Of a stretch of 64,000 nt of DNA, positions 1 to 64,000 are shown piece by piece. Both the position numbers and the translations under genes were made by a program. The stretch lies in the NCBI RefSeq assembly GCF_001308015.1, contig NZ_LGYH01000003.1, forward strand, positions 1 through 64,000. The letters run 5' to 3'. This stretch comes from Neisseria sp. 83E34 (GTDB lineage: Bacteria > Pseudomonadota > Gammaproteobacteria > Burkholderiales > Neisseriaceae). How positions within the stretch are numbered: position 1 is the first letter of the stretch; each line of letters opens with the position of its first letter. The notes below the pieces were generated by a model. The model saw only the letters and a program-made list of their open reading frames with translations, was not told where the DNA came from and ran no database searches.

Positions 1-31
1 GAAACAGCAGGAAAAACAGACAAAACAGATG

Positions 32-59
32 AGCAAAGGCCCGTAATCGGGCCTTTGCT
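32..59. terminator. hairpin upstream of tex
   Basis: A perfect 12-bp inverted repeat with a TAAT loop, AGCAAAGGCCCG against its complement. It has no strong T run after it. It probably ends transcription of a gene left of the window. The rest of 60-310 shows no gene, only a small tandem repeat. Confidence 0.6.
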
Positions 60-127
60 GTATGTACTGAAGGGTATGGGATAAGCATCGCTGCCGTTAG
101 GTAAGTAGGAAGCGGTTCAGACAGGCT

Positions 128-159
128 TTGCTGTTTTAGCTTATTGCTGTTTTAGCTTA
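128..159. repeat. 16-bp tandem duplication
   Basis: Two adjacent exact copies of TTGCTGTTTTAGCTTA lie in the leader of tex. No function is apparent. The unit is too long for ordinary slippage, so it looks like a recent local duplication. Confidence 0.7.
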
Positions 160-310
160 TTTAAGAGTTTCTATATTGAAGATAGCTAATAATGGACGGT
201 GCTGGAATAGGTTTACCATTTCACCTTCTTTAAGAAGACCTTTCCCTTTGCCAAACCCTCCCAAAACCGCTATCCTTTTCCCTTTTTTTCTCAGCTTCAA
301 AACCTTCACT

Positions 311-2599
311 ATGAACATCATTTCCACCATCGCATCAGAATTAAACGCCACTGCCGCCCAAATCCAAGCCGCCGTCGAATTGCTCGACGACGGCGCCACC
401 GTGCCCTTTATCGCCCGCTACCGCAAAGAAGTAACTGGCGGGCTGGACGACACCCAGCTCCGCAATCTCGCCGAGCGTTTGCAATACCTGCGCGAATTGG
501 AAGAGCGCAAACAAACCGTTTTAAAAAGCATCGAAGAACAAGGCAAACTCACGCCCGAACTTCAGACGGCCATCGAAGCAGCCGACAACAAAACCGCGCT
601 CGAAGACCTCTACCTGCCTTACAAACCTAAACGCCGCACCAAAGCCCAAATCGCCCGCGAAAACGGTTTGCAGCCTTTGGCCGACAGCTTATTGCAGAGG
701 CCGTCTGAAAACCCCGAAACCGCCGCCGAAGCCTATCTGAACGAACAAGTGCCCGACACCAAAGCCGCACTCGACGGCGCGCGCGCCATTCTGATGGAAC
801 AGTTCGCCGAAGATGCCGAACTGCTCGGCAACTTGCGCGAAAAACTGTGGAACGAAGCCGAAATCCACGCCCAAGTGGTTGCCGGACAAGAAGAAAGCGG
901 CGAAAAATTCAAAGACTACTTCGACCACCGCGAACCCGTCCGCAACATGCCCAGCCACCGCGCGCTCGCCGTATTGCGTGGCCGCAACGAAGGCGTGCTG
1001 CAAGTCGCCCTCAAATACCAGCCAGACGAAACCCCGATTACCGAGCAGAGCGAATACGAAAAAATCATCGCCAAACATTTCGGCATCGCCGACCAAAACC
1101 GCCCTGCCGACAAATGGTTGCGCGATACCGTGCGCCTCACTTGGCGCGCCAAAATCTTCCTCTCGCTGGAGCTTGAAGCCTTAGGCCGTCTGAAAGAAGC
1201 CGCCGATACCGACGCCATTACCGTGTTCGCCCGCAACCTCAAAGACCTGCTGCTCGCCGCCCCTGCCGGCAGCCTCGCCACCATGGGTCTCGACCCCGGC
1301 TTCCGCACCGGCATCAAAGTTGCCGTGGTGGATGACACTGGCAAACTGCTTGACACCGCCGTTGCCTATTTGCACCAAGAAACCAATGCCTTAGCCATCC
1401 TCGCACGCCTCATCAAACAACACGGCGTGAAACTGATTGCTATCGGCAACGGCACCGCCAGCCGCGAAACCGACAAACTCGCCGGCGAATTAGTCAAAGG
1501 CCTGCCTGAAATGGGGCTGCACAAAATCGTTGTCAGCGAAGCCGGCGCATCCGTTTATTCCGCTTCGGAGCTGGCTGCCAAAGAATTCCCCGAGCTGGAC
1601 GTTTCCCTGCGCGGCGCCGTTTCCATCGCCCGCCGCCTGCAAGACCCGCTGGCCGAATTGGTGAAAATCGACCCCAAATCCATCGGCGTCGGCCAATACC
1701 AGCACGATGTCAACCAAAGCCAACTCGCCAAATCGCTGGATGCCGTGGTGGAAGACTGCGTGAACGCCGTCGGCGTGGACGTGAATACCGCTTCCGCTCC
1801 CTTGCTGGCGCGCATTTCCGGCCTCAACAGCACGCTTGCGCAAAACATCGTCGCCTACCGCGACGAAAACGGCGCATTCGACAGCCGTAAAAAACTCCTC
1901 AAAGTACCGCGCCTCGGCGAAAAAACCTACGAACAGGCCGCCGGCTTCTTGCGCATCAACGGCGGCAAAGAACCGCTGGACGCATCCGCCGTCCATCCCG
2001 AAGCCTACCCCGTCGTCGCCAAAATGCTCGACGACCTGCACATCAAAGCCGCCGACCTCATCGGCAACCGCGAAAAAATCAAACAAATCAAGCCCGCCAG
2101 CTACACCACCGACCAATTCGGCCTGCCCACCATCATGGACATCCTCGCCGAACTCGAAAAACCCGGCCGCGACCCGCGCGGCGAATTCCAAACGGCCACC
2201 TTTGCCGAAGGCATCAACGAAATCAGCGATTTACAAGTCGGCATGATTTTAGAAGGCGTAGTGAGCAACGTCGCCAACTTCGGCGCATTCGTCGACATCG
2301 GCGTACACCAAGACGGCCTCGTCCACATCTCCGCCTTGTCGAATAAATTCGTCCAAGACCCGCGCGAAGTCGTTAAAGCCGGCGATGTCGTTAAAGTAAA
2401 AGTATTAGAAGTTGATGCCGCCCGCAAACGCATCGCCCTCACCATGCGCTTGGATGATGAAGCGGGCAGCGGTTCAGCAAGAAGTGGCAGGCCGTCTGAA
2501 AACAGACGCAATGATAGCGGTAGAAACCAGCGTAACCAGCGCGAGCAGGCTCCGGCCAATTCGGCGATGGCGGATGCGTTTGCGAGGTTGAAGCGGTAA
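311..2599 (+). CDS. tex: Tex family RNA-binding transcription accessory protein
   Basis: Predicted cytoplasmic nucleic-acid-binding protein of 762 residues, the usual Tex length. In order: an N-terminal helical Tex domain (about 1-200), a YqgF/RuvX-like nuclease-fold domain with [10 protein letters not shown] near residue 325, helix-hairpin-helix segments near 490-560, and an S1 RNA-binding domain near 640-715 ([14 protein letters not shown]). A basic, Ser/Asn/Arg-rich tail follows. Family members affect transcription and toxin expression by a poorly defined mechanism. I chose the ATG at 311 because Tex homology begins there; the frame stays open upstream to 176 but that extension is low complexity. 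Four GCCGTCTGAA uptake sequences (561, 698, 1183, 2489) lie inside the gene, unlike the dialect of most of the window. Confidence 0.95.
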
Positions 2600-2656
2600 A
2601 TGCATAAAACAATAGCCTAGTATTTACTTTAAAAGATTTAAGCAAGGTTCTAACAA

Positions 2657-2804
2657 ATGCAACTTTCACAATTTTTAAAAGACAGTAACTATAAACTTTC
2701 CCAATTTAGCGAAACACACATAGCTTTACTAGAAAGCAGTATTTTTCAAAAAACAGGTAAAAACGGCGATGTTCCCTATACAAAATGCTTGGTACGCAAA
2801 AAAA
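2657..2804 (+). pseudogene. out-of-frame N-terminus of the R-M fusion protein
   Basis: An ATG at 2657 opens a frame encoding about 48 residues that end ...PYTKCLVRKK. At the A7 tract 2798-2804 this frame passes into nonsense (stop by 2884). Removing one A would join it directly to EIKLTPEEAVRQLYL of the downstream methylase, which reads as a continuous HsdR_N-type start and gives a protein of about 661 residues. It is therefore most likely the authentic amino terminus, currently shifted out of frame. It could be a fixed mutation, a slippage switch or a base error. Confidence 0.75.
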
Positions 2805-4643
2805 GAAATCAAGCTCACCCCCGAAGAGGCTGTGCGCCAACTGTATCTGCTCAAGCTGCATCAGGATTACGGCTATCCCTATGAGCGCATGGAATTGGAA
2901 TACTCCGTTGTGTTCGGACGTGAGAAGAAACGTGCCGACATCGTGATTTTCGACCGCGACAATCCCAATACCGTTTATGTGATTGTCGAATTGAAAAAGC
3001 CCAAACTTAAAGACGGCAAAGAGCAGCTCAAATCTTATTGCAATGCCACAGGTGCGCCCATCGGCGTATGGACAAACGGCGACAGCATCTCCTATTACAA
3101 CCGTCGCGACCCCAATTATTTCAAAGATATTCCTGATATTCCCAAAGCGAGTGAAAAACTTTCCGACATATTAAGCGAGCGTTGGACAATCACCACGCTT
3201 ATTGCCAACGACAAAATTGCCAAACAGCGCAAATCACTGAAAGATTTGGTGGTTGAAATGGAAGACGAAGTATTGGCCAATGCAGGTGTAGATGTATTTG
3301 AAGAACTCTTCCAGCTGATTTTTACCAAGCTATATGACGAGATGGAAAGCACGCGCAACCGCAGCCGCCATCTCGAGTTCCGCAACTACGGCGATACCGA
3401 AAGCGAGCTTAAAGCAAAAATACAAGCGCTTTTTGACCGCGCCAAAGCCAAATGGGAAGGCGTATTTTCCGAAAGTGCCAAAATCAACCTTTCCCCTTCG
3501 CATTTGGCGATTTGCGTTTCATCATTAGAAGAAGTCAAGCTGTTTAACTCCAATCTCGATGTGGTGGACGAAGCGTTTGAATACCTGATCAACAAATCCA
3601 GCAAAGGCGAAAAAGGGCAATACTTTACACCACGTTATGTGATTGATATGTGTGTGAAAATGCTTGATCCCAAAGCACACGAAACCGTTATAGATACCGC
3701 AGCAGGCAGCTGCGGTTTTCCGGTGCACGCCATTTTTCATGTTTGGGAAAAACAACTTAAAGAAAAAGGCTTAAACCGCAGCCATCTGTTTACTGCTGAA
3801 GAAAAGCTGCCCGAACAAACCGATTATGTAGAAGAAAAAGTACTCGCCATTGATTTTGATGAAAAAGCGGTGCGCGTGGCTCGCACGCTTAATCTGATTG
3901 CGGGCGACGGTCAAACCAACGTTTTGTATTTGAACACGCTGGATTACGAACGCTGGGAAGACTCCACCAAAGAAGAAAGCTGGGCAGATGTATACGGTAA
4001 TGGCTGGAAAAAACTGCGTAAGCTCCGCAAAACCAAAGAGCAAAACCGCGATTTCCAGTTTGACATATTGATGGCAAACCCGCCTTTTGCCGGTGAAATT
4101 AAAGAAACCCGCATCATTTCCCGTTACGAACTGGGCAAAAAGCCCAACGGCAAATACCAAAGCAAAGTCGGGCGCGATATTCTGTTTATCGAACGCAATC
4201 TGGATTTTCTCAAAGACGGCGGGCGTATGGCGGTGGTATTGCCACAAGGCCGTTTCAACAACTCCAGCGACAAATACATCCGCGATTTTATCGCCGAACG
4301 CTGCCGCATTCTGGCGGTAGTCGGCCTGCACGGTAATGTGTTCAAACCGCATACCGGCACCAAAACCAGTGTATTGTTTGTACAGAAATGGCATGACGAA
4401 CTTTGCCCAAAAGTAGATGATTACCCGATTTTCTTTGCCACCATGCAGCAATCCAGCAAAGACAACAGCGGCGACAAAATCTATGTAAAGCATTCAGACG
4501 GCCTGCCCGTATTGGACGAACACGGGCATTTAATCGTGAAGCACGATTTGTTTAATCATGACGGTATGACACAAGACGGCATTGCCGAAGCCTTTATCGA
4601 ATTTGCCAAAAAAGAGGGCTTGTCGTTTGTGGGAAAGAATTAA
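2769..4643 (+). CDS. restriction-modification fusion: HsdR_N-like nuclease plus N6-adenine methylase
   Basis: As read, 624 residues from the ATG at 2769. The N-terminal part has a PD-(D/E)xK-like nuclease core with D57 and E74-L-K76 (in VIVELKKPK). The methylase part has SAM motif I DTAAGSCGF at 309-317 and catalytic NPPF at 437-440, as in HsdM-type N6-adenine methylases. Nuclease and methylase in one chain, with specificity in a separate gene, recalls the BcgI (Type IIB) design; no HsdR helicase gene is nearby. The annotated start is a fallback: the true N-terminus seems to lie at 2657 and is frameshifted at an A7 tract. hsdS follows within 30 bases. Whether the shortened protein works cannot be told from sequence. 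Confidence 0.85.
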   Translation: MFPIQNAWYAKKEIKLTPEEAVRQLYLLKLHQDYGYPYERMELEYSVVFGREKKRADIVIFDRDNPNTVYVIVELKKPKLKDGKEQLKSYCNATGAPIGVWTNGDSISYYNRRDPNYFKDIPDIPKASEKLSDILSERWTITTLIANDKIAKQRKSLKDLVVEMEDEVLANAGVDVFEELFQLIFTKLYDEMESTRNRSRHLEFRNYGDTESELKAKIQALFDRAKAKWEGVFSESAKINLSPSHLAICVSSLEEVKLFNSNLDVVDEAFEYLINKSSKGEKGQYFTPRYVIDMCVKMLDPKAHETVIDTAAGSCGFPVHAIFHVWEKQLKEKGLNRSHLFTAEEKLPEQTDYVEEKVLAIDFDEKAVRVARTLNLIAGDGQTNVLYLNTLDYERWEDSTKEESWADVYGNGWKKLRKLRKTKEQNRDFQFDILMANPPFAGEIKETRIISRYELGKKPNGKYQSKVGRDILFIERNLDFLKDGGRMAVVLPQGRFNNSSDKYIRDFIAERCRILAVVGLHGNVFKPHTGTKTSVLFVQKWHDELCPKVDDYPIFFATMQQSSKDNSGDKIYVKHSDGLPVLDEHGHLIVKHDLFNHDGMTQDGIAEAFIEFAKKEGLSFVGKN

Positions 4644-4672
4644 GCCCTTTTGACGAAGCCAAATATCAGGCT

Positions 4673-6073
4673 TTGTTGGAAGGGCTGGAAGTGAGAGAGA
4701 TAAAATTATCAGTAGTAAATGAAAATAAAGATTACCGTATTGATACAGATTTCTGGACGAAAGAACCTAAAAAAAACCCTAACTTGCAATATATAAAAAT
4801 CAAAGATTGTCTTTTAAAATCACAATATGGAATTTCAGTATCCATGAATGAAGATGGAATTGGTTATCCAATTTATAGAATGAATGAGATTCACAATATG
4901 ATGTGTGATTTTTCTGTGTCTAAGTATGCAGATATTTCAGAAATAGAAAAGAAAAAATTTATTTTAAAAGATAGGGATGTTTTATTTAATAGAACAAACT
5001 CATTTGAATGGGTTGGTAGGACAGGAATTTTTTATGAGCAAGAGGGAGTGGATTTTATTTTTGCCTCATATTTAGTGCGATTTGTACCGAATGAAGACAT
5101 TATCTTGCCTGAATATTTGACTACCTATTTGAATACTAAATATGGTATTTGGGATTTAAAAAGAAGAGCAAGGCAATCTATCAATCAAACGAATATTAAT
5201 CCTGAAGAGGTAAAAGAAACTTTTATACCATTGTTAAATAAGAATATTCAATTAAAAATTAAAGAATGTTTTGATTCTTCTAAACAAACACTAATTCAGT
5301 CTTCTCAGTTATATGCCGAAGCGGAAGAATTATTACTGGAAAATCTAGGCCTAAAAAACTTTCAAGTAGCCTGCAATCCTTTCAATATCAAATCCTTAAA
5401 GGAGAGTTTTTTACAAACAGGCAGACTGGACGCAGAATTTTACCAAGTGGTTTACGAACGGCTGGAAGAACATATCAGACAGTATCCGCAAGGTTTTCAG
5501 CGTTTGGGTGAGATATGCCGTCTGAAAGACCAAAACTATACGCCGGAAGATGATCAAGAATACAGCTATATCGAATTATCCAATATCGGACATACGGGAG
5601 AGATTACCGGCTGCATCCAATCTTTAGGTAAAGATTTACCGTCCCGTGCAAGACGGAAAATACAAACCGGTGATGTGGTTGTTTCCAGCATTGAAGGTTC
5701 ATTGCAAAGCTGCGCGGTTGTCACGCCCGAATACCACAATGCATTGTGCTCTACAGGGTTTTATGTAGTGTCATCAGAACATATAAATTCTGAAACGCTG
5801 TTGGTATTGTTTAAATCACCACTGATTCAGCAGATTTTAAAGAAAAACTGTTCAGGCACGATTTTAACCGCCATCAATAAGAAAGAGTTTTTAAATATAC
5901 CGTTGCCCGTAATTTGCCCTAAAACACAAACCCAAATCGCAGAATACCTGCAAAAAAGCCAAGCCTTGCGCCGTCAGGCAGCGGAACTGCTCGCAGAGGC
6001 AAAAAACAGCGTAGAGCATGAAATTGAAAATATTCAATTAAATCAAATAAATGCGGGGGGGGGTAAATCATAA
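4673..6073 (+). CDS. hsdS: specificity subunit with two target-recognition domains
   Basis: Predicted DNA-specificity subunit of 466 residues for the upstream methylase-nuclease. Recognition domain 1 covers about 1-190, a helical conserved region follows (AEAEELLLENLGLKNF), then SGRLDAE-type sequence LQTGRLDAEFY opens domain 2, and a second helix ends ...VEHEIENI. The frame is open upstream through FDEAKYQALLEG without an ATG or GTG; the TTG at 4673 is the best start and is uncertain. The gene ends in a G9 tract (6055-6063) that puts the next hsdS segment out of frame. Recognition domain 1 is AT-rich compared with its neighbours, which fits domain exchange. Confidence 0.85.
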   Translation: MLEGLEVREIKLSVVNENKDYRIDTDFWTKEPKKNPNLQYIKIKDCLLKSQYGISVSMNEDGIGYPIYRMNEIHNMMCDFSVSKYADISEIEKKKFILKDRDVLFNRTNSFEWVGRTGIFYEQEGVDFIFASYLVRFVPNEDIILPEYLTTYLNTKYGIWDLKRRARQSINQTNINPEEVKETFIPLLNKNIQLKIKECFDSSKQTLIQSSQLYAEAEELLLENLGLKNFQVACNPFNIKSLKESFLQTGRLDAEFYQVVYERLEEHIRQYPQGFQRLGEICRLKDQNYTPEDDQEYSYIELSNIGHTGEITGCIQSLGKDLPSRARRKIQTGDVVVSSIEGSLQSCAVVTPEYHNALCSTGFYVVSSEHINSETLLVLFKSPLIQQILKKNCSGTILTAINKKEFLNIPLPVICPKTQTQIAEYLQKSQALRRQAAELLAEAKNSVEHEIENIQLNQINAGGGKS

Positions 6074-6827
6074 TATTATCAAAGACTTATTGGATAAAGC
6101 CGCATACTGGGCAAAATTGGCTGAATGGATATTACTGGAAAACCTGTTTTTCAGACGGCCTGAGAATATTTCTGTGCAACTGTTCAGTCAATCTTTCGGT
6201 AGCAGCGGACGTTTGGATGCTGAATATTACCAACCCAAGTTTGACCGACTGCTTACCCATATCCGCAAACAAAAATACGCCCGCTTGGGAGATTTGGTCG
6301 ATTTATCTAAATCGGTTGAGCCGGGTTCTGAGGCTTACCGTGATGAAGGCATACCGTTTGTGCGTGTGGCGGATTTATCTGAATTTGGTATTGCCCCGAC
6401 AGATAAATTTTTAAGCCCGGAAAATTTTCATGATGTTATCCGCCCCAAAAAAGACACCTTATTGTTAAGCAAAGACGGTACGGTCGGCATCGCTTATCGT
6501 GTGCCGCAGAATATGAATGTGATTACTTCGGGCGCAATTGTGCATCTGAATATTAAACCACAATATCGCGAAACCCTGCTGCCCGATTATCTGGCTTTGG
6601 TATTAAATTCGCCCGCAGTTCGTTTACAGGCAGAACGCGATGCGGGCGGCTCGATTATTCAGCATTGGAAGCCGTCTGAAATAAAAGAAGTTTTAATTCC
6701 TATATTGCCTTTATCCATGCAGAAAGATATCAGTGATAAAGTGCAGTATAGTTTTATGCTGAAAAAACAAAGTGAAAACTTGTTGGAAGAAACCAAAAAA
6801 CGGGTAGAGCAAGAAATTGAAAATTAA
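6051..6827 (+). CDS. hsdS: third specificity half-subunit, switchable partner of hsdS1
   Basis: 258 residues starting at an ATG that overlaps the G9 tract. After a short helix (WILLENLF) it repeats the conserved linker GSSGRLDAEYYQPKFDRL, carries a single recognition domain (RLGDLVDLSK to GGSIIQHWKPSEIK) and a C-terminal helix ending VEQEIEN. It is therefore half of a normal HsdS. Read with hsdS1 after loss of one G it would add a third recognition domain, an unusual architecture. Alone it could act as a homodimerising half subunit or be silent. No clear ribosome-binding site precedes the ATG. Confidence 0.8.
   Translation: MRGGVNHNIIKDLLDKAAYWAKLAEWILLENLFFRRPENISVQLFSQSFGSSGRLDAEYYQPKFDRLLTHIRKQKYARLGDLVDLSKSVEPGSEAYRDEGIPFVRVADLSEFGIAPTDKFLSPENFHDVIRPKKDTLLLSKDGTVGIAYRVPQNMNVITSGAIVHLNIKPQYRETLLPDYLALVLNSPAVRLQAERDAGGSIIQHWKPSEIKEVLIPILPLSMQKDISDKVQYSFMLKKQSENLLEETKKRVEQEIEN
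6055..6063 (+). repeat. G9 homopolymer at the hsdS1/hsdS2 junction
   Basis: Nine consecutive G. With nine, hsdS1 stops at 6073 and hsdS2 needs its own ATG at 6051. With eight (or eleven) the frames join as ...NAGGVNHNIIKD..., giving one protein of about 717 residues. A poly-G tract splitting hsdS is known to phase-vary in the gonococcal NgoAV system, and this one is placed the same way. Confidence 0.85.
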
Positions 6828-6879
6828 GAAATGAAGATATAGGATATTTTTGAATAACTTGTTGCGAGCATCGAAAAAA

Positions 6880-7680
6880 ATGGCCAACACCCCCTTATTC
6901 TCTACACCACACAAGACGGCCTATCTCAATTCGTTTTGCGCGAATTAGGCGGACAGCTTTGGTTAACACAGTTGGAAATAGCCGAGCTGTATCAAACCAC
7001 CGTTTCCAATATCAATAAGCATATCAAAGCGATATTGGCTGAAAAAGAAATGGAGGAACGGGCAACTATTGAGTATTACTCAATAGTTCAAACCGAAGGC
7101 GGGCGGCAGGTAAGCCGCGAAATCGCCCATTATTCCCTGCCGATGATTATCGCCGTCGGCTACCGTGTGCGCTCTTCACGCGGTACGCAGTTCCGCCAAT
7201 GGGCAACACGCACTTTGGGAGAGTACCTGCAAAAAGGCTTTGTATTGGATGACGAACGTCTGAAAAACCCGCCGGTTGGCACAATCCCTGCGCCGGATTA
7301 TTTTGATGAGTTGCTGGAACGCATCCGTGATATCCGCGCTAGCGAAAAGCGGGTCTATTTACGTGTGCGAGAGATTTTTGCGCTGGCTGCGGATTATCAG
7401 CCCAGCTTTAAAGAAACTACTCAATTTTTTAAAATCATTAGATCAGGCACAGCGTAAAAAGCAGGTATTTCTAAAAAATTAGGCGGAAAAGCTGGATCAA
7501 TTTTTAGCATTTAACGACCGTGAAGTGCGGTAAGGAGCAGGTAAAATCAGCAAAAAACAGGTCGATATCAAAGCAGAAGCCGAATACGAACGCTATATGG
7601 CTGTACAGCGTCAAATCAAAGAGCAGCAGGGTGAGGGCGACATCGCCGAATTATTGCGCCTGCAAGCTAAAAAGTGTGAA
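6880..7680 (+). pseudogene. rhuM: decayed rhuM-like gene
   Basis: RhuM-family remnant; such genes are often passengers of Type I R-M loci and have no settled function. ATG 6880 starts MANTP, but a C5 tract (6890-6894) throws it out of frame. One more C would continue LILYTTQDGLSQFVL into the long open segment 6936-7457 (WLTQLEIAELYQTT, YRVRSSRGTQFRQWATR, DYFDELLERIRDIRASEKR). After FFKII near 7440 roughly the last third is lost, and the tail resumes in another frame (DQAQRKKQVFLKN, KLDQFLAFNDREV, QRQIKEQQGEGDIAELL) with in-frame stops near 7480 and 7530. At least one frameshift, one internal deletion and two stops make it inactive. Confidence 0.85.
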
Positions 7681-7749
7681 GGCCGCAAAAAACTTAAAGT
7701 TTGTTATGGCGTTGTTGCTTTGTGTCGGGGATTAAGTGGTTTAATCATA

Positions 7750-7782
7750 AATGCCTGTCTGAAAAAGTTTCAGACAGGCATT
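7750..7782. terminator. inverted DUS pair between rhuM remnant and iclR
   Basis: 15-bp arms made of TGCCTGTCTGAAA and its complement with a 3-base loop. It is the first TG-dialect uptake sequence in the window, and probably terminates the convergent units on both sides. Confidence 0.8.
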
Positions 7783-7794
7783 GTAGTTTTCAAA

Positions 7795-8595
7795 CTAAGC
7801 AGATTTAGGTTCTTGAAACAAAAGTTTACTGATTTCTTCCGAGGCCGCTTTCATGTCGGGAACGAAAGCGAGCAGGTCGTCGAGGCTTTTGCGGATGGTG
7901 GGGGCGTGGGTGTATAGGGCGGCGATGAATTGGCCGTCTGCATCGAGCACGGGTACGGAGCAGCCGACCATGCCGGAAATGAATTCTTCATCGTCAAAGC
8001 CGATGCCGGTTTTGCCGATTTTTTTTATGGCTTGTTCTAAAGCTTTGGGGTCGGTGAGGGTGTTTTGTGTCATGCGGGTGGGTTGCATGTGTTCGATCAG
8101 CCGTTTGCGTTTTAATGCGGGTAGCGAGCTGAGGTAGAGCTTGCCGCCGGCCGTGCAATACAGCGGTACTTGCGTGCCGCTGGGCAGATAAACTTGTAGC
8201 GGCCAGTTGGTTTGTACGCGGTCGGTATAAGACATGCAGTTGCCGTTGGGCACGCTGATGCCGCAGGTTTCGCCGATTTTGGCGGAAAGCGTACCTAAAA
8301 TTGCTATCCGTTCCGCTTGATGGTGTTTGCTTTGCCAGATGTTGACGCTCAGTCTTAGTGAGCGGATGCCCGGCACGATTCCGCCTTGTAAATCGGTTTG
8401 GATGAATTGCTCGTTTTCCAGCAGTTTGAGCAGGCGGTGTAGGCTGGGTTTGGGGATGTCCAAATCTTGAATCAAATCTTGCGGAGTGGGTGGGCGGTCT
8501 GCGGCGGCCACTGCTTCGATAATTTCTAAAACCCGCGTGATGGATGAACCTCTGCCGGAAGATATATCCAATTTTCTTTCCTTTTGCATGATCAT
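7795..8595 (-). CDS. IclR family transcriptional regulator
   Basis: 266 residues. A winged helix-turn-helix lies at about 15-75 (SSITRVLEIIEAVAAADRP, LHRLLKLLENEQFI), followed by the IclR ligand domain (GNCMSYTDRVQTNWPLQV, GFDDEEFISGMVGCSVPVLD). It is transcribed away from the permease-dehydrogenase operon starting at 8890, the usual arrangement for a local regulator of a catabolic operon. The likely effector is the transported hydroxy acid or a product of it (inference). The start could be the ATG at 8595 or the second ATG at 8589. Confidence 0.9.
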   Translation of the reverse strand: MIMQKERKLDISSGRGSSITRVLEIIEAVAAADRPPTPQDLIQDLDIPKPSLHRLLKLLENEQFIQTDLQGGIVPGIRSLRLSVNIWQSKHHQAERIAILGTLSAKIGETCGISVPNGNCMSYTDRVQTNWPLQVYLPSGTQVPLYCTAGGKLYLSSLPALKRKRLIEHMQPTRMTQNTLTDPKALEQAIKKIGKTGIGFDDEEFISGMVGCSVPVLDADGQFIAALYTHAPTIRKSLDDLLAFVPDMKAASEEISKLLFQEPKSA

Positions 8596-8735
8596 TAAAG
8601 ATAAGCTGTTGTGAAATAAGCTGATTTATGAATCTGAAATGCTCAAAATCAATTATATATAACTTATTCTGATTGTAAACATTAGAAATTATGATTTTAT
8701 CCTAACCTTTGTCATTCATATAATCGGCTAAAACG

Positions 8736-8753
8736 ATACAATTTGTTTCAAAT
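8736..8753 (+). promoter_or_regulatory. candidate operator in the iclR-gntP intergenic region
   Basis: ATACAATTTGTTTCAAAT is found again with one mismatch, on the opposite strand, upstream of mmsB (14607-14624). Each copy reads toward the gene it precedes. It lies in the 294-bp gap between iclR and the permease gene. IclR binding is inferred. Confidence 0.5.
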
Positions 8754-8889
8754 TAATAAAATTATATTGAAAAGTAGTGAGTGAATTTCGCGACAACAAA
8801 ACAAATTAAGAATAAGCCGGCTGCCTATAAACGGAAAAGCTACTGATAAAGCCGGCCCGACAAATGGCAAATGGAAGGAGAAACCGATT

Positions 8890-10281
8890 ATGTTGAGTTT
8901 GACAGGCATTGTGCTTTCACTGGTACTTTTGATGATTTTGGCATATAGAGGTATCAGTGTTTTGATTTTGGCCCCTTTGCTGGCGATGTTGGCGGTGTTG
9001 TTCAGTGCGCCCTCCAATGAGCTTTTGGGTACATACACACAAGTGTTTATGCAGGGGATGGGTGGATTTGCGATTAAGTTTTTCCCGATTTTTCTGTTGG
9101 GCGCGATTTTCGGCAAATTGATGGAGGATTCCGGCGCGGCGCACAGTATTGCCCATGCTTTGGTGGATAAATTGGGCAAGCAGAAAGCTTTGCTGTCGAT
9201 TGTGTTGGCTTCGGCTATTTTGACCTACGGCGGGGTGTCGGTGTTTGTAGTGACTTTTGCCGTGTATCCGATTGCAGCGGCGTTGTTCCGCGAGATTGAT
9301 ATTCCCAAACGTTTGATTCCCGGCGCTATTTCAGTGGGTGCGCTCACGTTTACCATGACCGCCATGCCGGGCACGCCTTCTATTCAGAATGCGATTCCGA
9401 TTCCTTATTTTCAAACCGATGCGTTTGCATCTCCGGGCTTGGGTGTGATTGCCGGAGTGGTTATGTTTATTTTCGGCATGATGTGGCTTAACCGCCGCCT
9501 CAAGCATGCGGCAGCGGCTGGCGAGGGCTATGGCAAGCATTACGATAGCCATGTGAAAGAGCAGGATTTCAAACATTTGCCGGGTTTGGCCAAGGCGCTG
9601 GTTCCGATTATTGTGGTGATTGCGTTGAACTACGCGTTAACCAAGTTTATCTTCCCCATGATGGACACGGCTTATTTGGCTGAGAAAAAATTCGGCGGCG
9701 TTTCCCTCAATTCGGTGGTCGGCTTGTGGGCGATTATCGCGGCTTTGGTGGCGGGATGTGTGTTTCTGATTTTTGCCAACATGAAATATTGGCGCAATTT
9801 GAAAAAGTCGCTAAATGACGGTGCGATGGGCTCATTACTGCCGATTTTCAACACGGCATCTGAAGTGGGCTACGGCTCGGTAATTGCCACTTTGGCGGGC
9901 TTTATCATCCTGCGTGATTTTATGGTTGGGCTTTCGCCGGATAATCCTTTGATTTCCGAAGCGATTGTCGTGAATGTGATGGCGGGTATTACCGGCTCGG
10001 CTTCCGGCGGTATGAGTATTGCACTCAGCGCGATGGGCGAAACCTATGTGCAGATGGCCAACCAAACCGGCACCTCGCTCGAGCTGATGCACCGTGTGGC
10101 ATCGATTGCATCGGGTGGTTTGGACGCGCTGCCGCACAACGGCGCCGTGATTACCATGCTGGCGATTTGCGGCTTAACGCATAGGGAATCTTATTTGGAT
10201 ATTTTGGTGGTTGCCGTGATTGTGCCGTTGATTGCTTTGGCTGCCGTGGTCGGGCTGGGTACTGTGTTCGGTTCGTTTTAA
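8890..10281 (+). CDS. GntP family permease
   Basis: Inner-membrane transporter of 463 residues with about 12 hydrophobic segments. It resembles the GntP family (gluconate, idonate and 3-hydroxybutyrate permeases): LGAIFGKLMEDSGAA early, conserved LTYGGVSVFVVTFAVYP in the middle, and ASGGLDALPHNGAVITML near the C-terminus. A good GGAG site lies just before the ATG. It is first gene of an operon with an iron alcohol dehydrogenase and mmsA, so the cargo is probably a short hydroxy acid such as 3-hydroxypropionate or 3-hydroxyisobutyrate (inference). The stop codon overlaps an uptake sequence at 10281. Confidence 0.88.
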   Translation: MLSLTGIVLSLVLLMILAYRGISVLILAPLLAMLAVLFSAPSNELLGTYTQVFMQGMGGFAIKFFPIFLLGAIFGKLMEDSGAAHSIAHALVDKLGKQKALLSIVLASAILTYGGVSVFVVTFAVYPIAAALFREIDIPKRLIPGAISVGALTFTMTAMPGTPSIQNAIPIPYFQTDAFASPGLGVIAGVVMFIFGMMWLNRRLKHAAAAGEGYGKHYDSHVKEQDFKHLPGLAKALVPIIVVIALNYALTKFIFPMMDTAYLAEKKFGGVSLNSVVGLWAIIAALVAGCVFLIFANMKYWRNLKKSLNDGAMGSLLPIFNTASEVGYGSVIATLAGFIILRDFMVGLSPDNPLISEAIVVNVMAGITGSASGGMSIALSAMGETYVQMANQTGTSLELMHRVASIASGGLDALPHNGAVITMLAICGLTHRESYLDILVVAVIVPLIALAAVVGLGTVFGSF

Positions 10282-10321
10282 TGCCTGTCTGAAAAAAGAC
10301 GGAAGATAAATAGGAGGAATT

Positions 10322-11479
10322 ATGTCCGCACAAGTTGTATTACCCCGTTTTATGCACATCGGTAGGCATGCCTGCGAAAAGCTGCCGGAGTTGGTAAAAA
10401 CTTTAGGCTGCAGCAAGCCTTTGATTGTAACCGACAAAATGATGGTTCAGCTCGGCTATGTGCAGCAGGTTTGCGATATTTTGAACTCAGACGGCCTCAA
10501 AGCCGATATTTATGACGATACCGTGCCTGAGCCTACCGATTCTTCGATTGAAGCGGGCGTGGAAAAGGTGAAAAACGGCAATTACGACATCATTATCGCT
10601 TTAGGCGGCGGCAGCCCGATAGACAGCGCCAAAGCCATTGCCGTGTTGGGCAAGTTCGGCGGCAATATACGCGAATACAAATTTCCACGCCAAGTGAACG
10701 AACACGGCATGCCGTTGATTGCCGTGCCCACCACGGCGGGCACAGGTTCCGAGTGTACGCGCTTTACCATCATCACGGATGAAGCCACCAGCGAAAAACT
10801 GTTATGCGTCGGTTTGGGATTTATGCCCACGGCGGCAGTGATTGATTACGAGCTGACCGTGAGCGTGCCGCAGCGCACCACTGCCGACACGGGCATCGAC
10901 GCGCTCACCCATGCCATCGAAGCTTATGTGAGTAAAAAGGCCAATCCGTATAGCGATGCGCAGGCTTTGGCGGCCATGAAGCTGATCGGCGGCAATTTGC
11001 GCAAGGTGTATCACAACGGCAGCGACCTTGCCGCGCGCGAAGCCATGATGCTGGGTTCGACTCTGGCGGGCATTGCGTTTTCCAATGCATCGGTTGCGCT
11101 GGTGCACGGCATGAGCAGGCCGATAGGCGCGTTTTTCCACGTGCCGCACGGTTTGTCCAACGCCATGCTGCTGCCTGCCGTTACCGCCTATTCCGTGCCA
11201 GCCGCGCCGGAACGCTATGCCGAATGCGCCCGCACGGCGGGATTCGCCTCGCATGACGAAGACACGGATACGGCCAACCGGAAGCTGCTTGAAGGATTGG
11301 TTGCTTTAAACCGGGAATTGAATGTGCCCACTTTGGCGCAATTCGGTGTGGAAAAAGCCGAATTCGACAAAGTGGTGGAAACCATGGCTGAGCAGGCTTT
11401 GGCTTCCGGTTCGCCTGGCAATAATCCGCGCGTACCCGAAAAAGAAGAGATTATCGCCATCTACCGCCAGCTGTGGTAG
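10322..11479 (+). CDS. iron-containing alcohol dehydrogenase
   Basis: 385-residue Group III (Fe-dependent) alcohol dehydrogenase. GGGSPIDSAKA at 95-105 is the NAD-binding signature, and the metal ligands are visible as D193, H197, H262 and H276. An AGGAG site precedes the ATG by a few bases. It sits 40 bases after the permease and 70 before mmsA, so it probably oxidises the imported hydroxy acid to the semialdehyde that MmsA uses. The exact substrate is not determinable from sequence. Confidence 0.88.
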   Translation: MSAQVVLPRFMHIGRHACEKLPELVKTLGCSKPLIVTDKMMVQLGYVQQVCDILNSDGLKADIYDDTVPEPTDSSIEAGVEKVKNGNYDIIIALGGGSPIDSAKAIAVLGKFGGNIREYKFPRQVNEHGMPLIAVPTTAGTGSECTRFTIITDEATSEKLLCVGLGFMPTAAVIDYELTVSVPQRTTADTGIDALTHAIEAYVSKKANPYSDAQALAAMKLIGGNLRKVYHNGSDLAAREAMMLGSTLAGIAFSNASVALVHGMSRPIGAFFHVPHGLSNAMLLPAVTAYSVPAAPERYAECARTAGFASHDEDTDTANRKLLEGLVALNRELNVPTLAQFGVEKAEFDKVVETMAEQALASGSPGNNPRVPEKEEIIAIYRQLW

Positions 11480-11549
11480 TCGGCAGGCCTCTATTTTTAT
11501 GAATTGAAACGGTATGGATATGCCGAAACTTTAAACCAGGAGAAACAAC

Positions 11550-13049
11550 ATGAGCCAAATCGTCGGTCATTTCATCAATGGAAAAATCATTGAAGACAAA
11601 GCGCGCACACAAGATGTGTACAACCCTTCCACCGGAGAGGTGAGCAAACAGGTGTCGCTGGCTTCCAAAGCCACAGTTGAGGAAGCCATTGCAGCCGCAC
11701 AAGCCGCGTTCCCCGCATGGCGGCAAACACCGGTTATGAAGCGCGCACGCATTATGTTCAAATACAAAGAGTTGCTGGAGCAAAACCGCGACAAAATCTG
11801 CGAACTTATCGGATCGGAACACGGCAAAATTTCGCATGATGCGGCGGGCGAATTGCAGCGCGGCATTGAGAATGTGGAATATGCCTGCGGTGCGCCTGAA
11901 TTTTTGAAAGGCGACTTCAGCAAAAATGTGGGCCCCGATATCGATTCGTGGTGCGATTTCCAGCCTTTGGGCGTGGTGGCGGGCATTACCCCGTTCAACT
12001 TCCCGGCCATGGTGCCTTTGTGGATGTTCCCGCTGGCGATTGTGTGCGGCAATACTTTCGTGTTGAAGCCTTCTGAACGTGATCCGAGCGTGGGCCTCTT
12101 TTTGGCGCAGCTGTTGCAGCAGGCAGGTTTGCCTGACGGCGTGTTGAATGTGGTAAACGGCGATAAAGAAGCCGTGGATACGCTGTTGACCGACGAGCGT
12201 GTTCAGGCTGTCAGCTTTGTGGGTTCCACGCCGATTGCCAAATATATTTACAGCACCGCCACCGCTCACAGCAAACGTTGCCAGGCATTAGGCGGCGCGA
12301 AAAACCATGCCATCGTGATGCCGGATGCGGATTTGGACAACGTAGTGAATTCACTGCTTGGTGCCGCATTTGGTTCGTCGGGCGAACGCTGTATGGCCTT
12401 GTCGGTAGCCGTGGCGGTGGGCGACGAAATTGCCGACCGCATGGTAGCGGGCATCAAAGAAGGCATGAAAAACATGAAAGTCGGCCCGTTTTCCGATGCC
12501 AGCAACCATTTCGGCCCGTTGATTACCGCCGCACACAAAGCAAAAGTGGAAGGCTATATCGCCAGCGCGGCTGAGCAGGGCGCAACCATTGTGGTGGACG
12601 GGCGCAACCCGTCCGTGCCGGGTTATGAAAACGGCTTCTATCTGGGTGGCACGCTGATTGACCACGTTACTCCCGAAATGACCAGCTATCAGGAAGAAAT
12701 CTTCGGCCCGGTGCTGCAAGTGGTGCGTGTGAAAACCATGCAGGAAGCGATGGACTTGATCAACAAACATATCTACGGCAACGGCACCTGCATCTACACC
12801 CGTGACGGTGAAGCGGCCCGTTACTTTGCCGACAATATTTTGGTAGGCATGGTCGGCATCAATATTCCGTTGCCCGTGCCGGTGGCCTATCACAGCTTCG
12901 GCGGCTGGAAACAATCCAGCTTCGGCGATTTAGGCGCTTACGGCCGCGACGGCGCGCGTTTCTACACCCGCAGAAAAACCATCACCCAACGCTGGCCGAC
13001 TTCGGAAGTACGGGAAGGCGCGGTATTCTCGATGCCGACGCTGGGTTAA
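11550..13049 (+). CDS. mmsA: CoA-acylating methylmalonate-semialdehyde dehydrogenase
   Basis: 499 residues, full length. Aldehyde-dehydrogenase fold with an NAD site (ITPFNFPAMVPLWMFP near 146-161), FVGSTPIAKYI, and the catalytic cysteine C281 in SSGERCMALS. The R-rich, CoA-type signature and length fit the MMSDH subgroup, which converts methylmalonate or malonate semialdehyde to propionyl- or acetyl-CoA plus CO2. A clear AGGAG lies upstream (11540 region). It is the last gene of the gntP-adh-mmsA operon, with an inverted uptake-sequence terminator right after it. Confidence 0.93.
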   Translation: MSQIVGHFINGKIIEDKARTQDVYNPSTGEVSKQVSLASKATVEEAIAAAQAAFPAWRQTPVMKRARIMFKYKELLEQNRDKICELIGSEHGKISHDAAGELQRGIENVEYACGAPEFLKGDFSKNVGPDIDSWCDFQPLGVVAGITPFNFPAMVPLWMFPLAIVCGNTFVLKPSERDPSVGLFLAQLLQQAGLPDGVLNVVNGDKEAVDTLLTDERVQAVSFVGSTPIAKYIYSTATAHSKRCQALGGAKNHAIVMPDADLDNVVNSLLGAAFGSSGERCMALSVAVAVGDEIADRMVAGIKEGMKNMKVGPFSDASNHFGPLITAAHKAKVEGYIASAAEQGATIVVDGRNPSVPGYENGFYLGGTLIDHVTPEMTSYQEEIFGPVLQVVRVKTMQEAMDLINKHIYGNGTCIYTRDGEAARYFADNILVGMVGINIPLPVPVAYHSFGGWKQSSFGDLGAYGRDGARFYTRRKTITQRWPTSEVREGAVFSMPTLG

Positions 13050-13074
13050 AATCAAGACTTAAACTGATTTGAAT

Positions 13075-13108
13075 ATGCCTGTCTGAAATTTGTTTTTCAG
13101 ACAGGCAT
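13075..13108. terminator. inverted DUS pair after mmsA
   Basis: Arms ATGCCTGTCTGAAA and complement with a loop of about 6 bases and T-rich sequence after it. It closes the gntP-adh-mmsA operon. Confidence 0.8.
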
Positions 13109-13120
13109 TTTTGTTATGCA

Positions 13121-13149
13121 GTCATACTTGGGTCTGACCCGAGTATGAC
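13121..13149. repeat. dispersed palindrome, copy 1
   Basis: GTCATACTTGGGT and ACCCGAGTATGAC form a 13-bp stem with a single mismatch. Related copies lie at 15342, 21113 and (degenerate) 61358. Confidence 0.75.
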
Positions 13150-13220
13150 GAAACTGCTATTGAATAATTGGTTTAGCTATATACCCCCTCTTAAGCTTAC
13201 TTCGTTTCCTATTGTTGAAG

Positions 13221-13419
13221 GTTGCGCTTTATGGCCGCGCGGCCACTTACTTTCTTTGCTTCGCCAAAGAAAGTAAGCAAAGAAAGGCGACCGCGGTTGC
13301 CGGTTTGCTGCGCAAACTGCCCTCACTGCGCGGAATTTTCGGGGCGGCCGCTAGTCGCTTCGCTCCGGGAGCGGCCTTGTTTCCCCGAAAATCCCGCTCC
13401 GTTCGGCGGCGCCAGCGGG
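13221..13419 (+). repeat. 199-bp dispersed repeat, left copy
   Basis: Matches the reverse complement of 17119-17317 at all but one of 199 positions (T instead of C at 13230). It contains several internal dyads: GGCCGCGCGGCC, a TACTTTCTTTG stem-loop, GCGGCCGC, and GGGATTTTCGGGG-type arms. It has open frames in several phases but no start signals, so it is not taken as a gene. The rest of 13050-13640 holds the terminators listed and otherwise AT-rich sequence without a gene. Confidence 0.9.
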
Positions 13420-13583
13420 AGGAATGGTTGCAGCATAGATTTCGAATGGCTTAAGTTTACGATTTTTAATTTGGTTTAGATGTGGTTACGATTGTACGAT
13501 TAGAGGGGTGTCGCAATCGTACGCATAGCTTTTTATCGTCATATTCGCTTGAATTGACGATAGAGTAGCTCTGCCGCAACACA

Positions 13584-13616
13584 ATGCCTGTCTGAAACCT
13601 ATTTTCAGACAGGCAT
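13584..13616. terminator. inverted DUS pair after mmsB
   Basis: ATGCCTGTCTGAAA arms with a 5-base loop, 25 bases downstream of the mmsB stop. Confidence 0.8.
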
Positions 13617-13640
13617 TCATTATGATTGATAACCCTTAAA

Positions 13641-14552
13641 TCATTTCACCAAACCTTGTTCGTACAAATCAATAATGGCGGAAAAGTCCAGATTGCCTTC
13701 GTGGGTTTCGACAAAGCGGTTGTATTGCGCCAGCGCCTGTTCGCCCATCGGCGTGTCGCTGCCGCAGGATTCGGCCAGCGAGCGGGCGAGGTTTAGGTCT
13801 TTCAGCATCAAGGCGGCCATGAAGCCGTTTTGATAGCCGCGGCTGGCAGGCGCGTTTTCCATCACGCCGGGATAAGGGTTGTACACATTCAGCACCCAGT
13901 TGCCGCCGGAGCTTTTCGACATAATGTCCGACAACACTTGCGCGTCCAAGCCGTTTTTCACACCCAGCGCGATGGCTTCGGATGTGCCGGCCATTAAAAT
14001 GCCGAGCAGCATATTGTTGCAAATTTTGGCTACCTGCCCCGCGCCGTGGCCGCCTGCGTGGAAAATATTTTTGCCCATGGCTTCAAGCACGGGTTTGGCG
14101 CGCTCGAAATCATCGGCACTGCCGCCCACAATAAAGCTTAAGGTGCCGGCTGCCGCGCCCGCCGTTCCTCCGGACACAGGCGCATCAAGGAAAGCAATAT
14201 CGAATTTGGCGGCCGCCTCTGCCAGTTCGCGCGCATCGGTGGCGGCAATGGTGCTGCAATCAATTACCATGCTGCCTGGGGCCAATTGGCGGAACAGCCC
14301 GTTATCCTGTTCGCCCAGATACACATTGCGCACATGCGCGCCTGCCGGCAACATGCTGATAACCAGCTGCGTGTTTTGCGGCAATTCAGACAGGCTGTCT
14401 ATTTGGTTTGCACCTTGGGCAACCAGATTGGCAACCGCATCTTTGTTTAGATCGAACACGGTTACGTCAAATCCTTTTTTCACCAGATTGGCCGCCATTG
14501 GTGCGCCCATATTGCCCAAGCCGATAAATGCGATTTTGTTTTTTTCCGACAT
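13641..14552 (-). CDS. mmsB: 3-hydroxyisobutyrate dehydrogenase
   Basis: 303-residue beta-hydroxyacid dehydrogenase. Rossmann motif FIGLGNMGAPMAANL at 10-24, substrate motif DAPVSGGTAGAAAGTL near 124-139, and the catalytic lysine region GAGQVAKICNNMLLG near 170. It oxidises 3-hydroxyisobutyrate to methylmalonate semialdehyde, the MmsA substrate. It is convergent with the gntP-adh-mmsA operon but has a matching 18-base candidate operator upstream, suggesting shared control. AGGAG precedes the ATG. Confidence 0.92.
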   Translation of the reverse strand: MSEKNKIAFIGLGNMGAPMAANLVKKGFDVTVFDLNKDAVANLVAQGANQIDSLSELPQNTQLVISMLPAGAHVRNVYLGEQDNGLFRQLAPGSMVIDCSTIAATDARELAEAAAKFDIAFLDAPVSGGTAGAAAGTLSFIVGGSADDFERAKPVLEAMGKNIFHAGGHGAGQVAKICNNMLLGILMAGTSEAIALGVKNGLDAQVLSDIMSKSSGGNWVLNVYNPYPGVMENAPASRGYQNGFMAALMLKDLNLARSLAESCGSDTPMGEQALAQYNRFVETHEGNLDFSAIIDLYEQGLVK

Positions 14553-14606
14553 GGTTTTCTCCTTTGTTTAGAAATTTTGCCACTTTAAACATAGCAAATT
14601 TCTGCT

Positions 14607-14624
14607 ATTTGATACAAATTGTAT
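14607..14624 (-). promoter_or_regulatory. candidate operator upstream of mmsB
   Basis: On the minus strand it reads ATACAATTTGTATCAAAT, 17 of 18 bases identical to the element at 8736. The core is close to a perfect dyad. It lies 55-72 bases upstream of the mmsB start. Confidence 0.5.
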
Positions 14625-14720
14625 TATTTTATGCTTTTCATCATGGGAAATGATGGGGTTGGAATTTAAGAGGTTTATTGTTTATAGTTAAGCCCTTTTG
14701 AGCATGCCTGTCTGAAAACC

Positions 14721-15320
14721 ATGAACGAACATCTTTTAATCGAAACGCATCCGTTGCCGCCTTTTGCGCCTGCCAACGCCAAACTCTTGATGCTCGGCTC
14801 GTTCCCGCCGCCGCGTGCGCGCTGGAAGATGGATTTTTATTATCCGAACTTTCAAAACGATATGTGGCGGATTTTCGGTTTGGTGTTTTTCGGCGATAAA
14901 GATTATTTTGTCGAAGCAGGCGGGAAAGCATTTAAAGAGGAGCTGCTGCGTGCATTTCTAACGGAAAAAGGCATTGCCATCAGCGACACGGCGCATCGGG
15001 TGCGGCGTTTGCAGGGCAATGCTTCGGATAAGTTTTTAGAAATTGTGGAGCCGGTGGATTTGCGGGGCTTGCTGGCCGGAATACCGTTGTGCCAAACCAT
15101 TATGACCACGGGCGACAAAGCAACGGATACCTTGCTTTCTTTGATGCCGCCCGATACCGACAAGCCGAAAATCGGCGGGTTTGCCGAGGCGGTGTTTTCA
15201 GACAGGCATTTGCGTTTATACCGCTTGCCGTCATCGTCGCGGGCGTATCCGTTGGCTTTGGAGAAGAAGGCCGAGGTTTACGGGCGGTTTTTTGGGGAAA
15301 TCGGTTTGTTGTATAGTTAA
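14721..15320 (+). CDS. uracil-DNA glycosylase superfamily protein
   Basis: 199 residues. An N-terminal LLMLGSFPPPRARWKMDF followed by YYPNFQNDMWRIFG matches the UDG-fold group annotated as DNA-deoxyinosine or hypoxanthine glycosylases. SSSRAYPLALEKK near the C-terminus takes the place of the usual C-terminal motif. It would remove deaminated bases from DNA. An uptake sequence sits directly before the ATG and a second one (15197-15208) lies inside the gene. It stands alone between mmsB and speE. Confidence 0.78.
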   Translation: MNEHLLIETHPLPPFAPANAKLLMLGSFPPPRARWKMDFYYPNFQNDMWRIFGLVFFGDKDYFVEAGGKAFKEELLRAFLTEKGIAISDTAHRVRRLQGNASDKFLEIVEPVDLRGLLAGIPLCQTIMTTGDKATDTLLSLMPPDTDKPKIGGFAEAVFSDRHLRLYRLPSSSRAYPLALEKKAEVYGRFFGEIGLLYS

Positions 15321-15341
15321 TCCACTTACATAATAACGATG

Positions 15342-15373
15342 CCGTCATATTCGGTTCAAGCCCGAGTATGGCG
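15342..15373. repeat. dispersed palindrome, degenerate copy
   Basis: CCGTCATATTCGG and CCCGAGTATGGCGG form an imperfect stem, related to the copies at 13121 and 21113. It is between the convergent glycosylase and speE genes, followed by an uptake sequence at 15375. Confidence 0.6.
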
Positions 15374-15391
15374 GTTCAGACAGGCATTTGC

Positions 15392-16906
15392 TTAGCGCAT
15401 CACATTGCCCCAATCCTGCTCGAAATAGCTCACCAGAATCTGCGTGTTTAAGAAATTCGGCTCCACTTTTCTGCGCGCCATGTCGGGCGGAAAGCGGAAC
15501 ATTTCGGCGGCGGTTTGGCCGTTGAGGAAACGGGTGGCCACGTCAAACTTTTCCGGCACGGGAAAATGCTTGCTTTTACCTGCCAACACAAACCCCCATT
15601 CGCCGAAAGAAGGCACGTAAACATGATACGGCGCGGTGTAAAGCCCGGCCGCTTCAAGCGTGGCTACGATCGACCAATAAGCGTTGGGCGCGAAATAGGG
15701 CGAAGTGGACTGCACGGAAATCAAGCCGTCGGGTGCGAGATGGCGCGCAACCAGCCGGTAAACGGGCACGGAATAAAGCTTGCCCAGCGAGAAATTGGCC
15801 GGGTCGGGAAAATCGATGATGATCACGTCGAACTTGCCGCCGCTTTCCTCCAGCCATTTGGCCGCGTCGGCGTTCACAATGTGCATCTTCGGGTGGCTGA
15901 GCGAACGGTTGTTGAGTTTGCTCAATTCGGCGGAATGCTTGAATGTGTCGGTCATATGCGGGTCGAGATCGACCAGCGTAACCTTCTTCACCTGCGGATA
16001 TTTCAACACTTCGCGCGCGGCCAGCCCGTCGCCGCCGCCCAGAATCAGAATATTTTGCGCGTTCGGTACCATCTGCATGGCCGGCAGCACCAGAGCCTCA
16101 TGGTAGCGTGCCTCGTCGCGCGAGGAAAATTGCAGGTTGCCGTTGATATACAGCCGCGTGTCGTCTTTCCAGCGTGTTACCACCAAGCGCTGGTAAGGCG
16201 AGTGGCTTTCATACACAATCGGGTCGCCGAAATAGCTTTGTTCGGCCTTGAATGTAATCCTGTTGGCATAAATAAAGGCCAAGCCCAAAATCAGCAACAC
16301 AAACACGCCGCGGGTTTGGATTGCGCGGTAACGCGGCAGCTGGCTTTTGAACACTTTGGCGGTCAATACCGCCACCGCAGCATTGAGCAGGCCGAACAAC
16401 AAAGCCGAGCGCGCCATGCCGAGTTTGGGCGCCAGCACCAGCGGAAACAGCAGCGACACGGCAAGCGCGCCGAGATAGTCGAAAGTGAGCACGCGCGAAA
16501 CCAGCTCTTTAAAATCAGCCTGTTGCTGGTTGAGCACCCGCATCACCAGCGGGATTTCCATGCCCACAACCGTGCCCACGATTAACACCAATGCATAAAG
16601 CAGTGTACGGAACGGCGCGGCGGAAAGCCCGAACGCCACAAACAGCGCCAACGCCGACACGCCGCCGATAATCCCCACCAGCAGCTCGATTTCGATAAAA
16701 CGCGCGAGCGCGTCTTCGTCTTTGATGTATTTGGTTAAGTGCGCACCGATGCCCATGGCAAAAAGATACAGCCCGATAATGGAGGAAAACTGCAAAATAC
16801 TGTCGCCCAAAAGGTAGCTGGCCAGCGCCGCCATAATCAGCTCGTAGGCCAGCCCGCAGCTGGCCACGATGAACACGGAGATAATCAGGGTGCGGTTGAG
16901 TTTCAT
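15392..16906 (-). CDS. membrane-anchored spermidine-synthase-like protein
   Basis: 504 residues. About seven hydrophobic segments occupy residues 1-220, and a spermidine/spermine synthase domain follows from about 230. Visible motifs are LILGGGDGLAAREVLKYP, the aminopropyl-donor site LVDLDPHMTD, DFPDPANFSLGKLYS and ISVQSTSPYFAPNAYW. It would transfer an aminopropyl group from decarboxylated SAM at the inner membrane. A speD gene lies 3.8 kb away on the other strand within the same module. The membrane domain distinguishes it from soluble SpeE; the acceptor is unknown. Confidence 0.85.
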   Translation of the reverse strand: MKLNRTLIISVFIVASCGLAYELIMAALASYLLGDSILQFSSIIGLYLFAMGIGAHLTKYIKDEDALARFIEIELLVGIIGGVSALALFVAFGLSAAPFRTLLYALVLIVGTVVGMEIPLVMRVLNQQQADFKELVSRVLTFDYLGALAVSLLFPLVLAPKLGMARSALLFGLLNAAVAVLTAKVFKSQLPRYRAIQTRGVFVLLILGLAFIYANRITFKAEQSYFGDPIVYESHSPYQRLVVTRWKDDTRLYINGNLQFSSRDEARYHEALVLPAMQMVPNAQNILILGGGDGLAAREVLKYPQVKKVTLVDLDPHMTDTFKHSAELSKLNNRSLSHPKMHIVNADAAKWLEESGGKFDVIIIDFPDPANFSLGKLYSVPVYRLVARHLAPDGLISVQSTSPYFAPNAYWSIVATLEAAGLYTAPYHVYVPSFGEWGFVLAGKSKHFPVPEKFDVATRFLNGQTAAEMFRFPPDMARRKVEPNFLNTQILVSYFEQDWGNVMR

Positions 16907-16946
16907 GGTTTCAGACAGGCATTTAGGGAGAGGGGATTATAACAGT

Positions 16947-16979
16947 ATGCCTGTCTGAACATGTGTTTCAGACAGGCAT
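16947..16979. terminator. inverted DUS pair upstream of speE-like gene
   Basis: Arms ATGCCTGTCTGAA and complement with a short loop. It lies just 5' of the speE-like gene, where a third uptake sequence (16910-16921) also occurs. Of 16907-17493 the rest holds the 199-bp repeat, another DUS pair and no gene. Confidence 0.7.
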
Positions 16980-17118
16980 TTCCGCATTCTGGCGCTTATT
17001 CTTGTGTTTTTATGGTAAACCAATTTTGAAACGGTATAGCCGTTATATTTAGATCAAAGATGAGTGTTACGTTCTGTTATTTCACTTGATGCTCGAAGCC
17101 TTTGGGGCGTCTGTTCTG

Positions 17119-17317
17119 CCCGCTGGCGCCGCCGAACGGAGCGGGATTTTCGGGGAAACAAGGCCGCTCCCGGAGCGAAGCGACTAGCGGCCGCCCCGAA
17201 AATTCCGCGCAGTGAGGGCAGTTTGCGCAGCAAACCGGCAACCGCGGTCGCCTTTCTTTGCTTACTTTCTTTGGCGAAGCAAAGAAAGTAAGTGGCCGCG
17301 CGGCCATGAAGCGCAAC
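17119..17317 (-). repeat. 199-bp dispersed repeat, right copy (inverted)
   Basis: Reverse complement of 13221-13419 with one mismatch. Flanking sequence outside these bounds does not match. The pair brackets mmsB, the glycosylase gene and the speE-like gene, about 3.7 kb. Confidence 0.9.
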
Positions 17318-17390
17318 TGTGGCTGCCGTGAAGCAGATAAGATTTATATCCTCTTTGCATTGAGATTGAAAACACAATCAATACAACAAG

Positions 17391-17423
17391 ATGCCTGTCT
17401 GAATCCGGTATTCAGACAGGCAT
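17391..17423. terminator. inverted DUS pair before the DUF350 gene
   Basis: ATGCCTGTCTGAAT arms around CCGGT-type loop, followed by a T run. It separates the repeat region from the next operon. Confidence 0.75.
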
Positions 17424-17493
17424 TATTTTTTGAAAGAACAGCAGGTTTTTATGGCATAATAATCCCCTGTTTTTGCAACCGAATGGAGCAACC

Positions 17494-17892
17494 GTGAGCA
17501 TTTCCCTCGCACAATATCTGCTTTATCTGCAATATATGCTGGTCGGCATCTTGATGACGGTGGCCTTTGGTGCTATCTATCTGCGCATCACGCCCGCTGA
17601 AGAAATCCGCCTGATCCGAAACGGTAATTTGGCTTGCGCTTTGTCGTTTGGCGGCGCTCTTGTCGGATTTTGCCTGCCGCTGGCTTCCAGCATTTCCCAT
17701 AGCGTTAACCTGCCTGATTTTATGTTGTGGGGCTTGGGTGCGGCTGTGATTCAGATTCTGGTTTATTTCGCCGCCACCAGAATTGTGCGCGATGCGAATG
17801 AAGAGCTGGTGAACAACAACGTGGCGGTGGGCGCATTGTTCTGCGCATTTTCCATCAGTATCGGCTTGCTGAACGCGGCCTGTTTGAGCTGA
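17494..17892 (+). CDS. DUF350 family membrane protein
   Basis: 132 residues with four predicted membrane helices in two pairs, typical of DUF350 (E. coli YjfL-like). I chose the GTG at 17494 because GGAG lies about 8 bases upstream and the hydrophobic start follows. It opens a set with an SPFH protein, a DUF4178 protein and SpeD. DUF350 has no established biochemistry; it recurs near PspA/SPFH membrane-stress genes. Confidence 0.82.
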   Translation: MSISLAQYLLYLQYMLVGILMTVAFGAIYLRITPAEEIRLIRNGNLACALSFGGALVGFCLPLASSISHSVNLPDFMLWGLGAAVIQILVYFAATRIVRDANEELVNNNVAVGALFCAFSISIGLLNAACLS

Positions 17893-17966
17893 TTGCCGCT
17901 CCCGATTATCCAACTAAACGCGCCTTTGCGCACTCGTTAAAACGTTAAAAAATAAGGAATAAGCCC

Positions 17967-18989
17967 ATGCTTGGCAGTTTTATCAAGAAGCAGTTTATTG
18001 ATGTAATCCAATGGCCCGATCCCGATGAATCTCTGCTGGTGTGGCGCTTTCCGATGGCCGACGAAGAGATTCAAAACGGTGCCAGCCTCACGGTGCGCGA
18101 GGCGCAGATGGCGATGTTTGTTGACGAGGGCAAAACCGCCGATGTGTTCTCCCCCGGCCGCTACACGCTCAACACCAACACGCTGCCTGTGCTCACCAAC
18201 CTGAAAAACTGGGATAAGCTTTTTCAATCACCATTTAAATCAGACGTTTATTTCTTCAACACCAAGCAGCAGCTGGCCCGCAAATGGGGTACGGCGCAGC
18301 CGGTAACCGTGCGCGATGCCGAATTCGGCGTGGTGCAGCTGCGCTCGTTCGGCATGTATTCCTACCGCATCAGCGACCCGGCGGCATTTTTCAGGGAAGT
18401 TTCAGGTGTGACCACGGCATACAGCGGCGAGCAGCTTGAGCAGCAATTGCGCAATATCGCGATGACCCAGCTGGCCGCTGCCTTCGGCACATCAGGCATT
18501 CCGTTTCTCGATATGGCGGCCAACCAAGTGCTGCTGTCGCAAAAAATGGGCGAACTGCTCGCGCCCGAATTTGCCAAACTCGGCTTGCTGCTGGAAAACT
18601 TTACCGTTGAAAGCATCACGTTGCCCGAAGCCGTGCAAAAAGCACTCGACAGCAGAATGTCGATGGGCATCATTGGCGATTTGGGCAAATACACGCAATA
18701 CCAAACCGCCGAAGCCATTCCGATGGCTGCGCAAAACGAAGGCGGCATGGCCGGTATCGGCGCCGGTTTGGGCGTGGGAGCCGGAGTAGGGCAGGCAATG
18801 GCCGGAGCGATGGCGGGCATGATGCAGCCGCAGCAGGCCGCCGCACAACAGCCGCAAACTGCCGCGCCGCAGACGGAAGACCCGCAGGCTAAGTTGAGCA
18901 AACTCAAAGCGTTGCTCGATGAAGGCTTAATTTCCGCCGAAGATTATGAACAGGCCAAAGCCGAAGTGTTGAAACAACTGATAGGTTGA
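17967..18989 (+). CDS. SPFH-domain protein with SHOCT tail
   Basis: 340 residues. An SPFH/virion-core (YdjI-like) domain covers about 20-240 (LLVWRFPMADEEIQNGASL, FTVESITLPEAVQKAL). A Gly/Ala/Met-rich linker with Gln-Ala repeats follows, then a short SHOCT motif at the end (LSKLKALLDEGLISAEDYEQ). Members scaffold membrane microdomains or recruit partners. It lies 74 bases after the DUF350 gene and in front of the DUF4178 gene. Confidence 0.85.
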   Translation: MLGSFIKKQFIDVIQWPDPDESLLVWRFPMADEEIQNGASLTVREAQMAMFVDEGKTADVFSPGRYTLNTNTLPVLTNLKNWDKLFQSPFKSDVYFFNTKQQLARKWGTAQPVTVRDAEFGVVQLRSFGMYSYRISDPAAFFREVSGVTTAYSGEQLEQQLRNIAMTQLAAAFGTSGIPFLDMAANQVLLSQKMGELLAPEFAKLGLLLENFTVESITLPEAVQKALDSRMSMGIIGDLGKYTQYQTAEAIPMAAQNEGGMAGIGAGLGVGAGVGQAMAGAMAGMMQPQQAAAQQPQTAAPQTEDPQAKLSKLKALLDEGLISAEDYEQAKAEVLKQLIG

Positions 18990-18999
18990 ACCCGCCCGA

Positions 19000-19040
19000 A
19001 TGCCTGTCTGAAAGCATCGTTTGTGTTTTCAGACAGGCAT
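19000..19040. terminator. inverted DUS pair between SPFH and DUF4178 genes
   Basis: ATGCCTGTCTGAAA arms separated by 13 bases, only 10 bases after the SPFH stop and 23 before the next start. It may reduce read-through inside the module. Confidence 0.65.
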
Positions 19041-19062
19041 TGCGTGATACAAGCGACTTTCT

Positions 19063-20724
19063 ATGAGCGAACCCTTATTCAAAACCGATTGCCCCAGTTG
19101 CGGCGCGCCCGTACACGCGCATTCCGCCACGGCGGTTACGCTGGTGTGCGGCTATTGCAACAGTATGCTGGTGCGCCATGATGACAGCATTGCCGACACC
19201 GGCCGCGATTCCGCGCTGCTGGAAGACTTCAGCCCGCTGCAAATCGGCACCACGGGCAAATTCAGCACACAGGATTTTACGCTTATCGGCCGCCTGCAAG
19301 TGCGCTACGACGAAGGCATGTGGAATGAATGGTACGCTTTGTTTGCCGACGGCACCACAGGCTGGCTTTCGGAAGCGGGCGACCGCTATGTGTTTACCCA
19401 CGCAGTAAACGATCTGCCCGTAGACACCCCGGAATTTGACGGCACGCGCGCAGGCTTCAGCACATTTAGCTATCAGAATAAAAAATTCATCGCATCGGAT
19501 GTGCGCAAAATCACGCTGAAACGCTCGGCAGCGCAGGGCGAGTTGCCGTTCGAACTTAAAGAAGACAGTGTTAACCGCGTATCCGACTGGCGTTGGGAGC
19601 ATCTGTTTCTCACGCTGGATTATGCGCAAAAGCAGCCGCAGGGCTTTCTCGGCAAAGGTGTAACGCTGGATGAATTGCACCTTGCCAACACGCGCAGCGA
19701 CGATCAGATTAATCAGGCGGCAGGCAGCCTCAAAGGCGTGCGCGAAGCGGAAAACTGCCCGAATTGCGGCTCGCCCGTGCAATGGGTAAACGGTTTGACC
19801 GATTTGGTTATCTGCCCATCATGCTGCAGCGAGCTGGACACTTCTACCGGCAAAGCCGAGCTGATTCAAGCCAATGCGATGCGCAAAGCGCAGGAAAAAG
19901 CGTTTACGCTGCCTTTGGGTTCGCGCGGCAAAATCAACAACAAAACCTATACCGTTATCGGCGCGCTGCGCAAAGATGAATTGGACGGGGAAACTGCGTT
20001 TGACGCGCTTTACAGCAAAGCACTGCAAGGCTTTGTACCGCAAGGCTCGTGGTTTGAATATCTGCTTTATCATCCGCAGGCCGGCTTTTTATGGCTGGTG
20101 GAAACTTCCGAGGATGAATGGAGCCTGTCTGAAACGCTGAATGTTTGGCCGCGCCTTGATATCAACGGCCAGCCGCAAGGCTGCCCCAAGCTTTATGATT
20201 ACGGCGGCCGGGTCAACTATGCAGCGGGTGCGTTTTATTGGCATATCCGGCAAGGCGACATCAATTATTATTCCGACTATAAACAAGGCCATGAAAAGCT
20301 GAGTGCCGAATATTCGGCGCATGAGCTGGCGTGGAGCAAAAGCACGCCGGTCGGTTACCGGAAAATTGTCGAATGGTTCAACCTGCCGGATAAGGCGCCG
20401 AATTATACGGCAGAAATGCAAGCCGATGGCGCCTCGCAAGGTTTGCTTATCGTAACGCTGGCGGTTTTTATATTTCTAAACCTGCCTGCGCTGTTTATGT
20501 CGGAAGATTTTATACAGTCATTGGTGCTGTTGGGCGTAGGTGCTTACTTGGTGTTTAACCGGAGAAGAGAGGAAGGCGTGAGCATAGCGGGCTTCGTATC
20601 GTTTTCCGTGTTGTTGATTCTATTGATTACTTTTGTACATTACATTTTGATGACCGATATGAGCGGCAGCAGCGGCTATATCGGCACAGGCCGCGGCGGC
20701 GGTTTCTCGGGAGGCCATAAATGA
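19063..20724 (+). CDS. DUF4178 domain protein with two zinc ribbons
   Basis: 553 residues. Two zinc-ribbon-like pairs, CPSCGAPV..CGYCNS (about 10-35) and CPNCGSPV..CPSCCS (about 232-258), each precede a DUF4178-type beta domain (LQIGTTGKFSTQDFTLIGRL; TLPLGSRGKINNKTYTVIGA). Three hydrophobic helices near 455-530 and a Gly-rich tail follow. The speD start overlaps its stop as ATGA, showing translational coupling. No enzymatic activity is known for DUF4178; the company of SPFH, DUF350 and polyamine genes suggests a membrane complex. Confidence 0.82.
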   Translation: MSEPLFKTDCPSCGAPVHAHSATAVTLVCGYCNSMLVRHDDSIADTGRDSALLEDFSPLQIGTTGKFSTQDFTLIGRLQVRYDEGMWNEWYALFADGTTGWLSEAGDRYVFTHAVNDLPVDTPEFDGTRAGFSTFSYQNKKFIASDVRKITLKRSAAQGELPFELKEDSVNRVSDWRWEHLFLTLDYAQKQPQGFLGKGVTLDELHLANTRSDDQINQAAGSLKGVREAENCPNCGSPVQWVNGLTDLVICPSCCSELDTSTGKAELIQANAMRKAQEKAFTLPLGSRGKINNKTYTVIGALRKDELDGETAFDALYSKALQGFVPQGSWFEYLLYHPQAGFLWLVETSEDEWSLSETLNVWPRLDINGQPQGCPKLYDYGGRVNYAAGAFYWHIRQGDINYYSDYKQGHEKLSAEYSAHELAWSKSTPVGYRKIVEWFNLPDKAPNYTAEMQADGASQGLLIVTLAVFIFLNLPALFMSEDFIQSLVLLGVGAYLVFNRRREEGVSIAGFVSFSVLLILLITFVHYILMTDMSGSSGYIGTGRGGGFSGGHK

Positions 20725-21101
20725 GCTATCAGCCGAGCAGCCACGGTTTGCTGGATTTATACGGTTGCGATGCAGCCATGCTGCGGGATGAGGCCTGTCT
20801 GAAAAACTTGCTGCGCCAAGCGGCCGAAGCAGCGGGCGCAACCGTGTTGGGCGGGCATTTCCACCGCTTCGGCGGCGAGGGTGGCGTAACCGGCGTGTTG
20901 CTCTTGGCCGAATCACACATCAGCATCCACACCTGGCCTGAACACAGCTTCGCCGCGCTGGATATTTTTCTGTGTGGCGAAATGCAGATAGAGCAGGCCA
21001 AACGGTTTTTGTGCGAAGCCTTTCAGCCGAAGCAGTTTGAATGGCGGGTGGAGAAACGCGGCGCGCAGCTCGGGCAGCTTATTAATAATGAATCAACTTA
21101 A
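20721..21101 (+). CDS. speD: S-adenosylmethionine decarboxylase proenzyme
   Basis: 126 residues of the short prokaryotic class. LAESHISIHTWPE contains the self-cleavage serine S65 that becomes the pyruvoyl cofactor. H70-type and C-terminal residues (LDIFLCG) are present. It makes decarboxylated SAM, the aminopropyl donor for spermidine synthases such as the membrane protein at 15392-16906. It overlaps the DUF4178 gene by 4 bases. An uptake-sequence core (GGCCTGTCTGAA) lies in the coding region near 20791. Confidence 0.9.
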   Translation: MSYQPSSHGLLDLYGCDAAMLRDEACLKNLLRQAAEAAGATVLGGHFHRFGGEGGVTGVLLLAESHISIHTWPEHSFAALDIFLCGEMQIEQAKRFLCEAFQPKQFEWRVEKRGAQLGQLINNEST

Positions 21102-21112
21102 AAATGGCACAA

Positions 21113-21145
21113 CCGTCATACTCGGGGCAAGCCCGAGTATGACGG
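21113..21145. repeat. dispersed palindrome, perfect copy
   Basis: A perfect 14-bp stem, CCGTCATACTCGGG and complement, with a 5-base loop, 12 bases after speD. It shares the upstream flank TTAAAAATGG with the degenerate copy near 61341, so the element may extend beyond the stem. Confidence 0.8.
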
Positions 21146-21180
21146 CATTGTTATAATGTAGGCGGTGTAACTATAATCGG

Positions 21181-21213
21181 ATGCCTGTCTGAAACCCGTT
21201 TTCAGACAGGCAT
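21181..21213. terminator. inverted DUS pair after speD
   Basis: ATGCCTGTCTGAAA arms around a 5-base loop, upstream of the pyr leader. Confidence 0.75.
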
Positions 21214-21255
21214 GGTTTATGCGATAATCGCACCGATTTCAGCAACGGAACCGAC

Positions 21256-21336
21256 ATGAAACCGCAAATGCACAATCCGGCCAATGATACACGAGCAGCC
21301 GCCATCCGTTGCCGCGGCCGAGCCCGTTTTGTTTAA
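21256..21336 (+). CDS. pyrBI leader peptide (candidate)
   Basis: A 26-codon frame, ATG 21256 to TAA 21334-21336, Arg-rich at the end ([10 protein letters not shown]). Its stop lies inside the attenuator hairpin, as in enterobacterial pyrL-pyrB leaders, so a translating ribosome would block terminator formation. The ribosome-binding site is weak. Unlike the E. coli leader, the stretch ahead of the hairpin is not obviously U-rich. Confidence 0.45.
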
Positions 21337-21356
21337 GCAAGCAAACGGGCTTTTTT
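21321..21356 (+). terminator. attenuator upstream of pyrB
   Basis: AGCCCGTTT pairs with AAACGGGCT and is followed directly by six T. It ends 39 bases before the pyrB start, a position suited to attenuation rather than to ending an upstream gene. Confidence 0.75.
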
Positions 21357-21395
21357 ATGGCTGGTGCATCAGCAAAAAACCTTAAAGGAACCACG

Positions 21396-22316
21396 ATGGC
21401 TAATCTTTTATACCGACAGAATCTGATTTCCATTTCCGATCTTTCCACCGAGCAGCTCGAATTGCTGCTGCACACGGCGCTTAAGCTCAAAGCCGAACCG
21501 CGCAGCGATTTGCTGGAAGGGAAATTGATCGGTTCCTGCTTTTTCGAGCCCTCCACGCGCACGCGCCTCTCGTTTGAAACTGCCGTGCAGCGGTTGGGCG
21601 GCAAAGTGATCGGCTTTGCCGACGGCGCCAATACCAGCGCGAAAAAAGGCGAAACGTTGGCCGACACGGCGCGCATCATTTCCAGCTACACAGATGCCAT
21701 CATCCAGCGCCATCCTAAAGACGGCGCTGCGCGGGTGGCAGCCGAATTTTCCAGCGTGCCCGTGATCAACGCCGGCGACGGCACCAACCAGCATCCAAGC
21801 CAAACCCTGCTGGATTTGGTTACCATCTATGAAACGCAAGGCACGCTCAGCAATCTGAAAATCGCCATGGCAGGCGATTTGAAATACGGCCGCACCGTAC
21901 ATTCGCTGGCGCAGGCGCTCAAGCGCTGGGGGTGCAGCTTCGCTTTTGTTTCCCCGCCCAGCCTGGCGATGCCCGCTTACATTACCGAAGAGCTGGACGA
22001 AGCCGGCTGCCGCTATGAAATCCTGCCCGATTTGGAAAGCGCCGTCGAATGGGCCGACATCCTCTACATGACCCGCGTGCAGCGCGAGCGTTTCGATGAG
22101 CAGGAGTTTGCCAAAATCCAGGGCAAGTTCAACCTGAGCGCCGACATGTTAGGCAATGCCAAAGACAATCTGCGCATCCTACACCCGCTGCCGCGCGTCG
22201 ACGAAATCCACCCGAACGTCGATGCCACGCCTTATGCTTATTATTTCGAGCAGGCCACCAACGGTGTGTATGCGCGGATGGCGATTTTGTCTTTGATTTT
22301 GAATGAAGAAGTGTAA
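21396..22316 (+). CDS. pyrB: aspartate carbamoyltransferase catalytic subunit
   Basis: 306 residues; first committed step of pyrimidine synthesis. Carbamoyl-phosphate motif [27 protein letters not shown] near the aspartate site and [17 protein letters not shown] are all present. The ATG at 21396 is preceded by AAAGGA; the frame is open further upstream but only through the attenuator. pyrI follows 10 bases later, so this is a class B (PyrB6-PyrI6) enzyme. Confidence 0.97.
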
Positions 22317-22326
22317 GGAGCGCGAG

Positions 22327-22785
22327 ATGGATAAGAAACAATACAGCGTAGAAGCCATTCAGACAGGCACGGTGATCGACCACATCCCGGCAGGCAAAGG
22401 CTTGACGATTCTGCGCCAATTCAAGCTGCTGCATTACGGCAGCGCCGTAACCGTGGGCTTTAATCTGCCGAGCAAAACGCAGGGCTGCAAAGACATCGTG
22501 AAAATTTCCGGCGTGCATTTCGACGAACAAACCGCCAACCGCCTGGCCTTATTCGCCCCGGAAGCCACGGTCAACGTGATTGAAGATTTCAAAGTAGTGC
22601 AAAAAATGCAGCTGCGCCTGCCCGAAACCATCAGCGAAGTGTTCCATTGCCCCAATCTGAACTGCGCCAGCCGCGAAGAGCCGGTAAAAAGCCGCTTTTA
22701 TGTGAACACGCAAGGCGGCCAAACTAAGCTGAAATGCCATTATTGCGAAAAAACTTTCCCGCGCGATGTGGTGGTGGAAGCGTAA
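22327..22785 (+). CDS. pyrI: aspartate carbamoyltransferase regulatory subunit
   Basis: 152 residues. Nucleotide-binding N-domain ([15 protein letters not shown]) and a C-terminal zinc domain with four cysteines, CPNLNC and CHYC. It gives allosteric control by CTP/ATP. The ATG at 22327 follows AAGGAG. An uptake sequence lies in frame at 22358-22369, encoding QTG. Confidence 0.96.
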
Positions 22786-22810
22786 AGATTGTGCGTTGGA
22801 TTTAAAAACG

Positions 22811-22843
22811 ATGCCTGTCTGAAATGTGGTTTCAGACAGGCAT
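22811..22843. terminator. inverted DUS pair after pyrI
   Basis: ATGCCTGTCTGAAA arms with a 5-base loop, between convergent pyrI and the VOC gene. Confidence 0.8.
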
Positions 22844-22881
22844 TAATAAAAAAATAGATTATATAAAAATTATTGGATTCA

Positions 22882-23427
22882 CTATAATTTCTTCAAGGTA
22901 TCAACTAAAGAATCATGAATGTATCGCATATCTGGGTCGGCATCTTCATCCGTTTTCCAGGTCGTATCAGATTCAACATCATCATTCTGATAAATACCAT
23001 TAGAATTTTCCCAGTTCGCTGCATCATACTCACCTAATTCAAATAGCCACCACAAGTTGTTTTGCGGGTCGACAAAGCGAGCAAGTTTACCACCATAAAA
23101 GTCAGTCGGTTCAGTAGTAACCGTAGCGCCTCTTGCTACTGCTCGAGCAAGTGTCGCTTCGATGTCAGTTACATAAACCTGTAGCAGCGACGGCATATGT
23201 CTCCAGCCATCCTTACGATCAAAAATGATCATTGATGTATCACCAATCGTTACGCTACTATTAAAAATTTTGCCGTCCGAATCACTATATGCCAATGCAT
23301 TTTTATCCTCTACAGCACCGAACACTTCTGTTAAAAAATCAATTAACGCCCGTGTATCCTCAGTAATGATCAGAGAATTTACGGTGTGTGTGTTAGGAGG
23401 CAAATTCGTTGGATGTATCGGTTTCAT
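22882..23427 (-). CDS. VOC superfamily (glyoxalase/PhnB-like) protein
   Basis: 181 residues. A single vicinal-oxygen-chelate domain (LIDFLTEVFGAVEDK; VYVTDIEATLARAVARGATV; RFVDPQNNLWWLFE) fits PhnB/glyoxalase-like proteins. An acidic tail of about 50 residues is extra. The gene is AT-richer than its neighbours, hinting at separate origin. The substrate cannot be predicted. Confidence 0.75.
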   Translation of the reverse strand: MKPIHPTNLPPNTHTVNSLIITEDTRALIDFLTEVFGAVEDKNALAYSDSDGKIFNSSVTIGDTSMIIFDRKDGWRHMPSLLQVYVTDIEATLARAVARGATVTTEPTDFYGGKLARFVDPQNNLWWLFELGEYDAANWENSNGIYQNDDVESDTTWKTDEDADPDMRYIHDSLVDTLKKL

Positions 23428-23453
23428 GGTGTAATTTATTCTTGTGATAAGCT

Positions 23454-26279
23454 TTAATCTTTCAACTTAGCCAATTGCGCTTGCACTTTCGCCATTTTGT
23501 CTTCCAACTCGGCTAGTTCCGCGCGGTCTTTTTCGACCAGATGCGCAGGGGCTTTGTCGGCGTAGCCGGGCTTGCTGAGTTTGGCGTTGAGTTTGTCCAA
23601 TGCTTTTTGCAGCTTCTCGGCTTCTTTGTTCAAACGGGCGGTTTCGGCGGCTTTGTCGATTTCCACTTTCAACATCAGGCGCGCATTTTGGCAAACGGCC
23701 ACCGGCGCATCTTCGCTTTCGGGCAGTTTGTCGACCAGCTTGGCTTCGGTCAAACGCGCCATCATCGGCACGTATTTCAGCAAGGCTTCCAAATCTTTGC
23801 CGCCTTCGACAAACAACGGCGCTTTCACGCTCGGGGCCAAGCCCATTTCGCCGCGCAGATTGCGCACCGCGCCGATTAAGTCTTGCAGTGCGGCCATTTG
23901 TTCAAACGCGGCGGGCACGATTTTTTCGTTGTCGGCAACCGGCCAAGCGGCCAGCATAATGCTTTCGGTTTTCTTGGCGTTCGCCAGCGGCGCAACGGCC
24001 TGCCACAGCTCTTCGGTAATAAACGGCATAATCGGGTGCATCAGGCGCAGCACCACTTCCAACACGCGCACCAAAGTGCGGCGGGTGGCGCGCTGGGTGG
24101 ATTCGCAGCCGGTTTGCAGCTGTACTTTCGCCAGCTCGATATACCAGTCGCAATACTCGTTCCACACGAATTCATACAGCGTTTGAGCCGCCAAATCAAA
24201 GCGGTAGGTATCGAATGCTTCGGCAACGGCGGCTTCGGTTTGTTGCAGACGGCCGATAATCCATTGATCGACGAAGCTGTACGCCAGAGGCAGGGTTTCG
24301 TCTTGGCCGCAGTCTTTCTCTTCGGTGTTCATCAACACGAAATTGGTGGCGTTCCACAGCTTGTTGCAGAAATTGCGGTAGCCTTCGGCGCGTTTGAAAT
24401 CGAAGTTGATGCTGCGGCCGAGGCTGGCGTAGCTCGCCATGGTAAAGCGCAGCGCGTCGGTGCCGAACACGGGAATGCCTTCGGGGAACAGCTTTTCAGT
24501 AGCTTTTCTCACTTGCGGCGCTTTTTCGGGGCGGCGCAGGCCGGTGGTGCGTTTCACCAGCAGGCTTTCGAGGTCGATGCCGTCGATTAAGTCCACAGGG
24601 TCGATCACGTTGCCTTCGGACTTCGACATTTTCTTGCCTTCGTGATCGCGCACCATGCCGTGGATATACACGTCTTTAAACGGCACTTTGCCGGTGAAGT
24701 GGGTGGTCATCATAATCATGCGCGCCACCCAGAAGAAGATGATTTCATAGCCGGTTACCAATACGTTGCTCGGTAAGAAGGCTTTCAATTCTTCGGTTTC
24801 AGACGGCCAGCCCAGAGTGGAGAACGGCACCAACGCAGACGAGAACCAAGTATCCAACACGTCTTCATCGCGGGTTAAGCCGCTTTTTCCTGCCAGTTTT
24901 TCCGCTTCTTCCTGATTGCGGGCAACGTAAACAAGGCCGTCTGAATCGTACCAAGCGGGAATCTGATGGCCCCACCACAGTTGGCGTGAAATACACCAGT
25001 CTTGGATATTGTTCATCCATTGGTTGTAGGTGTTGACCCAGTTTTCGGGGATAAACTTCACTTGGCCGGAATCCACCGCGTGTTTGGCTTTTTCGGCCAA
25101 GCTCATGCCGGCAAACTCGCTAGCCGGTTCGCCGCCGTTGGGCTTCGCGCTCATCGCCACAAACCATTGGCTGGTCAGCATCGGCTCGATCACGCTGCCG
25201 GTACGGTCGCCTTTCGGCGTCATCAAAGTGTGCGGTTTCACTTCCACCAACAAACCTTGCGCTTCCAAATCAGCCACGATTTGCTTGCGGGCAGCGAAGC
25301 GGTCTAAGCCTGCGTAGGCTTCGGGCAGAGCAATGCCTGTCTGAACCTCGCCTTTGTAGTTAAACACTTCGGCTTGGCTTAAAACTTTCGCTTCCAAATC
25401 AAACACGTTGATTAAAGCCGTGTCGTGGCGTTTGCCGACTTCATAGTCGTTGAAATCATGCGCGGGCGTGATTTTCACGCAGCCGGTGCCGAAATCTTTT
25501 TCCACATATTCATCGGCAATCACGGGAATATTGCGTCCCGCCAGCGGCAGAGCGATTTCTTTACCGATTAAGTGTTGGTAACGCTCGTCTTCAGGATGCA
25601 CAGCCACCGCCACGTCGCCCAGCATGGTTTCGGGGCGGGTGGTCGCAACAGTCAGGCTGCCCGAGCCGTCGGCCAACGGATAGCGGATATGCCACATGCT
25701 GCCCTGTTCTTCCACGCTTTCCACTTCAAGGTCGGAAACGGCGGTGCCGAGCACGGGATCCCAGTTCACCAAGCGCTTGCCGCGGTAAATCAAGCCTTGC
25801 TCAAACAGGCGCACGAACACTTCGGTAACCACTTCGGCGCGGGTGTCGTCCATGGTGAAATATTCGCGGCTCCAGTCGGCTGAGCAGCCCATACGGCGCA
25901 TTTGTTCGGTAATCGTGCCGCCGGACTGGTTTTTCCATTCCCACACTTTTTCAAGGAAGGCTTCGCGCCCCAAATCATGGCGGGAAACACCTTGCTCGGC
26001 CAGTTGGCGTTCGACCACAATCTGCGTGGCGATGCCGGCGTGGTCGGTGCCGGGAATCCAGCAGGTGTTGCGGCCTTTCATGCGGTAATAACGCGTGAGA
26101 CCGTCCATGATGGTTTGGTTGAAGGCATGCCCCATGTGCAGGGTGCCGGTAACATTCGGCGGGGGAAGTTGGATGGAGAACGATTCTGCTGCGGCCATAT
26201 CCGGCTGGAAATAGCCTTGCGATTGCCAGTTTTGATAATGTTTGGCTTCGATTTCGGCGGGGTTATATTTGTCTAGCAT
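23454..26279 (-). CDS. valS: valyl-tRNA synthetase
   Basis: 941 residues, the full class Ia enzyme. HIGH-type motif in [14 protein letters not shown] (about 39-52), editing domain, KMSKSEGN (near 550), anticodon domain, and a C-terminal coiled coil ([20 protein letters not shown]). It carries one in-frame TG-dialect uptake sequence (25332) and two of the other dialect (24798, 24934), which could mark a recombined segment. Confidence 0.98.
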
Positions 26280-26439
26280 GGCGTTGTTTGCTGTGATTCT
26301 GAATAAAAATTAACTGGTTATTATATAGGCGGAATCCTTGTTCAGACAAGGTATGGCCGAGTTTATAGCTATAGGTAAAGTGGAGTATGGCGATTGATGG
26401 AAGATAAATTGCTGCTTGAAGTTGATTTGATGATAAAAA

Positions 26440-26478
26440 TTCAGACAGGCATTCTTGTTTTGGGAATGCCTGTCTGAA
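26440..26478. terminator. inverted DUS pair near valS and the HTH gene
   Basis: Arms in the opposite order to most pairs: TTCAGACAGGCATTC first, then its complement, with a 9-base loop. It is 20 bases from the end of the HTH gene on the minus strand. Confidence 0.65.
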
Positions 26479-26497
26479 ATATTTGACTGTGTTAAGC

Positions 26498-26788
26498 TTA
26501 TGATTTTTTGGTGCGTGAGTCTACCAACAGTTGTTCGTATAGCTCGGGATTTTGCTCTTTCAGCATAGAGGCAACCGCTAAATCATCGCTGTTGATTTTG
26601 CTCAAATCCACTTTTTCGATGTGCACCAAACGAAGAAGTTCGCGAACGGGTTTCGGCATGTTGCGGCCTGATTCGTAGCGGGAACCGCCGGATTGAGTAA
26701 CCCCCAGTTTGCTCCAGAAATCAACTTGGTTCATGCCCAAATTGCGACGGATGTCGCGAATATTATCAATTTTTTCAAAATTAGCCAT
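26498..26788 (-). CDS. small helix-turn-helix transcriptional regulator
   Basis: 96 residues. An XRE-like HTH lies at about 10-55 (IRDIRRNLGMNQVDFWSKLG, GGSRYESGRNMPKPVRELL), with a short C-terminal tail. Similar one-domain regulators occur in Neisseria. No partner gene is adjacent, so its targets are unknown. Confidence 0.82.
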   Translation of the reverse strand: MANFEKIDNIRDIRRNLGMNQVDFWSKLGVTQSGGSRYESGRNMPKPVRELLRLVHIEKVDLSKINSDDLAVASMLKEQNPELYEQLLVDSRTKKS

Positions 26789-27046
26789 TAGTACGTTTCC
26801 TTTTACCTATTATGTGATTGGCAATAACTTTTATTGTTTTAAAAAGTCGTTTTTATGATGTTGCAGATTATGCATTTGCAGTATAAGGGCTTAAAGAATA
26901 ATTTCAACTGTAATCGAATAAAATAGTGCTTACTTAACATAAAAACATATAAATATGTGTGAGAAATGGAACAATGTTAGAAAAGCAGGCTTGTTACGAT
27001 GAAATTGCTGATGCGGAAGGCATTTTATGCTTTTAGCGAAAGCTAT
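26789..27046. other. AT-rich intergenic stretch
   Basis: Promoter region of the HTH gene plus unassigned sequence. A 20-codon frame at 26974-27036 (MLEKQACYDE...) precedes the terminator but has no ribosome-binding site that I trust. No other feature seen. Confidence 0.4.
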
Positions 27047-27087
27047 AAAAAGCGCCGCCCATACTTAAATTATGGCGGCGCTTTTTT
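27047..27087. terminator. bidirectional terminator at the end of map
   Basis: AAAAAGCGCCGCC pairs with GGCGGCGCTTTTTT around an AT-rich loop, with A and T runs at either end, so it can work in both directions. Confidence 0.85.
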
Positions 27088-27113
27088 AAGCTTTTCGGGT
27101 GGATAGAGCCGGG

Positions 27114-27890
27114 TTAAGGCTGGCCTGTTGCCGGGCTGATGGTAAGGATTTCGTAGCCGGTTTCGGTAACCAAAACTTCATGTTCCCATTGGGCGGAGAG
27201 CGAGCGGTCTTTGGTAACGACTGTCCAGCCGTCGGCAAGGATGCGCAGATGGCGTTTGCCTTGGTTAATCATCGGCTCAATTGTGAAAATCATGCCGGGC
27301 TTGAGTTCGACGCCTTGCCCTTTTTTGCCGTAATGCAGCACTTGGGGTTCTTCGTGAAAACCGCGCCCGATACCGTGACCGCAAAATTCCTGCACCACGG
27401 AATAGCCGGCGTTTTCGGCAACTTGTTGGCAGGCATGGCCGATATCGCCCAAAGTGGCGCCCGGCTTCACGGCTTCGATGCCGGCCATCATGCTGGCATG
27501 GGTTATGTCAATCAGGCGCTGGGCTTGCGGGCTGATTTGCCCTACGGCAAACATGCGGCTGGAATCGCCGTGAAACCCGTCTTTTTTGATGGTTACGTCG
27601 ATATTGATGATGTCGCCGTTTTTGAGTGGTTTGTCATCGGGAATGCCGTGACAGATAACTTGGTTGACGGATGTGCAGCATGATTTTGGGTAGGGCGGGT
27701 TGCCGTAGTTGAGTGGGGCGGGATAGCCGCCTTGTACGTCGATATGGTAATCGTGAATCAGCTTGTTAAGCTCGTTTGTGGTAACCCCGGGTTTGACGAA
27801 TTGGCCTATATAATCCAGTGCTTCGGCGGCCAAGCGGCCGAGTTCGCGCATCTTTTCGATTTCTTCGGGCGTTTTGATGATAATGGGCAT
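27114..27890 (-). CDS. map: methionine aminopeptidase type I
   Basis: 258 residues from the ATG at 27890 (MPIIIKTPEEIEKMRELG). The frame is open 20 codons upstream without homology. The metal ligands sit in NIDVTIKKDGFHGDSSRMF, EFCGHGIGRGFHEEP and FTIEPM. It removes the initiator methionine from nascent proteins. It stands alone between the HTH gene and the lipoprotein genes. Confidence 0.95.
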   Translation of the reverse strand: MPIIIKTPEEIEKMRELGRLAAEALDYIGQFVKPGVTTNELNKLIHDYHIDVQGGYPAPLNYGNPPYPKSCCTSVNQVICHGIPDDKPLKNGDIINIDVTIKKDGFHGDSSRMFAVGQISPQAQRLIDITHASMMAGIEAVKPGATLGDIGHACQQVAENAGYSVVQEFCGHGIGRGFHEEPQVLHYGKKGQGVELKPGMIFTIEPMINQGKRHLRILADGWTVVTKDRSLSAQWEHEVLVTETGYEILTISPATGQP

Positions 27891-27963
27891 GTGTGTGCTT
27901 CTCTGGATGATTGGATAAAACGGAGAGATTATAACACTTTGCTCAGGCAAGCATAGGAGCGGG

Positions 27964-28338
27964 TCAGCCGCATTTCAATGTTTTAACTGTTTTTTTGAAA
28001 TCCTGGCTCATCATTTCGCAGGCTTGGCTGTCGGCTTCTTTCAAGGCTTCTTTTGTTTCTGTGAGCGTTTCCCGATAGGGCGCGGCAGAGGCTTTGGGCA
28101 GCCTGTTGTAGCAGGCTTCAAGCTGGCGGACATAGGCTGCGCAGGCAGGCAATAAGCCGTTGGCATCGCGTGACGGCTCGTTCTTTGGCGGCTTGATTGT
28201 TTCTTGCGGTTCAAATGCTGCTTCGGTTGCGGAGGCGGCTTGGTGAACGGCTTTGCTTTGTGGTTGTTCGGCGTTGTGGCAGGCGGCCAGCAGGCAGGCG
28301 GCCAATAACGCGGGCAAGGTTGATTTGTATGTGATCAT
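27964..28338 (-). CDS. small lipoprotein, paralogue of the next
   Basis: 124 residues with a lipoprotein signal peptide (LLAACLLAAC, acylated Cys at 20). A Ser/Ala/Pro linker follows, and a C-terminal domain with conserved cysteines: ACAAYVRQLEACYNRLP, ASAAPYRETL, ACEMMSQDF and a terminal LKCG. The same pattern recurs in the protein at 28529-29014. Predicted periplasmic, membrane-anchored, with disulfides; function unknown. Confidence 0.8.
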   Translation of the reverse strand: MITYKSTLPALLAACLLAACHNAEQPQSKAVHQAASATEAAFEPQETIKPPKNEPSRDANGLLPACAAYVRQLEACYNRLPKASAAPYRETLTETKEALKEADSQACEMMSQDFKKTVKTLKCG

Positions 28339-28484
28339 TATGTTGATTTTGTTTTTTATAAATTATGGTCATTTAACTGAATTGCCGCCGCGGTGTTTTG
28401 TGCGTTTTGTTATATTGTTTGCGGCTTGGTGACGAACACTCATTTAAATGACTATATATTGGGCTTTGCCCATTCTCTCTGGGA

Positions 28485-28515
28485 ATGCCTGTCTGAAAAG
28501 TTTTCAGACAGGCAT
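28485..28515. terminator. inverted DUS pair between the lipoprotein genes
   Basis: ATGCCTGTCTGAAAA arms with a minimal loop, 14 bases from the 3' end of the second lipoprotein gene. Confidence 0.8.
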
Positions 28516-28528
28516 GGTTTGTTCGGTT

Positions 28529-29014
28529 TTATTCGCAACCGAGTGCGGCGGCCGAGCCGTTGAATTCTTCTGTCATGGTGGTTTTGCAGATGTTGCCGTC
28601 TGTGCCCACTAATGAGGCGCGCAAATCATTCAAAGTGGCTTTCATCTCTGCGGCGGATTCTTCAGGAAGCCGGTCGTAGCAGCGGCTCATGCGGTTAATC
28701 AGGGATTCGCATTCCGAAGCCAGTTTGCCTGAAGGAGCTGATGATGCTTTGGCTGCTGATGCTGTGTCCGCAGGTAAAATGGGAGCGGAAGCCGGAGCAG
28801 GCGCAGAAGCAGGTGTGACAATATGGGGGATAGATGCCGGTTGGGGGAGGGCGTTGGTTTGCTCGCCGTTGTCGGTAATCCAGCTGTCTGAAGCGGAGGA
28901 TGCGGGTGCAGCAGGTGGAATATTGGAAGCACTTGAAGCGGCAGCGTTGTCTTCGCTTTGACCGCATGCGCTGAGGAGGAGGGCGGTAGTGAGTGTTAGA
29001 AAGAATTTATTCAT
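28529..29014 (-). CDS. small lipoprotein, paralogue of the previous
   Basis: 161 residues. Signal peptide with lipobox LLSAC, then a low-complexity Ala/Ser/Pro stretch of about 80 residues, then a Cys domain (ECESLINRMSRCYDRLP, ESAAEMKATLNDL, ICKTTMTEEF, terminal LGCE) that aligns with its downstream neighbour. The linker is much longer here. The pair looks like an old tandem duplication. Confidence 0.8.
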   Translation of the reverse strand: MNKFFLTLTTALLLSACGQSEDNAAASSASNIPPAAPASSASDSWITDNGEQTNALPQPASIPHIVTPASAPAPASAPILPADTASAAKASSAPSGKLASECESLINRMSRCYDRLPEESAAEMKATLNDLRASLVGTDGNICKTTMTEEFNGSAAALGCE

Positions 29015-29182
29015 ATGTAAGATTCCTGCTTGGGGGGTTTGTATGTAGCTGTAATTTAATATGGCGCACCGTGTTCGCGTTGTTTTGTCTTGCTGTGTTT
29101 TTAGCGTTTATGGTTTGTTGCTTAGTGTGGCGCAGTCATGTGAATATTGCGCTTGATAAATAATTTCGATGCGTATGTTTAA

Positions 29183-29213
29183 ATGCCTGTCTGAAAATGT
29201 TTCAGACAGGCAT
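29183..29213. terminator. inverted DUS pair at the end of fba
   Basis: ATGCCTGTCTGAAA arms with a 3-base loop, 19 bases past the fba stop. Between here and 29014 no gene is seen. Confidence 0.8.
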
Positions 29214-29231
29214 TGTGCTGTGTATAGATGT

Positions 29232-30296
29232 TTATTTAACGATTTGGTTCAACTCGCCTTTGGCATATAGAGTGGCCATTTTATCGAGTGAAATCGGTTT
29301 GATTTTGGCGCCCTGGCCTTCGCAGCCGAATGCCAGATAGCGGTCGATACACACTTGCTTCATGGCTTCTACGGTTTTAGCCAGATATTTGCGCGGGTCG
29401 AATTCGGCAGGATTCTCAGCCATGAATTTGCGGATGGCGCCGGTAGAAGCGAGACGCAGGTCGGTATCAATATTCACTTTGCGCACGCCGTGTTTGATGC
29501 CCTCTACGATTTCTTCAACCGGCACACCGTAGGTTTCCCCGATGCCGCCGCCGTGTTCGTTGATGATTTTCAGCCATTCTTGCGGTACAGAGCTAGAACC
29601 GTGCATTACCAAGTGGGTGTTGGGCAGGGCTTCGTGGATTTCTTTGATGCGGTCGATGCGCAATACGTCGCCGGTAGGTTTGCGGCTAAATTTATATGCG
29701 CCATGGCTGGTGCCGATGGCAATGGCCAGCGCATCAACGCCGGTATCTTTTACGAAGCGGGTGGCATCTTCCACGCTGGTAAGCATTTGATCGTGTGAAA
29801 GCTTACCAACCGCACCAACACCGTCTTCTTCGCCTGCTTCACCGGTTTCAAGGTTGCCCAATACACCGATTTCACCTTCTACAGACACGCCGCAAGCGTG
29901 TGAAAACTCAACCACTTTGCGGGTTACATCAACATTATATTCGTAGCTGGAAGGAGTTTTGCCGTCTTCCATCAGGGAGCCGTCCATCATCACAGATGAA
30001 AAGCCCAGTTGGATGGAGCGTTGGCATACGGCCGGCGATGTGCCGTGATCTTGGTGCATCACTACGGGAATATGCGGAAATTCTTCCACAGCAGCCAGAA
30101 TCAAGTGGCGCAGGAATGGGGCGCCTGCGTATTTGCGTGCGCCGGCGCTGGCTTGAACGATAACGGGAGCGCCGGTTTGGTCGGCGGCTTCCATGATGGC
30201 ACGCATTTGCTCAAGGTTGTTTACATTAAATGCGGGAAGACCGTAGCCGTTTTCTGCTGCATGGTCGAGTAATTGGCGCATGGATACGAGTGCCAT
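29232..30296 (-). CDS. fba: class II fructose-bisphosphate aldolase
   Basis: 354 residues. Zinc-dependent aldolase of glycolysis and gluconeogenesis. Motifs include the zinc-binding VVMHQDHG near 78-85, the glycine-rich [11 protein letters not shown], and [13 protein letters not shown]-type sequence lies just upstream of the ATG. Matches the well-conserved betaproteobacterial form. Confidence 0.97.
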
Positions 30297-30461
30297 TGTG
30301 GAATCTCCTGTTTGTAATCATGTGTAATTAATAAGTCCGCGCTGATTATAGTTGGGTTTCGGGCAAAAATAAACCGCTGCGGATAATCGGTTTGAATGTG
30401 CCGCATATCAGTACAGGAAAGGATTTGGGGAGTAGGTTTGGAATGCCTGTCTGAAAATAGA

Positions 30462-30496
30462 AAACGCTGCTTTATTCTATAAATAAAGCAGCGTTT
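30462..30496. terminator. terminator of ppa
   Basis: AAACGCTGCTTTATT pairs with its complement across a 5-base loop, just past the ppa stop on the minus strand. A lone uptake sequence (30443) adjoins it. Confidence 0.8.
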
Positions 30497-30502
30497 GTGT
30501 GC

Positions 30503-31033
30503 TTACAGCGCTTTCCAACGCGCTTGTGATTCGCGGATAACTTCTTTGGCTTCTTCCACATCTCCCCACTTGGTTACTTGGGTAGTGCCCGGTTTTTTCA
30601 GGTCTTTGTAGTGGTTGAAGTGGAATTCGATTTGTTTAATCAGCTGTTGGGGCAAATCGCTTAAAGTTTTGTAGGCGTTGCCATTGTTGCGGTCGTCGGC
30701 AGGTACCACAACGATTTTGTCGTCCACTTCGCCGTCGTCAACAAATTTCATCACGCCGATGATTTTGCCTTCCATAAAAATGCCGGTTGGCAGCGGCGTG
30801 TCTGTAATGATGAGCGCGTCTAGTTCATCGCCGTCTTCATCCAAAGTTTGCGGGATAAAGCCGTAGTTGGTGGGTTTGGCGAAAGCAACCGGCTCAACGC
30901 GGTCGAGCTGCATCACGGCCAGCTTGCGGTTCCATTCGATTTTGTGGTTGGAACCGGCGGGGATTTCAATCACTACGTTGATGATGCCGCCATCCACATC
31001 GCCAGCGTCAAGAATTTTGTTGAAGTCTGCCAT
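30503..31033 (-). CDS. ppa: inorganic pyrophosphatase
   Basis: 176 residues, family I soluble pyrophosphatase. The signature DGDELDALII holds the metal-binding aspartates, and KIEWNRKLAVMQLDRVEP is typical of the N-terminal core. It drives biosynthesis by hydrolysing PPi in the cytoplasm. Confidence 0.97.
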   Translation of the reverse strand: MADFNKILDAGDVDGGIINVVIEIPAGSNHKIEWNRKLAVMQLDRVEPVAFAKPTNYGFIPQTLDEDGDELDALIITDTPLPTGIFMEGKIIGVMKFVDDGEVDDKIVVVPADDRNNGNAYKTLSDLPQQLIKQIEFHFNHYKDLKKPGTTQVTKWGDVEEAKEVIRESQARWKAL

Positions 31034-31285
31034 TTTAGGGGATTCCTTATTTTTAAGTGTGGTAGATTACAAAGTTAAGTGCCCGATTATAGCAAAAGTG
31101 TTTTTCAAAAAGGCAATGCCTGTCTGAAAAAAAACAATGTCGGGATAAGCGGATTTTGTCGGCGGGTTGAAATAAAGATAGCTAAGGGTGTTTCAAATTA
31201 TGCAGACAAACAGTTCTTGGTATAGGATATTGTCAAGCTTGCAGGATCAAAATTTTCAAGGTTTTTGAAGAAAGAAATACACACT

Positions 31286-31489
31286 ATGTGGCACATCATC
31301 GCCATCGGCTATATTTTTACTACCATGATGTTTTCCCTGGCGCAACCGGGTATTGCTAGAAAATTGATTTATTTGTTTTTTTGGACAATTTTGCCCACGC
31401 TGTTTATGTTTTGGGTAGTTATGACCCGCAGGCGCAATAAGCGTTTGAATAAGGAAATGAATAAAAAGGATAAATCCTTGCCTGATTAA
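31286..31489 (+). CDS. small membrane protein, unknown
   Basis: 67 residues from ATG 31286 (MWHIIAIGYIFTTMMF). Two hydrophobic helices near 2-20 and 28-47, then a Lys/Arg-rich cytoplasmic tail. An in-frame codon at 31265 could extend it by seven residues. No family recognised. It lies upstream of rpsB, possibly in the same transcript. Confidence 0.6.
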   Translation: MWHIIAIGYIFTTMMFSLAQPGIARKLIYLFFWTILPTLFMFWVVMTRRRNKRLNKEMNKKDKSLPD

Positions 31490-31500
31490 GGAGATTTCTA

Positions 31501-31637
31501 TATAATTTTGCGGCTTTCCCTATGAAAGCCTTTTTATTTAATTTTTTAAAACGCTCGCATCGTGCGCCGAAGGGTGCCTGCACCAGCAGGTTCTGTGCGC
31601 CGGTGTTTGCATCTAACCCTTTGAAAAGGAAATTTAA
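31501..31637 (+). promoter_or_regulatory. rpsB leader region
   Basis: 137 bases between the small membrane gene and rpsB. It contains a possible -10 (TATAATTTTG at about 31500) and GC-rich dyads (GGGTGCCTGCACC; GTGCGCCGGTGTTTGCAT). S2-mediated control through such leaders is known in gammaproteobacteria; here it is only inferred from position. Confidence 0.35.
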
Positions 31638-32366
31638 ATGTCTCAAATTACCATGCGCCAAATGCTGGAAGCAGGCGTTCACTTCGGCCATCAAACCCGC
31701 TACTGGAACCCGAAAATGGAGCAATACATTTTCGGTGCGCGCAACAAAATCCACATTGTAAACCTGGAAAAAACTCTGCCGCTGTTTCAAGAAGCGCAAG
31801 AAGTGGTTCGCCGTTTGGCTGCCAATAAAGGCACCATCTTATTTGTAGGCACCAAGCGTCAGGCGCGTGAAATCGTGCGCGAAGAAGCAACCCGTGCCGG
31901 TATGCCTTATGTTGACCATCGTTGGTTGGGCGGCATGCTGACCAACTATAAAACCGTTAAGCAATCCATCAAACGCCTAGAAGAGAAAAAAGCCGTTTTG
32001 GAAAATGCGGAAGCCAGCGGTTACAACAAAAAAGAATTGTTGGATATGACCCGCGAAGTTGAAAAACTGGAGCGTTCTTTGGGCGGTATCAAAGATATGA
32101 AAGGCTTGCCCGACGCGATTTTCGTAATCGACACCGGCTACCAACACGGCACTTTGGTTGAAGCTGCGAAATTGGGTATTCCGGTTATCGCTGTAGTAGA
32201 TACTAACAACAGCCCTGATGGCGTGAAACACGTTATTCCCGGTAACGACGATTCTGCCAAAGCCATCCGCTTGTACTGCCGCGGCATCGCTGATGCTGTG
32301 TTGGAAGGTAAAAACCAAGCTGTGGCTGAAACCGTCGCAGCTGCTCAAGAAGCCTCAGCCGTTTAA
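31638..32366 (+). CDS. rpsB: 30S ribosomal protein S2
   Basis: 242 residues. [20 protein letters not shown] at the start and [16 protein letters not shown] identify S2. AAAAGG precedes the ATG. It forms the conserved rpsB-tsf pair. Confidence 0.98.
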
Positions 32367-32381
32367 GCTTCGGTATCGTTT

Positions 32382-32401
32382 AAAGGGGCATCTGCCCCTT
32401 T
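32382..32401 (+). terminator. hairpin between rpsB and tsf
   Basis: AAAGGGGCA pairs with TGCCCCTTT with a 2-base loop, then T-rich sequence. Likely a partial terminator within the operon. A slightly altered DUS pair (GGCCTGTCTGAA with TTCAGACGAGC) follows at 32423. Confidence 0.7.
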
Positions 32402-32520
32402 AATTTATCCTTATATACGAATGGCCTGTCTGAAAAAAGGTTTCAGACGAGCTTTGAATCTTTTCGTTATACACGGTACCTGCCGTGTTTTACGTTTTCA
32501 AATTTTCTTAGGAGACAAAA

Positions 32521-33375
32521 ATGTCTGCAATTACCGCAAAAATGGTTGCCGATCTGCGTGCCGCTACCGGTTTGGGCATGATGGAGTGTAAAAAAGCTTT
32601 GGTTGAGGCCGAAGGTAATATTGAAAAAGCAGAAGAAATCCTGCGTATTAAATCCGGCGCTAAAGCCGGCAAACTGGCCGGCCGTACCGCTGCTGAAGGC
32701 GTGTTGGCATATGCTATCGAAGGCAATGTGGGCGCTTTGGTTGAAGTAAACTGCGAAACAGACTTCGTGGCTAAAGATGCCGGCTTTGTTGAATTTGCTA
32801 ATTTCGTTGCTAAAACCGCCGTTGAGAAAAAGCCCGCTTCTGTTGAAGAGCTGAGCAATTTGGTTGAAGAAGAGCGTAAAGCCATTATTGCCAAATTGGG
32901 CGAAAATATGTCTGTACGTCGTTTCCAAGTGATCGAAACCGCTCATAATCTGACTGCTTACATTCATGGCGCTTTGGCAACTGAAGGTGTGTTGGTTGAG
33001 TTTAAAGGCGCCGAAGATGTAGCCCGTAAAGTAGGTATGCACATCGTTGCCGCCAAACCTCAATGCGTGTCTGAAAATGAAGTAGATGCGGAAACCATCG
33101 AAAAAGAACGCCACATTTACACCCAACAAGCTATTGAATCAGGTAAGCCTGCTGAAATCGCAGAGAAAATGGTTGAAGGCCGCATCAAAAAATTCTTGGC
33201 TGAAATCACTTTAAACGGCCAAGCTTTTGTGATGAATCCTGATCAAACTGTTGCGCAATTCTTAAAAGAAAGCGGTGCTGAAGTAGTGAGCTTCGTTCGC
33301 TACAAAGTAGGCGACGGTATTGAGAAGAAAGAAGTAGATTATGCTGCTGAAGTAGCAGCTGCTGCCAAAGTATAA
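32521..33375 (+). CDS. tsf: translation elongation factor Ts
   Basis: 284 residues. [19 protein letters not shown] at the N-terminus is the EF-Ts signature, followed by [11 protein letters not shown] and the core and dimerisation domains. It recycles EF-Tu·GDP. AGGAG precedes the ATG. Confidence 0.98.
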
Positions 33376-33447
33376 GTTTGTTGGTTTTGCTAAAAATCAC
33401 CGCTTTATGAATTACCCAAAAACTTAGGGGATTGGATCAAGCGGGGT

Positions 33448-33484
33448 AAGGGCTGAATTCTGTATTGTGCAGGATTCAGCCCTT
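33448..33484 (+). terminator. terminator after tsf
   Basis: AAGGGCTGAAT pairs with ATTCAGCCCTT with a 15-base loop, about 70 bases past tsf. Confidence 0.75.
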
Positions 33485-33933
33485 CTATTATGTGAAGGGA
33501 TTAGATGGGTATGACAATAAAGAGAATGAGTTATGGAAATGTCTGTCTGAAAACCAATATATTTTAATATTCACTATTGCGGCTAATGCGTTCAGCATGC
33601 AAAGTGAAATAACATTGTGTGCTATCAAGTTTATTGGTAATGCAGTTGCAATGATTTAATTTGTTTTTCAGTTAAATATAATTTAAGATTGTTATGATAT
33701 AACATATTGTTTTTAAAATAAAAAATTTCAAGATGGTTTGCAGCTTGTGAGCAATGGGGCTTATAATGAATTGAAGCCTAAACCTTGTTTGGATCAGTGT
33801 TGAAGTGGAAATGTATATAGCCATTTGAAATATTCTGAAAAGTGAGCTGTATTTATTTTGAATACAGGCATCCATGTATCTAGATTGGTGTTTGGGGTAA
33901 CTAAGTTCAAGTAACCAAGTAATGGAGACAGTT
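33485..33933. other. AT-rich spacer before the zinc alcohol dehydrogenase gene
   Basis: About 450 bases, strongly AT-rich. It has one mutated uptake sequence (ATGTCTGTCTGAAA at 33539) and no convincing reading frame. The dehydrogenase promoter should lie in its right part. Confidence 0.5.
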
Positions 33934-35019
33934 ATGAGCAATACAATGAAAGCAATGGTTTATTATGGTGAGAACGATATCCGCTTTGAAGAGCGCCCGG
34001 TTCCAACTATTATCGAACCGACCGATGCCGTTATCCGCATCACTAAAACCACAATTTGTGGTACTGACTTAGGTATTTGGAAAGGTAAAAACCCTGAAAT
34101 TGAAGCAGTGGCGCGTGAGAAAACAGGTGAGTGGAAAGGCCGCATTTTGGGGCATGAAGGCATAGGTATCGTTGAAGAAGTTGGCTCTGCTGTGAAAAAT
34201 TTCAAAAAGGGCGATAAAGTTATCGTTTCTTGCGTGAGCCGTTGCGGTTCTTGTGAAAATTGTCAAAAACAGCTGTATGCACATTGTGAAAAAGACGGCG
34301 GTTGGATTATGGGTTATATGATTGACGGAACGCAGGCGGAATATGTGCGTACGCCTTTTGCCGATAACTCGCTGTATCATCTGCCCGATAACCTGAATAC
34401 TGACGTTGCCGTGTTCTTGTCTGATGTTTTGCCGACGTCACATGAAATCGGCGTGCAATATGGTGATGTAAAACCTGGCGATTCTGTGGCGATTGTCGGC
34501 ACCGGCCCTATTGGTATGGGCTGTTTGTTAACTGCTCAATTCTATTCACCTGCAACCATCATTGCCATCGATATGGATGATAACCGCTTGGCAATGGCTA
34601 AAGAAATGGGCGCCACTCATACAATCAATTCATCTAAAGAAGATGCCGTTGCCAAAGTATTAGAGATTACCGGCGGTAAAGGTGTGGATTGTGCGATGGA
34701 AGCTGTTGGCATTGAACCTACTTGGGATATTTGTCAAAAAGTGGTTAAAGCAGGCGGCCATATTGCCAACGTGGGTGTACATGGCAAATCAGTGAATTTT
34801 GAGCTTGAAAAGCTGTGGATTAAAAACTTGACGATTACAACAGGCTTGGTGAATGCAAATACTACCGGGATGTTGTTGAAGTCTTGTGAATCAGGTAAGT
34901 TGCCGTTGGCTAAATTGGCAACACACCATTTCAAATTTGCCGAGATGGAAAAGGCATATGATGTGTTTAAACATGCGGCAGAAGAGAAAGCAATGAAAGT
35001 GATTATTGAAGTAGCTTAA
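33934..35019 (+). CDS. zinc-dependent alcohol dehydrogenase
   Basis: 361 residues, medium-chain dehydrogenase. Catalytic zinc ligands in TICGTDLGIW and GHEGIGIVEEVG, four structural-zinc cysteines in CGSCENCQKQLYAHC, and a Rossmann GTGPIGMGCL. The length and Thr-rich N-terminus fit the group of secondary-alcohol (isopropanol or butanediol) dehydrogenases. The ATG at 33934 follows GGAGAC; an in-frame ATG at 33922 includes the ribosome-binding site and is unlikely. It stands alone. Confidence 0.88.
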   Translation: MSNTMKAMVYYGENDIRFEERPVPTIIEPTDAVIRITKTTICGTDLGIWKGKNPEIEAVAREKTGEWKGRILGHEGIGIVEEVGSAVKNFKKGDKVIVSCVSRCGSCENCQKQLYAHCEKDGGWIMGYMIDGTQAEYVRTPFADNSLYHLPDNLNTDVAVFLSDVLPTSHEIGVQYGDVKPGDSVAIVGTGPIGMGCLLTAQFYSPATIIAIDMDDNRLAMAKEMGATHTINSSKEDAVAKVLEITGGKGVDCAMEAVGIEPTWDICQKVVKAGGHIANVGVHGKSVNFELEKLWIKNLTITTGLVNANTTGMLLKSCESGKLPLAKLATHHFKFAEMEKAYDVFKHAAEEKAMKVIIEVA

Positions 35020-35084
35020 TGCCTGTCTAAAAAGAGAGCCGAGCCTAAAAACTTTTAGGCTCGGCTCTCTTTTTAGACAGGCAT
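35019..35084. terminator. perfect 32-bp stem carrying a mutated DUS in both arms
   Basis: 32-bp arms with a 2-base loop start on the last base of the dehydrogenase stop codon. The outer ends read TGCCTGTCTAAAA and its exact complement: the standard uptake sequence with G changed to A in one arm and the matching C to T in the other. The inner part is GC-rich. From 35085 to 35423 there is no gene; a hairpin (CCATTCATGCGGGG) lies near 35224. Confidence 0.9.
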
Positions 35085-35423
35085 GGCGTTCGTTTAGAAA
35101 ACCAACATAGGATGCGTTCCTTGCTGTTAAAATACAGAACCGGTGCGCCTTAGCTAAAACATAAACATTGATTTGTTGTTTTCTACCAGTTTATTAGGTA
35201 ATTGCGCCATACAGATAAAAAAAACCATTCATGCGGGGAAGCGTGAATGGCCAATACATATACGGGAAAATGTCGTACTTACTTAGGTTGCAGGGAGATG
35301 AACAACCTTTGTGAGACAATTGAATTATAACCAAGTTAATTTTAATAACTGTTAAGTATTGCAATTTAAATATTAAATTGAGTGTATTATCAGGCATGCA
35401 GGGAAACCTTGGTTAAATCCACT

Positions 35424-36212
35424 TTATTGGTTTTCTCTGATCCATTTCAGCCATGTGGCAAACAGTTCCGGCTGCAGTGCGGCGATAACCGAGCGTTTAA
35501 ATACATGTTGGCCGCTCCAGAAATCGTCGCCTTCCAGCGTAGCGAGCAAGCCGCCGGCTTCTTCAAAAATCAGCGCGCCTGCTGCATAGTCCCACAATTT
35601 CTGCCCGCCGTGTACATAAACATCATAGCGCCCGGAAGCAAGATAGCACCAATCCAAAGTGCTGCTGCCCAAACTTCTGATGCTGCCGAAAGGGGAGAGT
35701 GTATTGATGCGGCTGGAAAGTTTGCCGGAACGCAGATATTTGATTTCCACGCCGGCAATTGCATGTTGGAGTTTTTTGTCTGATCGGCGCAGCGGCAGGG
35801 GACGGCCGTTGAGGAAAGCGCCTTTGCCGCGTTCGGCATAAAAGCATTCATCACTTGCAGGGTTATATACCACGCCTAATTGCGCCCGCCCGTTTTCAAT
35901 GTAAGCAGCCGATAAGGCGAAATGGGGAATGCCGTTGATGAAATTGTTGGAACCGTCGATAGGGTCGACAACCCATAAGCCGCTATCCGAGTTTTTCCAT
36001 AATTGGCGCTGTTGGGCTTCAGTCATTTCTTCGCCCAGCATCGGGCAATCGATAATATCGGGCAAACCATAGGCAAATGCCGCCTGCGAGGTGAGATCGG
36101 CTTCTGAAAACAAGCTGCCGTCTTGTTTGCGGCTGACGCTGGTGTTGAGAAAATGTGGCATCACTTCGGCGCGAGCCACTTCGCGCACCAATGTTTGCAG
36201 TCGGTTTAACAC
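35424..36212 (-). CDS. inositol monophosphatase family protein
   Basis: 262 residues. Metal-binding motifs GEEMTE, DPIDGSNNF and WDYAAGALIFEEAGG are intact, so it should be an active Mg-dependent phosphatase of the IMPase/SuhB group. Substrate not certain: inositol phosphate, PAP or a related sugar phosphate. It is divergent from rsmE with 70 bases between. Confidence 0.88.
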   Translation of the reverse strand: MLNRLQTLVREVARAEVMPHFLNTSVSRKQDGSLFSEADLTSQAAFAYGLPDIIDCPMLGEEMTEAQQRQLWKNSDSGLWVVDPIDGSNNFINGIPHFALSAAYIENGRAQLGVVYNPASDECFYAERGKGAFLNGRPLPLRRSDKKLQHAIAGVEIKYLRSGKLSSRINTLSPFGSIRSLGSSTLDWCYLASGRYDVYVHGGQKLWDYAAGALIFEEAGGLLATLEGDDFWSGQHVFKRSVIAALQPELFATWLKWIRENQ

Positions 36213-36282
36213 GGTTTGTCCTTAAAATTTCCGGTTTGGGTATAATTGCGGGTTTATATTAACCCATTTTTTCTATAAAAAC

Positions 36283-37011
36283 ATGCCTCGTTTTTATCTT
36301 GAAGCCGAACTGGCAGTCGGTAAAACCTTTGAGCTTCCTGCCGAAGTGGTTCGCCATGTGAATGTGCTGCGTCTGCGCGAAGGCGAAGAGATTGTTTTGT
36401 TTAATGGAAACGGAAAAAGCTACCCCGCCGTGTTGCAGGCGCTGTCGAAAAGATCCGCTCAGGCTTTAATCACACAAGAAGAGGAAAGCGATAACGAATC
36501 GCCGCTGGACATTACATTGGTGCAGGCCGTATCCAGCGGCGAACGTATGGATTTTACCCTGCAAAAAAGCGTGGAATTGGGCGTGAAGCGGATTATTCCC
36601 GTATCCAGCGCGCGCAGCATTGTTAAACTGGGCGGCGAGCGTGCAGAGAAGCGGGTGGCGCGCTGGCAGGAAATTGTGGTTTCCGCTTGCGAACAAAGCG
36701 GCCGCAATATCGTGCCGACCGTATCGCCGCTAATGGGATTTAAGGAAATGCTGCAATGCCTACCTGAAAGCGACGTGAAGCTGTTGCTGGGTTTGAATCA
36801 GGCGCAGAGTTTGAAAGATGTGGTCGGGAATCCTAAAAAAATCGTGTTTATGGTGGGCCCTGAAGGTGGTTGGACTCCGGAAGAGGAAGCTCTTGCTTTT
36901 GAAGCGGGATTTCAGTCTGTATTGCTGGGCAAGCGGGTGTTGCGTACGGAAACCGCTGCGTTGGCGGCAATTGCCGCTATGCAAACTTTATGGGGAGACT
37001 TTGTTGCCTGA
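36283..37011 (+). CDS. rsmE: 16S rRNA m3U1498 methyltransferase
   Basis: 242 residues. PUA-like N-domain (VVRHVNVLRLREGEEIVLFN) and a SPOUT knot with VGPEGGWTPEEEALAFEAGF and LGKRVLRTETAALAAI. It methylates U1498 of 16S rRNA. Confidence 0.94.
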   Translation: MPRFYLEAELAVGKTFELPAEVVRHVNVLRLREGEEIVLFNGNGKSYPAVLQALSKRSAQALITQEEESDNESPLDITLVQAVSSGERMDFTLQKSVELGVKRIIPVSSARSIVKLGGERAEKRVARWQEIVVSACEQSGRNIVPTVSPLMGFKEMLQCLPESDVKLLLGLNQAQSLKDVVGNPKKIVFMVGPEGGWTPEEEALAFEAGFQSVLLGKRVLRTETAALAAIAAMQTLWGDFVA

Positions 37012-37087
37012 TACAGTAATGGAAAATCAGCAATTAAATACCATGCTAACAATTAATTTGGTTTAAAAATACTTTATCGGTATTAAA

Positions 37088-37642
37088 TTATCTGAATATC
37101 CGCTGCAAATATTCGATATAATTTTGAGCACTTTGGTCAATTTTTTGTAAAGCTTCAGCGTTGTAACTCGCATGGCTGTCTATACCGTAAAAAATAAAAG
37201 GTGTTTGATAATCGGCTCTTATATATTTGGCTGTCAGCTCAAATGGAGACAATATTTCCGGCAAAGTCATACCCCAACGTCCTTGCTGCGAGTAATCTTG
37301 AGCGGTGATACCCGTCGAAACTGCTAATCCCATTTTCTTATCGCGCAATTTGTCGCCGTGAACCCCATATGCCCAACCATAAGTTAACACTTCATCCTGC
37401 CACTGCTTTAATAGTGGGGGGCTGCTGAACCAATAAACAGGAAATTGTAATACGATATTCATATGGGATTCAATCAGCTTTTGTTCGAATAATTTGTCGA
37501 TATGGCCATCAGGGTAACTTTGGTAGAGTTGGTGTATCGTGAATGTTTCGGGGTATTTTTCCAACTCATGAATCCAGCGCGAATTAACAGTTGAATGCTT
37601 AATGTCTGGATGAGCCACAATAATCAAGGTTTTTTTCATCAT
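37088..37642 (-). CDS. flavodoxin-fold NAD(P)H oxidoreductase
   Basis: 184 residues of the KefF/MdaB-like quinone reductase family: LIIVAHPDIKHSTVN at the FMN phosphate site and QFPVYWFSSPPLLKQW near the isoalloxazine site. It is on the minus strand after an NTF2-like gene and is divergent from an HxlR regulator, a common arrangement for electrophile or quinone stress genes. Confidence 0.85.
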   Translation of the reverse strand: MMKKTLIIVAHPDIKHSTVNSRWIHELEKYPETFTIHQLYQSYPDGHIDKLFEQKLIESHMNIVLQFPVYWFSSPPLLKQWQDEVLTYGWAYGVHGDKLRDKKMGLAVSTGITAQDYSQQGRWGMTLPEILSPFELTAKYIRADYQTPFIFYGIDSHASYNAEALQKIDQSAQNYIEYLQRIFR

Positions 37643-37685
37643 ATACTCCCTTCAAGATATTCTTTATTAGACAGACATTCTTTAA

Positions 37686-38063
37686 TTAAGCCGTCACTAT
37701 CGCATGTTCCCGAAAAACTCGCCAGCGGCCTGCCTCTTGCCTAAGCATCAAAGAAAAAACAATAGTTTGTTCGCCCGCTCCCAAGTCTAAATTACGGGTG
37801 GTGATAACATAGCCCGTATCGCCTTGTTCGCCGACGTAATCAAACCGAGCAGAGGTATTGAGTGCAGTCAGGCCTGCTTTTAAACGCTGGCGGAAAAATG
37901 CCATGTTCTGTTCATAATCAAACTGCGCCGTTTTCCCGTTGGGCTGGACAATAATAATGTGTAAATCAGGTGTGTAATATTGCGCCAATTCGTCTAGGCG
38001 GTAGTGGCAGCCTGCGTCTATCAGTTTTTGCACAGTTTGGATTAAAGGGTGATTGGGATTCAT
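37686..38063 (-). CDS. NTF2-like (SnoaL-type) protein
   Basis: 125 residues of the nuclear-transport-factor-2 fold: YRLDELAQYYTPDLHIIIVQ and a C-terminal WRVFREHAI. Usually small cytoplasmic proteins of uncertain function. 44 bases from the flavodoxin-like reductase, probably one operon. Confidence 0.75.
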   Translation of the reverse strand: MNPNHPLIQTVQKLIDAGCHYRLDELAQYYTPDLHIIIVQPNGKTAQFDYEQNMAFFRQRLKAGLTALNTSARFDYVGEQGDTGYVITTRNLDLGAGEQTIVFSLMLRQEAGRWRVFREHAIVTA

Positions 38064-38120
38064 TTTGCTATCCTGTTGCGAATCATGAGCGTCAGCATAT
38101 AATCAGGCGATTGGTTTAAC

Positions 38121-38147
38121 AAGTACGCACGTGTAGGTTAGGTACTT
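38121..38147. promoter_or_regulatory. candidate HxlR operator
   Basis: AAGTAC and GTACTT are separated by 15 bases in the divergent promoter between the NTF2-like gene and the HxlR gene. GTAC half-sites are seen in some HxlR operators. Confidence 0.5.
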
Positions 38148-38165
38148 ACTTTGAGGAGAGTTCAG

Positions 38166-38516
38166 ATGATTAAAACACCATGTAATCCGTTAGTTACAGA
38201 TTTGGCTAACACAGGATTCGGTTACACTTTGTCGCTGATCGGCGGTAAATACAAAATGTTGATTATGTATTGGCTGCATAAAAACCCACCGGTTATGCGC
38301 TTTAACGAGCTGAAGCGCTGTGTGGGCGGCATTTCTTTCAAAACACTTTCGAGTACTTTGAAAGAGCTAGAAACCGACGGTTTGATTATCCGCACCGAAT
38401 ATCCGCAAGTACCGCCTAAGGTGGAGTACGGCCTGTCTGAAAAAGGGCAATCGCTGATGCCGGTGTTGGATATGATGTGCCGCTGGGGAAACGAACAAAA
38501 AGATATGCCTGTCTGA
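38166..38516 (+). CDS. HxlR family transcriptional regulator
   Basis: 116 residues. Winged HTH: LSLIGGKYKMLIMYWL, FKTLSSTLKELETDGLIIR, YGLSEKGQSLMPVL. HxlR proteins sense electrophiles or thiol stress and control the divergent oxidoreductase. AGGAGAG lies before ATG 38166. The stop codon is supplied by an uptake sequence: the last codons are ATG CCT GTC TGA. Confidence 0.88.
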   Translation: MIKTPCNPLVTDLANTGFGYTLSLIGGKYKMLIMYWLHKNPPVMRFNELKRCVGGISFKTLSSTLKELETDGLIIRTEYPQVPPKVEYGLSEKGQSLMPVLDMMCRWGNEQKDMPV

Positions 38517-38537
38517 AAAAGTTTTTCAGACAGGCAT
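38505..38537. terminator. inverted DUS pair overlapping the HxlR stop
   Basis: ATGCCTGTCTGAAAA arms with a 3-base loop; the left arm encodes the last four codons including TGA. Confidence 0.85.
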
Positions 38538-38595
38538 CATATTGAATTACAATCAAAGGCTTTATGGAATACACGCTTAACAAGGGATTTAAGTC

Positions 38596-40494
38596 ATGAC
38601 ATGGAATGCAACAGAGAGTGCCGGCCTTTACGGCATCCGCCACTGGGGTGACGGTTATTTTTCAGTATCCGAGGCGGGCGAGGTAATAGTGAAACCCAAT
38701 CCCGAACGTGGTACGGAAATCAGCCTGTATGATCTGGTGCAGCAGCTCAACGGCCGCGGGCAGGATCTGCCTATGCTGTTTCGCTTTCCCGATATTTTGC
38801 AAGACAGGGTATACCGCTTGTGTAAGGCGTTTAACCGATCTATCCGCAAACTGGATTATCAGGGTAAATACACGGCGATTTATCCGATTAAAGTGAACCA
38901 GCAGGAAAGCGTGGTTAAGAATATTATCGTGCCGAAAAACGATGAAGTGTCTATCGGTTTGGAAGCCGGCTCCAAGCCGGAGCTAATGATTGTGCTCGCT
39001 TATGCGCCGAAAAACGGTGTCATCGTGTGCAACGGCTATAAAGACCGCGACTTCATCCGCTTGGCATTAATCGGCCAGCGGCTTGGGCATGAAGTGTTTA
39101 TCGTGATTGAAAAAGAAGCCGAAGTAGATTTGGTAATTGAGGAATCAGCCAAGCTCGGTATCAAGGCCAATATCGGCTTACGCGTGCGCCTCTCTTCGCT
39201 GGCATCCAGTAAATGGGCCGACACGGGCGGTGAAAAAGGTAAATTCGGCCTTTCCGCCGCGCAACTGATTTCCGCTGCCGAAAAGCTCAAAGAAGCCGGA
39301 TTGAGCGATTGCGTAAAACTGATGCACTTCCATATGGGTTCACAAATCGCCAACATCGGCGATTACCGTTCCAGCTTTAAAGAGGCCGTGCGCTATTTTG
39401 CCGAGCTGCGTTCCTTGGGCTTGCCGGTAGAGTATGTAGATGTAGGCGGCGGCTTGGGCGTGGACTACGACGGCACGCACTCGCGCAATGCCAGCTCGGT
39501 AAATTACGACATCGGAGAATATTCGCATGTAATTGTTTCTATGCTGCAAGAATATTGTAACGAACACAATATCCCGCATCCCAACGTGTTCAGCGAATCC
39601 GGCCGCGCCATGACTGCACACCATGCCGTGTTGGTGATGAACGTTACTGATGTGGAGCGCCTGCCTGAAGAAGTGCCGCAGATTGAGAATGTGTCCGAAT
39701 TATCGTTTGCCACTCAGAAGCTGGTTACTTTGCTGGAAAAAGGCATCGACAGCGAAATGATTACCGAAACGTATTACCGCATCGGCCATTATCTGGTGGA
39801 AGTGAACGAAAATTACGTGGAGGGCCGCATAAGCCTGTCTGAAAAAGCTTTGGCCGAACAGCTGCACGCCGTATTATGCCGCAGGCTGAAGCAAAAGCTG
39901 ACCAGCAGTGGACGCAGCCAACGGCAGGTATATGACGACTTAACCGACAAACTGGCCGACAAATACTTCTGCAATTTCAGCGTGTTCCAAAGCTTGCCCG
40001 ATACTTGGGCCATCGGCCAAGTGCTCCCCATCATGCCGATACACCGCCTCAACGAGCAGCCGACACGCCGCGCCGTATTGCAGGATTTAACCTGCGATTC
40101 CGACGGCAAAGTCAGCCAGTATGTTGACCGCCAAAGTATCGAAACCAGCATGCCCGTCCATGCACTGAAAGAAGGCGAACCTTATATTCTCGGTGTGTTT
40201 ATGGTAGGTGCATACCAAGAAATTCTGGGCGATATGCATAATTTGTTTGGCGACACCGATTCTGTCAACGTATATATACGCGAAAACGGCCAGGTAGAAT
40301 TTGCCGGAATGGAAGAGCACGACACCATCGAAGACATGCTGCGCTATGTACATTTGCAGCCGCAGGAAGCGATTAACAAATTTGAAGAAAAAACCCGCTG
40401 GGCAAAGCTTTCCGGCAACGAGCGCAATCTTTACACAGCCGAATTTTTCCGCGCCCTCAAACAAAGCAGCTATCTGAGCTTGGAAAGCGAATAA
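38596..40494 (+). CDS. speA: biosynthetic arginine decarboxylase
   Basis: 632 residues, PLP-dependent. The lysine motif [29 protein letters not shown] and the C-terminal [12 protein letters not shown] fit SpeA. It makes agmatine for putrescine and spermidine synthesis. Uptake-sequence core AGCCTGTCTGAA occurs in frame near 39832 (SLSEKAL). Confidence 0.96.
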
Positions 40495-40498
40495 AGCC

Positions 40499-40530
40499 AT
40501 GCCTGTCTGAAAGCTTTTTCAGACAGGCAT
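40499..40530. terminator. inverted DUS pair after speA
   Basis: ATGCCTGTCTGAAA arms, loop 4 bases, directly after the speA stop. Confidence 0.82.
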
Positions 40531-40623
40531 GGCCTAGAAATAGGCAGGCAGCAGAAAATTTGTTATAATTCCGCCTCTTTCCCTGTGTGTTTGGGAAAAC
40601 AACAAATTGTCGGCGGTTTGGCG

Positions 40624-40676
40624 CCATAAAATCCTTTTTTCAGAAAACATGCTTGAATAGAAACAGGATTTTATGG
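40624..40676 (+). promoter_or_regulatory. structured leader of rpmB-rpmG
   Basis: CCATAAAATCC and GGATTTTATGG form perfect 11-bp arms around a 31-base spacer, 48 bases before the L28 start. A TGTTATAAT extended -10 lies upstream near 40561. It may be an autogenous control structure. Confidence 0.4.
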
Positions 40677-40723
40677 TATAAATCGCGTTTTACTATTTTC
40701 ATTAAGAAGTTTGGAGTCCAATC

Positions 40724-40957
40724 ATGGCACGAGTTTGTAAAGTGACCGGTAAGCGCCCGATGAGCGGCAACAACGTGTCACACGCCAATAATAAAACCAA
40801 ACGTCGTTTTTTGCCTAACTTGCAAACACGCCGTTTTTGGGTAGAAAGTGAAAACCGCTGGGTTCGCCTGCGTGTATCCAACGCAGCATTGCGCACCATC
40901 GATAAAGTAGGCATCGACGTAGTTTTGGCCGAAATGCGTGCTCGCGGCGAAGCTTAA
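40724..40957 (+). CDS. rpmB: 50S ribosomal protein L28
   Basis: 77 residues; [20 protein letters not shown] and [14 protein letters not shown] are diagnostic. rpmG follows after 25 bases. Confidence 0.97.
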
Positions 40958-40982
40958 TTTCAATTGTTAAAGGAATAAAGCC

Positions 40983-41138
40983 ATGCGCGATAAAATCAAA
41001 CTGGAATCTTCTGCTGGTACTGGCCACTTCTACACCACTACCAAAAACAAACGTACTATGCCCGGCAAGCTGGAAATCAAAAAATTTGATCCGGTTGCCC
41101 GTAAACACGTTATGTATAAAGAAACCAAGCTGAAATAA
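40983..41138 (+). CDS. rpmG: 50S ribosomal protein L33
   Basis: 51 residues: [20 protein letters not shown] with [16 protein letters not shown]. It is of the zinc-free (C-minus) L33 type, as no CxxC pairs are seen. RBS AAAGGAAT precedes the ATG. Confidence 0.96.
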
Positions 41139-41174
41139 TATGTTTAGCTGATCCGCGAATAGGATTTAGGTTTC

Positions 41175-41207
41175 AAAAAGACCGCATTTTATAATGCGGT
41201 CTTTTTT
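41175..41207 (+). terminator. terminator after rpmG
   Basis: AAAAAGACCGCATT pairs with its complement over a TTAT loop and ends in six T. A strong intrinsic terminator. Confidence 0.92.
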
Positions 41208-41328
41208 ATTGCTTATAGCAGTTTAGAAAAATGTTATGAGCATATAGTTAAATTATTTGTATAAACAGTACCGCCATGCTCGGATTGAGTTCAAGTATCG
41301 CGAGCGTATAATTTTTAAGTTGCTTCAT

Positions 41329-41372
41329 TATGGCTGTGAAACTTAATATTTATACTAAGTTTATTTGCTATA
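41329..41372. repeat. partial MITE-like repeat
   Basis: TAAGTTTATTTGCTATA at 41356-41372 is identical to the right inverted end of the element at 58790-58854. TATGGCTGTGAAACTTAATATT just before it matches 58719-58740 with 3 mismatches. It lies in the promoter region of the following lipase gene. Confidence 0.65.
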
Positions 41373-41417
41373 TTGTGGACTTGATGTCGTTTCAATCAAT
41401 TAACAGAGAGTCAAGTA

Positions 41418-42050
41418 ATGACCGGTCATGTGCTCCTTCTACATGGTATACATATGCATGCATGGGCTATGCTGCCGTTGGCACGATTGCTTAAAAACCA
41501 TGGCTTTGAAGCAAAAGTATTCGGCTATTACAGTGTGTTTCAAAATTTTGATGCACATTGTAAAGCATTTGTCAAGCAAGTGCGGGCGCATTACGCCCAA
41601 ACTGATGAACCGTTACATTTTGTGGGGCATAGCCTGGGCGGATTGGTGCTACGCCGCTTTGCGGCAGAATATCCTGATTTGGTGCGTGGCAGAGTGGTAA
41701 CGTTGGGTACGCCGCACCAAGGTAGCTGTATTGCACACAAGCTGCATCGGCTTGCACCGTTTGCTCTGGGTAAAGCCTACGGGGAAGCGCTCGATGGTTC
41801 GGCGCCGAAGATAGCGGGAAATGTCGAATGGGGCAGCATTGCCGGCAATTATTCTTTGGGGTTGGGAAAAGTATTTGAACTTAAAGGCACTAATGATGGA
41901 ACGGTTTTACTTGAGGAAACCAAAACCGAAAACCTTGCCGACCATATCGTATTACCGGTATCACATACAGGTATGTTGGTTAATAAGGCGGTGGCGGAAC
42001 AGATTGCACATTTTTTGAATTATGGTTGTTTTCAACACGGTTGTCGCTAA
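41418..42050 (+). CDS. alpha/beta-hydrolase (lipase-like)
   Basis: 210 residues. HGIHMHAWAMLPLARLL, the nucleophile elbow GHSLGG and HTGMLVNKAVAEQI near the catalytic His give an esterase/lipase fold. No signal peptide, so cytoplasmic. GAGAG precedes the ATG. Confidence 0.82.
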   Translation: MTGHVLLLHGIHMHAWAMLPLARLLKNHGFEAKVFGYYSVFQNFDAHCKAFVKQVRAHYAQTDEPLHFVGHSLGGLVLRRFAAEYPDLVRGRVVTLGTPHQGSCIAHKLHRLAPFALGKAYGEALDGSAPKIAGNVEWGSIAGNYSLGLGKVFELKGTNDGTVLLEETKTENLADHIVLPVSHTGMLVNKAVAEQIAHFLNYGCFQHGCR

Positions 42051-42070
42051 GTAAATTTTAGTTTGATTGA

Positions 42071-42100
42071 ATGCCTGTCTGAAAAAATTCAGACAGGCAT
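42071..42100. terminator. inverted DUS pair after the lipase-like gene
   Basis: ATGCCTGTCTGAAA arms with a 2-base loop, upstream of the split RTX gene. Confidence 0.82.
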
Positions 42101-42159
42101 TATTACGGAACTTATTTGATTTTAATATGACAAAACAATTTTTCCAAAGGAGTTCTATA

Positions 42160-44109
42160 ATGAGTCTGACCAATCATACGAGAAATTTACCCCATCAAAC
42201 CGATTCTTTATCAAGTCAGGCTGCTGTGGCCGCGGCGCATAGCGTAGGAAACCAACCGCGGTTTTCCGCGCCTGTTGCCGGATCAGCCGATACATTTTCA
42301 TCAACGAATGTGCAGACGTTATCGGCCGGCACCGAATCAGGCAATGCAAAACCGACTGCTGAAAAAATAGAGGCCTTAAAAACTTATATAGAACAAAACC
42401 AAGATTGGGCGGCCAAGAATATTTTGGCCGCTTATGATAAGGACAGTGACGGTGACGGCTTAATCGACAGTGTGGACGGCAACCCGAATGATTGGAATGT
42501 GTCTGACCGCGATTTGAGGATGTTGCTCAGTTTGTCGGAAGTTTCATAAGATACTTTGAATGAAGCACTAAATCAGCAGTCTGAAGTTGCCATTAACGAG
42601 ATTAATCAGAATTTGGATAAATTTTCAGGCCAAGCCGATGTAAGGGAATTTAGTAAAGATTGGGAATTGCTCAAGATGGAACAGACAGGAGGGGAGCTAG
42701 ATTATGCAATTTTCGGTAACGGGAAAACGGAAAACGGTTATCGCAATATTGTTGTAAGTTTTGAAGGAACGAAAAGCTCGGATATATTGGATTACCTGAC
42801 AGATGGTGCGCTTGCACTTGGCTTTGCGCCGCCGCAGGTTCATGAGTTGAACGGAGTGGCTCAAGCGGTTGCTGAATTTAATCCTGATAAGGTTTATGCA
42901 ACCGGCCATTCTTTAGGTGGATACCTTGCCCAATATTTTGCCGCGCATACCATGCAAACCAATAAAGAATGGTCTGAAGATTTTGTGCGTAGCGGTTTAT
43001 TTAATCCTGCAGCGCTTAATAATACGAATGTATTAGCGAGTTGGCTTCCTCGAAATAAAGGCTTGAACGAAGCGGTTAACAATACCCGTGAGTATTTGAA
43101 AACGGAAATATTTGATAACGGCGATGTTCACCAAAAAACTAAATCCTTTGTGATTAAAGGTGATTGGGTGGATTGGATAAATAAGAATGTGATGAGAAAT
43201 TTGGTGGAAAGTAGTGCTTATGAACCAACAAGTTATTTTCCTAATGTTCCTGTAGATGAAAACTCGGGAATAGATTTGTCAGATGTATTTTTAGGGATTT
43301 ACAACGTATTTTCCAACGAAAAACCACCAAAATTATTTAATGATCATCATTTGCTGAACAAATTTTACAGCAATACCCCCGAACTCCAAGCCCAATTTTC
43401 ACAAGGCTACCGTGTCGACAAACACTTCCAAAATTTAGACGATGATAATGACGGGTTGACCAATGTGCAGGAACGGCATATCGGCACGGCAGTGGACAAT
43501 GCCGACAGCGACGGCGACGGTTATTCCGATTTTATTGAAGCGGCATTCGGCGCGGATGCTTTGAATAAAGACAGCCTGCCTGAAGAAATGGGAAATGCGC
43601 AGGGCAATGCTGATGCGGGAACCGGACATGCCGAAGCAAAAGCCGGACAGGCAGAGTCGGACTTGGCGGTAAACAAAATCGGCGGCGTGTCGTTGAAAGG
43701 TACGGATGCTAATGAAGTGTTCTCCGGCAGCGACGGCGAAGATGTTCTGCAAGGCGGTCCGGGTAGCGACACGCTTACCGGCGGCGCGGGTCGGGACACG
43801 TTTGTGTTTGCTGCCGGCGATGTCGGCGAAGGCCAAGCCGATGTGCTGACTGATTTTAATGCCGAAGAAGATGTGTTGGATTTAGGCGGGCTTCGGCCGT
43901 TGTTTGAAGACAGGAGCGGGGATTTCAAATGGTCGGAAGTGTTGGTAAACAGCACGGATGTGTTGGACAACAGCCAAACTCTCTTGATTGTAAACGTGGC
44001 AGAGAAAACACTCTCCTATCAGGCGGCGGGTTCGGATAAGCCTGTTGTGATCGCGCATTTTGATTCTGAGCAGCAATTGGCGCTTAGTGCTGCTAATGTG
44101 ATTGGCTAA
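42160..44109 (+). pseudogene. secreted RTX lipase-like gene interrupted by one stop codon
   Basis: One frame of about 650 codons from ATG 42160 (AGGAG upstream) broken only by TAA at 42547-42549; LRMLLSLSEVS and DTLNEALNQQ continue across it. Order: N-terminal region with a Ca-binding loop (DKDSDGDGLIDSVDG), a lipase_3-like domain with GHSLGGYLAQYFA, TSP3-like loops (DDDNDGLTNVQE, DSDGDGYSDF), RTX nonapeptides (GSDGEDVLQGGPGSDTLTGG) and a C-terminal region typical of Type I secretion substrates. No N-terminal signal peptide, as expected for such secretion. The second part (from TTG 42556) has no own ribosome-binding site. A base error or recent nonsense mutation are both possible. Confidence 0.8.
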
Positions 44110-44128
44110 GTAAAGTTGTGATTGGAAA

Positions 44129-44160
44129 ATGCCTGTCTGAAAACTTTTTCAGACAGGCAT
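44129..44160. terminator. inverted DUS pair after the RTX gene
   Basis: ATGCCTGTCTGAAAA arms with a short loop, between convergent RTX gene and tatD. Confidence 0.82.
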
Positions 44161-44163
44161 TGT

Positions 44164-44946
44164 TTAATTTGCTTCATTGAACCTGGGAACTTTATTGAAT
44201 AAACGATAAAAATTGGCTGTGGTTGCTGCGGCGATGTTTTCCAATGTATCGCTGCGCAGTTGCGCAAGGAATTCTGCGGTATGGCGTACATATGCCGGTT
44301 CGTTGGGCTTGCCCCGCTTGGGAACAGGGGCGAGGAAAGGAGCGTCGGTTTCAACTAAAATTCGGTCTAGCGGCGTGTAGCGGGCGGCTTCCTGAATCAG
44401 CGGCGCATTTTTGAAAGTAACGATGCCGGAGAATGAAATGTAAAACCCCAAATCCAGCGCGAGTTTGGCAACGCGCACATCTTCGGTAAAGCAATGAATC
44501 ACGCCGGCATGGGCTTGATGGGCTTTGAGCATGGCCATGGTGTCGTCTGCGGCGTCGCGGGTGTGCACGATCAGAGGCAGGCCGCTTTGGTTGGCTGCTT
44601 CGATGTGGTCGGCAAAGCGTTGACGTTGCCAAGTTAAGTCGCCTTTGCACCAATGGTAATCCAAGCCGGTTTCGCCTATGCCGACCACTTTCGGATGGCG
44701 GGCGTGTTCGAGTAATTCGGTGATGGTGAATTCTTCGGTATCGGGATCATCAGGATGGATGCCGACGGTGGCGTAAATCTGCGGATGCTGCTCGGCAATG
44801 GTTAGCGTTTCGGCAAAGCTTTTTTTGCTGACGCTGATAGCAAGTGCTTGCTTGACTTGGTTGTTTTCCATGTTGACAAGCACTTCGGGCAGGCGGTTGG
44901 CAAGGCCTTCGAAATTGAGGTGGCAGTGTGAATCAATCAGTTGCAT
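44164..44946 (-). CDS. tatD: TatD family deoxyribonuclease
   Basis: 260 residues. Metal ligands in DSHCHLNF, GIGETGLDYHW, HTRDA, HCFT and ETDAPFL, so it is an amidohydrolase-fold nuclease acting on damaged DNA. It ends the tmk-holB-pilZ-tatD set. Confidence 0.92.
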   Translation of the reverse strand: MQLIDSHCHLNFEGLANRLPEVLVNMENNQVKQALAISVSKKSFAETLTIAEQHPQIYATVGIHPDDPDTEEFTITELLEHARHPKVVGIGETGLDYHWCKGDLTWQRQRFADHIEAANQSGLPLIVHTRDAADDTMAMLKAHQAHAGVIHCFTEDVRVAKLALDLGFYISFSGIVTFKNAPLIQEAARYTPLDRILVETDAPFLAPVPKRGKPNEPAYVRHTAEFLAQLRSDTLENIAAATTANFYRLFNKVPRFNEAN

Positions 44947-44963
44947 GATGTTTTAAAGCGGTT

Positions 44964-45227
44964 TTAGGTGGAAACCGGCAGTTTGATGTGCGGTTTTTTG
45001 GGTTTGGCTTCTGGTGCGGGCTTTAAGCCTAACTCTATTTGCTGTTCTGTGCTGAGTAGGTTGCTCCAGTCGCCGGTTTTATACCAATCGGGGCCGTCGA
45101 GTTCTGTTGGATGCTGAATGCGTTCGCAGCCGTTGCCGCATTGCAGGTCGTTGCTTTTGCAGTATTTATCGCAACCCCAGCAGATGCGTTCAGGATTTTT
45201 GGGATGGATGGGAAACTTTTTGGCCAT
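44964..45227 (-). CDS. DUF3079 protein
   Basis: 87 residues. KFPIHPKNPERICWGCDKYC plus CGNGCERIQHP place four to five cysteines as in DUF3079, likely metal-binding. It is 18 bases from tatD. The tail is Lys/Pro-rich. Function unknown. Confidence 0.82.
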   Translation of the reverse strand: MAKKFPIHPKNPERICWGCDKYCKSNDLQCGNGCERIQHPTELDGPDWYKTGDWSNLLSTEQQIELGLKPAPEAKPKKPHIKLPVST

Positions 45228-45333
45228 TATGTTTCACCGGATGATTTCAATGGGCGTGTATGCCTGTCTGAAAAGGTATGGCTGTTGGGCCATGATTTTA
45301 CAGCTATCAAAGCGGGCTGCTGCCCGCTGTGTT

Positions 45334-45687
45334 TTATAGAGTATAAGTAGGGCGTTCGCTGCGCAATACATTACCCAGCATGTTTTCGATTTTGTTACGT
45401 ACGGCAATGCTGATTTCGTCTGAGTCGAACGCCAAGCCAATGCCTTTAGGGCGGTTGGCGGAGGTACGTGAAGGGTTAATCCAGGCTACTTTGGTACGCA
45501 GGAATTTTTTGTCGCCGTCTTCGCCCAGTTCGATGGCGAGCAGCACTTCGTCGCCGAGTTTGAAGGTGTCTTCGGAAGGGACGAACACGCCGCCGAATTC
45601 TAAAAACGGCATATAGCTGCTATACAGCACGGCTTTGTCTTTAAGCTGTACAGACATCATTTTGCCGGGCAAGTTGGTAAGATTCAT
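45334..45687 (-). CDS. pilZ: PilZ domain protein
   Basis: 117 residues, a PilZ-only protein next to holB as in other Neisseria, where it is needed for Type IV pilus formation. The typical RxxxR c-di-GMP motif is not obvious at its start, consistent with the non-binding PilZ of pilus systems. LKDKAVLYSSYMPFLEFGG and GIGLAF are recognisable. Confidence 0.9.
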   Translation of the reverse strand: MNLTNLPGKMMSVQLKDKAVLYSSYMPFLEFGGVFVPSEDTFKLGDEVLLAIELGEDGDKKFLRTKVAWINPSRTSANRPKGIGLAFDSDEISIAVRNKIENMLGNVLRSERPTYTL

Positions 45688-45704
45688 AAGGTTTTCCTTG
45701 GTAA

Positions 45705-46682
45705 TTATTTGTTTTGTCTGAATGACAGATACTCGGTCAGTAAAAATTCAAGCTGCATTTTAACACTCAAGGTGTGGTGGCCGTAAGGGCTGAGGCGGTT
45801 TAAAGTGTCTGTGAGTTTGAAGAGTGTGGCGGGTTTGGTTGTTTGGGCGATGTCGGCCAGCTTTGCTGCGTAATCGGGGAAGTAGAGCGGGGCGATTTTT
45901 TGTTGCGCCAAGCCTATATCCAGCAGCCATTTTTGCAGCCAATCGATAAATATGGCCAGCGGCCACTTTTTTTTGTCGAATGCGGCGGCGTAATCGAGTA
46001 TGGCCAAAAGTCTCGGTTGGGCGAGCAGGGCGCATAATTCTTCACGCATTTCGTCTTGTTCGGCATCAAGGGGAAACAGTGGTGCGCCGCTGTGGAAAGC
46101 CAATAGAGCGGCGGCATTTTCGGTTTGGTTGTTGTTTAGATAGGTCAGCGCCTCTTTGTAACTTGGGGCGGGCAATACCATTTGGCGGCAGCGGCTTTTG
46201 ATGGTCGGCAGAAGTTTGTCGCGGTTGTGGCTGATTAGCAGGAACACGACATCGGCGGGCGGCTCTTCGAGGATTTTTAAAAGCCCGTTGGCCGCTTGCA
46301 GGTTCATGCTTTCGGCGGGGTGAATCAATACAACGCGCAACCCGCCGCGTACGGATGTGAGCTGCACTTGGGCAATCAGCTCGCGCACCGCGTCGATTTT
46401 GATTTGCAGCAATTTGCGGCCGACGGCTTCACCTTCGGGGATTTCGGGTGTGAGTTCATAAAAATCGGGGTGGCTGTTCTGGCTGAACAAGTGGCATGAC
46501 GGGCAGGTGCCGCAAGGTTCATGCGATGCGGTTGGTGACTCGCATAAAAGCGCTTGTGCCAAATGGCGGGCAAATGTGGTTTTGCCGGTGTTTTCTTTGC
46601 CGCTAAACAGCCAGGCGTTGGGCCGTGTGTGCCAATGTTCGGCGATTTGCTGCCATTGTTCGGTGTGCCAAGGGTAGATCAT
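45705..46682 (-). CDS. holB: DNA polymerase III subunit delta'
   Basis: 325 residues. AAA+ clamp-loader subunit with GKENTGKTTFARHLA near the P-loop and a zinc module CGTCPSCHLF; ILEEPPADVVFLLISH and TIKSRCRQM are conserved. tmk lies just upstream (27 bases). Confidence 0.93.
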   Translation of the reverse strand: MIYPWHTEQWQQIAEHWHTRPNAWLFSGKENTGKTTFARHLAQALLCESPTASHEPCGTCPSCHLFSQNSHPDFYELTPEIPEGEAVGRKLLQIKIDAVRELIAQVQLTSVRGGLRVVLIHPAESMNLQAANGLLKILEEPPADVVFLLISHNRDKLLPTIKSRCRQMVLPAPSYKEALTYLNNNQTENAAALLAFHSGAPLFPLDAEQDEMREELCALLAQPRLLAILDYAAAFDKKKWPLAIFIDWLQKWLLDIGLAQQKIAPLYFPDYAAKLADIAQTTKPATLFKLTDTLNRLSPYGHHTLSVKMQLEFLLTEYLSFRQNK

Positions 46683-46709
46683 GGAGGGTATTTCTTTTTC
46701 AGACAGGCA

Positions 46710-47333
46710 TTATGTTAACTGAAAATGCTGTGTTAATGCGGCTTCAATGTCGGCTTGCACCAAGCTGCGGTCGCGGTTGCTGTTAATCACGGCATAACGT
46801 TGCGGTGCTGTTGCGGCGCGTTGCAGATAGGCTTCCCGCACACGGGTGAAGAAAGTGGCTTCTTCTTGCTCAAAGCGGTCTTTTTCGCGTGTTTCGGACA
46901 AGCGGCTCATGGAAACTTCAAGCGGCACGTCAAGCAGAATGGTTAAGTCGGGGCGCAGGCTGCCTTGTGCCCAGTTTTCCAATATTTCGATGTCGGCCAG
47001 AGGTACGCCGCGTCCGCCGCCCTGATAGGCGAAGGTGGCGTCGGTAAAACGGTCGGACACAATATGAATGCCTTTTTCCAACGCCGGCAGAATCACGTCT
47101 TCGATATGCTGGCAGCGTGCGGCAAACATCATCAGCGTTTCGGTGCGTAAACCGGCTTGCGTGGCCGGGTTGAGCAGGATTTTGCGCAAAGCCTCTCCAA
47201 CCGGTGTGCCGCCGGGTTCGCGGGTAAATAAAACAGGCAGTTTGCGGGCTTCAAACCAGCTTTTGATAACAGCCAGATTGGTGGATTTGCCGGCGCCGTC
47301 GATGCCGTCGAGCGTGATAAAACGTGCTTTCAT
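46710..47333 (-). CDS. tmk: thymidylate kinase
   Basis: 207 residues from ATG 47333 (MKARFITLDGIDGAGKSTN). P-loop DGIDGAGKSTN, DRFTDATFAYQGGGRG and TREPGGTPVGE. Phosphorylates dTMP. An uptake sequence (46698-46709) adjoins its stop codon. Confidence 0.95.
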   Translation of the reverse strand: MKARFITLDGIDGAGKSTNLAVIKSWFEARKLPVLFTREPGGTPVGEALRKILLNPATQAGLRTETLMMFAARCQHIEDVILPALEKGIHIVSDRFTDATFAYQGGGRGVPLADIEILENWAQGSLRPDLTILLDVPLEVSMSRLSETREKDRFEQEEATFFTRVREAYLQRAATAPQRYAVINSNRDRSLVQADIEAALTQHFQLT

Positions 47334-47382
47334 GGTTATTGGCGTTTTAAAGAATAGATGGGTGCGTATCATACTCTATGCG

Positions 47383-47432
47383 ATGCCTGTCTGAAAGCAG
47401 GTTTGGGTGATATTGTGTTTTCAGACAGGCAT
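47383..47432. terminator. long DUS hairpin before sodC
   Basis: ATGCCTGTCTGAAA arms separated by about 22 bases, so weaker than the tight pairs. Confidence 0.6.
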
Positions 47433-47588
47433 TGTGCCGAACCGACCGTGATATGCTTTTAAAGGCCTTGGCTTTTTACCTTTAGGTTGATTAAGCTGGG
47501 CATATGTGCTGTATGCTTTGAAATAATTGGGTTTATCTGTTATAAAGCCAGCCCCGTTTTGGGCAAATTCAGAGAATAGGATACGATT

Positions 47589-48113
47589 ATGAAAAAAATC
47601 ATTACCGCTTTATTTTTGTGTGCTGCGCCGTTTGCAGCGTTTGCGCAGAGTGAGATTGTGGTTCCGGTTTCTTTGCTGGACGTGGAAAAAGGCGATAAGC
47701 CGATCGGTGAAATCCGCATTACCCAAAGCAAACATGGTGCGGTGTTTACACCCAAACTGGAAGGTTTGAACGCGGGTATTTATGGTTTTCATGTTCATGA
47801 AAAACCAAGCTGTGCACCGGGTGAAAAAGATGGTAAAAAGGTTGCGGGCTTGGGCGCCGGCGGACACTGGGATCCGAAGAAAACGGGTGCACACAAGAGC
47901 CCGTGGGATGACAGCGGCCACTTAGGCGACCTGCCTGCGCTGGCAGTGGATGCCAAAGGCCATGTTCAGCCTGTGGTCGCTCCGCGCATCAAAGACATCA
48001 AAACGCTGAAAGGCCGTTCGCTGATGATTCACGAGGGCGGAGACAATTATAGCGATACGCCTGCCAAACTGGGTGGCGGCGGCCACCGTATGGCTTGTGG
48101 TGTGGTTCGCTGA
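47589..48113 (+). CDS. sodC: periplasmic Cu/Zn superoxide dismutase
   Basis: 174 residues with a signal peptide ([19 protein letters not shown]). Copper ligands GFHVHE and the later GGHRMACG, zinc region [24 protein letters not shown], and the disulfide pair (PSC, MAC). Protects the envelope against superoxide. Confidence 0.96.
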
Positions 48114-48137
48114 TCACATAGGTTAGGGATTTAATGA

Positions 48138-48167
48138 ATGCCTGTCTGAAAAATTTCAGACAGGCAT
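48138..48167. terminator. inverted DUS pair after sodC
   Basis: ATGCCTGTCTGAAA arms with a 2-base loop between convergent sodC and the phosphatase. Confidence 0.82.
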
Positions 48168-48183
48168 TTTGTGTATCTGCGGC

Positions 48184-48654
48184 CTAATCTGCCATTTTGA
48201 GTTTATTTAATAAAGCATCGGCAGCCGCATCAACCAAGCGGAAAGTTTCCTCGAAGTCGCCGGTGTAGTAAGGGTCGGGCACGTGTGTGTAACCGGATTC
48301 GGGAATCAGGTCTGTGAGCTTGAAAGCCTGCCCGTCACGCAGGGGCACGATTTGTTTCAAGTTGGCCAGATTACTGTCGTCCATCACGATAAACAGGTCG
48401 AATTTATCCGCATCGGCGGGGCGGACGCGTGAGCTGATGAATTCGCTGTGATCAATGCCTTTGGCTCGTAAAACAGCAGCCGTTCCTCGGTGCATGCCTT
48501 CGCCGTCGTGATAGCCCGAAGTGCCCGCGCTGTCGACAGTAATCCAATCTGCCAGCCCTGCTGCCTGCACTTTGTGGCGGAACACATATTCCGCCATGGG
48601 GGAGCGGCAAATATTGCCGAGGCAAACGAAAAGGATATTTTGGGTGTTTTTCAT
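48184..48654 (-). CDS. low-molecular-weight protein tyrosine phosphatase
   Basis: 156 residues. The P-loop CLGNICRSP with catalytic Cys and Arg, and the general-acid region VPDPYYTG are intact. No kinase or capsule genes are near, so its target is unknown. Confidence 0.9.
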   Translation of the reverse strand: MKNTQNILFVCLGNICRSPMAEYVFRHKVQAAGLADWITVDSAGTSGYHDGEGMHRGTAAVLRAKGIDHSEFISSRVRPADADKFDLFIVMDDSNLANLKQIVPLRDGQAFKLTDLIPESGYTHVPDPYYTGDFEETFRLVDAAADALLNKLKMAD

Positions 48655-48675
48655 GCGGATTTGCAGATTTTCTGT

Positions 48676-49773
48676 TTAGGATTCTTGTGAAAACAGAGGG
48701 TTGTGTCCGGCCAGTTTGAGCGCTTGTTCATAATCCGGCAGCTCTCCGCTTTCAGGCAAAACAGCGTGCAGCAGGCGGATGTGTTCCACTTGGCATTCAA
48801 CCATTAAGTCTAAAAAATCTTGCTGTATGGTTTCGATGCGGTCCATGGGCGAGAGCGGCCAGGAGAAAACTTGCGGCTGCAGGCCGAAGCGGTGGTCTGT
48901 GGCGCTGAATCCAAATAAAAGTTTACCGCCGGCTTGCGCAGCCACCACTACGCCGACACGCGGGCTTTGCAATCGGATGGCGCGGATGGCATTGGCGGAA
49001 AACACATCTAAGGCCATTCGCAAGCGCATGTGGCTGCCGTCGGTAAGCGCGTGCAGTGGGGTGGAAGGCGGTAAAGGATTGGTAAATAGGGTGAGTTTGG
49101 GAGCAGCTAGGTTTTCCTGCCATACCTGCATCAGCGGCAGGGCGGCTTCACGCAAGTTCATGCCGAGTGCGGGCAAAAGTGCGCGGCTGCCGTATCCCAA
49201 TGCAAAAACAACGTGCACCGACTGGCCGGAAGGAATGGCAATGCTTTCTTCGGGGAAAGATGCAGCCAACTCTGCGGCGGCTTCCGTGTTTTGTTTGGCT
49301 GCAAACCATTGCCCTGCATTGATGGCGGAAAGCCGCGAAGCGGAAACTAAGTTTGGCAGCCATGTGGCATGAGTGAGTGCCCGGCTGTGCGGATAATTGG
49401 CTAAACAGGCGGCCAGCTCGATGGTCGGCGATTTGCCGGAAATTTCTAAATCTTGATTGCAGCCGGCCACCAAAACCACAGGCAAAGCAAACCATTGGAT
49501 TTCATCATCGGTTTTGGCTTGTAATACGTTGTTCAGACTATCCAATAATGCGCAGTAAGTTACAGCGTCCGGCACCATGCTCATGGCTACGGACAAACCT
49601 AAATAATGGTTTTGCTGCAACATGCCGAAAATACCTGCATGCAGCGATTCTTCCGCCAGCTTTCTTTGTGCACCGCTTTTTGAGTGCGCAATCTGGCCTG
49701 CGTAGAGCAATAAGTCGTTTTTAACAGGGTCGGTCGGGTAAGGACGGGGGTCGGGAAGTGTGTGCGGATTCAT
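48676..49773 (-). CDS. conserved protein of unknown function
   Basis: 365 residues, cytoplasmic by composition. Segments such as WFALPVVLVAG, MALDVFSANAIRAIRLQSP and VGVVVAAQAGGKLLFGFSA recall the betaproteobacterial DUF2863 family, which I offer only as a possibility. It is 20 bases upstream of the phosphatase gene in the same direction. Confidence 0.7.
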   Translation of the reverse strand: MNPHTLPDPRPYPTDPVKNDLLLYAGQIAHSKSGAQRKLAEESLHAGIFGMLQQNHYLGLSVAMSMVPDAVTYCALLDSLNNVLQAKTDDEIQWFALPVVLVAGCNQDLEISGKSPTIELAACLANYPHSRALTHATWLPNLVSASRLSAINAGQWFAAKQNTEAAAELAASFPEESIAIPSGQSVHVVFALGYGSRALLPALGMNLREAALPLMQVWQENLAAPKLTLFTNPLPPSTPLHALTDGSHMRLRMALDVFSANAIRAIRLQSPRVGVVVAAQAGGKLLFGFSATDHRFGLQPQVFSWPLSPMDRIETIQQDFLDLMVECQVEHIRLLHAVLPESGELPDYEQALKLAGHNPLFSQES

Positions 49774-50123
49774 GATATCGGCCTCTAAATTTAAGCAGAC
49801 AGGCGGGTGGAAAAATGTTGTTGATTATATACCAGAAAGCCTTATCAGCTGGTGTTTGTGTTTTTCAAACAGGCATTGTGGCGGATAAGCCTGTCTGAAA
49901 AATGAGATGGATGATTGTCGTAAAATAGTTGCAATTTTTTTCATAAAACAAACGCTCGTTTTCCTATATCCCATATTGCCAGGTAAAGTTAAGCAAGCCG
50001 GTATGATGTCATGACAAGTTATTCTATAATCCTGTTATTTCATAATTTTAAAAACACTATTTGGGGACTCACTGTTTTGCCGGTTAGCTGCCGCAAAATA
50101 ATGTTCAGATTGGTTGGAATAAA
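49774..50123 (+). other. upstream region of pilF
   Basis: 350 bases without a gene. A mutated DUS pair lies at about 49861-49903 (TTTTTCAAACAGGCA; AGCCTGTCTGAAAAA). TTCTATAAT at 50022-50030 is a plausible -10 for pilF with a poor -35. Confidence 0.45.
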
Positions 50124-51806
50124 ATGAGTGTAGGTTTACTTCGTATTTTGGTGCAAAGCCAGGTTATTTCTAATGAACAGGCAGCGGGATTTCAAGAAGC
50201 GCTGAAAAAAAATCAAAATAAAGATGTTGCGCCAATGTTGTTTGAAGCCAACATTATTACGCCGGAAGCTTTGGCCGGTTTGTTGGCAAGAGTATTCAGT
50301 TATCCGTTGCTGGATTTATCTTACTATCCCAGAAGCAATGTGCTGACCGACATTCTGTCGGAAGAAACAATGGTACAAAACCGCTGTTTGCCGATTTTCA
50401 GAAGAGGCGGCAAGGTTTTCTTGGCTGTTGCCGATCCCACGCAAATCCAAACTTATCAAAAAATCGCATTTACAGCCGGCGTAACTTTCGACTTGGTTGT
50501 GGTACGCAGCGACCAGCTTGATTCGATATTAGAGTGGCAAAGCCAACGATCCACTTCGATTCTGAAAGAAATGAGCATGGAGCAGGAGATCGCTGCTTCC
50601 TCGCAAACACTCTATATCGATAATGAAGAAGCTGAAGACGGCCCGATTCCGCGGTTCATCCATAAAACATTATCCGACGCGCTCAGTGTCGGTGCGTCAG
50701 ATATTCACTTTGAGTTTTACGAGCAAGTCGCCCGTGTACGTTTCCGTGTAGACGGCCAGCTGCGCGAGGTTGTACAACCGCCGTTGGCTGTGAGGGGACA
50801 ATTGGCTTCGCGTATTAAGGTAATGGCGCGTTTGGATATTTCCGAAAAACGCGTACCCCAAGACGGCCGTATTCAAATTGCCTTCTCCAAGCACGGGCGT
50901 CCGATTGATTTTCGTGTGAATACCCTGCCCACTTTGTTTGGCGAAAAGGTGGTAATGCGTATTCTGAATTCAGATGCCAGCACCCTCAATATCGACCAAT
51001 TAGGTTTTGAACCGTTCCAAAAAGAATTACTGCTTGAAGCCATTCACCGCCCTTACGGCATGGTATTGGTAACAGGGCCGACGGGTTCGGGTAAAACGGT
51101 TTCGCTTTATACCTGTTTGAATATTCTCAATACTGAAAATGTCAATATTTCCACTGCGGAAGACCCGGCCGAGATTAACCTGCCCGGTATTAACCAAGTG
51201 AACGTTAATGAAAAACAAGGTCTTACGTTTGCCTCTGCATTGAAAGCATTTTTGCGGCAGGATCCGGATATCATCATGGTGGGTGAGATCCGAGACTTGG
51301 AAACTGCGGATATCGCAATCAAAGCTTCGCAAACCGGCCATATGGTATTCTCAACCCTGCATACCAATAACGCTCCAGCTACGCTTTCTCGTTTACTTAA
51401 TATGGGTGTCGCACCATTTAATATCGCCAGTTCGGTAAGCTTGATCATGGCCCAACGGTTGTTGCGTCGCTTATGTAGCTGTAAGGTGCCTGTAGAACGC
51501 CCGCCTGTTGAGGCATTGAAACATGCCGGTTTTACAGATGAGGATTTGGCTAAAGATTGGACGCTATACCGTCCGGTTGGATGTGACCGTTGTCGTGGAA
51601 AAGGTTTTAAAGGCCGTGCCGGTGTATATGAAGTTATGCCGATTACCGAAGAAATGCAGCGTGTGATTATGGAAGGCGGTAACGAAGTCGATATTTTGGC
51701 AATGGCCTACAAAGAAGGCATGGTTGATTTGCGCCGTGCCGGTTTGTTAAAAGTTATGCAGGGCATCACTTCTTTGGAAGAGGTGTTGGCAAGCACAAAT
51801 GATTAA
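50124..51806 (+). CDS. pilF: Type IV pilus assembly ATPase
   Basis: 560 residues, the PilB/GspE-type extension motor (PilF in Neisseria). N-terminal GspE_N domain, Walker A GPTGSGKT, Asp box, Walker B region ([17 protein letters not shown]), His box ([11 protein letters not shown]-like), and a zinc tetracysteine (LCSC ... CDRC). pilG and pilD follow, so it heads the pilus operon. Confidence 0.96.
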
Positions 51807-51847
51807 TTAAAACTTTAAACAATACTAATATATTAAAGGTAATAATA

Positions 51848-53095
51848 ATGGCATCAAATCAAAATACGGGCGGTCTTTTCGGCGTTGGCACTAAAGACAA
51901 AGGTAAACGTTTTACGTTCGAAGGCAAAAATACGCTGACTGATCAGATTGTGCGCGGTGAAGTAGTTGCGAAAGACGAGGAAGAAGCCCGCAAAAAATTG
52001 CAGCGTCGCAATATTAAACCTTTGCGGATCAGTAAAGTAAAAAGCACACGCAAGAAAAAAATCACGCAGGCGGACATTACGGTGTTTACCCGCCAGTTGG
52101 CTACGATGATGAAAGCAGGTCTGCCAGTAATGCAGGCGTTTGAGATTGTTGCGCGCGGCCATTCAAACCCTTCGATGACACAACTGCTGATGCAGGTTCG
52201 CGGCGATGTGGAGCAAGGTAGCCCGATGTCGAAGGCTTTTGCCAAACACCCAAAATACTTCGACCGATTCTACTGCAACTTGATTGCCGCCGGTGAAACA
52301 GGCGGGGTGCTTGAGAGCTTGTTGGATAAACTGGCGCTTTACAAAGAAAAAACACAAGCTATTAAAAAGAAAGTGAAAAGTGCATTAACTTACCCGATTG
52401 CCATTGTGGTGGTTGCCATTGCTTTGGTAATGGTGATGATGATGTTTGTATTACCCGAATTCGGTAAAGTGTATGAAGGTATGGGTGCAGAATTGCCCGG
52501 ACTGACCCAAGTGATGATGACTATTTCCCGTTTCTTCGTAGAGTGGGGTTGGTTAATGATTATTGTGATGATTGGATCCGTAATTGCTGCAGTCAAAGCC
52601 GTGCAAAACTCTCCCAGCTTGCAACGCCGTGTAGATGCGTGGTTATTACGTGTGCCGATTTTCGGCAATATTGTCAGAAAGGCAACGATTGCACGTTGGG
52701 CGCGGACGACTTCCAGCTTGTTTGCAGCAGGTGTTCCTTTGGTGGAAGCTCTTGATTCAGTTGCGGGGGCTTCAGGTAATATTTTGTATGAAGAAGCAAC
52801 ACAAGACATTCGTGCAAAAGTGAACCAAGGTATGTCGCTGACATCCAGTATGCAAAGTACGGAGCTTTTTCCGAACATGGTATTGCAAATGGCTTCTATC
52901 GGCGAAGAAGCCGGCTCTTTGGAAGATATGTTGAATAAAGCGGCGGAATTTTACGAAGATGAAGTGGATAATGCTGTTGCCCAGTTATCTTCATTGATGG
53001 AACCAATCATTATGGTGGTATTGGGTTCTATTATTGGTGTGATTCTGGTTGCCATGTATCTGCCCTTGTTCAATCTGGGTAATGTTGTGGGCTAA
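51848..53095 (+). CDS. pilG: Type IV pilus inner-membrane platform protein
   Basis: 415 residues, PilC/GspF family. Two GspF domains, each with hydrophobic helices (TYPIAIVVVAIALVMVMM; WGWLMIIVMIGSVIAAV; MEPIIMVVLGSIIGVILVAM). It anchors PilF at the inner membrane. The pilD start is 1 base past its stop. Confidence 0.96.
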   Translation: MASNQNTGGLFGVGTKDKGKRFTFEGKNTLTDQIVRGEVVAKDEEEARKKLQRRNIKPLRISKVKSTRKKKITQADITVFTRQLATMMKAGLPVMQAFEIVARGHSNPSMTQLLMQVRGDVEQGSPMSKAFAKHPKYFDRFYCNLIAAGETGGVLESLLDKLALYKEKTQAIKKKVKSALTYPIAIVVVAIALVMVMMMFVLPEFGKVYEGMGAELPGLTQVMMTISRFFVEWGWLMIIVMIGSVIAAVKAVQNSPSLQRRVDAWLLRVPIFGNIVRKATIARWARTTSSLFAAGVPLVEALDSVAGASGNILYEEATQDIRAKVNQGMSLTSSMQSTELFPNMVLQMASIGEEAGSLEDMLNKAAEFYEDEVDNAVAQLSSLMEPIIMVVLGSIIGVILVAMYLPLFNLGNVVG

Positions 53096-53096
53096 T

Positions 53097-53960
53097 ATGG
53101 TGGCTGAAGTTTATGCGCCTTTCGTGGTGCCGTTGGCGGTATTGTTCGGGTTATTGGTCGGCAGCTTTTTAAATGTGGTGATTTACCGTATTCCGGTAAT
53201 GATGGAGAAACAGTGGACGCTATTTGCTAAAGAACATCTTAATATAGAAGCAACAGCAGAGGAGCAAGCGCCGTTTACTTTGGCTCAACCGCCTTCACGT
53301 TGCCCTAAATGCGGGGCAGGCGTCAAGCCTTGGCAGAATATTCCGATTTTCAGCTATCTGTTATTAAAAGGGAAATGCGGTAGTTGCCATGCCCCTATCA
53401 GTCTGCGTTACCCTTTGGTGGAGTTGCTTACAGGAATTTTATTTGGTGTGGTCGCCTATCAATATGGTTGGAGCTGGCTAACGCTGGGTGGTTTGGTATT
53501 CACAGCGTTGTTGGTTGCTTTAACTTTCATCGATGCAGATACACAATACTTGCCTGATTCTTTAACGCTGCCTTTGATTTGGCTGGGTCTGATTTATAAT
53601 CTGAACGGTAAGTTCGTGCCTTTGCAGCAAGCCGTTTTAGGTGCAATAGTCGGCTATACCAGCTTGTGGTTGCTTAACTATATATTCAAAAAAATCCGTG
53701 GTATCGACGGTATGGGTGGTGGTGATTTTAAATTGTTTGCCGCTTTTGGGGCGTGGTTGGGTGTTAGCTCTCTGCCGGTGATTATTTTCGTTGCAGCTTT
53801 AGTAGGTTTGGTTGCGGCTATCGTGATGCGTGTAGTCAATACGCAGCAGCAGATTGCATTCGGCCCCAGCTTAGCCATTGCCGGTTGGCTGGCTTTTGTT
53901 GCAAACGAACCTTTGCGCAGAGGCATTGCCTGGTGGCTTAATTCTTCAGGATTGATGTGA
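53097..53960 (+). CDS. pilD: prepilin peptidase / N-methyltransferase
   Basis: 287 residues, about eight membrane helices. The cytoplasmic loop has the four cysteines CPKC ... CGSC, and the catalytic aspartates lie in FIDADTQYLPD and MGGGDFKL. It cleaves and methylates prepilins. coaE starts inside its stop codon (GTGA). Confidence 0.96.
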   Translation: MVAEVYAPFVVPLAVLFGLLVGSFLNVVIYRIPVMMEKQWTLFAKEHLNIEATAEEQAPFTLAQPPSRCPKCGAGVKPWQNIPIFSYLLLKGKCGSCHAPISLRYPLVELLTGILFGVVAYQYGWSWLTLGGLVFTALLVALTFIDADTQYLPDSLTLPLIWLGLIYNLNGKFVPLQQAVLGAIVGYTSLWLLNYIFKKIRGIDGMGGGDFKLFAAFGAWLGVSSLPVIIFVAALVGLVAAIVMRVVNTQQQIAFGPSLAIAGWLAFVANEPLRRGIAWWLNSSGLM

Positions 53961-54571
53961 CTATTTGGATCGGGTTAACCGGAGGAATCGGCAGTGGTAA
54001 ATCTCAGGCTGCTGCCGAGTTTTTGTATTTAGGGGTGCCCTTGATTGATGCTGATGCAATCAGCAGGCAATTAACTGCGCCGAATGGCGCAGCATTGCCT
54101 GCTATCCGAGAGGCATTCGGGGATGCTTTATTTGATGAAAATGCCTGTCTGAAAAGAGAGGCGTTAAGAGATCTGGTATTTTCCTCTGAAGAAGCCAAAA
54201 ATAAGCTTGAAGCTTTGATGTATCCTTTGATTTCAGCTGAGATAAGTAGGCAGCAGGCAATTTATTCAGATAGGCCTTATGGTGTGGTTGAGATCCCGTT
54301 ATTAACAGAAAAACCAGCATTCCGGGCTCTAGTTGATCGGATTTTATTGATTGATTGTGAGCTGGGAATCCGTTTGAAACGCGTTATGCAGCGTAGCAGC
54401 CTGAAAGAAGAAGAAGTGCGGCGTATTATGGCTGCTCAAGCGAGTGATAAGGAGCGGTGGGCTGTGGCAGATGATATTTTAAGAAATAACGCTTCAGCGG
54501 ACGAATTGAAAGAAAAAATAGGGCGTCTACACCGTTTTTATCAAAAATTTGCTGAAGGTAAGATTAAGTAG
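53957..54571 (+). CDS. coaE: dephospho-CoA kinase
   Basis: 204 residues with a GTG start overlapping the pilD stop by 4 bases. P-loop GLTGGIGSGKS. LIDADAISRQL and VVEIPLLTEK are conserved. Last step of CoA synthesis. An uptake sequence at 54142 is read in frame as NACLK. Confidence 0.95.
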   Translation: MTIWIGLTGGIGSGKSQAAAEFLYLGVPLIDADAISRQLTAPNGAALPAIREAFGDALFDENACLKREALRDLVFSSEEAKNKLEALMYPLISAEISRQQAIYSDRPYGVVEIPLLTEKPAFRALVDRILLIDCELGIRLKRVMQRSSLKEEEVRRIMAAQASDKERWAVADDILRNNASADELKEKIGRLHRFYQKFAEGKIK

Positions 54572-54729
54572 TGCTTAAAATTTGAAAAGCATGTTTTCTC
54601 AATTTGGATTTAGACAATTAGAAAAGTAAGGGTTTTTGCACTACGCTATTATCGCAATTTGGTAATTCAACAGTACCTTTGCGGTGGAGAGAACAAGCTT
54701 AGAAGTTTGCATTAAAATGGAAATGAATT

Positions 54730-54912
54730 ATGGCGGAAGTATTAATGGTGAAGTGTCCGACATGTGGTGATAAAGTAGCTTGGATTGCTGATAATCAATA
54801 CCGCCCGTTTTGCAGTGAGCGTTGCAAAATGATAGATCTGGGTGCATGGGCCAATGAAGATTTTAAAGTGGCAGCTTCTGAAGAAGACCTGTTTACCGAT
54901 CAGTTAAATTAA
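54730..54912 (+). CDS. yacG: DNA gyrase inhibitor YacG
   Basis: 60 residues with four zinc cysteines, CPTCGDKV and [12 protein letters not shown]. It follows pilD-coaE as in many proteobacteria. The 158 bases before it hold no gene. Confidence 0.93.
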
Positions 54913-54939
54913 AAATGTTTTACTCAATTATAAATAGCG

Positions 54940-55515
54940 ATGAAATATAAGCAGAAAGGTTTTCCGAATAACCGGTTGAGCCGCGCACGATTTGCGGCTT
55001 ATTGTTTGCCTTCCATCATTGTATTGTTTGCAATGATGTGGTTGATGCGGGATGTATTGGAGGCGGCTTCTTATGGTCGTTATACTCCATCTGTTTTGTT
55101 GCTTAATACAAAAAAAACCATAACGATGTTCATTCTGGCAGGCTGCGGGCTGGTTTATTATCAGCATAAGCTGTTGATGAAACGCTGTAATGATGCGGGG
55201 GAGGGGTGGCATATTGACGAGATTCTCTTCAAGCTCTCGTTTGTATTAGCCGCGACCGGCTTTTTGCTCAGGCCATTGGGCTTGTTGGTGTTGAGCGTTG
55301 TGTTCGCACAATTTTTATATGGTATTTATTTAAAGGATAATTGGATCCCTAATTTGAATGGAAATCCGCGCCCTAATGATAATTTCACTTTGTTGTTTGC
55401 TTCAGCTTCTTATCTGATTAGTGTGGTGTTGGTTTGGGTTTCGACCCGATGGCTTGAAACTTGGTTTTATTTGGTATACAACGGATTAAAAGTATTTTTT
55501 TGGCATGTACTGTAA
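54940..55515 (+). CDS. membrane protein, DUF805-like
   Basis: 191 residues with four or five hydrophobic helices. RLSRARFAAYCLPSIIVLF at the start and LLMKRCNDAGEGW resemble DUF805 proteins. No other clue to function. It is 28 bases after yacG. Confidence 0.65.
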   Translation: MKYKQKGFPNNRLSRARFAAYCLPSIIVLFAMMWLMRDVLEAASYGRYTPSVLLLNTKKTITMFILAGCGLVYYQHKLLMKRCNDAGEGWHIDEILFKLSFVLAATGFLLRPLGLLVLSVVFAQFLYGIYLKDNWIPNLNGNPRPNDNFTLLFASASYLISVVLVWVSTRWLETWFYLVYNGLKVFFWHVL

Positions 55516-55742
55516 AGGCCGTGGAGATTGGCGATTTCTACGGCCTTCCGTATGTAAAAAGCACCGATTCGATTAGATATTGCAAATAGGATAAATGTTT
55601 TGAATTAAAACCTTTTTAGTTTGTTTTTTGTTGTGAAATGTATGCCTGTCTGAAAAGTTTTAAGGTATCAGGGTTTCGGATGTCGGCTGTATAAACCAAT
55701 CTTATGATTATTCCTACAATTGTGAGAATTGAAATTTCATAC

Positions 55743-55799
55743 GGTGCTGTAAGCTACAGACAGTACAAATAGTATGGGAAGGCGAGATAACGCAGTATG
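55743..55799. repeat. Correia-element-like remnant
   Basis: CAGACAGTACAAATAGTATGG and AAGGCGAGATAACGC match the interior of neisserial Correia (CREE) repeats with a few changes. The TATAGTGGATTAA-type ends are not found, so this is an internal relic. 55516-55845 also has one lone DUS (55642) and no gene. Confidence 0.65.
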
Positions 55800-55845
55800 A
55801 AATATTCAGTTCATAGCTCATATTCTCCATCTACATTTTATTTAT

Positions 55846-57267
55846 ATGGAACATAAACCATCTTTCTGGCGCCGTATGGATCGGGCGCTGATGCACAAAC
55901 TTTCACAAACCCGCCGCCTCTCTCGCAAAACGATAGCTTTTTCGTTTTTGCTAATTGGGGCGGCTTTGGTATCTTTGGTGTCTTTGATATTTGCCAAAAT
56001 GGCTGATTGGGCATTGGAAGAAAATGCCCGTTTGGTGCAGCAATACCCGTGGTTTGCCTGGGTGGCCCTGCCTTTCGGGTTGATGGTGATTGCGTGGTTT
56101 ACCCGCCGTTATGCGCCTTACACTTCGGGTAGCGGTATTCCTCAAGTATTGGCTTCGCTTTCGTTGCCCTACGGTGCGAATAAAACACGTTTGGTGCAGT
56201 TTGGGCGTACGCTTTTGAAAATTCCGCTGACTTTTTTCGGTATGCTGATTGGCGCATCTATTGGTCGTGAAGGCCCTTCGGTTCAGGTGGGTGCGGCAGT
56301 AATGGCCGAGTGGGGCCGCTGGTGCAAGAAGCGTAATTTGGCGTTTAAGGGTTTGCAGGAAAACGATTTGTTGGCAGCAGGTGCTGCGGGAGGTTTGGCG
56401 GCGGCATTTAATGCGCCTTTGGCAGGTGTGGTATTTGCAATTGAAGAGCTTGGGCGTGGTGTGATGCTGCGTTGGGAGAGACAGATTTTTATTGGCATTC
56501 TGGCTTCGGGTTTCGTATTGGTGGCGTTGGAGGGCAATAACCCGTATTTTCGCGGCTTCAGAGGGTTTGAATTACCGAATATGATCGTTTGGGTACTGGG
56601 TTGTGCATTGGTGTGCGGCGTGGCGGGCGGGTTGTTTGCACGTTTGCTTTCCAAAGGTGTGGATGCGGTTACCCCGAAGTGGGTGCGTGGCTGGGTGCGT
56701 CGGCATCCTGTGATACTTGCGGGATTGATGGGTTTGCTGCTGGCGGCAGTTGGTACGCTTTATCAGGGTGAAACGTTCGGCACGGGATACCATCAAGCAT
56801 CAGATGCTTTGCGCGGTATGTATGAGGCGCCTGCGGGTGTGGCGGTTGCAAAATGGGTGGCGACGGTTTTATCTTATTGGGCGGGTATTCCGGGTGGTAT
56901 TTTTACGCCATGCCTCACAATCGGTGCTATGATAGGGCAGCACATTTCTGATTTATCCGGCATACAGATTGGCACGAATGTGGTGGTTTTGATCTGTATG
57001 ACGGCATTTTTGGCAGCTGCTACGCAATCACCTCTTACCGCCAGCGTGGTAGTGATGGAGATGACCGGTAGCCAAAACTTATTATTCTGGTTGCTGATTG
57101 GTTCAATTTTTGCTTCCCAAGTATCGCGCCAGTTCAGCCCCAAACCGTTTTATCATTTGGCCGGAGCGCGCTACCGCCACCGTATTCAAGAAGAATATGC
57201 GGCAGAGCGCTCCGCCAAGTTGGCACAAGCGGGTGCCTCCGATGAAAAACAACAAGGAGAAAAATAA
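55846..57267 (+). CDS. ClC family chloride/proton antiporter
   Basis: 473 residues, full membrane domain without CBS domains. Selectivity motifs GSGIP (95-99), GREGP (140-144, gating Glu 142), AGVVFAIEELG (proton Glu) and GIFTP. The proton glutamate favours an antiporter rather than a channel. argJ overlaps its last base. Confidence 0.93.
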   Translation: MEHKPSFWRRMDRALMHKLSQTRRLSRKTIAFSFLLIGAALVSLVSLIFAKMADWALEENARLVQQYPWFAWVALPFGLMVIAWFTRRYAPYTSGSGIPQVLASLSLPYGANKTRLVQFGRTLLKIPLTFFGMLIGASIGREGPSVQVGAAVMAEWGRWCKKRNLAFKGLQENDLLAAGAAGGLAAAFNAPLAGVVFAIEELGRGVMLRWERQIFIGILASGFVLVALEGNNPYFRGFRGFELPNMIVWVLGCALVCGVAGGLFARLLSKGVDAVTPKWVRGWVRRHPVILAGLMGLLLAAVGTLYQGETFGTGYHQASDALRGMYEAPAGVAVAKWVATVLSYWAGIPGGIFTPCLTIGAMIGQHISDLSGIQIGTNVVVLICMTAFLAAATQSPLTASVVVMEMTGSQNLLFWLLIGSIFASQVSRQFSPKPFYHLAGARYRHRIQEEYAAERSAKLAQAGASDEKQQGEK

Positions 57268-58484
57268 TGGCAGTCAATTTACGCGAAAAAGAAGTTGATG
57301 AATTATTGAGCATCGACGGAGTGGGTATTTTTGTGGGGCAGGCAGGCATCAAGAAAGCCGAACACGATGATTTGACGCTGTTTGTATTGAGCGAGAAAAA
57401 CACCATTGGAGCCGTGTTCACACAAAACCGTTTTTGTGCCGCCCCTGTGCATATTGCCAAACAGCATTTGTTTGATGAAGATGGTGTACGCGCGTTGGTG
57501 GTGAACACAGGTAATGCCAATGCAGGCACAGGTGCAGAAGGGCGTGAGCGAGCAAAAGAAGTGTGTGTGGCGGCTGCGGAAAAATTAGGCTGCAACCCTA
57601 CCCAGGTGTTACCGTTTTCTACCGGTGTGATTCTGGAGCCATTACCCGCCGATAAAATCGTTACCGCATTGTCGCGCATGAGACCGGCCACTTGGGCGGA
57701 TGCTGCGCGTGCCATCATGACTACCGACACCATACCCAAATCGGCCAGTCGGTCAGGCCAAGTGGGGCAGAACCACACCGTATCGGCCACCGGTATTTCC
57801 AAAGGCGCGGGCATGATTTGCCCGAATATGGCGACCATGCTCGGCTTTATTGCTTGCGATGCCAAAGTCGCACAGCCGGTGCTGCAACTGATGACACAAG
57901 AAATCGCCGATGCGACGTTTAACAGCATCACAGTTGATGGCGACACCAGCACCAACGACAGTTTCGTGATTATCGCTACGGGCCGGTGCGGGCAGAGTGA
58001 AATCGATAATATAGCCGACCCGCGTTATGATCAGCTCAAAGCGTTGCTGCAAGACTTGGCGCTCGAGTTGGCACAAGCAATTGTGCGTGATGGTGAAGGG
58101 GCGACCAAATTCATTACTGTATCGGTAGAAAATGCAGAAAGCCGGGAAGAAGCCCGGAAGGTGGCTTATGCAGTGGCACATTCCCCATTGGTGAAAACCG
58201 CTTTTTCTGCCAGCGATCCTAATTTGGGCAGGCTTTTGGCGGCGATAGGTTATTCCGGTGCAGATGTGGATACAGAGCATCTGCGGATGTGGCTCGGTGA
58301 TGTTTTGGTGACGGAAAAAGGCGGCAGAGCCGCAAGCTATACCGAAGAAGAAGGGCAGCGTGTTATGAATGAGGCTGAGATCACTGTGCGCATCGACCTG
58401 CGCAAAGGCTTGGAAAAAGCAGTGGTTTATACCTGTGATTTAACGAAAGAATATGTGGCCATCAATGCCGATTACCGCTCCTGA
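57267..58484 (+). CDS. argJ: bifunctional ornithine acetyltransferase / N-acetylglutamate synthase
   Basis: 405 residues. VNTGNANAGTG, the self-cleavage site in PNMATMLGFI (Thr nucleophile) and VDGDTSTNDS are diagnostic. It recycles the acetyl group in arginine synthesis and is cleaved into two chains. The ATG overlaps the ClC stop (TAATG), with GGAG just before. Confidence 0.96.
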   Translation: MAVNLREKEVDELLSIDGVGIFVGQAGIKKAEHDDLTLFVLSEKNTIGAVFTQNRFCAAPVHIAKQHLFDEDGVRALVVNTGNANAGTGAEGRERAKEVCVAAAEKLGCNPTQVLPFSTGVILEPLPADKIVTALSRMRPATWADAARAIMTTDTIPKSASRSGQVGQNHTVSATGISKGAGMICPNMATMLGFIACDAKVAQPVLQLMTQEIADATFNSITVDGDTSTNDSFVIIATGRCGQSEIDNIADPRYDQLKALLQDLALELAQAIVRDGEGATKFITVSVENAESREEARKVAYAVAHSPLVKTAFSASDPNLGRLLAAIGYSGADVDTEHLRMWLGDVLVTEKGGRAASYTEEEGQRVMNEAEITVRIDLRKGLEKAVVYTCDLTKEYVAINADYRS

Positions 58485-58575
58485 TTAAGGAGATATGTAA
58501 CCAAGGAAGGATCATTTTTGATTCTGTTTCGTTATAAAATCAAGCGGATAGGCAAGGTTGGCAGTGTTGTGTCGA

Positions 58576-58661
58576 ATGCCTGTCTGAAAAAGGTTTTAGC
58601 TGCCGCGAAACATGATGTTGGCTTTGCAGAAACCGGTTTTCTGAAGTTTTCAGACAGGCAT
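58576..58661. terminator. wide DUS hairpin after argJ
   Basis: AATGCCTGTCTGAAAA and its complement are 55 bases apart, with a second small dyad (AAACCGGTTT) in between. A weak terminator at most. Confidence 0.5.
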
Positions 58662-58789
58662 CAATAATAGTAAACTGAATCAACAGGGTAAGACACGGCG
58701 CGGCTGTTTCACAGCCAGTATGGTTATGGAACTTAATATTCGAAATGCTTTGTCTTGCCTTGTATTTAGATATTAATTTTTATAACAGT

Positions 58790-58854
58790 TATAGCAAATA
58801 AACTTATTTTTGATACAAGACAGCAGGTAGCAAAAGTTAAGTTTATTTGCTATA
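58790..58854. repeat. 65-bp MITE-like element
   Basis: Perfect 17-bp terminal inverted repeats, TATAGCAAATAAACTTA, around a 31-base interior. TA-ended termini recall Correia repeats. It sits 30 bases before the next start. The rest of 58485-58884 has a DUS hairpin and a CACGGCGCGGCTG dyad but no gene. Confidence 0.75.
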
Positions 58855-58884
58855 TAACACACAATGTTGGAAAGGAAAAAACAC

Positions 58885-59430
58885 ATGGCAAACCAATTGA
58901 AAACCAATAATACCGAATGCATTGTGGTCGATATTCAAGAGCGTTTGATGCCGGCGCTACATGCTTCGGAAGTTATGCTGCAATCGTGTACCGTGCTGTT
59001 GAAAGGTTTGAACAAGCTGAATGTTCCGATTCAAGTAACCGAGCAATACCCTAAAGGCTTGGGCAAAACCCTGCCGGAAATTGCCGAGCTTACTAAAAAT
59101 GCCCCAGTTTATGAGAAAACGCGCTTTTCCGCTTATTTGCCGGAAATTGAGAAAAAGCTGGCTAACCGGCAAGTGCGGCATGTGATACTGATTGGTGCGG
59201 AAACCCATGTGTGTATGCTGCAAACCGTGTTGGACTTAAGCCGTGCGGGTATTCAGGTTTATGTGCCGTTTGAGTGTACTTCTTCCCGCAAGCTGCAAAA
59301 TAAAGACAATGCTTTGCAGCAGATGAGGGATGCCGGCGCAGTTGTGAGCAATGTGGAAAGTGTATTGTTCCAATTACTGCAAGATGCCAAACACGAGGCG
59401 TTTAAAGAAATTTCCGGTTTGATACGTTAA
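58885..59430 (+). CDS. isochorismatase-like cysteine hydrolase
   Basis: 181 residues. The catalytic triad is visible: Asp in VVDIQERLMP, a Lys in YEKTRFSAY and Cys in GAETHVCMLQTVLDL. The family also includes nicotinamidases; the substrate here is unknown. ATG 58885 follows AAAGGA. An inserted MITE just upstream may supply or alter its promoter. Confidence 0.85.
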   Translation: MANQLKTNNTECIVVDIQERLMPALHASEVMLQSCTVLLKGLNKLNVPIQVTEQYPKGLGKTLPEIAELTKNAPVYEKTRFSAYLPEIEKKLANRQVRHVILIGAETHVCMLQTVLDLSRAGIQVYVPFECTSSRKLQNKDNALQQMRDAGAVVSNVESVLFQLLQDAKHEAFKEISGLIR

Positions 59431-59452
59431 CCACAATGCCTGTCTGAAAAAT

Positions 59453-59872
59453 ATGGATGAAGCAGTTGCGAAAACAGGGCGGGAAGTTTTGCACGACCTG
59501 CTTTCTGCGGATGGGCAGGCGGAGTGGCCGGTGTTAGTGGCATCCCCTTCAGTATTTGCTCCTTATCTTTCCTATATCGAAAAAACGCTGATTGTTTTGG
59601 TGGGTTTGCTGGTTTTGGCGGTTGCTTTGGATTATGCCGGCTTGGCTTGGTTTGTCGTGTGTTTGGCTTTTATTCTGCTCGATTTATATTGGCGGGTTAA
59701 AGCGAGGGAAAAGTCGATACACCTCGGTTTATCTGAAGGCTGGCGGTTTGTTTCGGCGGAAAGAACGCTTTATCAGCTGGATAACGGCAAGTGTATTCGC
59801 GAACTTGCCGTGCAGGATGAGCATAATCTCCTGATTTATCAGTTTCAAACCAGAGCAGAAGACCGTTCTTAA
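59453..59872 (+). CDS. membrane protein, unknown
   Basis: 139 residues with a pair of hydrophobic helices (TLIVLVGLLVLAVAL; WFVVCLAFILLDLYW) at 45-82 and a soluble C-terminus. The start directly follows an uptake sequence and has no good ribosome-binding site. No family recognised. Confidence 0.6.
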   Translation: MDEAVAKTGREVLHDLLSADGQAEWPVLVASPSVFAPYLSYIEKTLIVLVGLLVLAVALDYAGLAWFVVCLAFILLDLYWRVKAREKSIHLGLSEGWRFVSAERTLYQLDNGKCIRELAVQDEHNLLIYQFQTRAEDRS

Positions 59873-59874
59873 CA

Positions 59875-60018
59875 TTGGAATACCGCAGCCCTTATCCGGC
59901 TCCTGAATTAACCTTGTTGCAGTTTGTGCATAGCAGGTCTGAAGATATTCCTGAGTTTCGCGCAGCGGCCCAACATTTGGCCCATTTAATGGGCATAGGT
60001 TTGGAGGATAAGTTGTGA
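59875..60018 (+). CDS. short frame, possible small protein
   Basis: 47 codons from a TTG, two bases after the previous stop and in another frame: EYRSPYPAPELTLLQFVHS then EDIPEFRAAAQHLAHLMGI. The composition looks coding. It might also be a frameshifted end of the upstream gene. Confidence 0.35.
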   Translation: MEYRSPYPAPELTLLQFVHSRSEDIPEFRAAAQHLAHLMGIGLEDKL

Positions 60019-60087
60019 GCTTTCCTCAGCCATACAATAGCTGTTCCGTTGCCGTATTTCCACAATGCCTGTCTGAAAGGAATCTCT

Positions 60088-60591
60088 ATGCCGCGTTATA
60101 CCATGATGCTTGCGGAGCAAGGCGATTTGCCTGCGATTGTTGAGATTTACAACAGCACTGTTTCCACCAGGCAGTCTACTGCCGATTTGATGCCGGTTTC
60201 AACACAGGAGCGGCAGGCGTGGTTTGATGCGCATAAAGGGCAGCGCCCGCTTTATGTGATGAAAAACGAAACGGGCGAAGTGCTTGCGTGGGGCGGTTTC
60301 AGCGATTATTATCCCCGCCCGGCTTACCATATCAGCGCGGAAATCAGTATTTATGTCCGCCATGATATGCGCGGCATCGGCGTGGGCAAAGATTTACTGC
60401 GCTATATGCTGGAAAAAGCGCCGTCTTTGGGTATGGAAAATGTATTGGCCGTGATTTTCGGGCATAACCATACCAGCATCCGTTTGTTTGAATCGTTTGG
60501 TTTCAAAGAGTGGGGCCGGCTGCCTGAAGTGTGTGATTTGGACGGTAAAAGGGCGGATGTAGTGATATTGGGTAAGCGGATTATAAGCTGA
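60088..60591 (+). CDS. GNAT N-acetyltransferase (PAT/MnaT-like)
   Basis: 167 residues. Acetyl-CoA motif HDMRGIGVGKDLLRYML and NHTSIRLFESFGFKEWG; the N-terminus (LPAIVEIYNSTV) fits the phosphinothricin/amino-acid acetyltransferase subgroup. ATG 60088 follows AAAGGA; an upstream DUS lies at 60065. Confidence 0.85.
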   Translation: MPRYTMMLAEQGDLPAIVEIYNSTVSTRQSTADLMPVSTQERQAWFDAHKGQRPLYVMKNETGEVLAWGGFSDYYPRPAYHISAEISIYVRHDMRGIGVGKDLLRYMLEKAPSLGMENVLAVIFGHNHTSIRLFESFGFKEWGRLPEVCDLDGKRADVVILGKRIIS

Positions 60592-60627
60592 CGCCGGCGC
60601 ATCATTAATTTTAAAAAGGAACATGGC

Positions 60628-61317
60628 ATGAGCGATTCATATAAAGCTATTTTCGAAAACAACCGCAAATGGGTGGAATCCAAGCTCCGGCAAGACCCTC
60701 ATTATTTTGATACGCTGGCGCGCATCCAGTCGCCCGAGTTCCTTTATATCGGCTGCTCCGACAGCCGTGTAACCGCTGAAGAGTTGATGGGTGTGCAGCC
60801 GGGCGAAGTGTTTGTTCACCGCAATGTGGGGAATATCGTTAATCCGATTGATATGAACTCTTCGTCGGTGATTCGTTATGCCGTGCGTTATTTGAAAGTG
60901 AAGCACATCATCGTGTGCGGGCATTACAATTGCGGCGGCGTGGCGGCGGCAATGGAGCAGCAAGACCACGGTGCGCTGAATGCCTGGTTGCGCAATATCC
61001 GCGATGTGTACCGCCTGCACCGCGACGAGCTGGATGCGATTGAAGACCAGCAGGCGCGTTATGACCGTTTGGTGGAATTGAATGTGCAGGAACAATGCGT
61101 CAACATCATTAAAATGGCGATGATTCAAAAGCTTTATGTGAAGCAGGGTTATCCGATAGTTTATGGTTGGGTGTTTGATATAAGAACAGGGCTTCTGAAG
61201 GATTTGGAAATCGATTTTAAAGCGATTTTGAGCGACATTATGAAAATTTATAATGTGTCGGGCAGTAAGGATTTGAGCTTTGATAAAGCGGAAGAAGATA
61301 AGTTAGACGAAGAATAG
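60628..61317 (+). CDS. beta-class carbonic anhydrase
   Basis: 229 residues. Zinc ligands C43, H99, C102, with D45 and R47 in CSDSR and GHYNCGG. Interconverts CO2 and bicarbonate. 36 bases after the GNAT gene. Confidence 0.95.
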   Translation: MSDSYKAIFENNRKWVESKLRQDPHYFDTLARIQSPEFLYIGCSDSRVTAEELMGVQPGEVFVHRNVGNIVNPIDMNSSSVIRYAVRYLKVKHIIVCGHYNCGGVAAAMEQQDHGALNAWLRNIRDVYRLHRDELDAIEDQQARYDRLVELNVQEQCVNIIKMAMIQKLYVKQGYPIVYGWVFDIRTGLLKDLEIDFKAILSDIMKIYNVSGSKDLSFDKAEEDKLDEE

Positions 61318-61389
61318 CCGACTTAATATAGCGAACCAATTTAAAAATGGTACGTTTGCCATACTCGGGCTTAACTCTAGTGATAAACA

Positions 61390-61418
61390 ATGCCTGTCTG
61401 AAACATTCAGACAGGCAT
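61390..61418. terminator. inverted DUS pair at the end of ppk and carbonic anhydrase genes
   Basis: ATGCCTGTCTGAA arms with a 3-base loop. A degenerate copy of the CATACTCGGG palindrome (about 61358-61385) precedes it. Confidence 0.8.
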
Positions 61419-61447
61419 TGTCGTTAATCAGGCGGTTGATTGTTGAG

Positions 61448-63505
61448 TTAGCTGCCGTATTCTTCCCACAAATCGTCCTGCAAGTTTACCGGTTTTTCAC
61501 CTTTAACAGGTATGACGCGGGTATAGGTTCCGTCGCCGTTCATATCCCAGGCTTTTTGGTTGTCGGCCAGAGCAAGTGTTAAGCCTTCGCGGATGATGCG
61601 GGCTTTGAACTCGGGGTCTTCAATCGGTGTGCAGGTTTCGATGCGGCGGAAGAAATTACGCCCCATCCAGTCGGCACTGGAGATATAGGTGTTTTCAGCA
61701 CCGTTGTTATAGAAGTAGTAAACGCGGGCGTGTTCGAGCTGGCGGCCGATGATGGAGCGCACCCTGATGTTTTCAGACAGGCCTTTCACTTGAGGGCGTA
61801 AGGCGCAGGGGCCGCGCACGATCAAGTCAATCTGTACGCCGGCTTTCGATGCTTCGTATAATGCTTCGATTACGGTGGGCTCCAACAAAGCATTCATTTT
61901 GGCTTTAATTGCAGCAGGTTTGCCGGCGCGGGCGTTTTGCGCTTCACGATGTATGCTCTGCATAATCAGATTGTGCAGGGTAAACGGGCTTTGATAGAGC
62001 TTTTTCAAGCGCGTGGGTTGCCCTAAGCCTGTGATTTCCAAGAATAAAGTGTTGACATCATCTGTGATGTCTTCATCGGCGGTCAGCAAACCGAAATCAG
62101 TATAAATGCGCGATGTACCTTGATGGTAATTGCCCGTGCCCACATGCGCGTAGCGTTTGAGCTTGCCTTCTTCGCGGCGGATAACGAGAGCCATTTTGGC
62201 GTGGACTTTATAACCGAACACGCCGTAAACCACTTGCGCACCGGCTTCTTCCAGCTTGCTGGCCCAGCTCACATTGTTCGCTTCATCGAAGCGTGCCATC
62301 AATTCCACCACAACCGTAACCTGTTTACCCGCTAATGCCGCATCGAGCAGCGCGTCGGCCAGCTCGGAATTGGTTCCGGTGCGGTAAATGGTCATTTTCA
62401 TGGAAACCACATCGGGATCGTAAGCTGCCTGACGGATAAACTGAACCACCGGATCGAATGATTGGTAGGGATGGTGCAGCAGAATGTCTTTTTTGCGGAT
62501 GGCGTTGATTACAGATTCGCCTTTAGCCAAACGCTGCGGCACAACGGCAGATTTCGGCGGGAATTTTAAGTCCGGACGGTCAACCATATCGGGCACGGCC
62601 ATCAGGCGCACCAAATTTACCGGGCCTTCCATTTGATAAAGCTCGTCTTCGGTCAGCTTAAACTGGTTGAGCAGAAAGGCGCTGATGTGTTCGGGGCAAT
62701 TGTTGGCTACTTCAAGCCGTACGCCGTCGCCGTATTCGCGGTCGCGCAATTCGTTTTGGATGGCTTTGCGCAGGTTTTGCAGGTCGCTTTCATCCACAGT
62801 GAGATCGCTGTCGCGCGTGAGGCGGTATTGGTAACAGCCTTTGATGGTCATGCCGGGGAAAAGTTTGTGTACATATTCATGCAAAATGGATGATAAGAAC
62901 ACAAAGCCGCAGCGCTTGCCGCACAGGTTGTCCGGCATGCGTACGATGCGCGGCAGAATACGCGGTGCTTGTACGATTGCCATGCCTGAAGCGCGTCCGA
63001 AAGCATCTGTGCCTTCCAGTTCAACTGCAAAATTGAGCGATTTGTTTAACGGGCGTGGGAACGGGTGGGAAAGGTCAAGTCCGATGGGAGTCAGTATCGG
63101 CAGCAGCTCGCGGTCGAAATAGTCTTCAATCCATGCGCGTTGGGCGGCGCTCCATTCGCGGCGGCGGTAAAAGCTGATGCCTTCTTCGCGCAGCTGGGGC
63201 AACAGTTCGTCGTTGAGCAGCTGGTATTGCTCGCGGATAATGGCACGCGCTTCCTGCGTAGTGGCGGCAATGGTTTCCGCCGGTGTCAGACCGCTGTCAA
63301 GTAAAAGACCGGGTCGGGCTTTCTGCTCGCGTTTCAGATAGGCGATACGTACTTCGAAAAATTCGTCGAGATTAGAAGAAACGATGCACAAATAACGCAG
63401 CCGCTCCAAAAGCGGAACACGCGTATCCTGCGCTTGTGCCAGCACGCGGCGGTTGAAAGCCAAGAGGCTCATCTCGCGGCAAAGAATGCGGTTGGATTTT
63501 GGCAT
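61448..63505 (-). CDS. ppk: polyphosphate kinase
   Basis: 685 residues, PPK1. N-domain, head domain and two PLD-like catalytic domains. The phosphorylated His lies in YKVHAKMALVIRREEG, and VGTGNYHQGTSRIYTDFGL and RNFFRRIETCTPI are conserved. It makes polyphosphate from ATP. An uptake-sequence core occurs in frame near 61782. Confidence 0.97.
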   Translation of the reverse strand: MPKSNRILCREMSLLAFNRRVLAQAQDTRVPLLERLRYLCIVSSNLDEFFEVRIAYLKREQKARPGLLLDSGLTPAETIAATTQEARAIIREQYQLLNDELLPQLREEGISFYRRREWSAAQRAWIEDYFDRELLPILTPIGLDLSHPFPRPLNKSLNFAVELEGTDAFGRASGMAIVQAPRILPRIVRMPDNLCGKRCGFVFLSSILHEYVHKLFPGMTIKGCYQYRLTRDSDLTVDESDLQNLRKAIQNELRDREYGDGVRLEVANNCPEHISAFLLNQFKLTEDELYQMEGPVNLVRLMAVPDMVDRPDLKFPPKSAVVPQRLAKGESVINAIRKKDILLHHPYQSFDPVVQFIRQAAYDPDVVSMKMTIYRTGTNSELADALLDAALAGKQVTVVVELMARFDEANNVSWASKLEEAGAQVVYGVFGYKVHAKMALVIRREEGKLKRYAHVGTGNYHQGTSRIYTDFGLLTADEDITDDVNTLFLEITGLGQPTRLKKLYQSPFTLHNLIMQSIHREAQNARAGKPAAIKAKMNALLEPTVIEALYEASKAGVQIDLIVRGPCALRPQVKGLSENIRVRSIIGRQLEHARVYYFYNNGAENTYISSADWMGRNFFRRIETCTPIEDPEFKARIIREGLTLALADNQKAWDMNGDGTYTRVIPVKGEKPVNLQDDLWEEYGS

Positions 63506-63634
63506 GTATATCTCCGAAATGATTTTAATGTTGGAATTTTTAAATTATAGCGTGCTTTTAATATATTGTTTTGATAATAGAATGAAGAGTGCTTGATTTA
63601 AAATGAAAGGTTGGCTGTGTTTGAGGTATATCGT

Positions 63635-63665
63635 ATGCCTGTCTGAAACTTATTCAGACAGGCAT
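63635..63665. terminator. inverted DUS pair upstream of the last gene
   Basis: ATGCCTGTCTGAA arms, short loop, between ppk (diverging) and the partial gene. The rest of 63506-63716 shows no gene. Confidence 0.7.
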
Positions 63666-63716
63666 TGTCGATTGATTTAATAAATAACAGATGCATAATT
63701 GATATGGAGAGAGAAT

Positions 63717-64000
63717 ATGCCTATTAAACCGGCAAAATTCTTGTTGGCCATTCTCATTGCGGGAGCAACCGTGTTTACGTTTGCCGCCTGTTACCATTAC
63801 ATTCAAAAACACCTGCATCCCAAACCTGATCGGGGGCCGGTTTATTTCAGGCCGGGGCAATTGATTCCGGCGGGTTATCCGAGAGACGAATATAAGCATC
63901 CTTACCAGATAGGCAATCTAGGCGGCAAGCCGGTAAAGCTGTCGGCTTTTGTTGCCGAGCTGTTGGAATACGATGATTCTCCCGGTTGGGATCCGGAGAA
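63717..64000 (+). CDS. exported or membrane-anchored protein, cut by the window end
   Basis: First 94 codons, no stop. GGAGAG precedes ATG 63717. A basic start and hydrophobic helix (FLLAILIAGATVFTFAAC) suggest an anchor or a signal sequence with a possible lipobox-like Cys. The remaining part is Pro/Gly-rich (YFRPGQLIPAGYPRDEYKHP). No family recognised. Confidence 0.7.
   Translation, partial: MPIKPAKFLLAILIAGATVFTFAACYHYIQKHLHPKPDRGPVYFRPGQLIPAGYPRDEYKHPYQIGNLGGKPVKLSAFVAELLEYDDSPGWDPE

Follow-up and report, generated by a model that had tools for sequence, protein, structure and literature searches.

The 64,000-nt window analyzed here begins with the first nucleotide of contig C23, which places tex at a contig end, and raises the question of why its first genes, and again valS, carry DNA uptake sequences (DUS) in a dialect other than that of their surroundings. 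Scanning the window for motifs, we found 85 GTCTGAA cores, 74 of which could be assigned a dialect (the 11 in other contexts were left out of the count): 64 were GCCT-type, including 55 exact copies of TGCCTGTCTGAA, and ten were GCC-type. The GCCGTCTGAA cores fall eight times within positions 561-6680 and twice more inside valS, with 12-mers starting at 561 (-), 698 (+), 1183 (+), 2489 (+), 4493 (-), 5515 (+), 6150 (-), 6669 (+), 24798 (-) and 24934 (+). Along the window the order is one GCCT-type core, eight GCC-type, 24 GCCT-type, two GCC-type and 39 GCCT-type; no run count this low arose in 200,000 label shuffles of the 74 cores, and the clustering of GCC-type DUS is not due to chance. These counts bear out the first-pass annotation, which had listed the eight foreign-type DUS by their 12-mer starts and had described about 55 copies of the TG dialect after about 7.7 kb, with the foreign type recurring only in valS. 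It had also reported no host dialect before 7751; the first exact TGCCTGTCTGAA is indeed at 7752, within the first inverted pair of host motifs (7752..7780), but AGCCTGTCTGAA at 116..127 (-) differs from the host motif by a single base, so that DNA to the left of tex already shows a host-like dialect.

Since six of the ten GCC-type DUS are AGGCCGTCTGAA (the others being two TGGCC, one AT and one AA form), the foreign patch is of the AG-DUS dialect, which the available text of PMC3630211 assigns to commensal Neisseria. The earlier attribution to the meningococcal/gonococcal type was therefore mistaken, AT-DUS accounting for one site in ten. The genome itself is a TG-wadDUS genome with TGCCTGTCTGAA as its main DUS (2119 exact copies; reversed control, 0), a dialect reported for N. 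wadsworthii 9715 in the same text (PMC3630211). It also contains 263 copies of AGGCCGTCTGAA and 307 of GGCCGTCTGAA (reversed control, 2). We compared it, using one genome per species, as part of a TG trio (this genome, G006 and G040) with an AG quartet (G041, G002, G045 and G027). Of the two exact 12-mers, the foreign-dialect form accounts for approximately 1% in the AG quartet; in four of the five TG genomes its share is approximately 11-13.5%.

Pairwise matrices gave 93.1-98.1% identity among all seven species for tex and valS and 80-86% between trio and quartet in control segments. The exchanged tex block (229..2599, +; ATG at 311, with a leader of about 80 bp) is 93.6-94.8% identical at the DNA level to the four AG species, its homology to G006 and the quartet beginning at 229-245, and valS (23454..26279, -) is 93.5-94.7% identical to them over a background of 80-86%; the identity profile changes sharply at the edges of both. 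Monophyly of the TG trio was rejected by the AU test for tex (p 0.0028) and valS (p 1.3e-6), and the seven species formed one clade at 100% in both trees. In all three control trees the trio was a clade with 100% bootstrap support, and the seven-species clade was rejected in two of the three controls (p 0.00265 and 0.000333; third, p 0.064), with the caveat that recombining genes break the assumption of a tree. Because identity exceeds the control background and the trio is not monophyletic, both genes were exchanged over the dialect barrier, supporting their reading as interspecies mosaic core genes exchanged with AG-DUS species. The tex phylogeny proposed earlier as a check thus conflicts with the control-gene trees, and the suggestion that part of valS is a smaller import is borne out by its two foreign DUS, its identity to the quartet and its tree conflict.

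Individual DUS sites follow the same pattern. In tex, TGGCCGTCTGAA at 561..572 (-) occupies the same site in trio and quartet, the 10-mer of the AG-DUS at 698..709 (+) is conserved in both groups, and the AG-DUS at 1183..1194 (+) and 2489..2500 (+) are found in the trio and in every one of the six AG species examined, G011 and G012 included. The TG species G029 lacks the site at 1183 and has AGACCGTCTGAA, one base off, at 2489. This near-match is compatible with the TG lineage having once had an AG-like site here. In valS, TGGCCGTCTGAA at 24798..24809 (-) has a counterpart at this position in G011/G012 as well as throughout the seven species, and the AG-DUS at 24934..24945 (+) is present as a 10-mer in the trio, G041, G045 and G027 and is one base off in G002. 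The gene is not a pure AG allele, since it also carries an exact host TG-wadDUS at 25334..25345 (+), intact in G006, G040, G041, G002, G027 and G029 and one base off in G045. Beside valS, the glyoxalase-like gene (22882..23427, -) lies in a stretch for which none of the ten relatives searched shows DNA homology. Both tex and valS can be classed as AG-DUS tracts, AGGCCGTCTGAA prevailing among the GCC-type DUS of the window and their sites being common with AG-DUS species. A scan of named genomes with tex returned mostly distant genera among the matches listed, the sole record named as a Neisseria there being N. polysaccharea (L002, AT-DUS).

We consider it very probable that the AG-DUS patches at tex and valS reflect repeated homologous recombination between the TG-wadDUS trio and the AG-DUS quartet, most simply by natural transformation. 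Stretches of core sequence one to several kb long, in tex, valS and a series of mur genes, would have been exchanged for alleles from the other dialect group, with that group's DUS kept at the same sites. From the DUS type we infer an AG-to-TG direction for tex and valS. Site-pattern counts for direction, comparing sites like G011/G012 with sites like G029, gave 150 AG-like to 79 TG-like for tex of the trio and 51:110 to 130:81 for four control segments. A comP gene is present in this genome, and the receptor of the trio looks native because it clusters with that of the TG species G029 (100/99) in the ComP tree; the partial ComP sequence of the TG species G028 falls outside the other TG receptors.

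The remaining foreign DUS lie 3' of tex, in what appears to be a restriction cassette. A restriction-methylase fusion with HSDR_N_2 and N6_Mtase Pfam domains (2769..4643, +; AG-DUS at 4493, -) is followed by the first part of a specificity subunit (4673..6073, +; ATGCCGTCTGAA at 5515) and a second part (6051..6827, +; AG-DUS at 6150, -, and AAGCCGTCTGAA at 6669), the frame splitting at a run of nine G (6055..6063, +) in a layout that, as read from the sequence, is that of phase-variable genes. Downstream lies rhuM (6936..7457, +), encoding 173 aa and matching the PADLOC candidate PDC-S05, which at 7439/7440 is about 200 bp shorter than its relatives. BcgI-like restriction-modification systems combine a nuclease-methylase fusion with a separate specificity gene. 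The cassette shares this gene layout, with a nuclease-like N-terminus fused to an N6-methylase, and fits the description of a predicted BcgI/BsaXI-like system, although its specificity frame is split at (G)9, the best PADLOC model for the fusion is a type I methylase, and the match to RM.BsaXI, the nearest solved structure, covers the methylase part only (residues 175-543).

The first-pass annotation had proposed that tex, hsd and rhuM were taken up together from another Neisseria. The exchange of tex stands, and eight GCC-type DUS follow one another without a break between 561 and 6680, which speaks for a single import of cassette and tex from an AG donor, but the joint event seems improbable. 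None of the other 45 genomes encodes a protein more than 33% identical to the restriction fusion, and as tex is common to the TG trio, the two look like separate events; G006 and G040 share the exchanged tex and have other cassettes 3' of it. Among the 46 genomes, no donor of the restriction cassette was found, and no AG species carries the same cassette beside tex at 98% identity or more. The cassette region also mixes three DUS forms (AG twice, AT once, AA once), none of which has a homologous site for comparison, and an AG-like origin for it may be suggested by these DUS alone. Finally, rhuM is nearest to that of a TG species, with no AG affinity: it is 90% identical to G040, 80% to G006, 78% to G027 and 76% to G012, and a 136-bp piece of G041 matches at 93%.

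The 3' side of tex differs in all nine genomes read (one per species), the right-flank gene varies, G011 has an integrase-core ORF, and defence-type genes occupy the position in six of the nine. The region 3' of tex is a slot in which each species read has a cassette of its own, often of anti-phage type. In the window it is occupied by a putative restriction-modification fusion that has AG-like motifs and a specificity gene split at the poly-G run; tex and valS may have hitch-hiked with neighbouring cassettes. The minimal mobile element of Neisseria, reportedly described by Saunders and Snyder in 2002, is said to consist of differing cassettes between the same conserved flanks, with no mobility genes. 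The tex slot resembles it in placing variable cassettes next to conserved genes, recombination in the flanks being their presumed carrier, and differs in its defence-type genes and in a flank that crosses the dialect barrier.

A simple one-way import is not supported, either by the tex and valS alleles, which are common to seven species non-monophyletically, or by the block to the right (7440..15165; iclR, a GntP-like permease, Fe-ADH and onward), which passed from a TG-type source to an AG species. In the AG species G041, the homologue of this TG-dialect block carries TG-DUS and matches that of the TG species G006 at mostly 96-99% identity, which argues that exchange is two-way. Identity drops to 64% in the bin starting at 15165, the left edge is not sharp, and the block of G006, G040 and G041 contains one AG-DUS. 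A second, independent AG/TG pair, G011/G028, has 7,886 bp in common at 98.6% identity; three dcw parts match at 95-98%, and the remaining pieces listed are 71-88% identical. Exchange thus runs both ways, and the motif counts suggest more of it from AG to TG than the reverse.

A still less likely explanation is that a phage or an integrative conjugative element, and not transformation, carried the DNA. Islands of DUS dialect have exposed integrative conjugative elements in Neisseria, according to the available text of PMC7371117, and one island of this genome (C1:425-445 kb, 43% GC) contains a zeta-toxin-like gene. However, what was replaced at tex, valS and the mur genes is one allele of a core gene by another, and a Pfam search of nine window ORFs (1-11.5 kb) found no integrase or conjugation domain.

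Beyond the window, foreign DUS again cluster. Among the 100 listed of the 307 GGCCGTCTGAA places, 34 sites on contig C1 form eight islands at a 5-kb gap, and 20 close neighbours were found among 29 merged sites (4.1 expected; maximum of 12 in 20,000 draws), so that on this contig the even spread that would have spoken against import is absent. Two islands (L192 and L178) were compared with ten relatives, the identity profile being made for L192 alone. A C1 island is 88-91% identical to G027/G045, with flanks mostly at 71-85% and partial matches in G041 and G002, and the dcw island on contig C12 (6.4-16.1 kb) is mostly 89-96% identical to the AG quartet, with flanks at 64-86%. In the window (1-34 kb) and the dcw island together, every GCC-type DUS that could be aligned (23 of 23) falls in DNA with 88% or more identity to the quartet, compared with six of 25 host-type DUS without G041 or 16 of 33 with it, the higher count arising because G041 itself imported part of the region; DUS with no alignable homologue when G041 is left out (four of 27 GCC-type, 27 of 52 host-type) were not counted. 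In these regions the data support DUS dialect as a marker of exchanged tracts.

This clustering bears on the idea that the TG dialect had an AG/AT-like ancestor, with the AG-DUS as left-overs awaiting turnover. In its favor, wadDUS is described as AT-DUS plus an inserted T (PMC3630211, available text), and tex shares sites with all six AG species, with the near-match of G029 at 2489. Relics should, however, be scattered through DNA of background divergence, and only 23 AG-DUS occur in the whole genome of the TG species G029; this origin ranks marginally below mobile elements and is hardly to be expected. Contamination by an AG-DUS Neisseria, or a chimeric assembly, is the least credible of all, despite a draft of 40 contigs with tex at a contig end and a contig (C6) whose DUS are all GCC-type in the 20 kb examined of its 24.9 kb, since listed contamination is 0.05, most examined islands on C1 and C12 have TG-DUS on both flanks, and the independent genomes G006 and G040 carry the same tex, valS and dcw exchanges and DUS sites, for which contamination was rejected.

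Some exchanged alleles carry both dialects at fixed sites, namely valS, murD and mixed inverted DUS pairs. The mixed pairs form 27 clusters, ten of them common to both dialects, of which those with short loops and loose matches may be due to chance; the firm ones have long loops identical across dialects (G002 and G006; G027, this genome and G040, with a variant in G041 and G006; G011 and G028 twice). The mixed dialect boundary proposed earlier is consistent with such alleles and hairpins. One tentative possibility, to which we give somewhat less than even weight, is that these "bilingual" core-gene alleles bridge the barrier, a fragment being taken up by both ComP types, so that a few genes would be pooled and homogenized over seven species whose compared background is 80-86%.

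DUS dialects are described as efficient barriers in Neisseriaceae, as tested in four other species (PMC3630211, available text); the host and foreign motifs here are the TG-wadDUS and AG-DUS of that scheme, but core genes of TG-wadDUS hosts have passed between dialect groups in both directions. As in the dialect mapping of islands in the accessible portion of PMC7371117, foreign-dialect DUS trace the donor group, but the targets there were islands and integrative conjugative elements, whereas ours are gene-sized, tree-tested allelic replacements of core genes. A patch of several kb in another dialect is likewise described for the folP region of N. subflava, which carries mucDUS within a mainly AG-DUS species group (PMC1431543; PMC3630211); there the dialects are one base apart, and the parts available describe neither genome-wide extent nor reverse flow. 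A text search of the available part of PMC3082526 did not find tex named, and the literature searched, with subscription papers outside its scope and some sources available in part, yielded no report of exchange between TG-wadDUS and AG-DUS hosts.

The dialect barrier between these species leaks: where tested, foreign DUS mark core genes that crossed it. With a leak that appears asymmetric and with alleles that carry two dialects, it can be tested whether receptor specificity sets the barrier or two-signal DNA bridges it, and the tex slot ties cross-dialect exchange to the turnover of anti-phage systems.

Of the 85 GTCTGAA cores in the window (bases 1-64000 of contig C23 in a 2.42-Mb genome of 40 contigs), 74 could be assigned to a dialect, 64 to the host type TG-wadDUS (exactly TGCCTGTCTGAA in 55) and 10 to a foreign GCC type, the other 11 sitting in other contexts. 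Along the window the 74 labels run as one host-type core, eight GCC-type, 24 host-type, two GCC-type and 39 host-type, and as few runs occurred in 0 of 200,000 shuffles. A motif count of the window confirmed the positions of the eight foreign cores at 561-6680 and of the two in valS. The dialect contrast of the first 7.7 kb proposed in the first-pass annotation is real, but the donor type is AG-DUS and not the meningococcal and gonococcal form it named, since six of the 10 GCC-type cores are AGGCCGTCTGAA. As far as the accessible part of PMC3630211 goes, this AG-DUS occurs in N. subflava, N. elongata and other commensals, AT-DUS is the form of meningococcus and gonococcus, and wadDUS is reported from N. 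wadsworthii. To the left of tex, AGCCTGTCTGAA at 116-127 differs from the host motif by one base, indicating that a host-like dialect is present there.

When the window was aligned to ten relatives, three TG species (G000, the genome itself, with G006 and G040; the trio) and four AG species (G041, G002, G045 and G027; the quartet) shared 93.6-96.4% identity across tex and 93.1-98.1% across valS. In control segments at 21390-22760, 29232-30296 and 31600-33340, identity was 80-86% between trio and quartet and 90-98% within the trio; a fourth control (27114-27900), with homologues from two quartet members only (82-86%), was left out of the trees. The trio formed one clade with 100% bootstrap in all three control trees, and its monophyly was rejected for tex (AU p 0.0028) and valS (p 1.3e-6), in both of which the seven species form one clade at 100%; that clade was rejected by two controls and not by the third (p 0.064). 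This conflict between the tex tree and the control trees supports the earlier proposal as far as tex was exchanged with another Neisseria. The window tex has 83-85% DNA identity to G011, G012 and G029, the usual divergence for more distant species, so the gene is not simply slow-evolving. Its homology to G006 and the quartet starts 65-81 bp upstream of the ATG and stops near the stop codon.

Across window positions 1-34 kb and an island of dcw genes, all 23 alignable GCC-type DUS fell in DNA with at least 88% identity to the quartet, compared with six of 25 host-type DUS when G041 was excluded (Mann-Whitney p 2e-6; no homologue existed for four GCC-type and 27 host-type sites) and 16 of 33 when it was included (p 7e-6), p values that overstate independence because the GCC-type sites derive from three blocks. 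One of the six high-identity host-type DUS (14710) lies outside the exchanged genes and the other five lie with them, at 25339 in valS and at 7767, 12966, 14912 and 16146 in the dcw island or at its edge. These sequence comparisons show tex and valS to be exchanged genes. The contigs of G000 and G040 both end about 155-310 bp before tex, which suggests a repeat just before the gene in these two genomes. Beside valS, window positions 22.85-23.45 kb had no DNA homologue among the ten relatives, and the next ORF varies in length among most species.

The 3' side of tex carries a different cassette in each of eight relatives (loci L151, L153, L154, L155, L156, L157, L158 and L159). In the window, positions 2769-4643 encode a nuclease-methylase fusion, whose methylase part comes closest to RM.BsaXI when compared with solved structures. 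A specificity gene is present in two parts, 4673-6073 and 6051-6827, divided at a run of nine G (6055-6063); such a tract at the split of a type I-like specificity frame is the layout of phase-variable hsdS genes. Because, among 46 genomes of the genus, only G000 itself and G007 (33% identity) matched the fusion with an E value of 1e-20 or lower, no donor can be named, and the DUS motifs of the cassette (AG, AT, AG and AA), the sole clue, may hint at an AG-like past. The slot holds a type IIG-like enzyme in G006, two ORFs with no Pfam match in G040, a SIR2-domain protein matching PADLOC PDC-S25 in G041, SoFic in G002, an AbiL-like pair in G027 and, from Pfam only, a methylase and specificity gene in G012 and an integrase-core ORF in G011; G045 has a MoxR ORF with no PADLOC hit and a vWA ORF, the PADLOC scan covering MoxR only. 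With defence-type genes in six of the nine genomes, window included, the slot is likely a defence hot spot. RhuM, PADLOC candidate PDC-S05, comes next in G006, G040, G012 and, partially, G041 (Pfam), and in G027 by DNA homology only. Compared with its relatives, the window rhuM lacks about 200 bp at 7439/7440 (173 aa versus 310-345 in G006, G040 and G012); it is closest to that of TG species G040 (90%) and so lends no support to an AG import.

Exchange also went the other way and was repeated, TG-type sequence lying beside AG-type sequence in an AG species. In G041 the counterpart of window block 7440-15165 adjoins an AG-type tex, with TG-DUS at corresponding positions, and over most of its length has 96-99% identity to TG species G006, falling to 64% in the bin starting at 15165; on the left, near the rhuM deletion, the block has no clear-cut boundary. 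The homologues of this block in G006, G040 and G041 contain one AG-DUS. A dcw stretch on contig C12 (L192, about 6.4-16.1 kb) repeats the tex pattern, being mostly 89-96% identical to the quartet, apart from gaps and from patches as low as 68%, between flanks at 64-86%, and having shared AG-DUS sites; its mur genes were named by Pfam domains and gene order. For an island on contig C1 (L178), identity reaches 88-91% in G027 and G045, and G041 and G002 match only part of it. Finally, a 7,886-bp iclR-permease-ADH block is common to AG species G011 and TG species G028 at 98.6% (L160:2129-10014, L161:2405-10289), as are three dcw parts at 95-98%, against 71-88% for the five other dcw pieces listed and seven pieces of five other locus pairs; the iclR-permease-ADH block is a second cross-dialect exchange, of the same kind as the G041/G006 block.

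Counting motifs, not transfers, five of the 46 genomes are TG genomes, with TGCCTGTCTGAA present 2119 (G000), 2095 (G006), 2100 (G040), 1920 (G028) and 1322 (G029) times and at most 78 times elsewhere, and with AG-DUS present 263, 327, 272, 235 and 23 times, respectively (11.0, 13.5, 11.5, 10.9 and 1.7% of the two exact 12-mers). TG-DUS number 27 in G002, 31 in G041, 34 in G027 and 37 in G045 (1.0-1.3%), 52 in G012, 63 in G008, 78 in G011 and at most seven in each of the other 34. On C1, 34 GGCCGTCTGAA sites group into eight islands. Stretches taken from the genome contain runs of one dialect embedded in the other, or mixed islands (L179, L193); chosen because they hold foreign-dialect sites, they illustrate and give no estimate. 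A type VI secretion region (L185, C6:1-20000) has GCC-type DUS only. The short contigs C9, C10 and C11 (L187, L188 and L189) repeat AG and TG mixtures, C11 encoding RHS proteins. In the window, an inverted repeat of about 200 bp (13204-13418 and 17120-17318) resembles numerous sequences of G006 and G040, with identities of up to 98%.

The ComP proteins of the trio, 84-89% identical, cluster with that of TG species G029 (100/99) and separately from those of the AG species, which suggests that the hosts have retained a receptor of the TG type; the family was checked against solved ComP for the G041 protein. ComP of TG species G028 falls outside the other TG receptors, and the G028, G002 and G027 sequences are partial. 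Foreign DNA could enter by weak cross-recognition of its dialect, by uptake without DUS or with the help of a host-dialect DUS that the fragment also carries. Leakage between dialects is less expected since, in the accessible part of PMC3868556, DUS variants that differ by one or two bases are reported to impair N. meningitidis transformation.

Both dialects occur together in valS, where the trio, G041, G002 and G027 combine a TG-DUS at 25334 with GCC-type DUS at 24798 and 24934 (24934 one base off in G002, 25334 one base off in G045), and in a murD-like gene, where the trio, G041, G002, G027 and G029 have a TG-DUS, one base off in G045, beside shared AG-DUS. Mixed inverted pairs, in which an exact TG-wadDUS and a GCCGTCTGAA lie no more than 30 bases apart, were found in 12 of the 46 genomes and in none of the other 34 (reversed control, 0): four of the five TG genomes (G000 8, G006 6, G040 9, G028 7; G029 0) and eight AG genomes (G012 4, G027 4, G002 3, G011 3, G041 3, G008 2, G045 2, G038 1), all except G008 and G038 being among the eleven compared here. 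Several long loops of such pairs are identical between AG and TG species. Both receptors could read such two-dialect alleles, but that the alleles thereby enable uptake is a tentative reading, judged less likely than not; they may just as well be no more than a record of past exchange.

Recombination between Neisseria species, patches of another dialect and the mapping of dialects were already known (PMC1431543; PMC7371117; PMC3630211), and in six neisserial genomes DUS spacing has been linked to the size of conversion fragments (PMC2397512), as far as the accessible parts of these sources go. What is new, to our knowledge, is how far core genes have been exchanged between TG-wadDUS and AG-DUS species and that this ran in both directions, that two partnerships show the exchange at the same loci, and that alleles exist with both TG-wadDUS and AG-type DUS.
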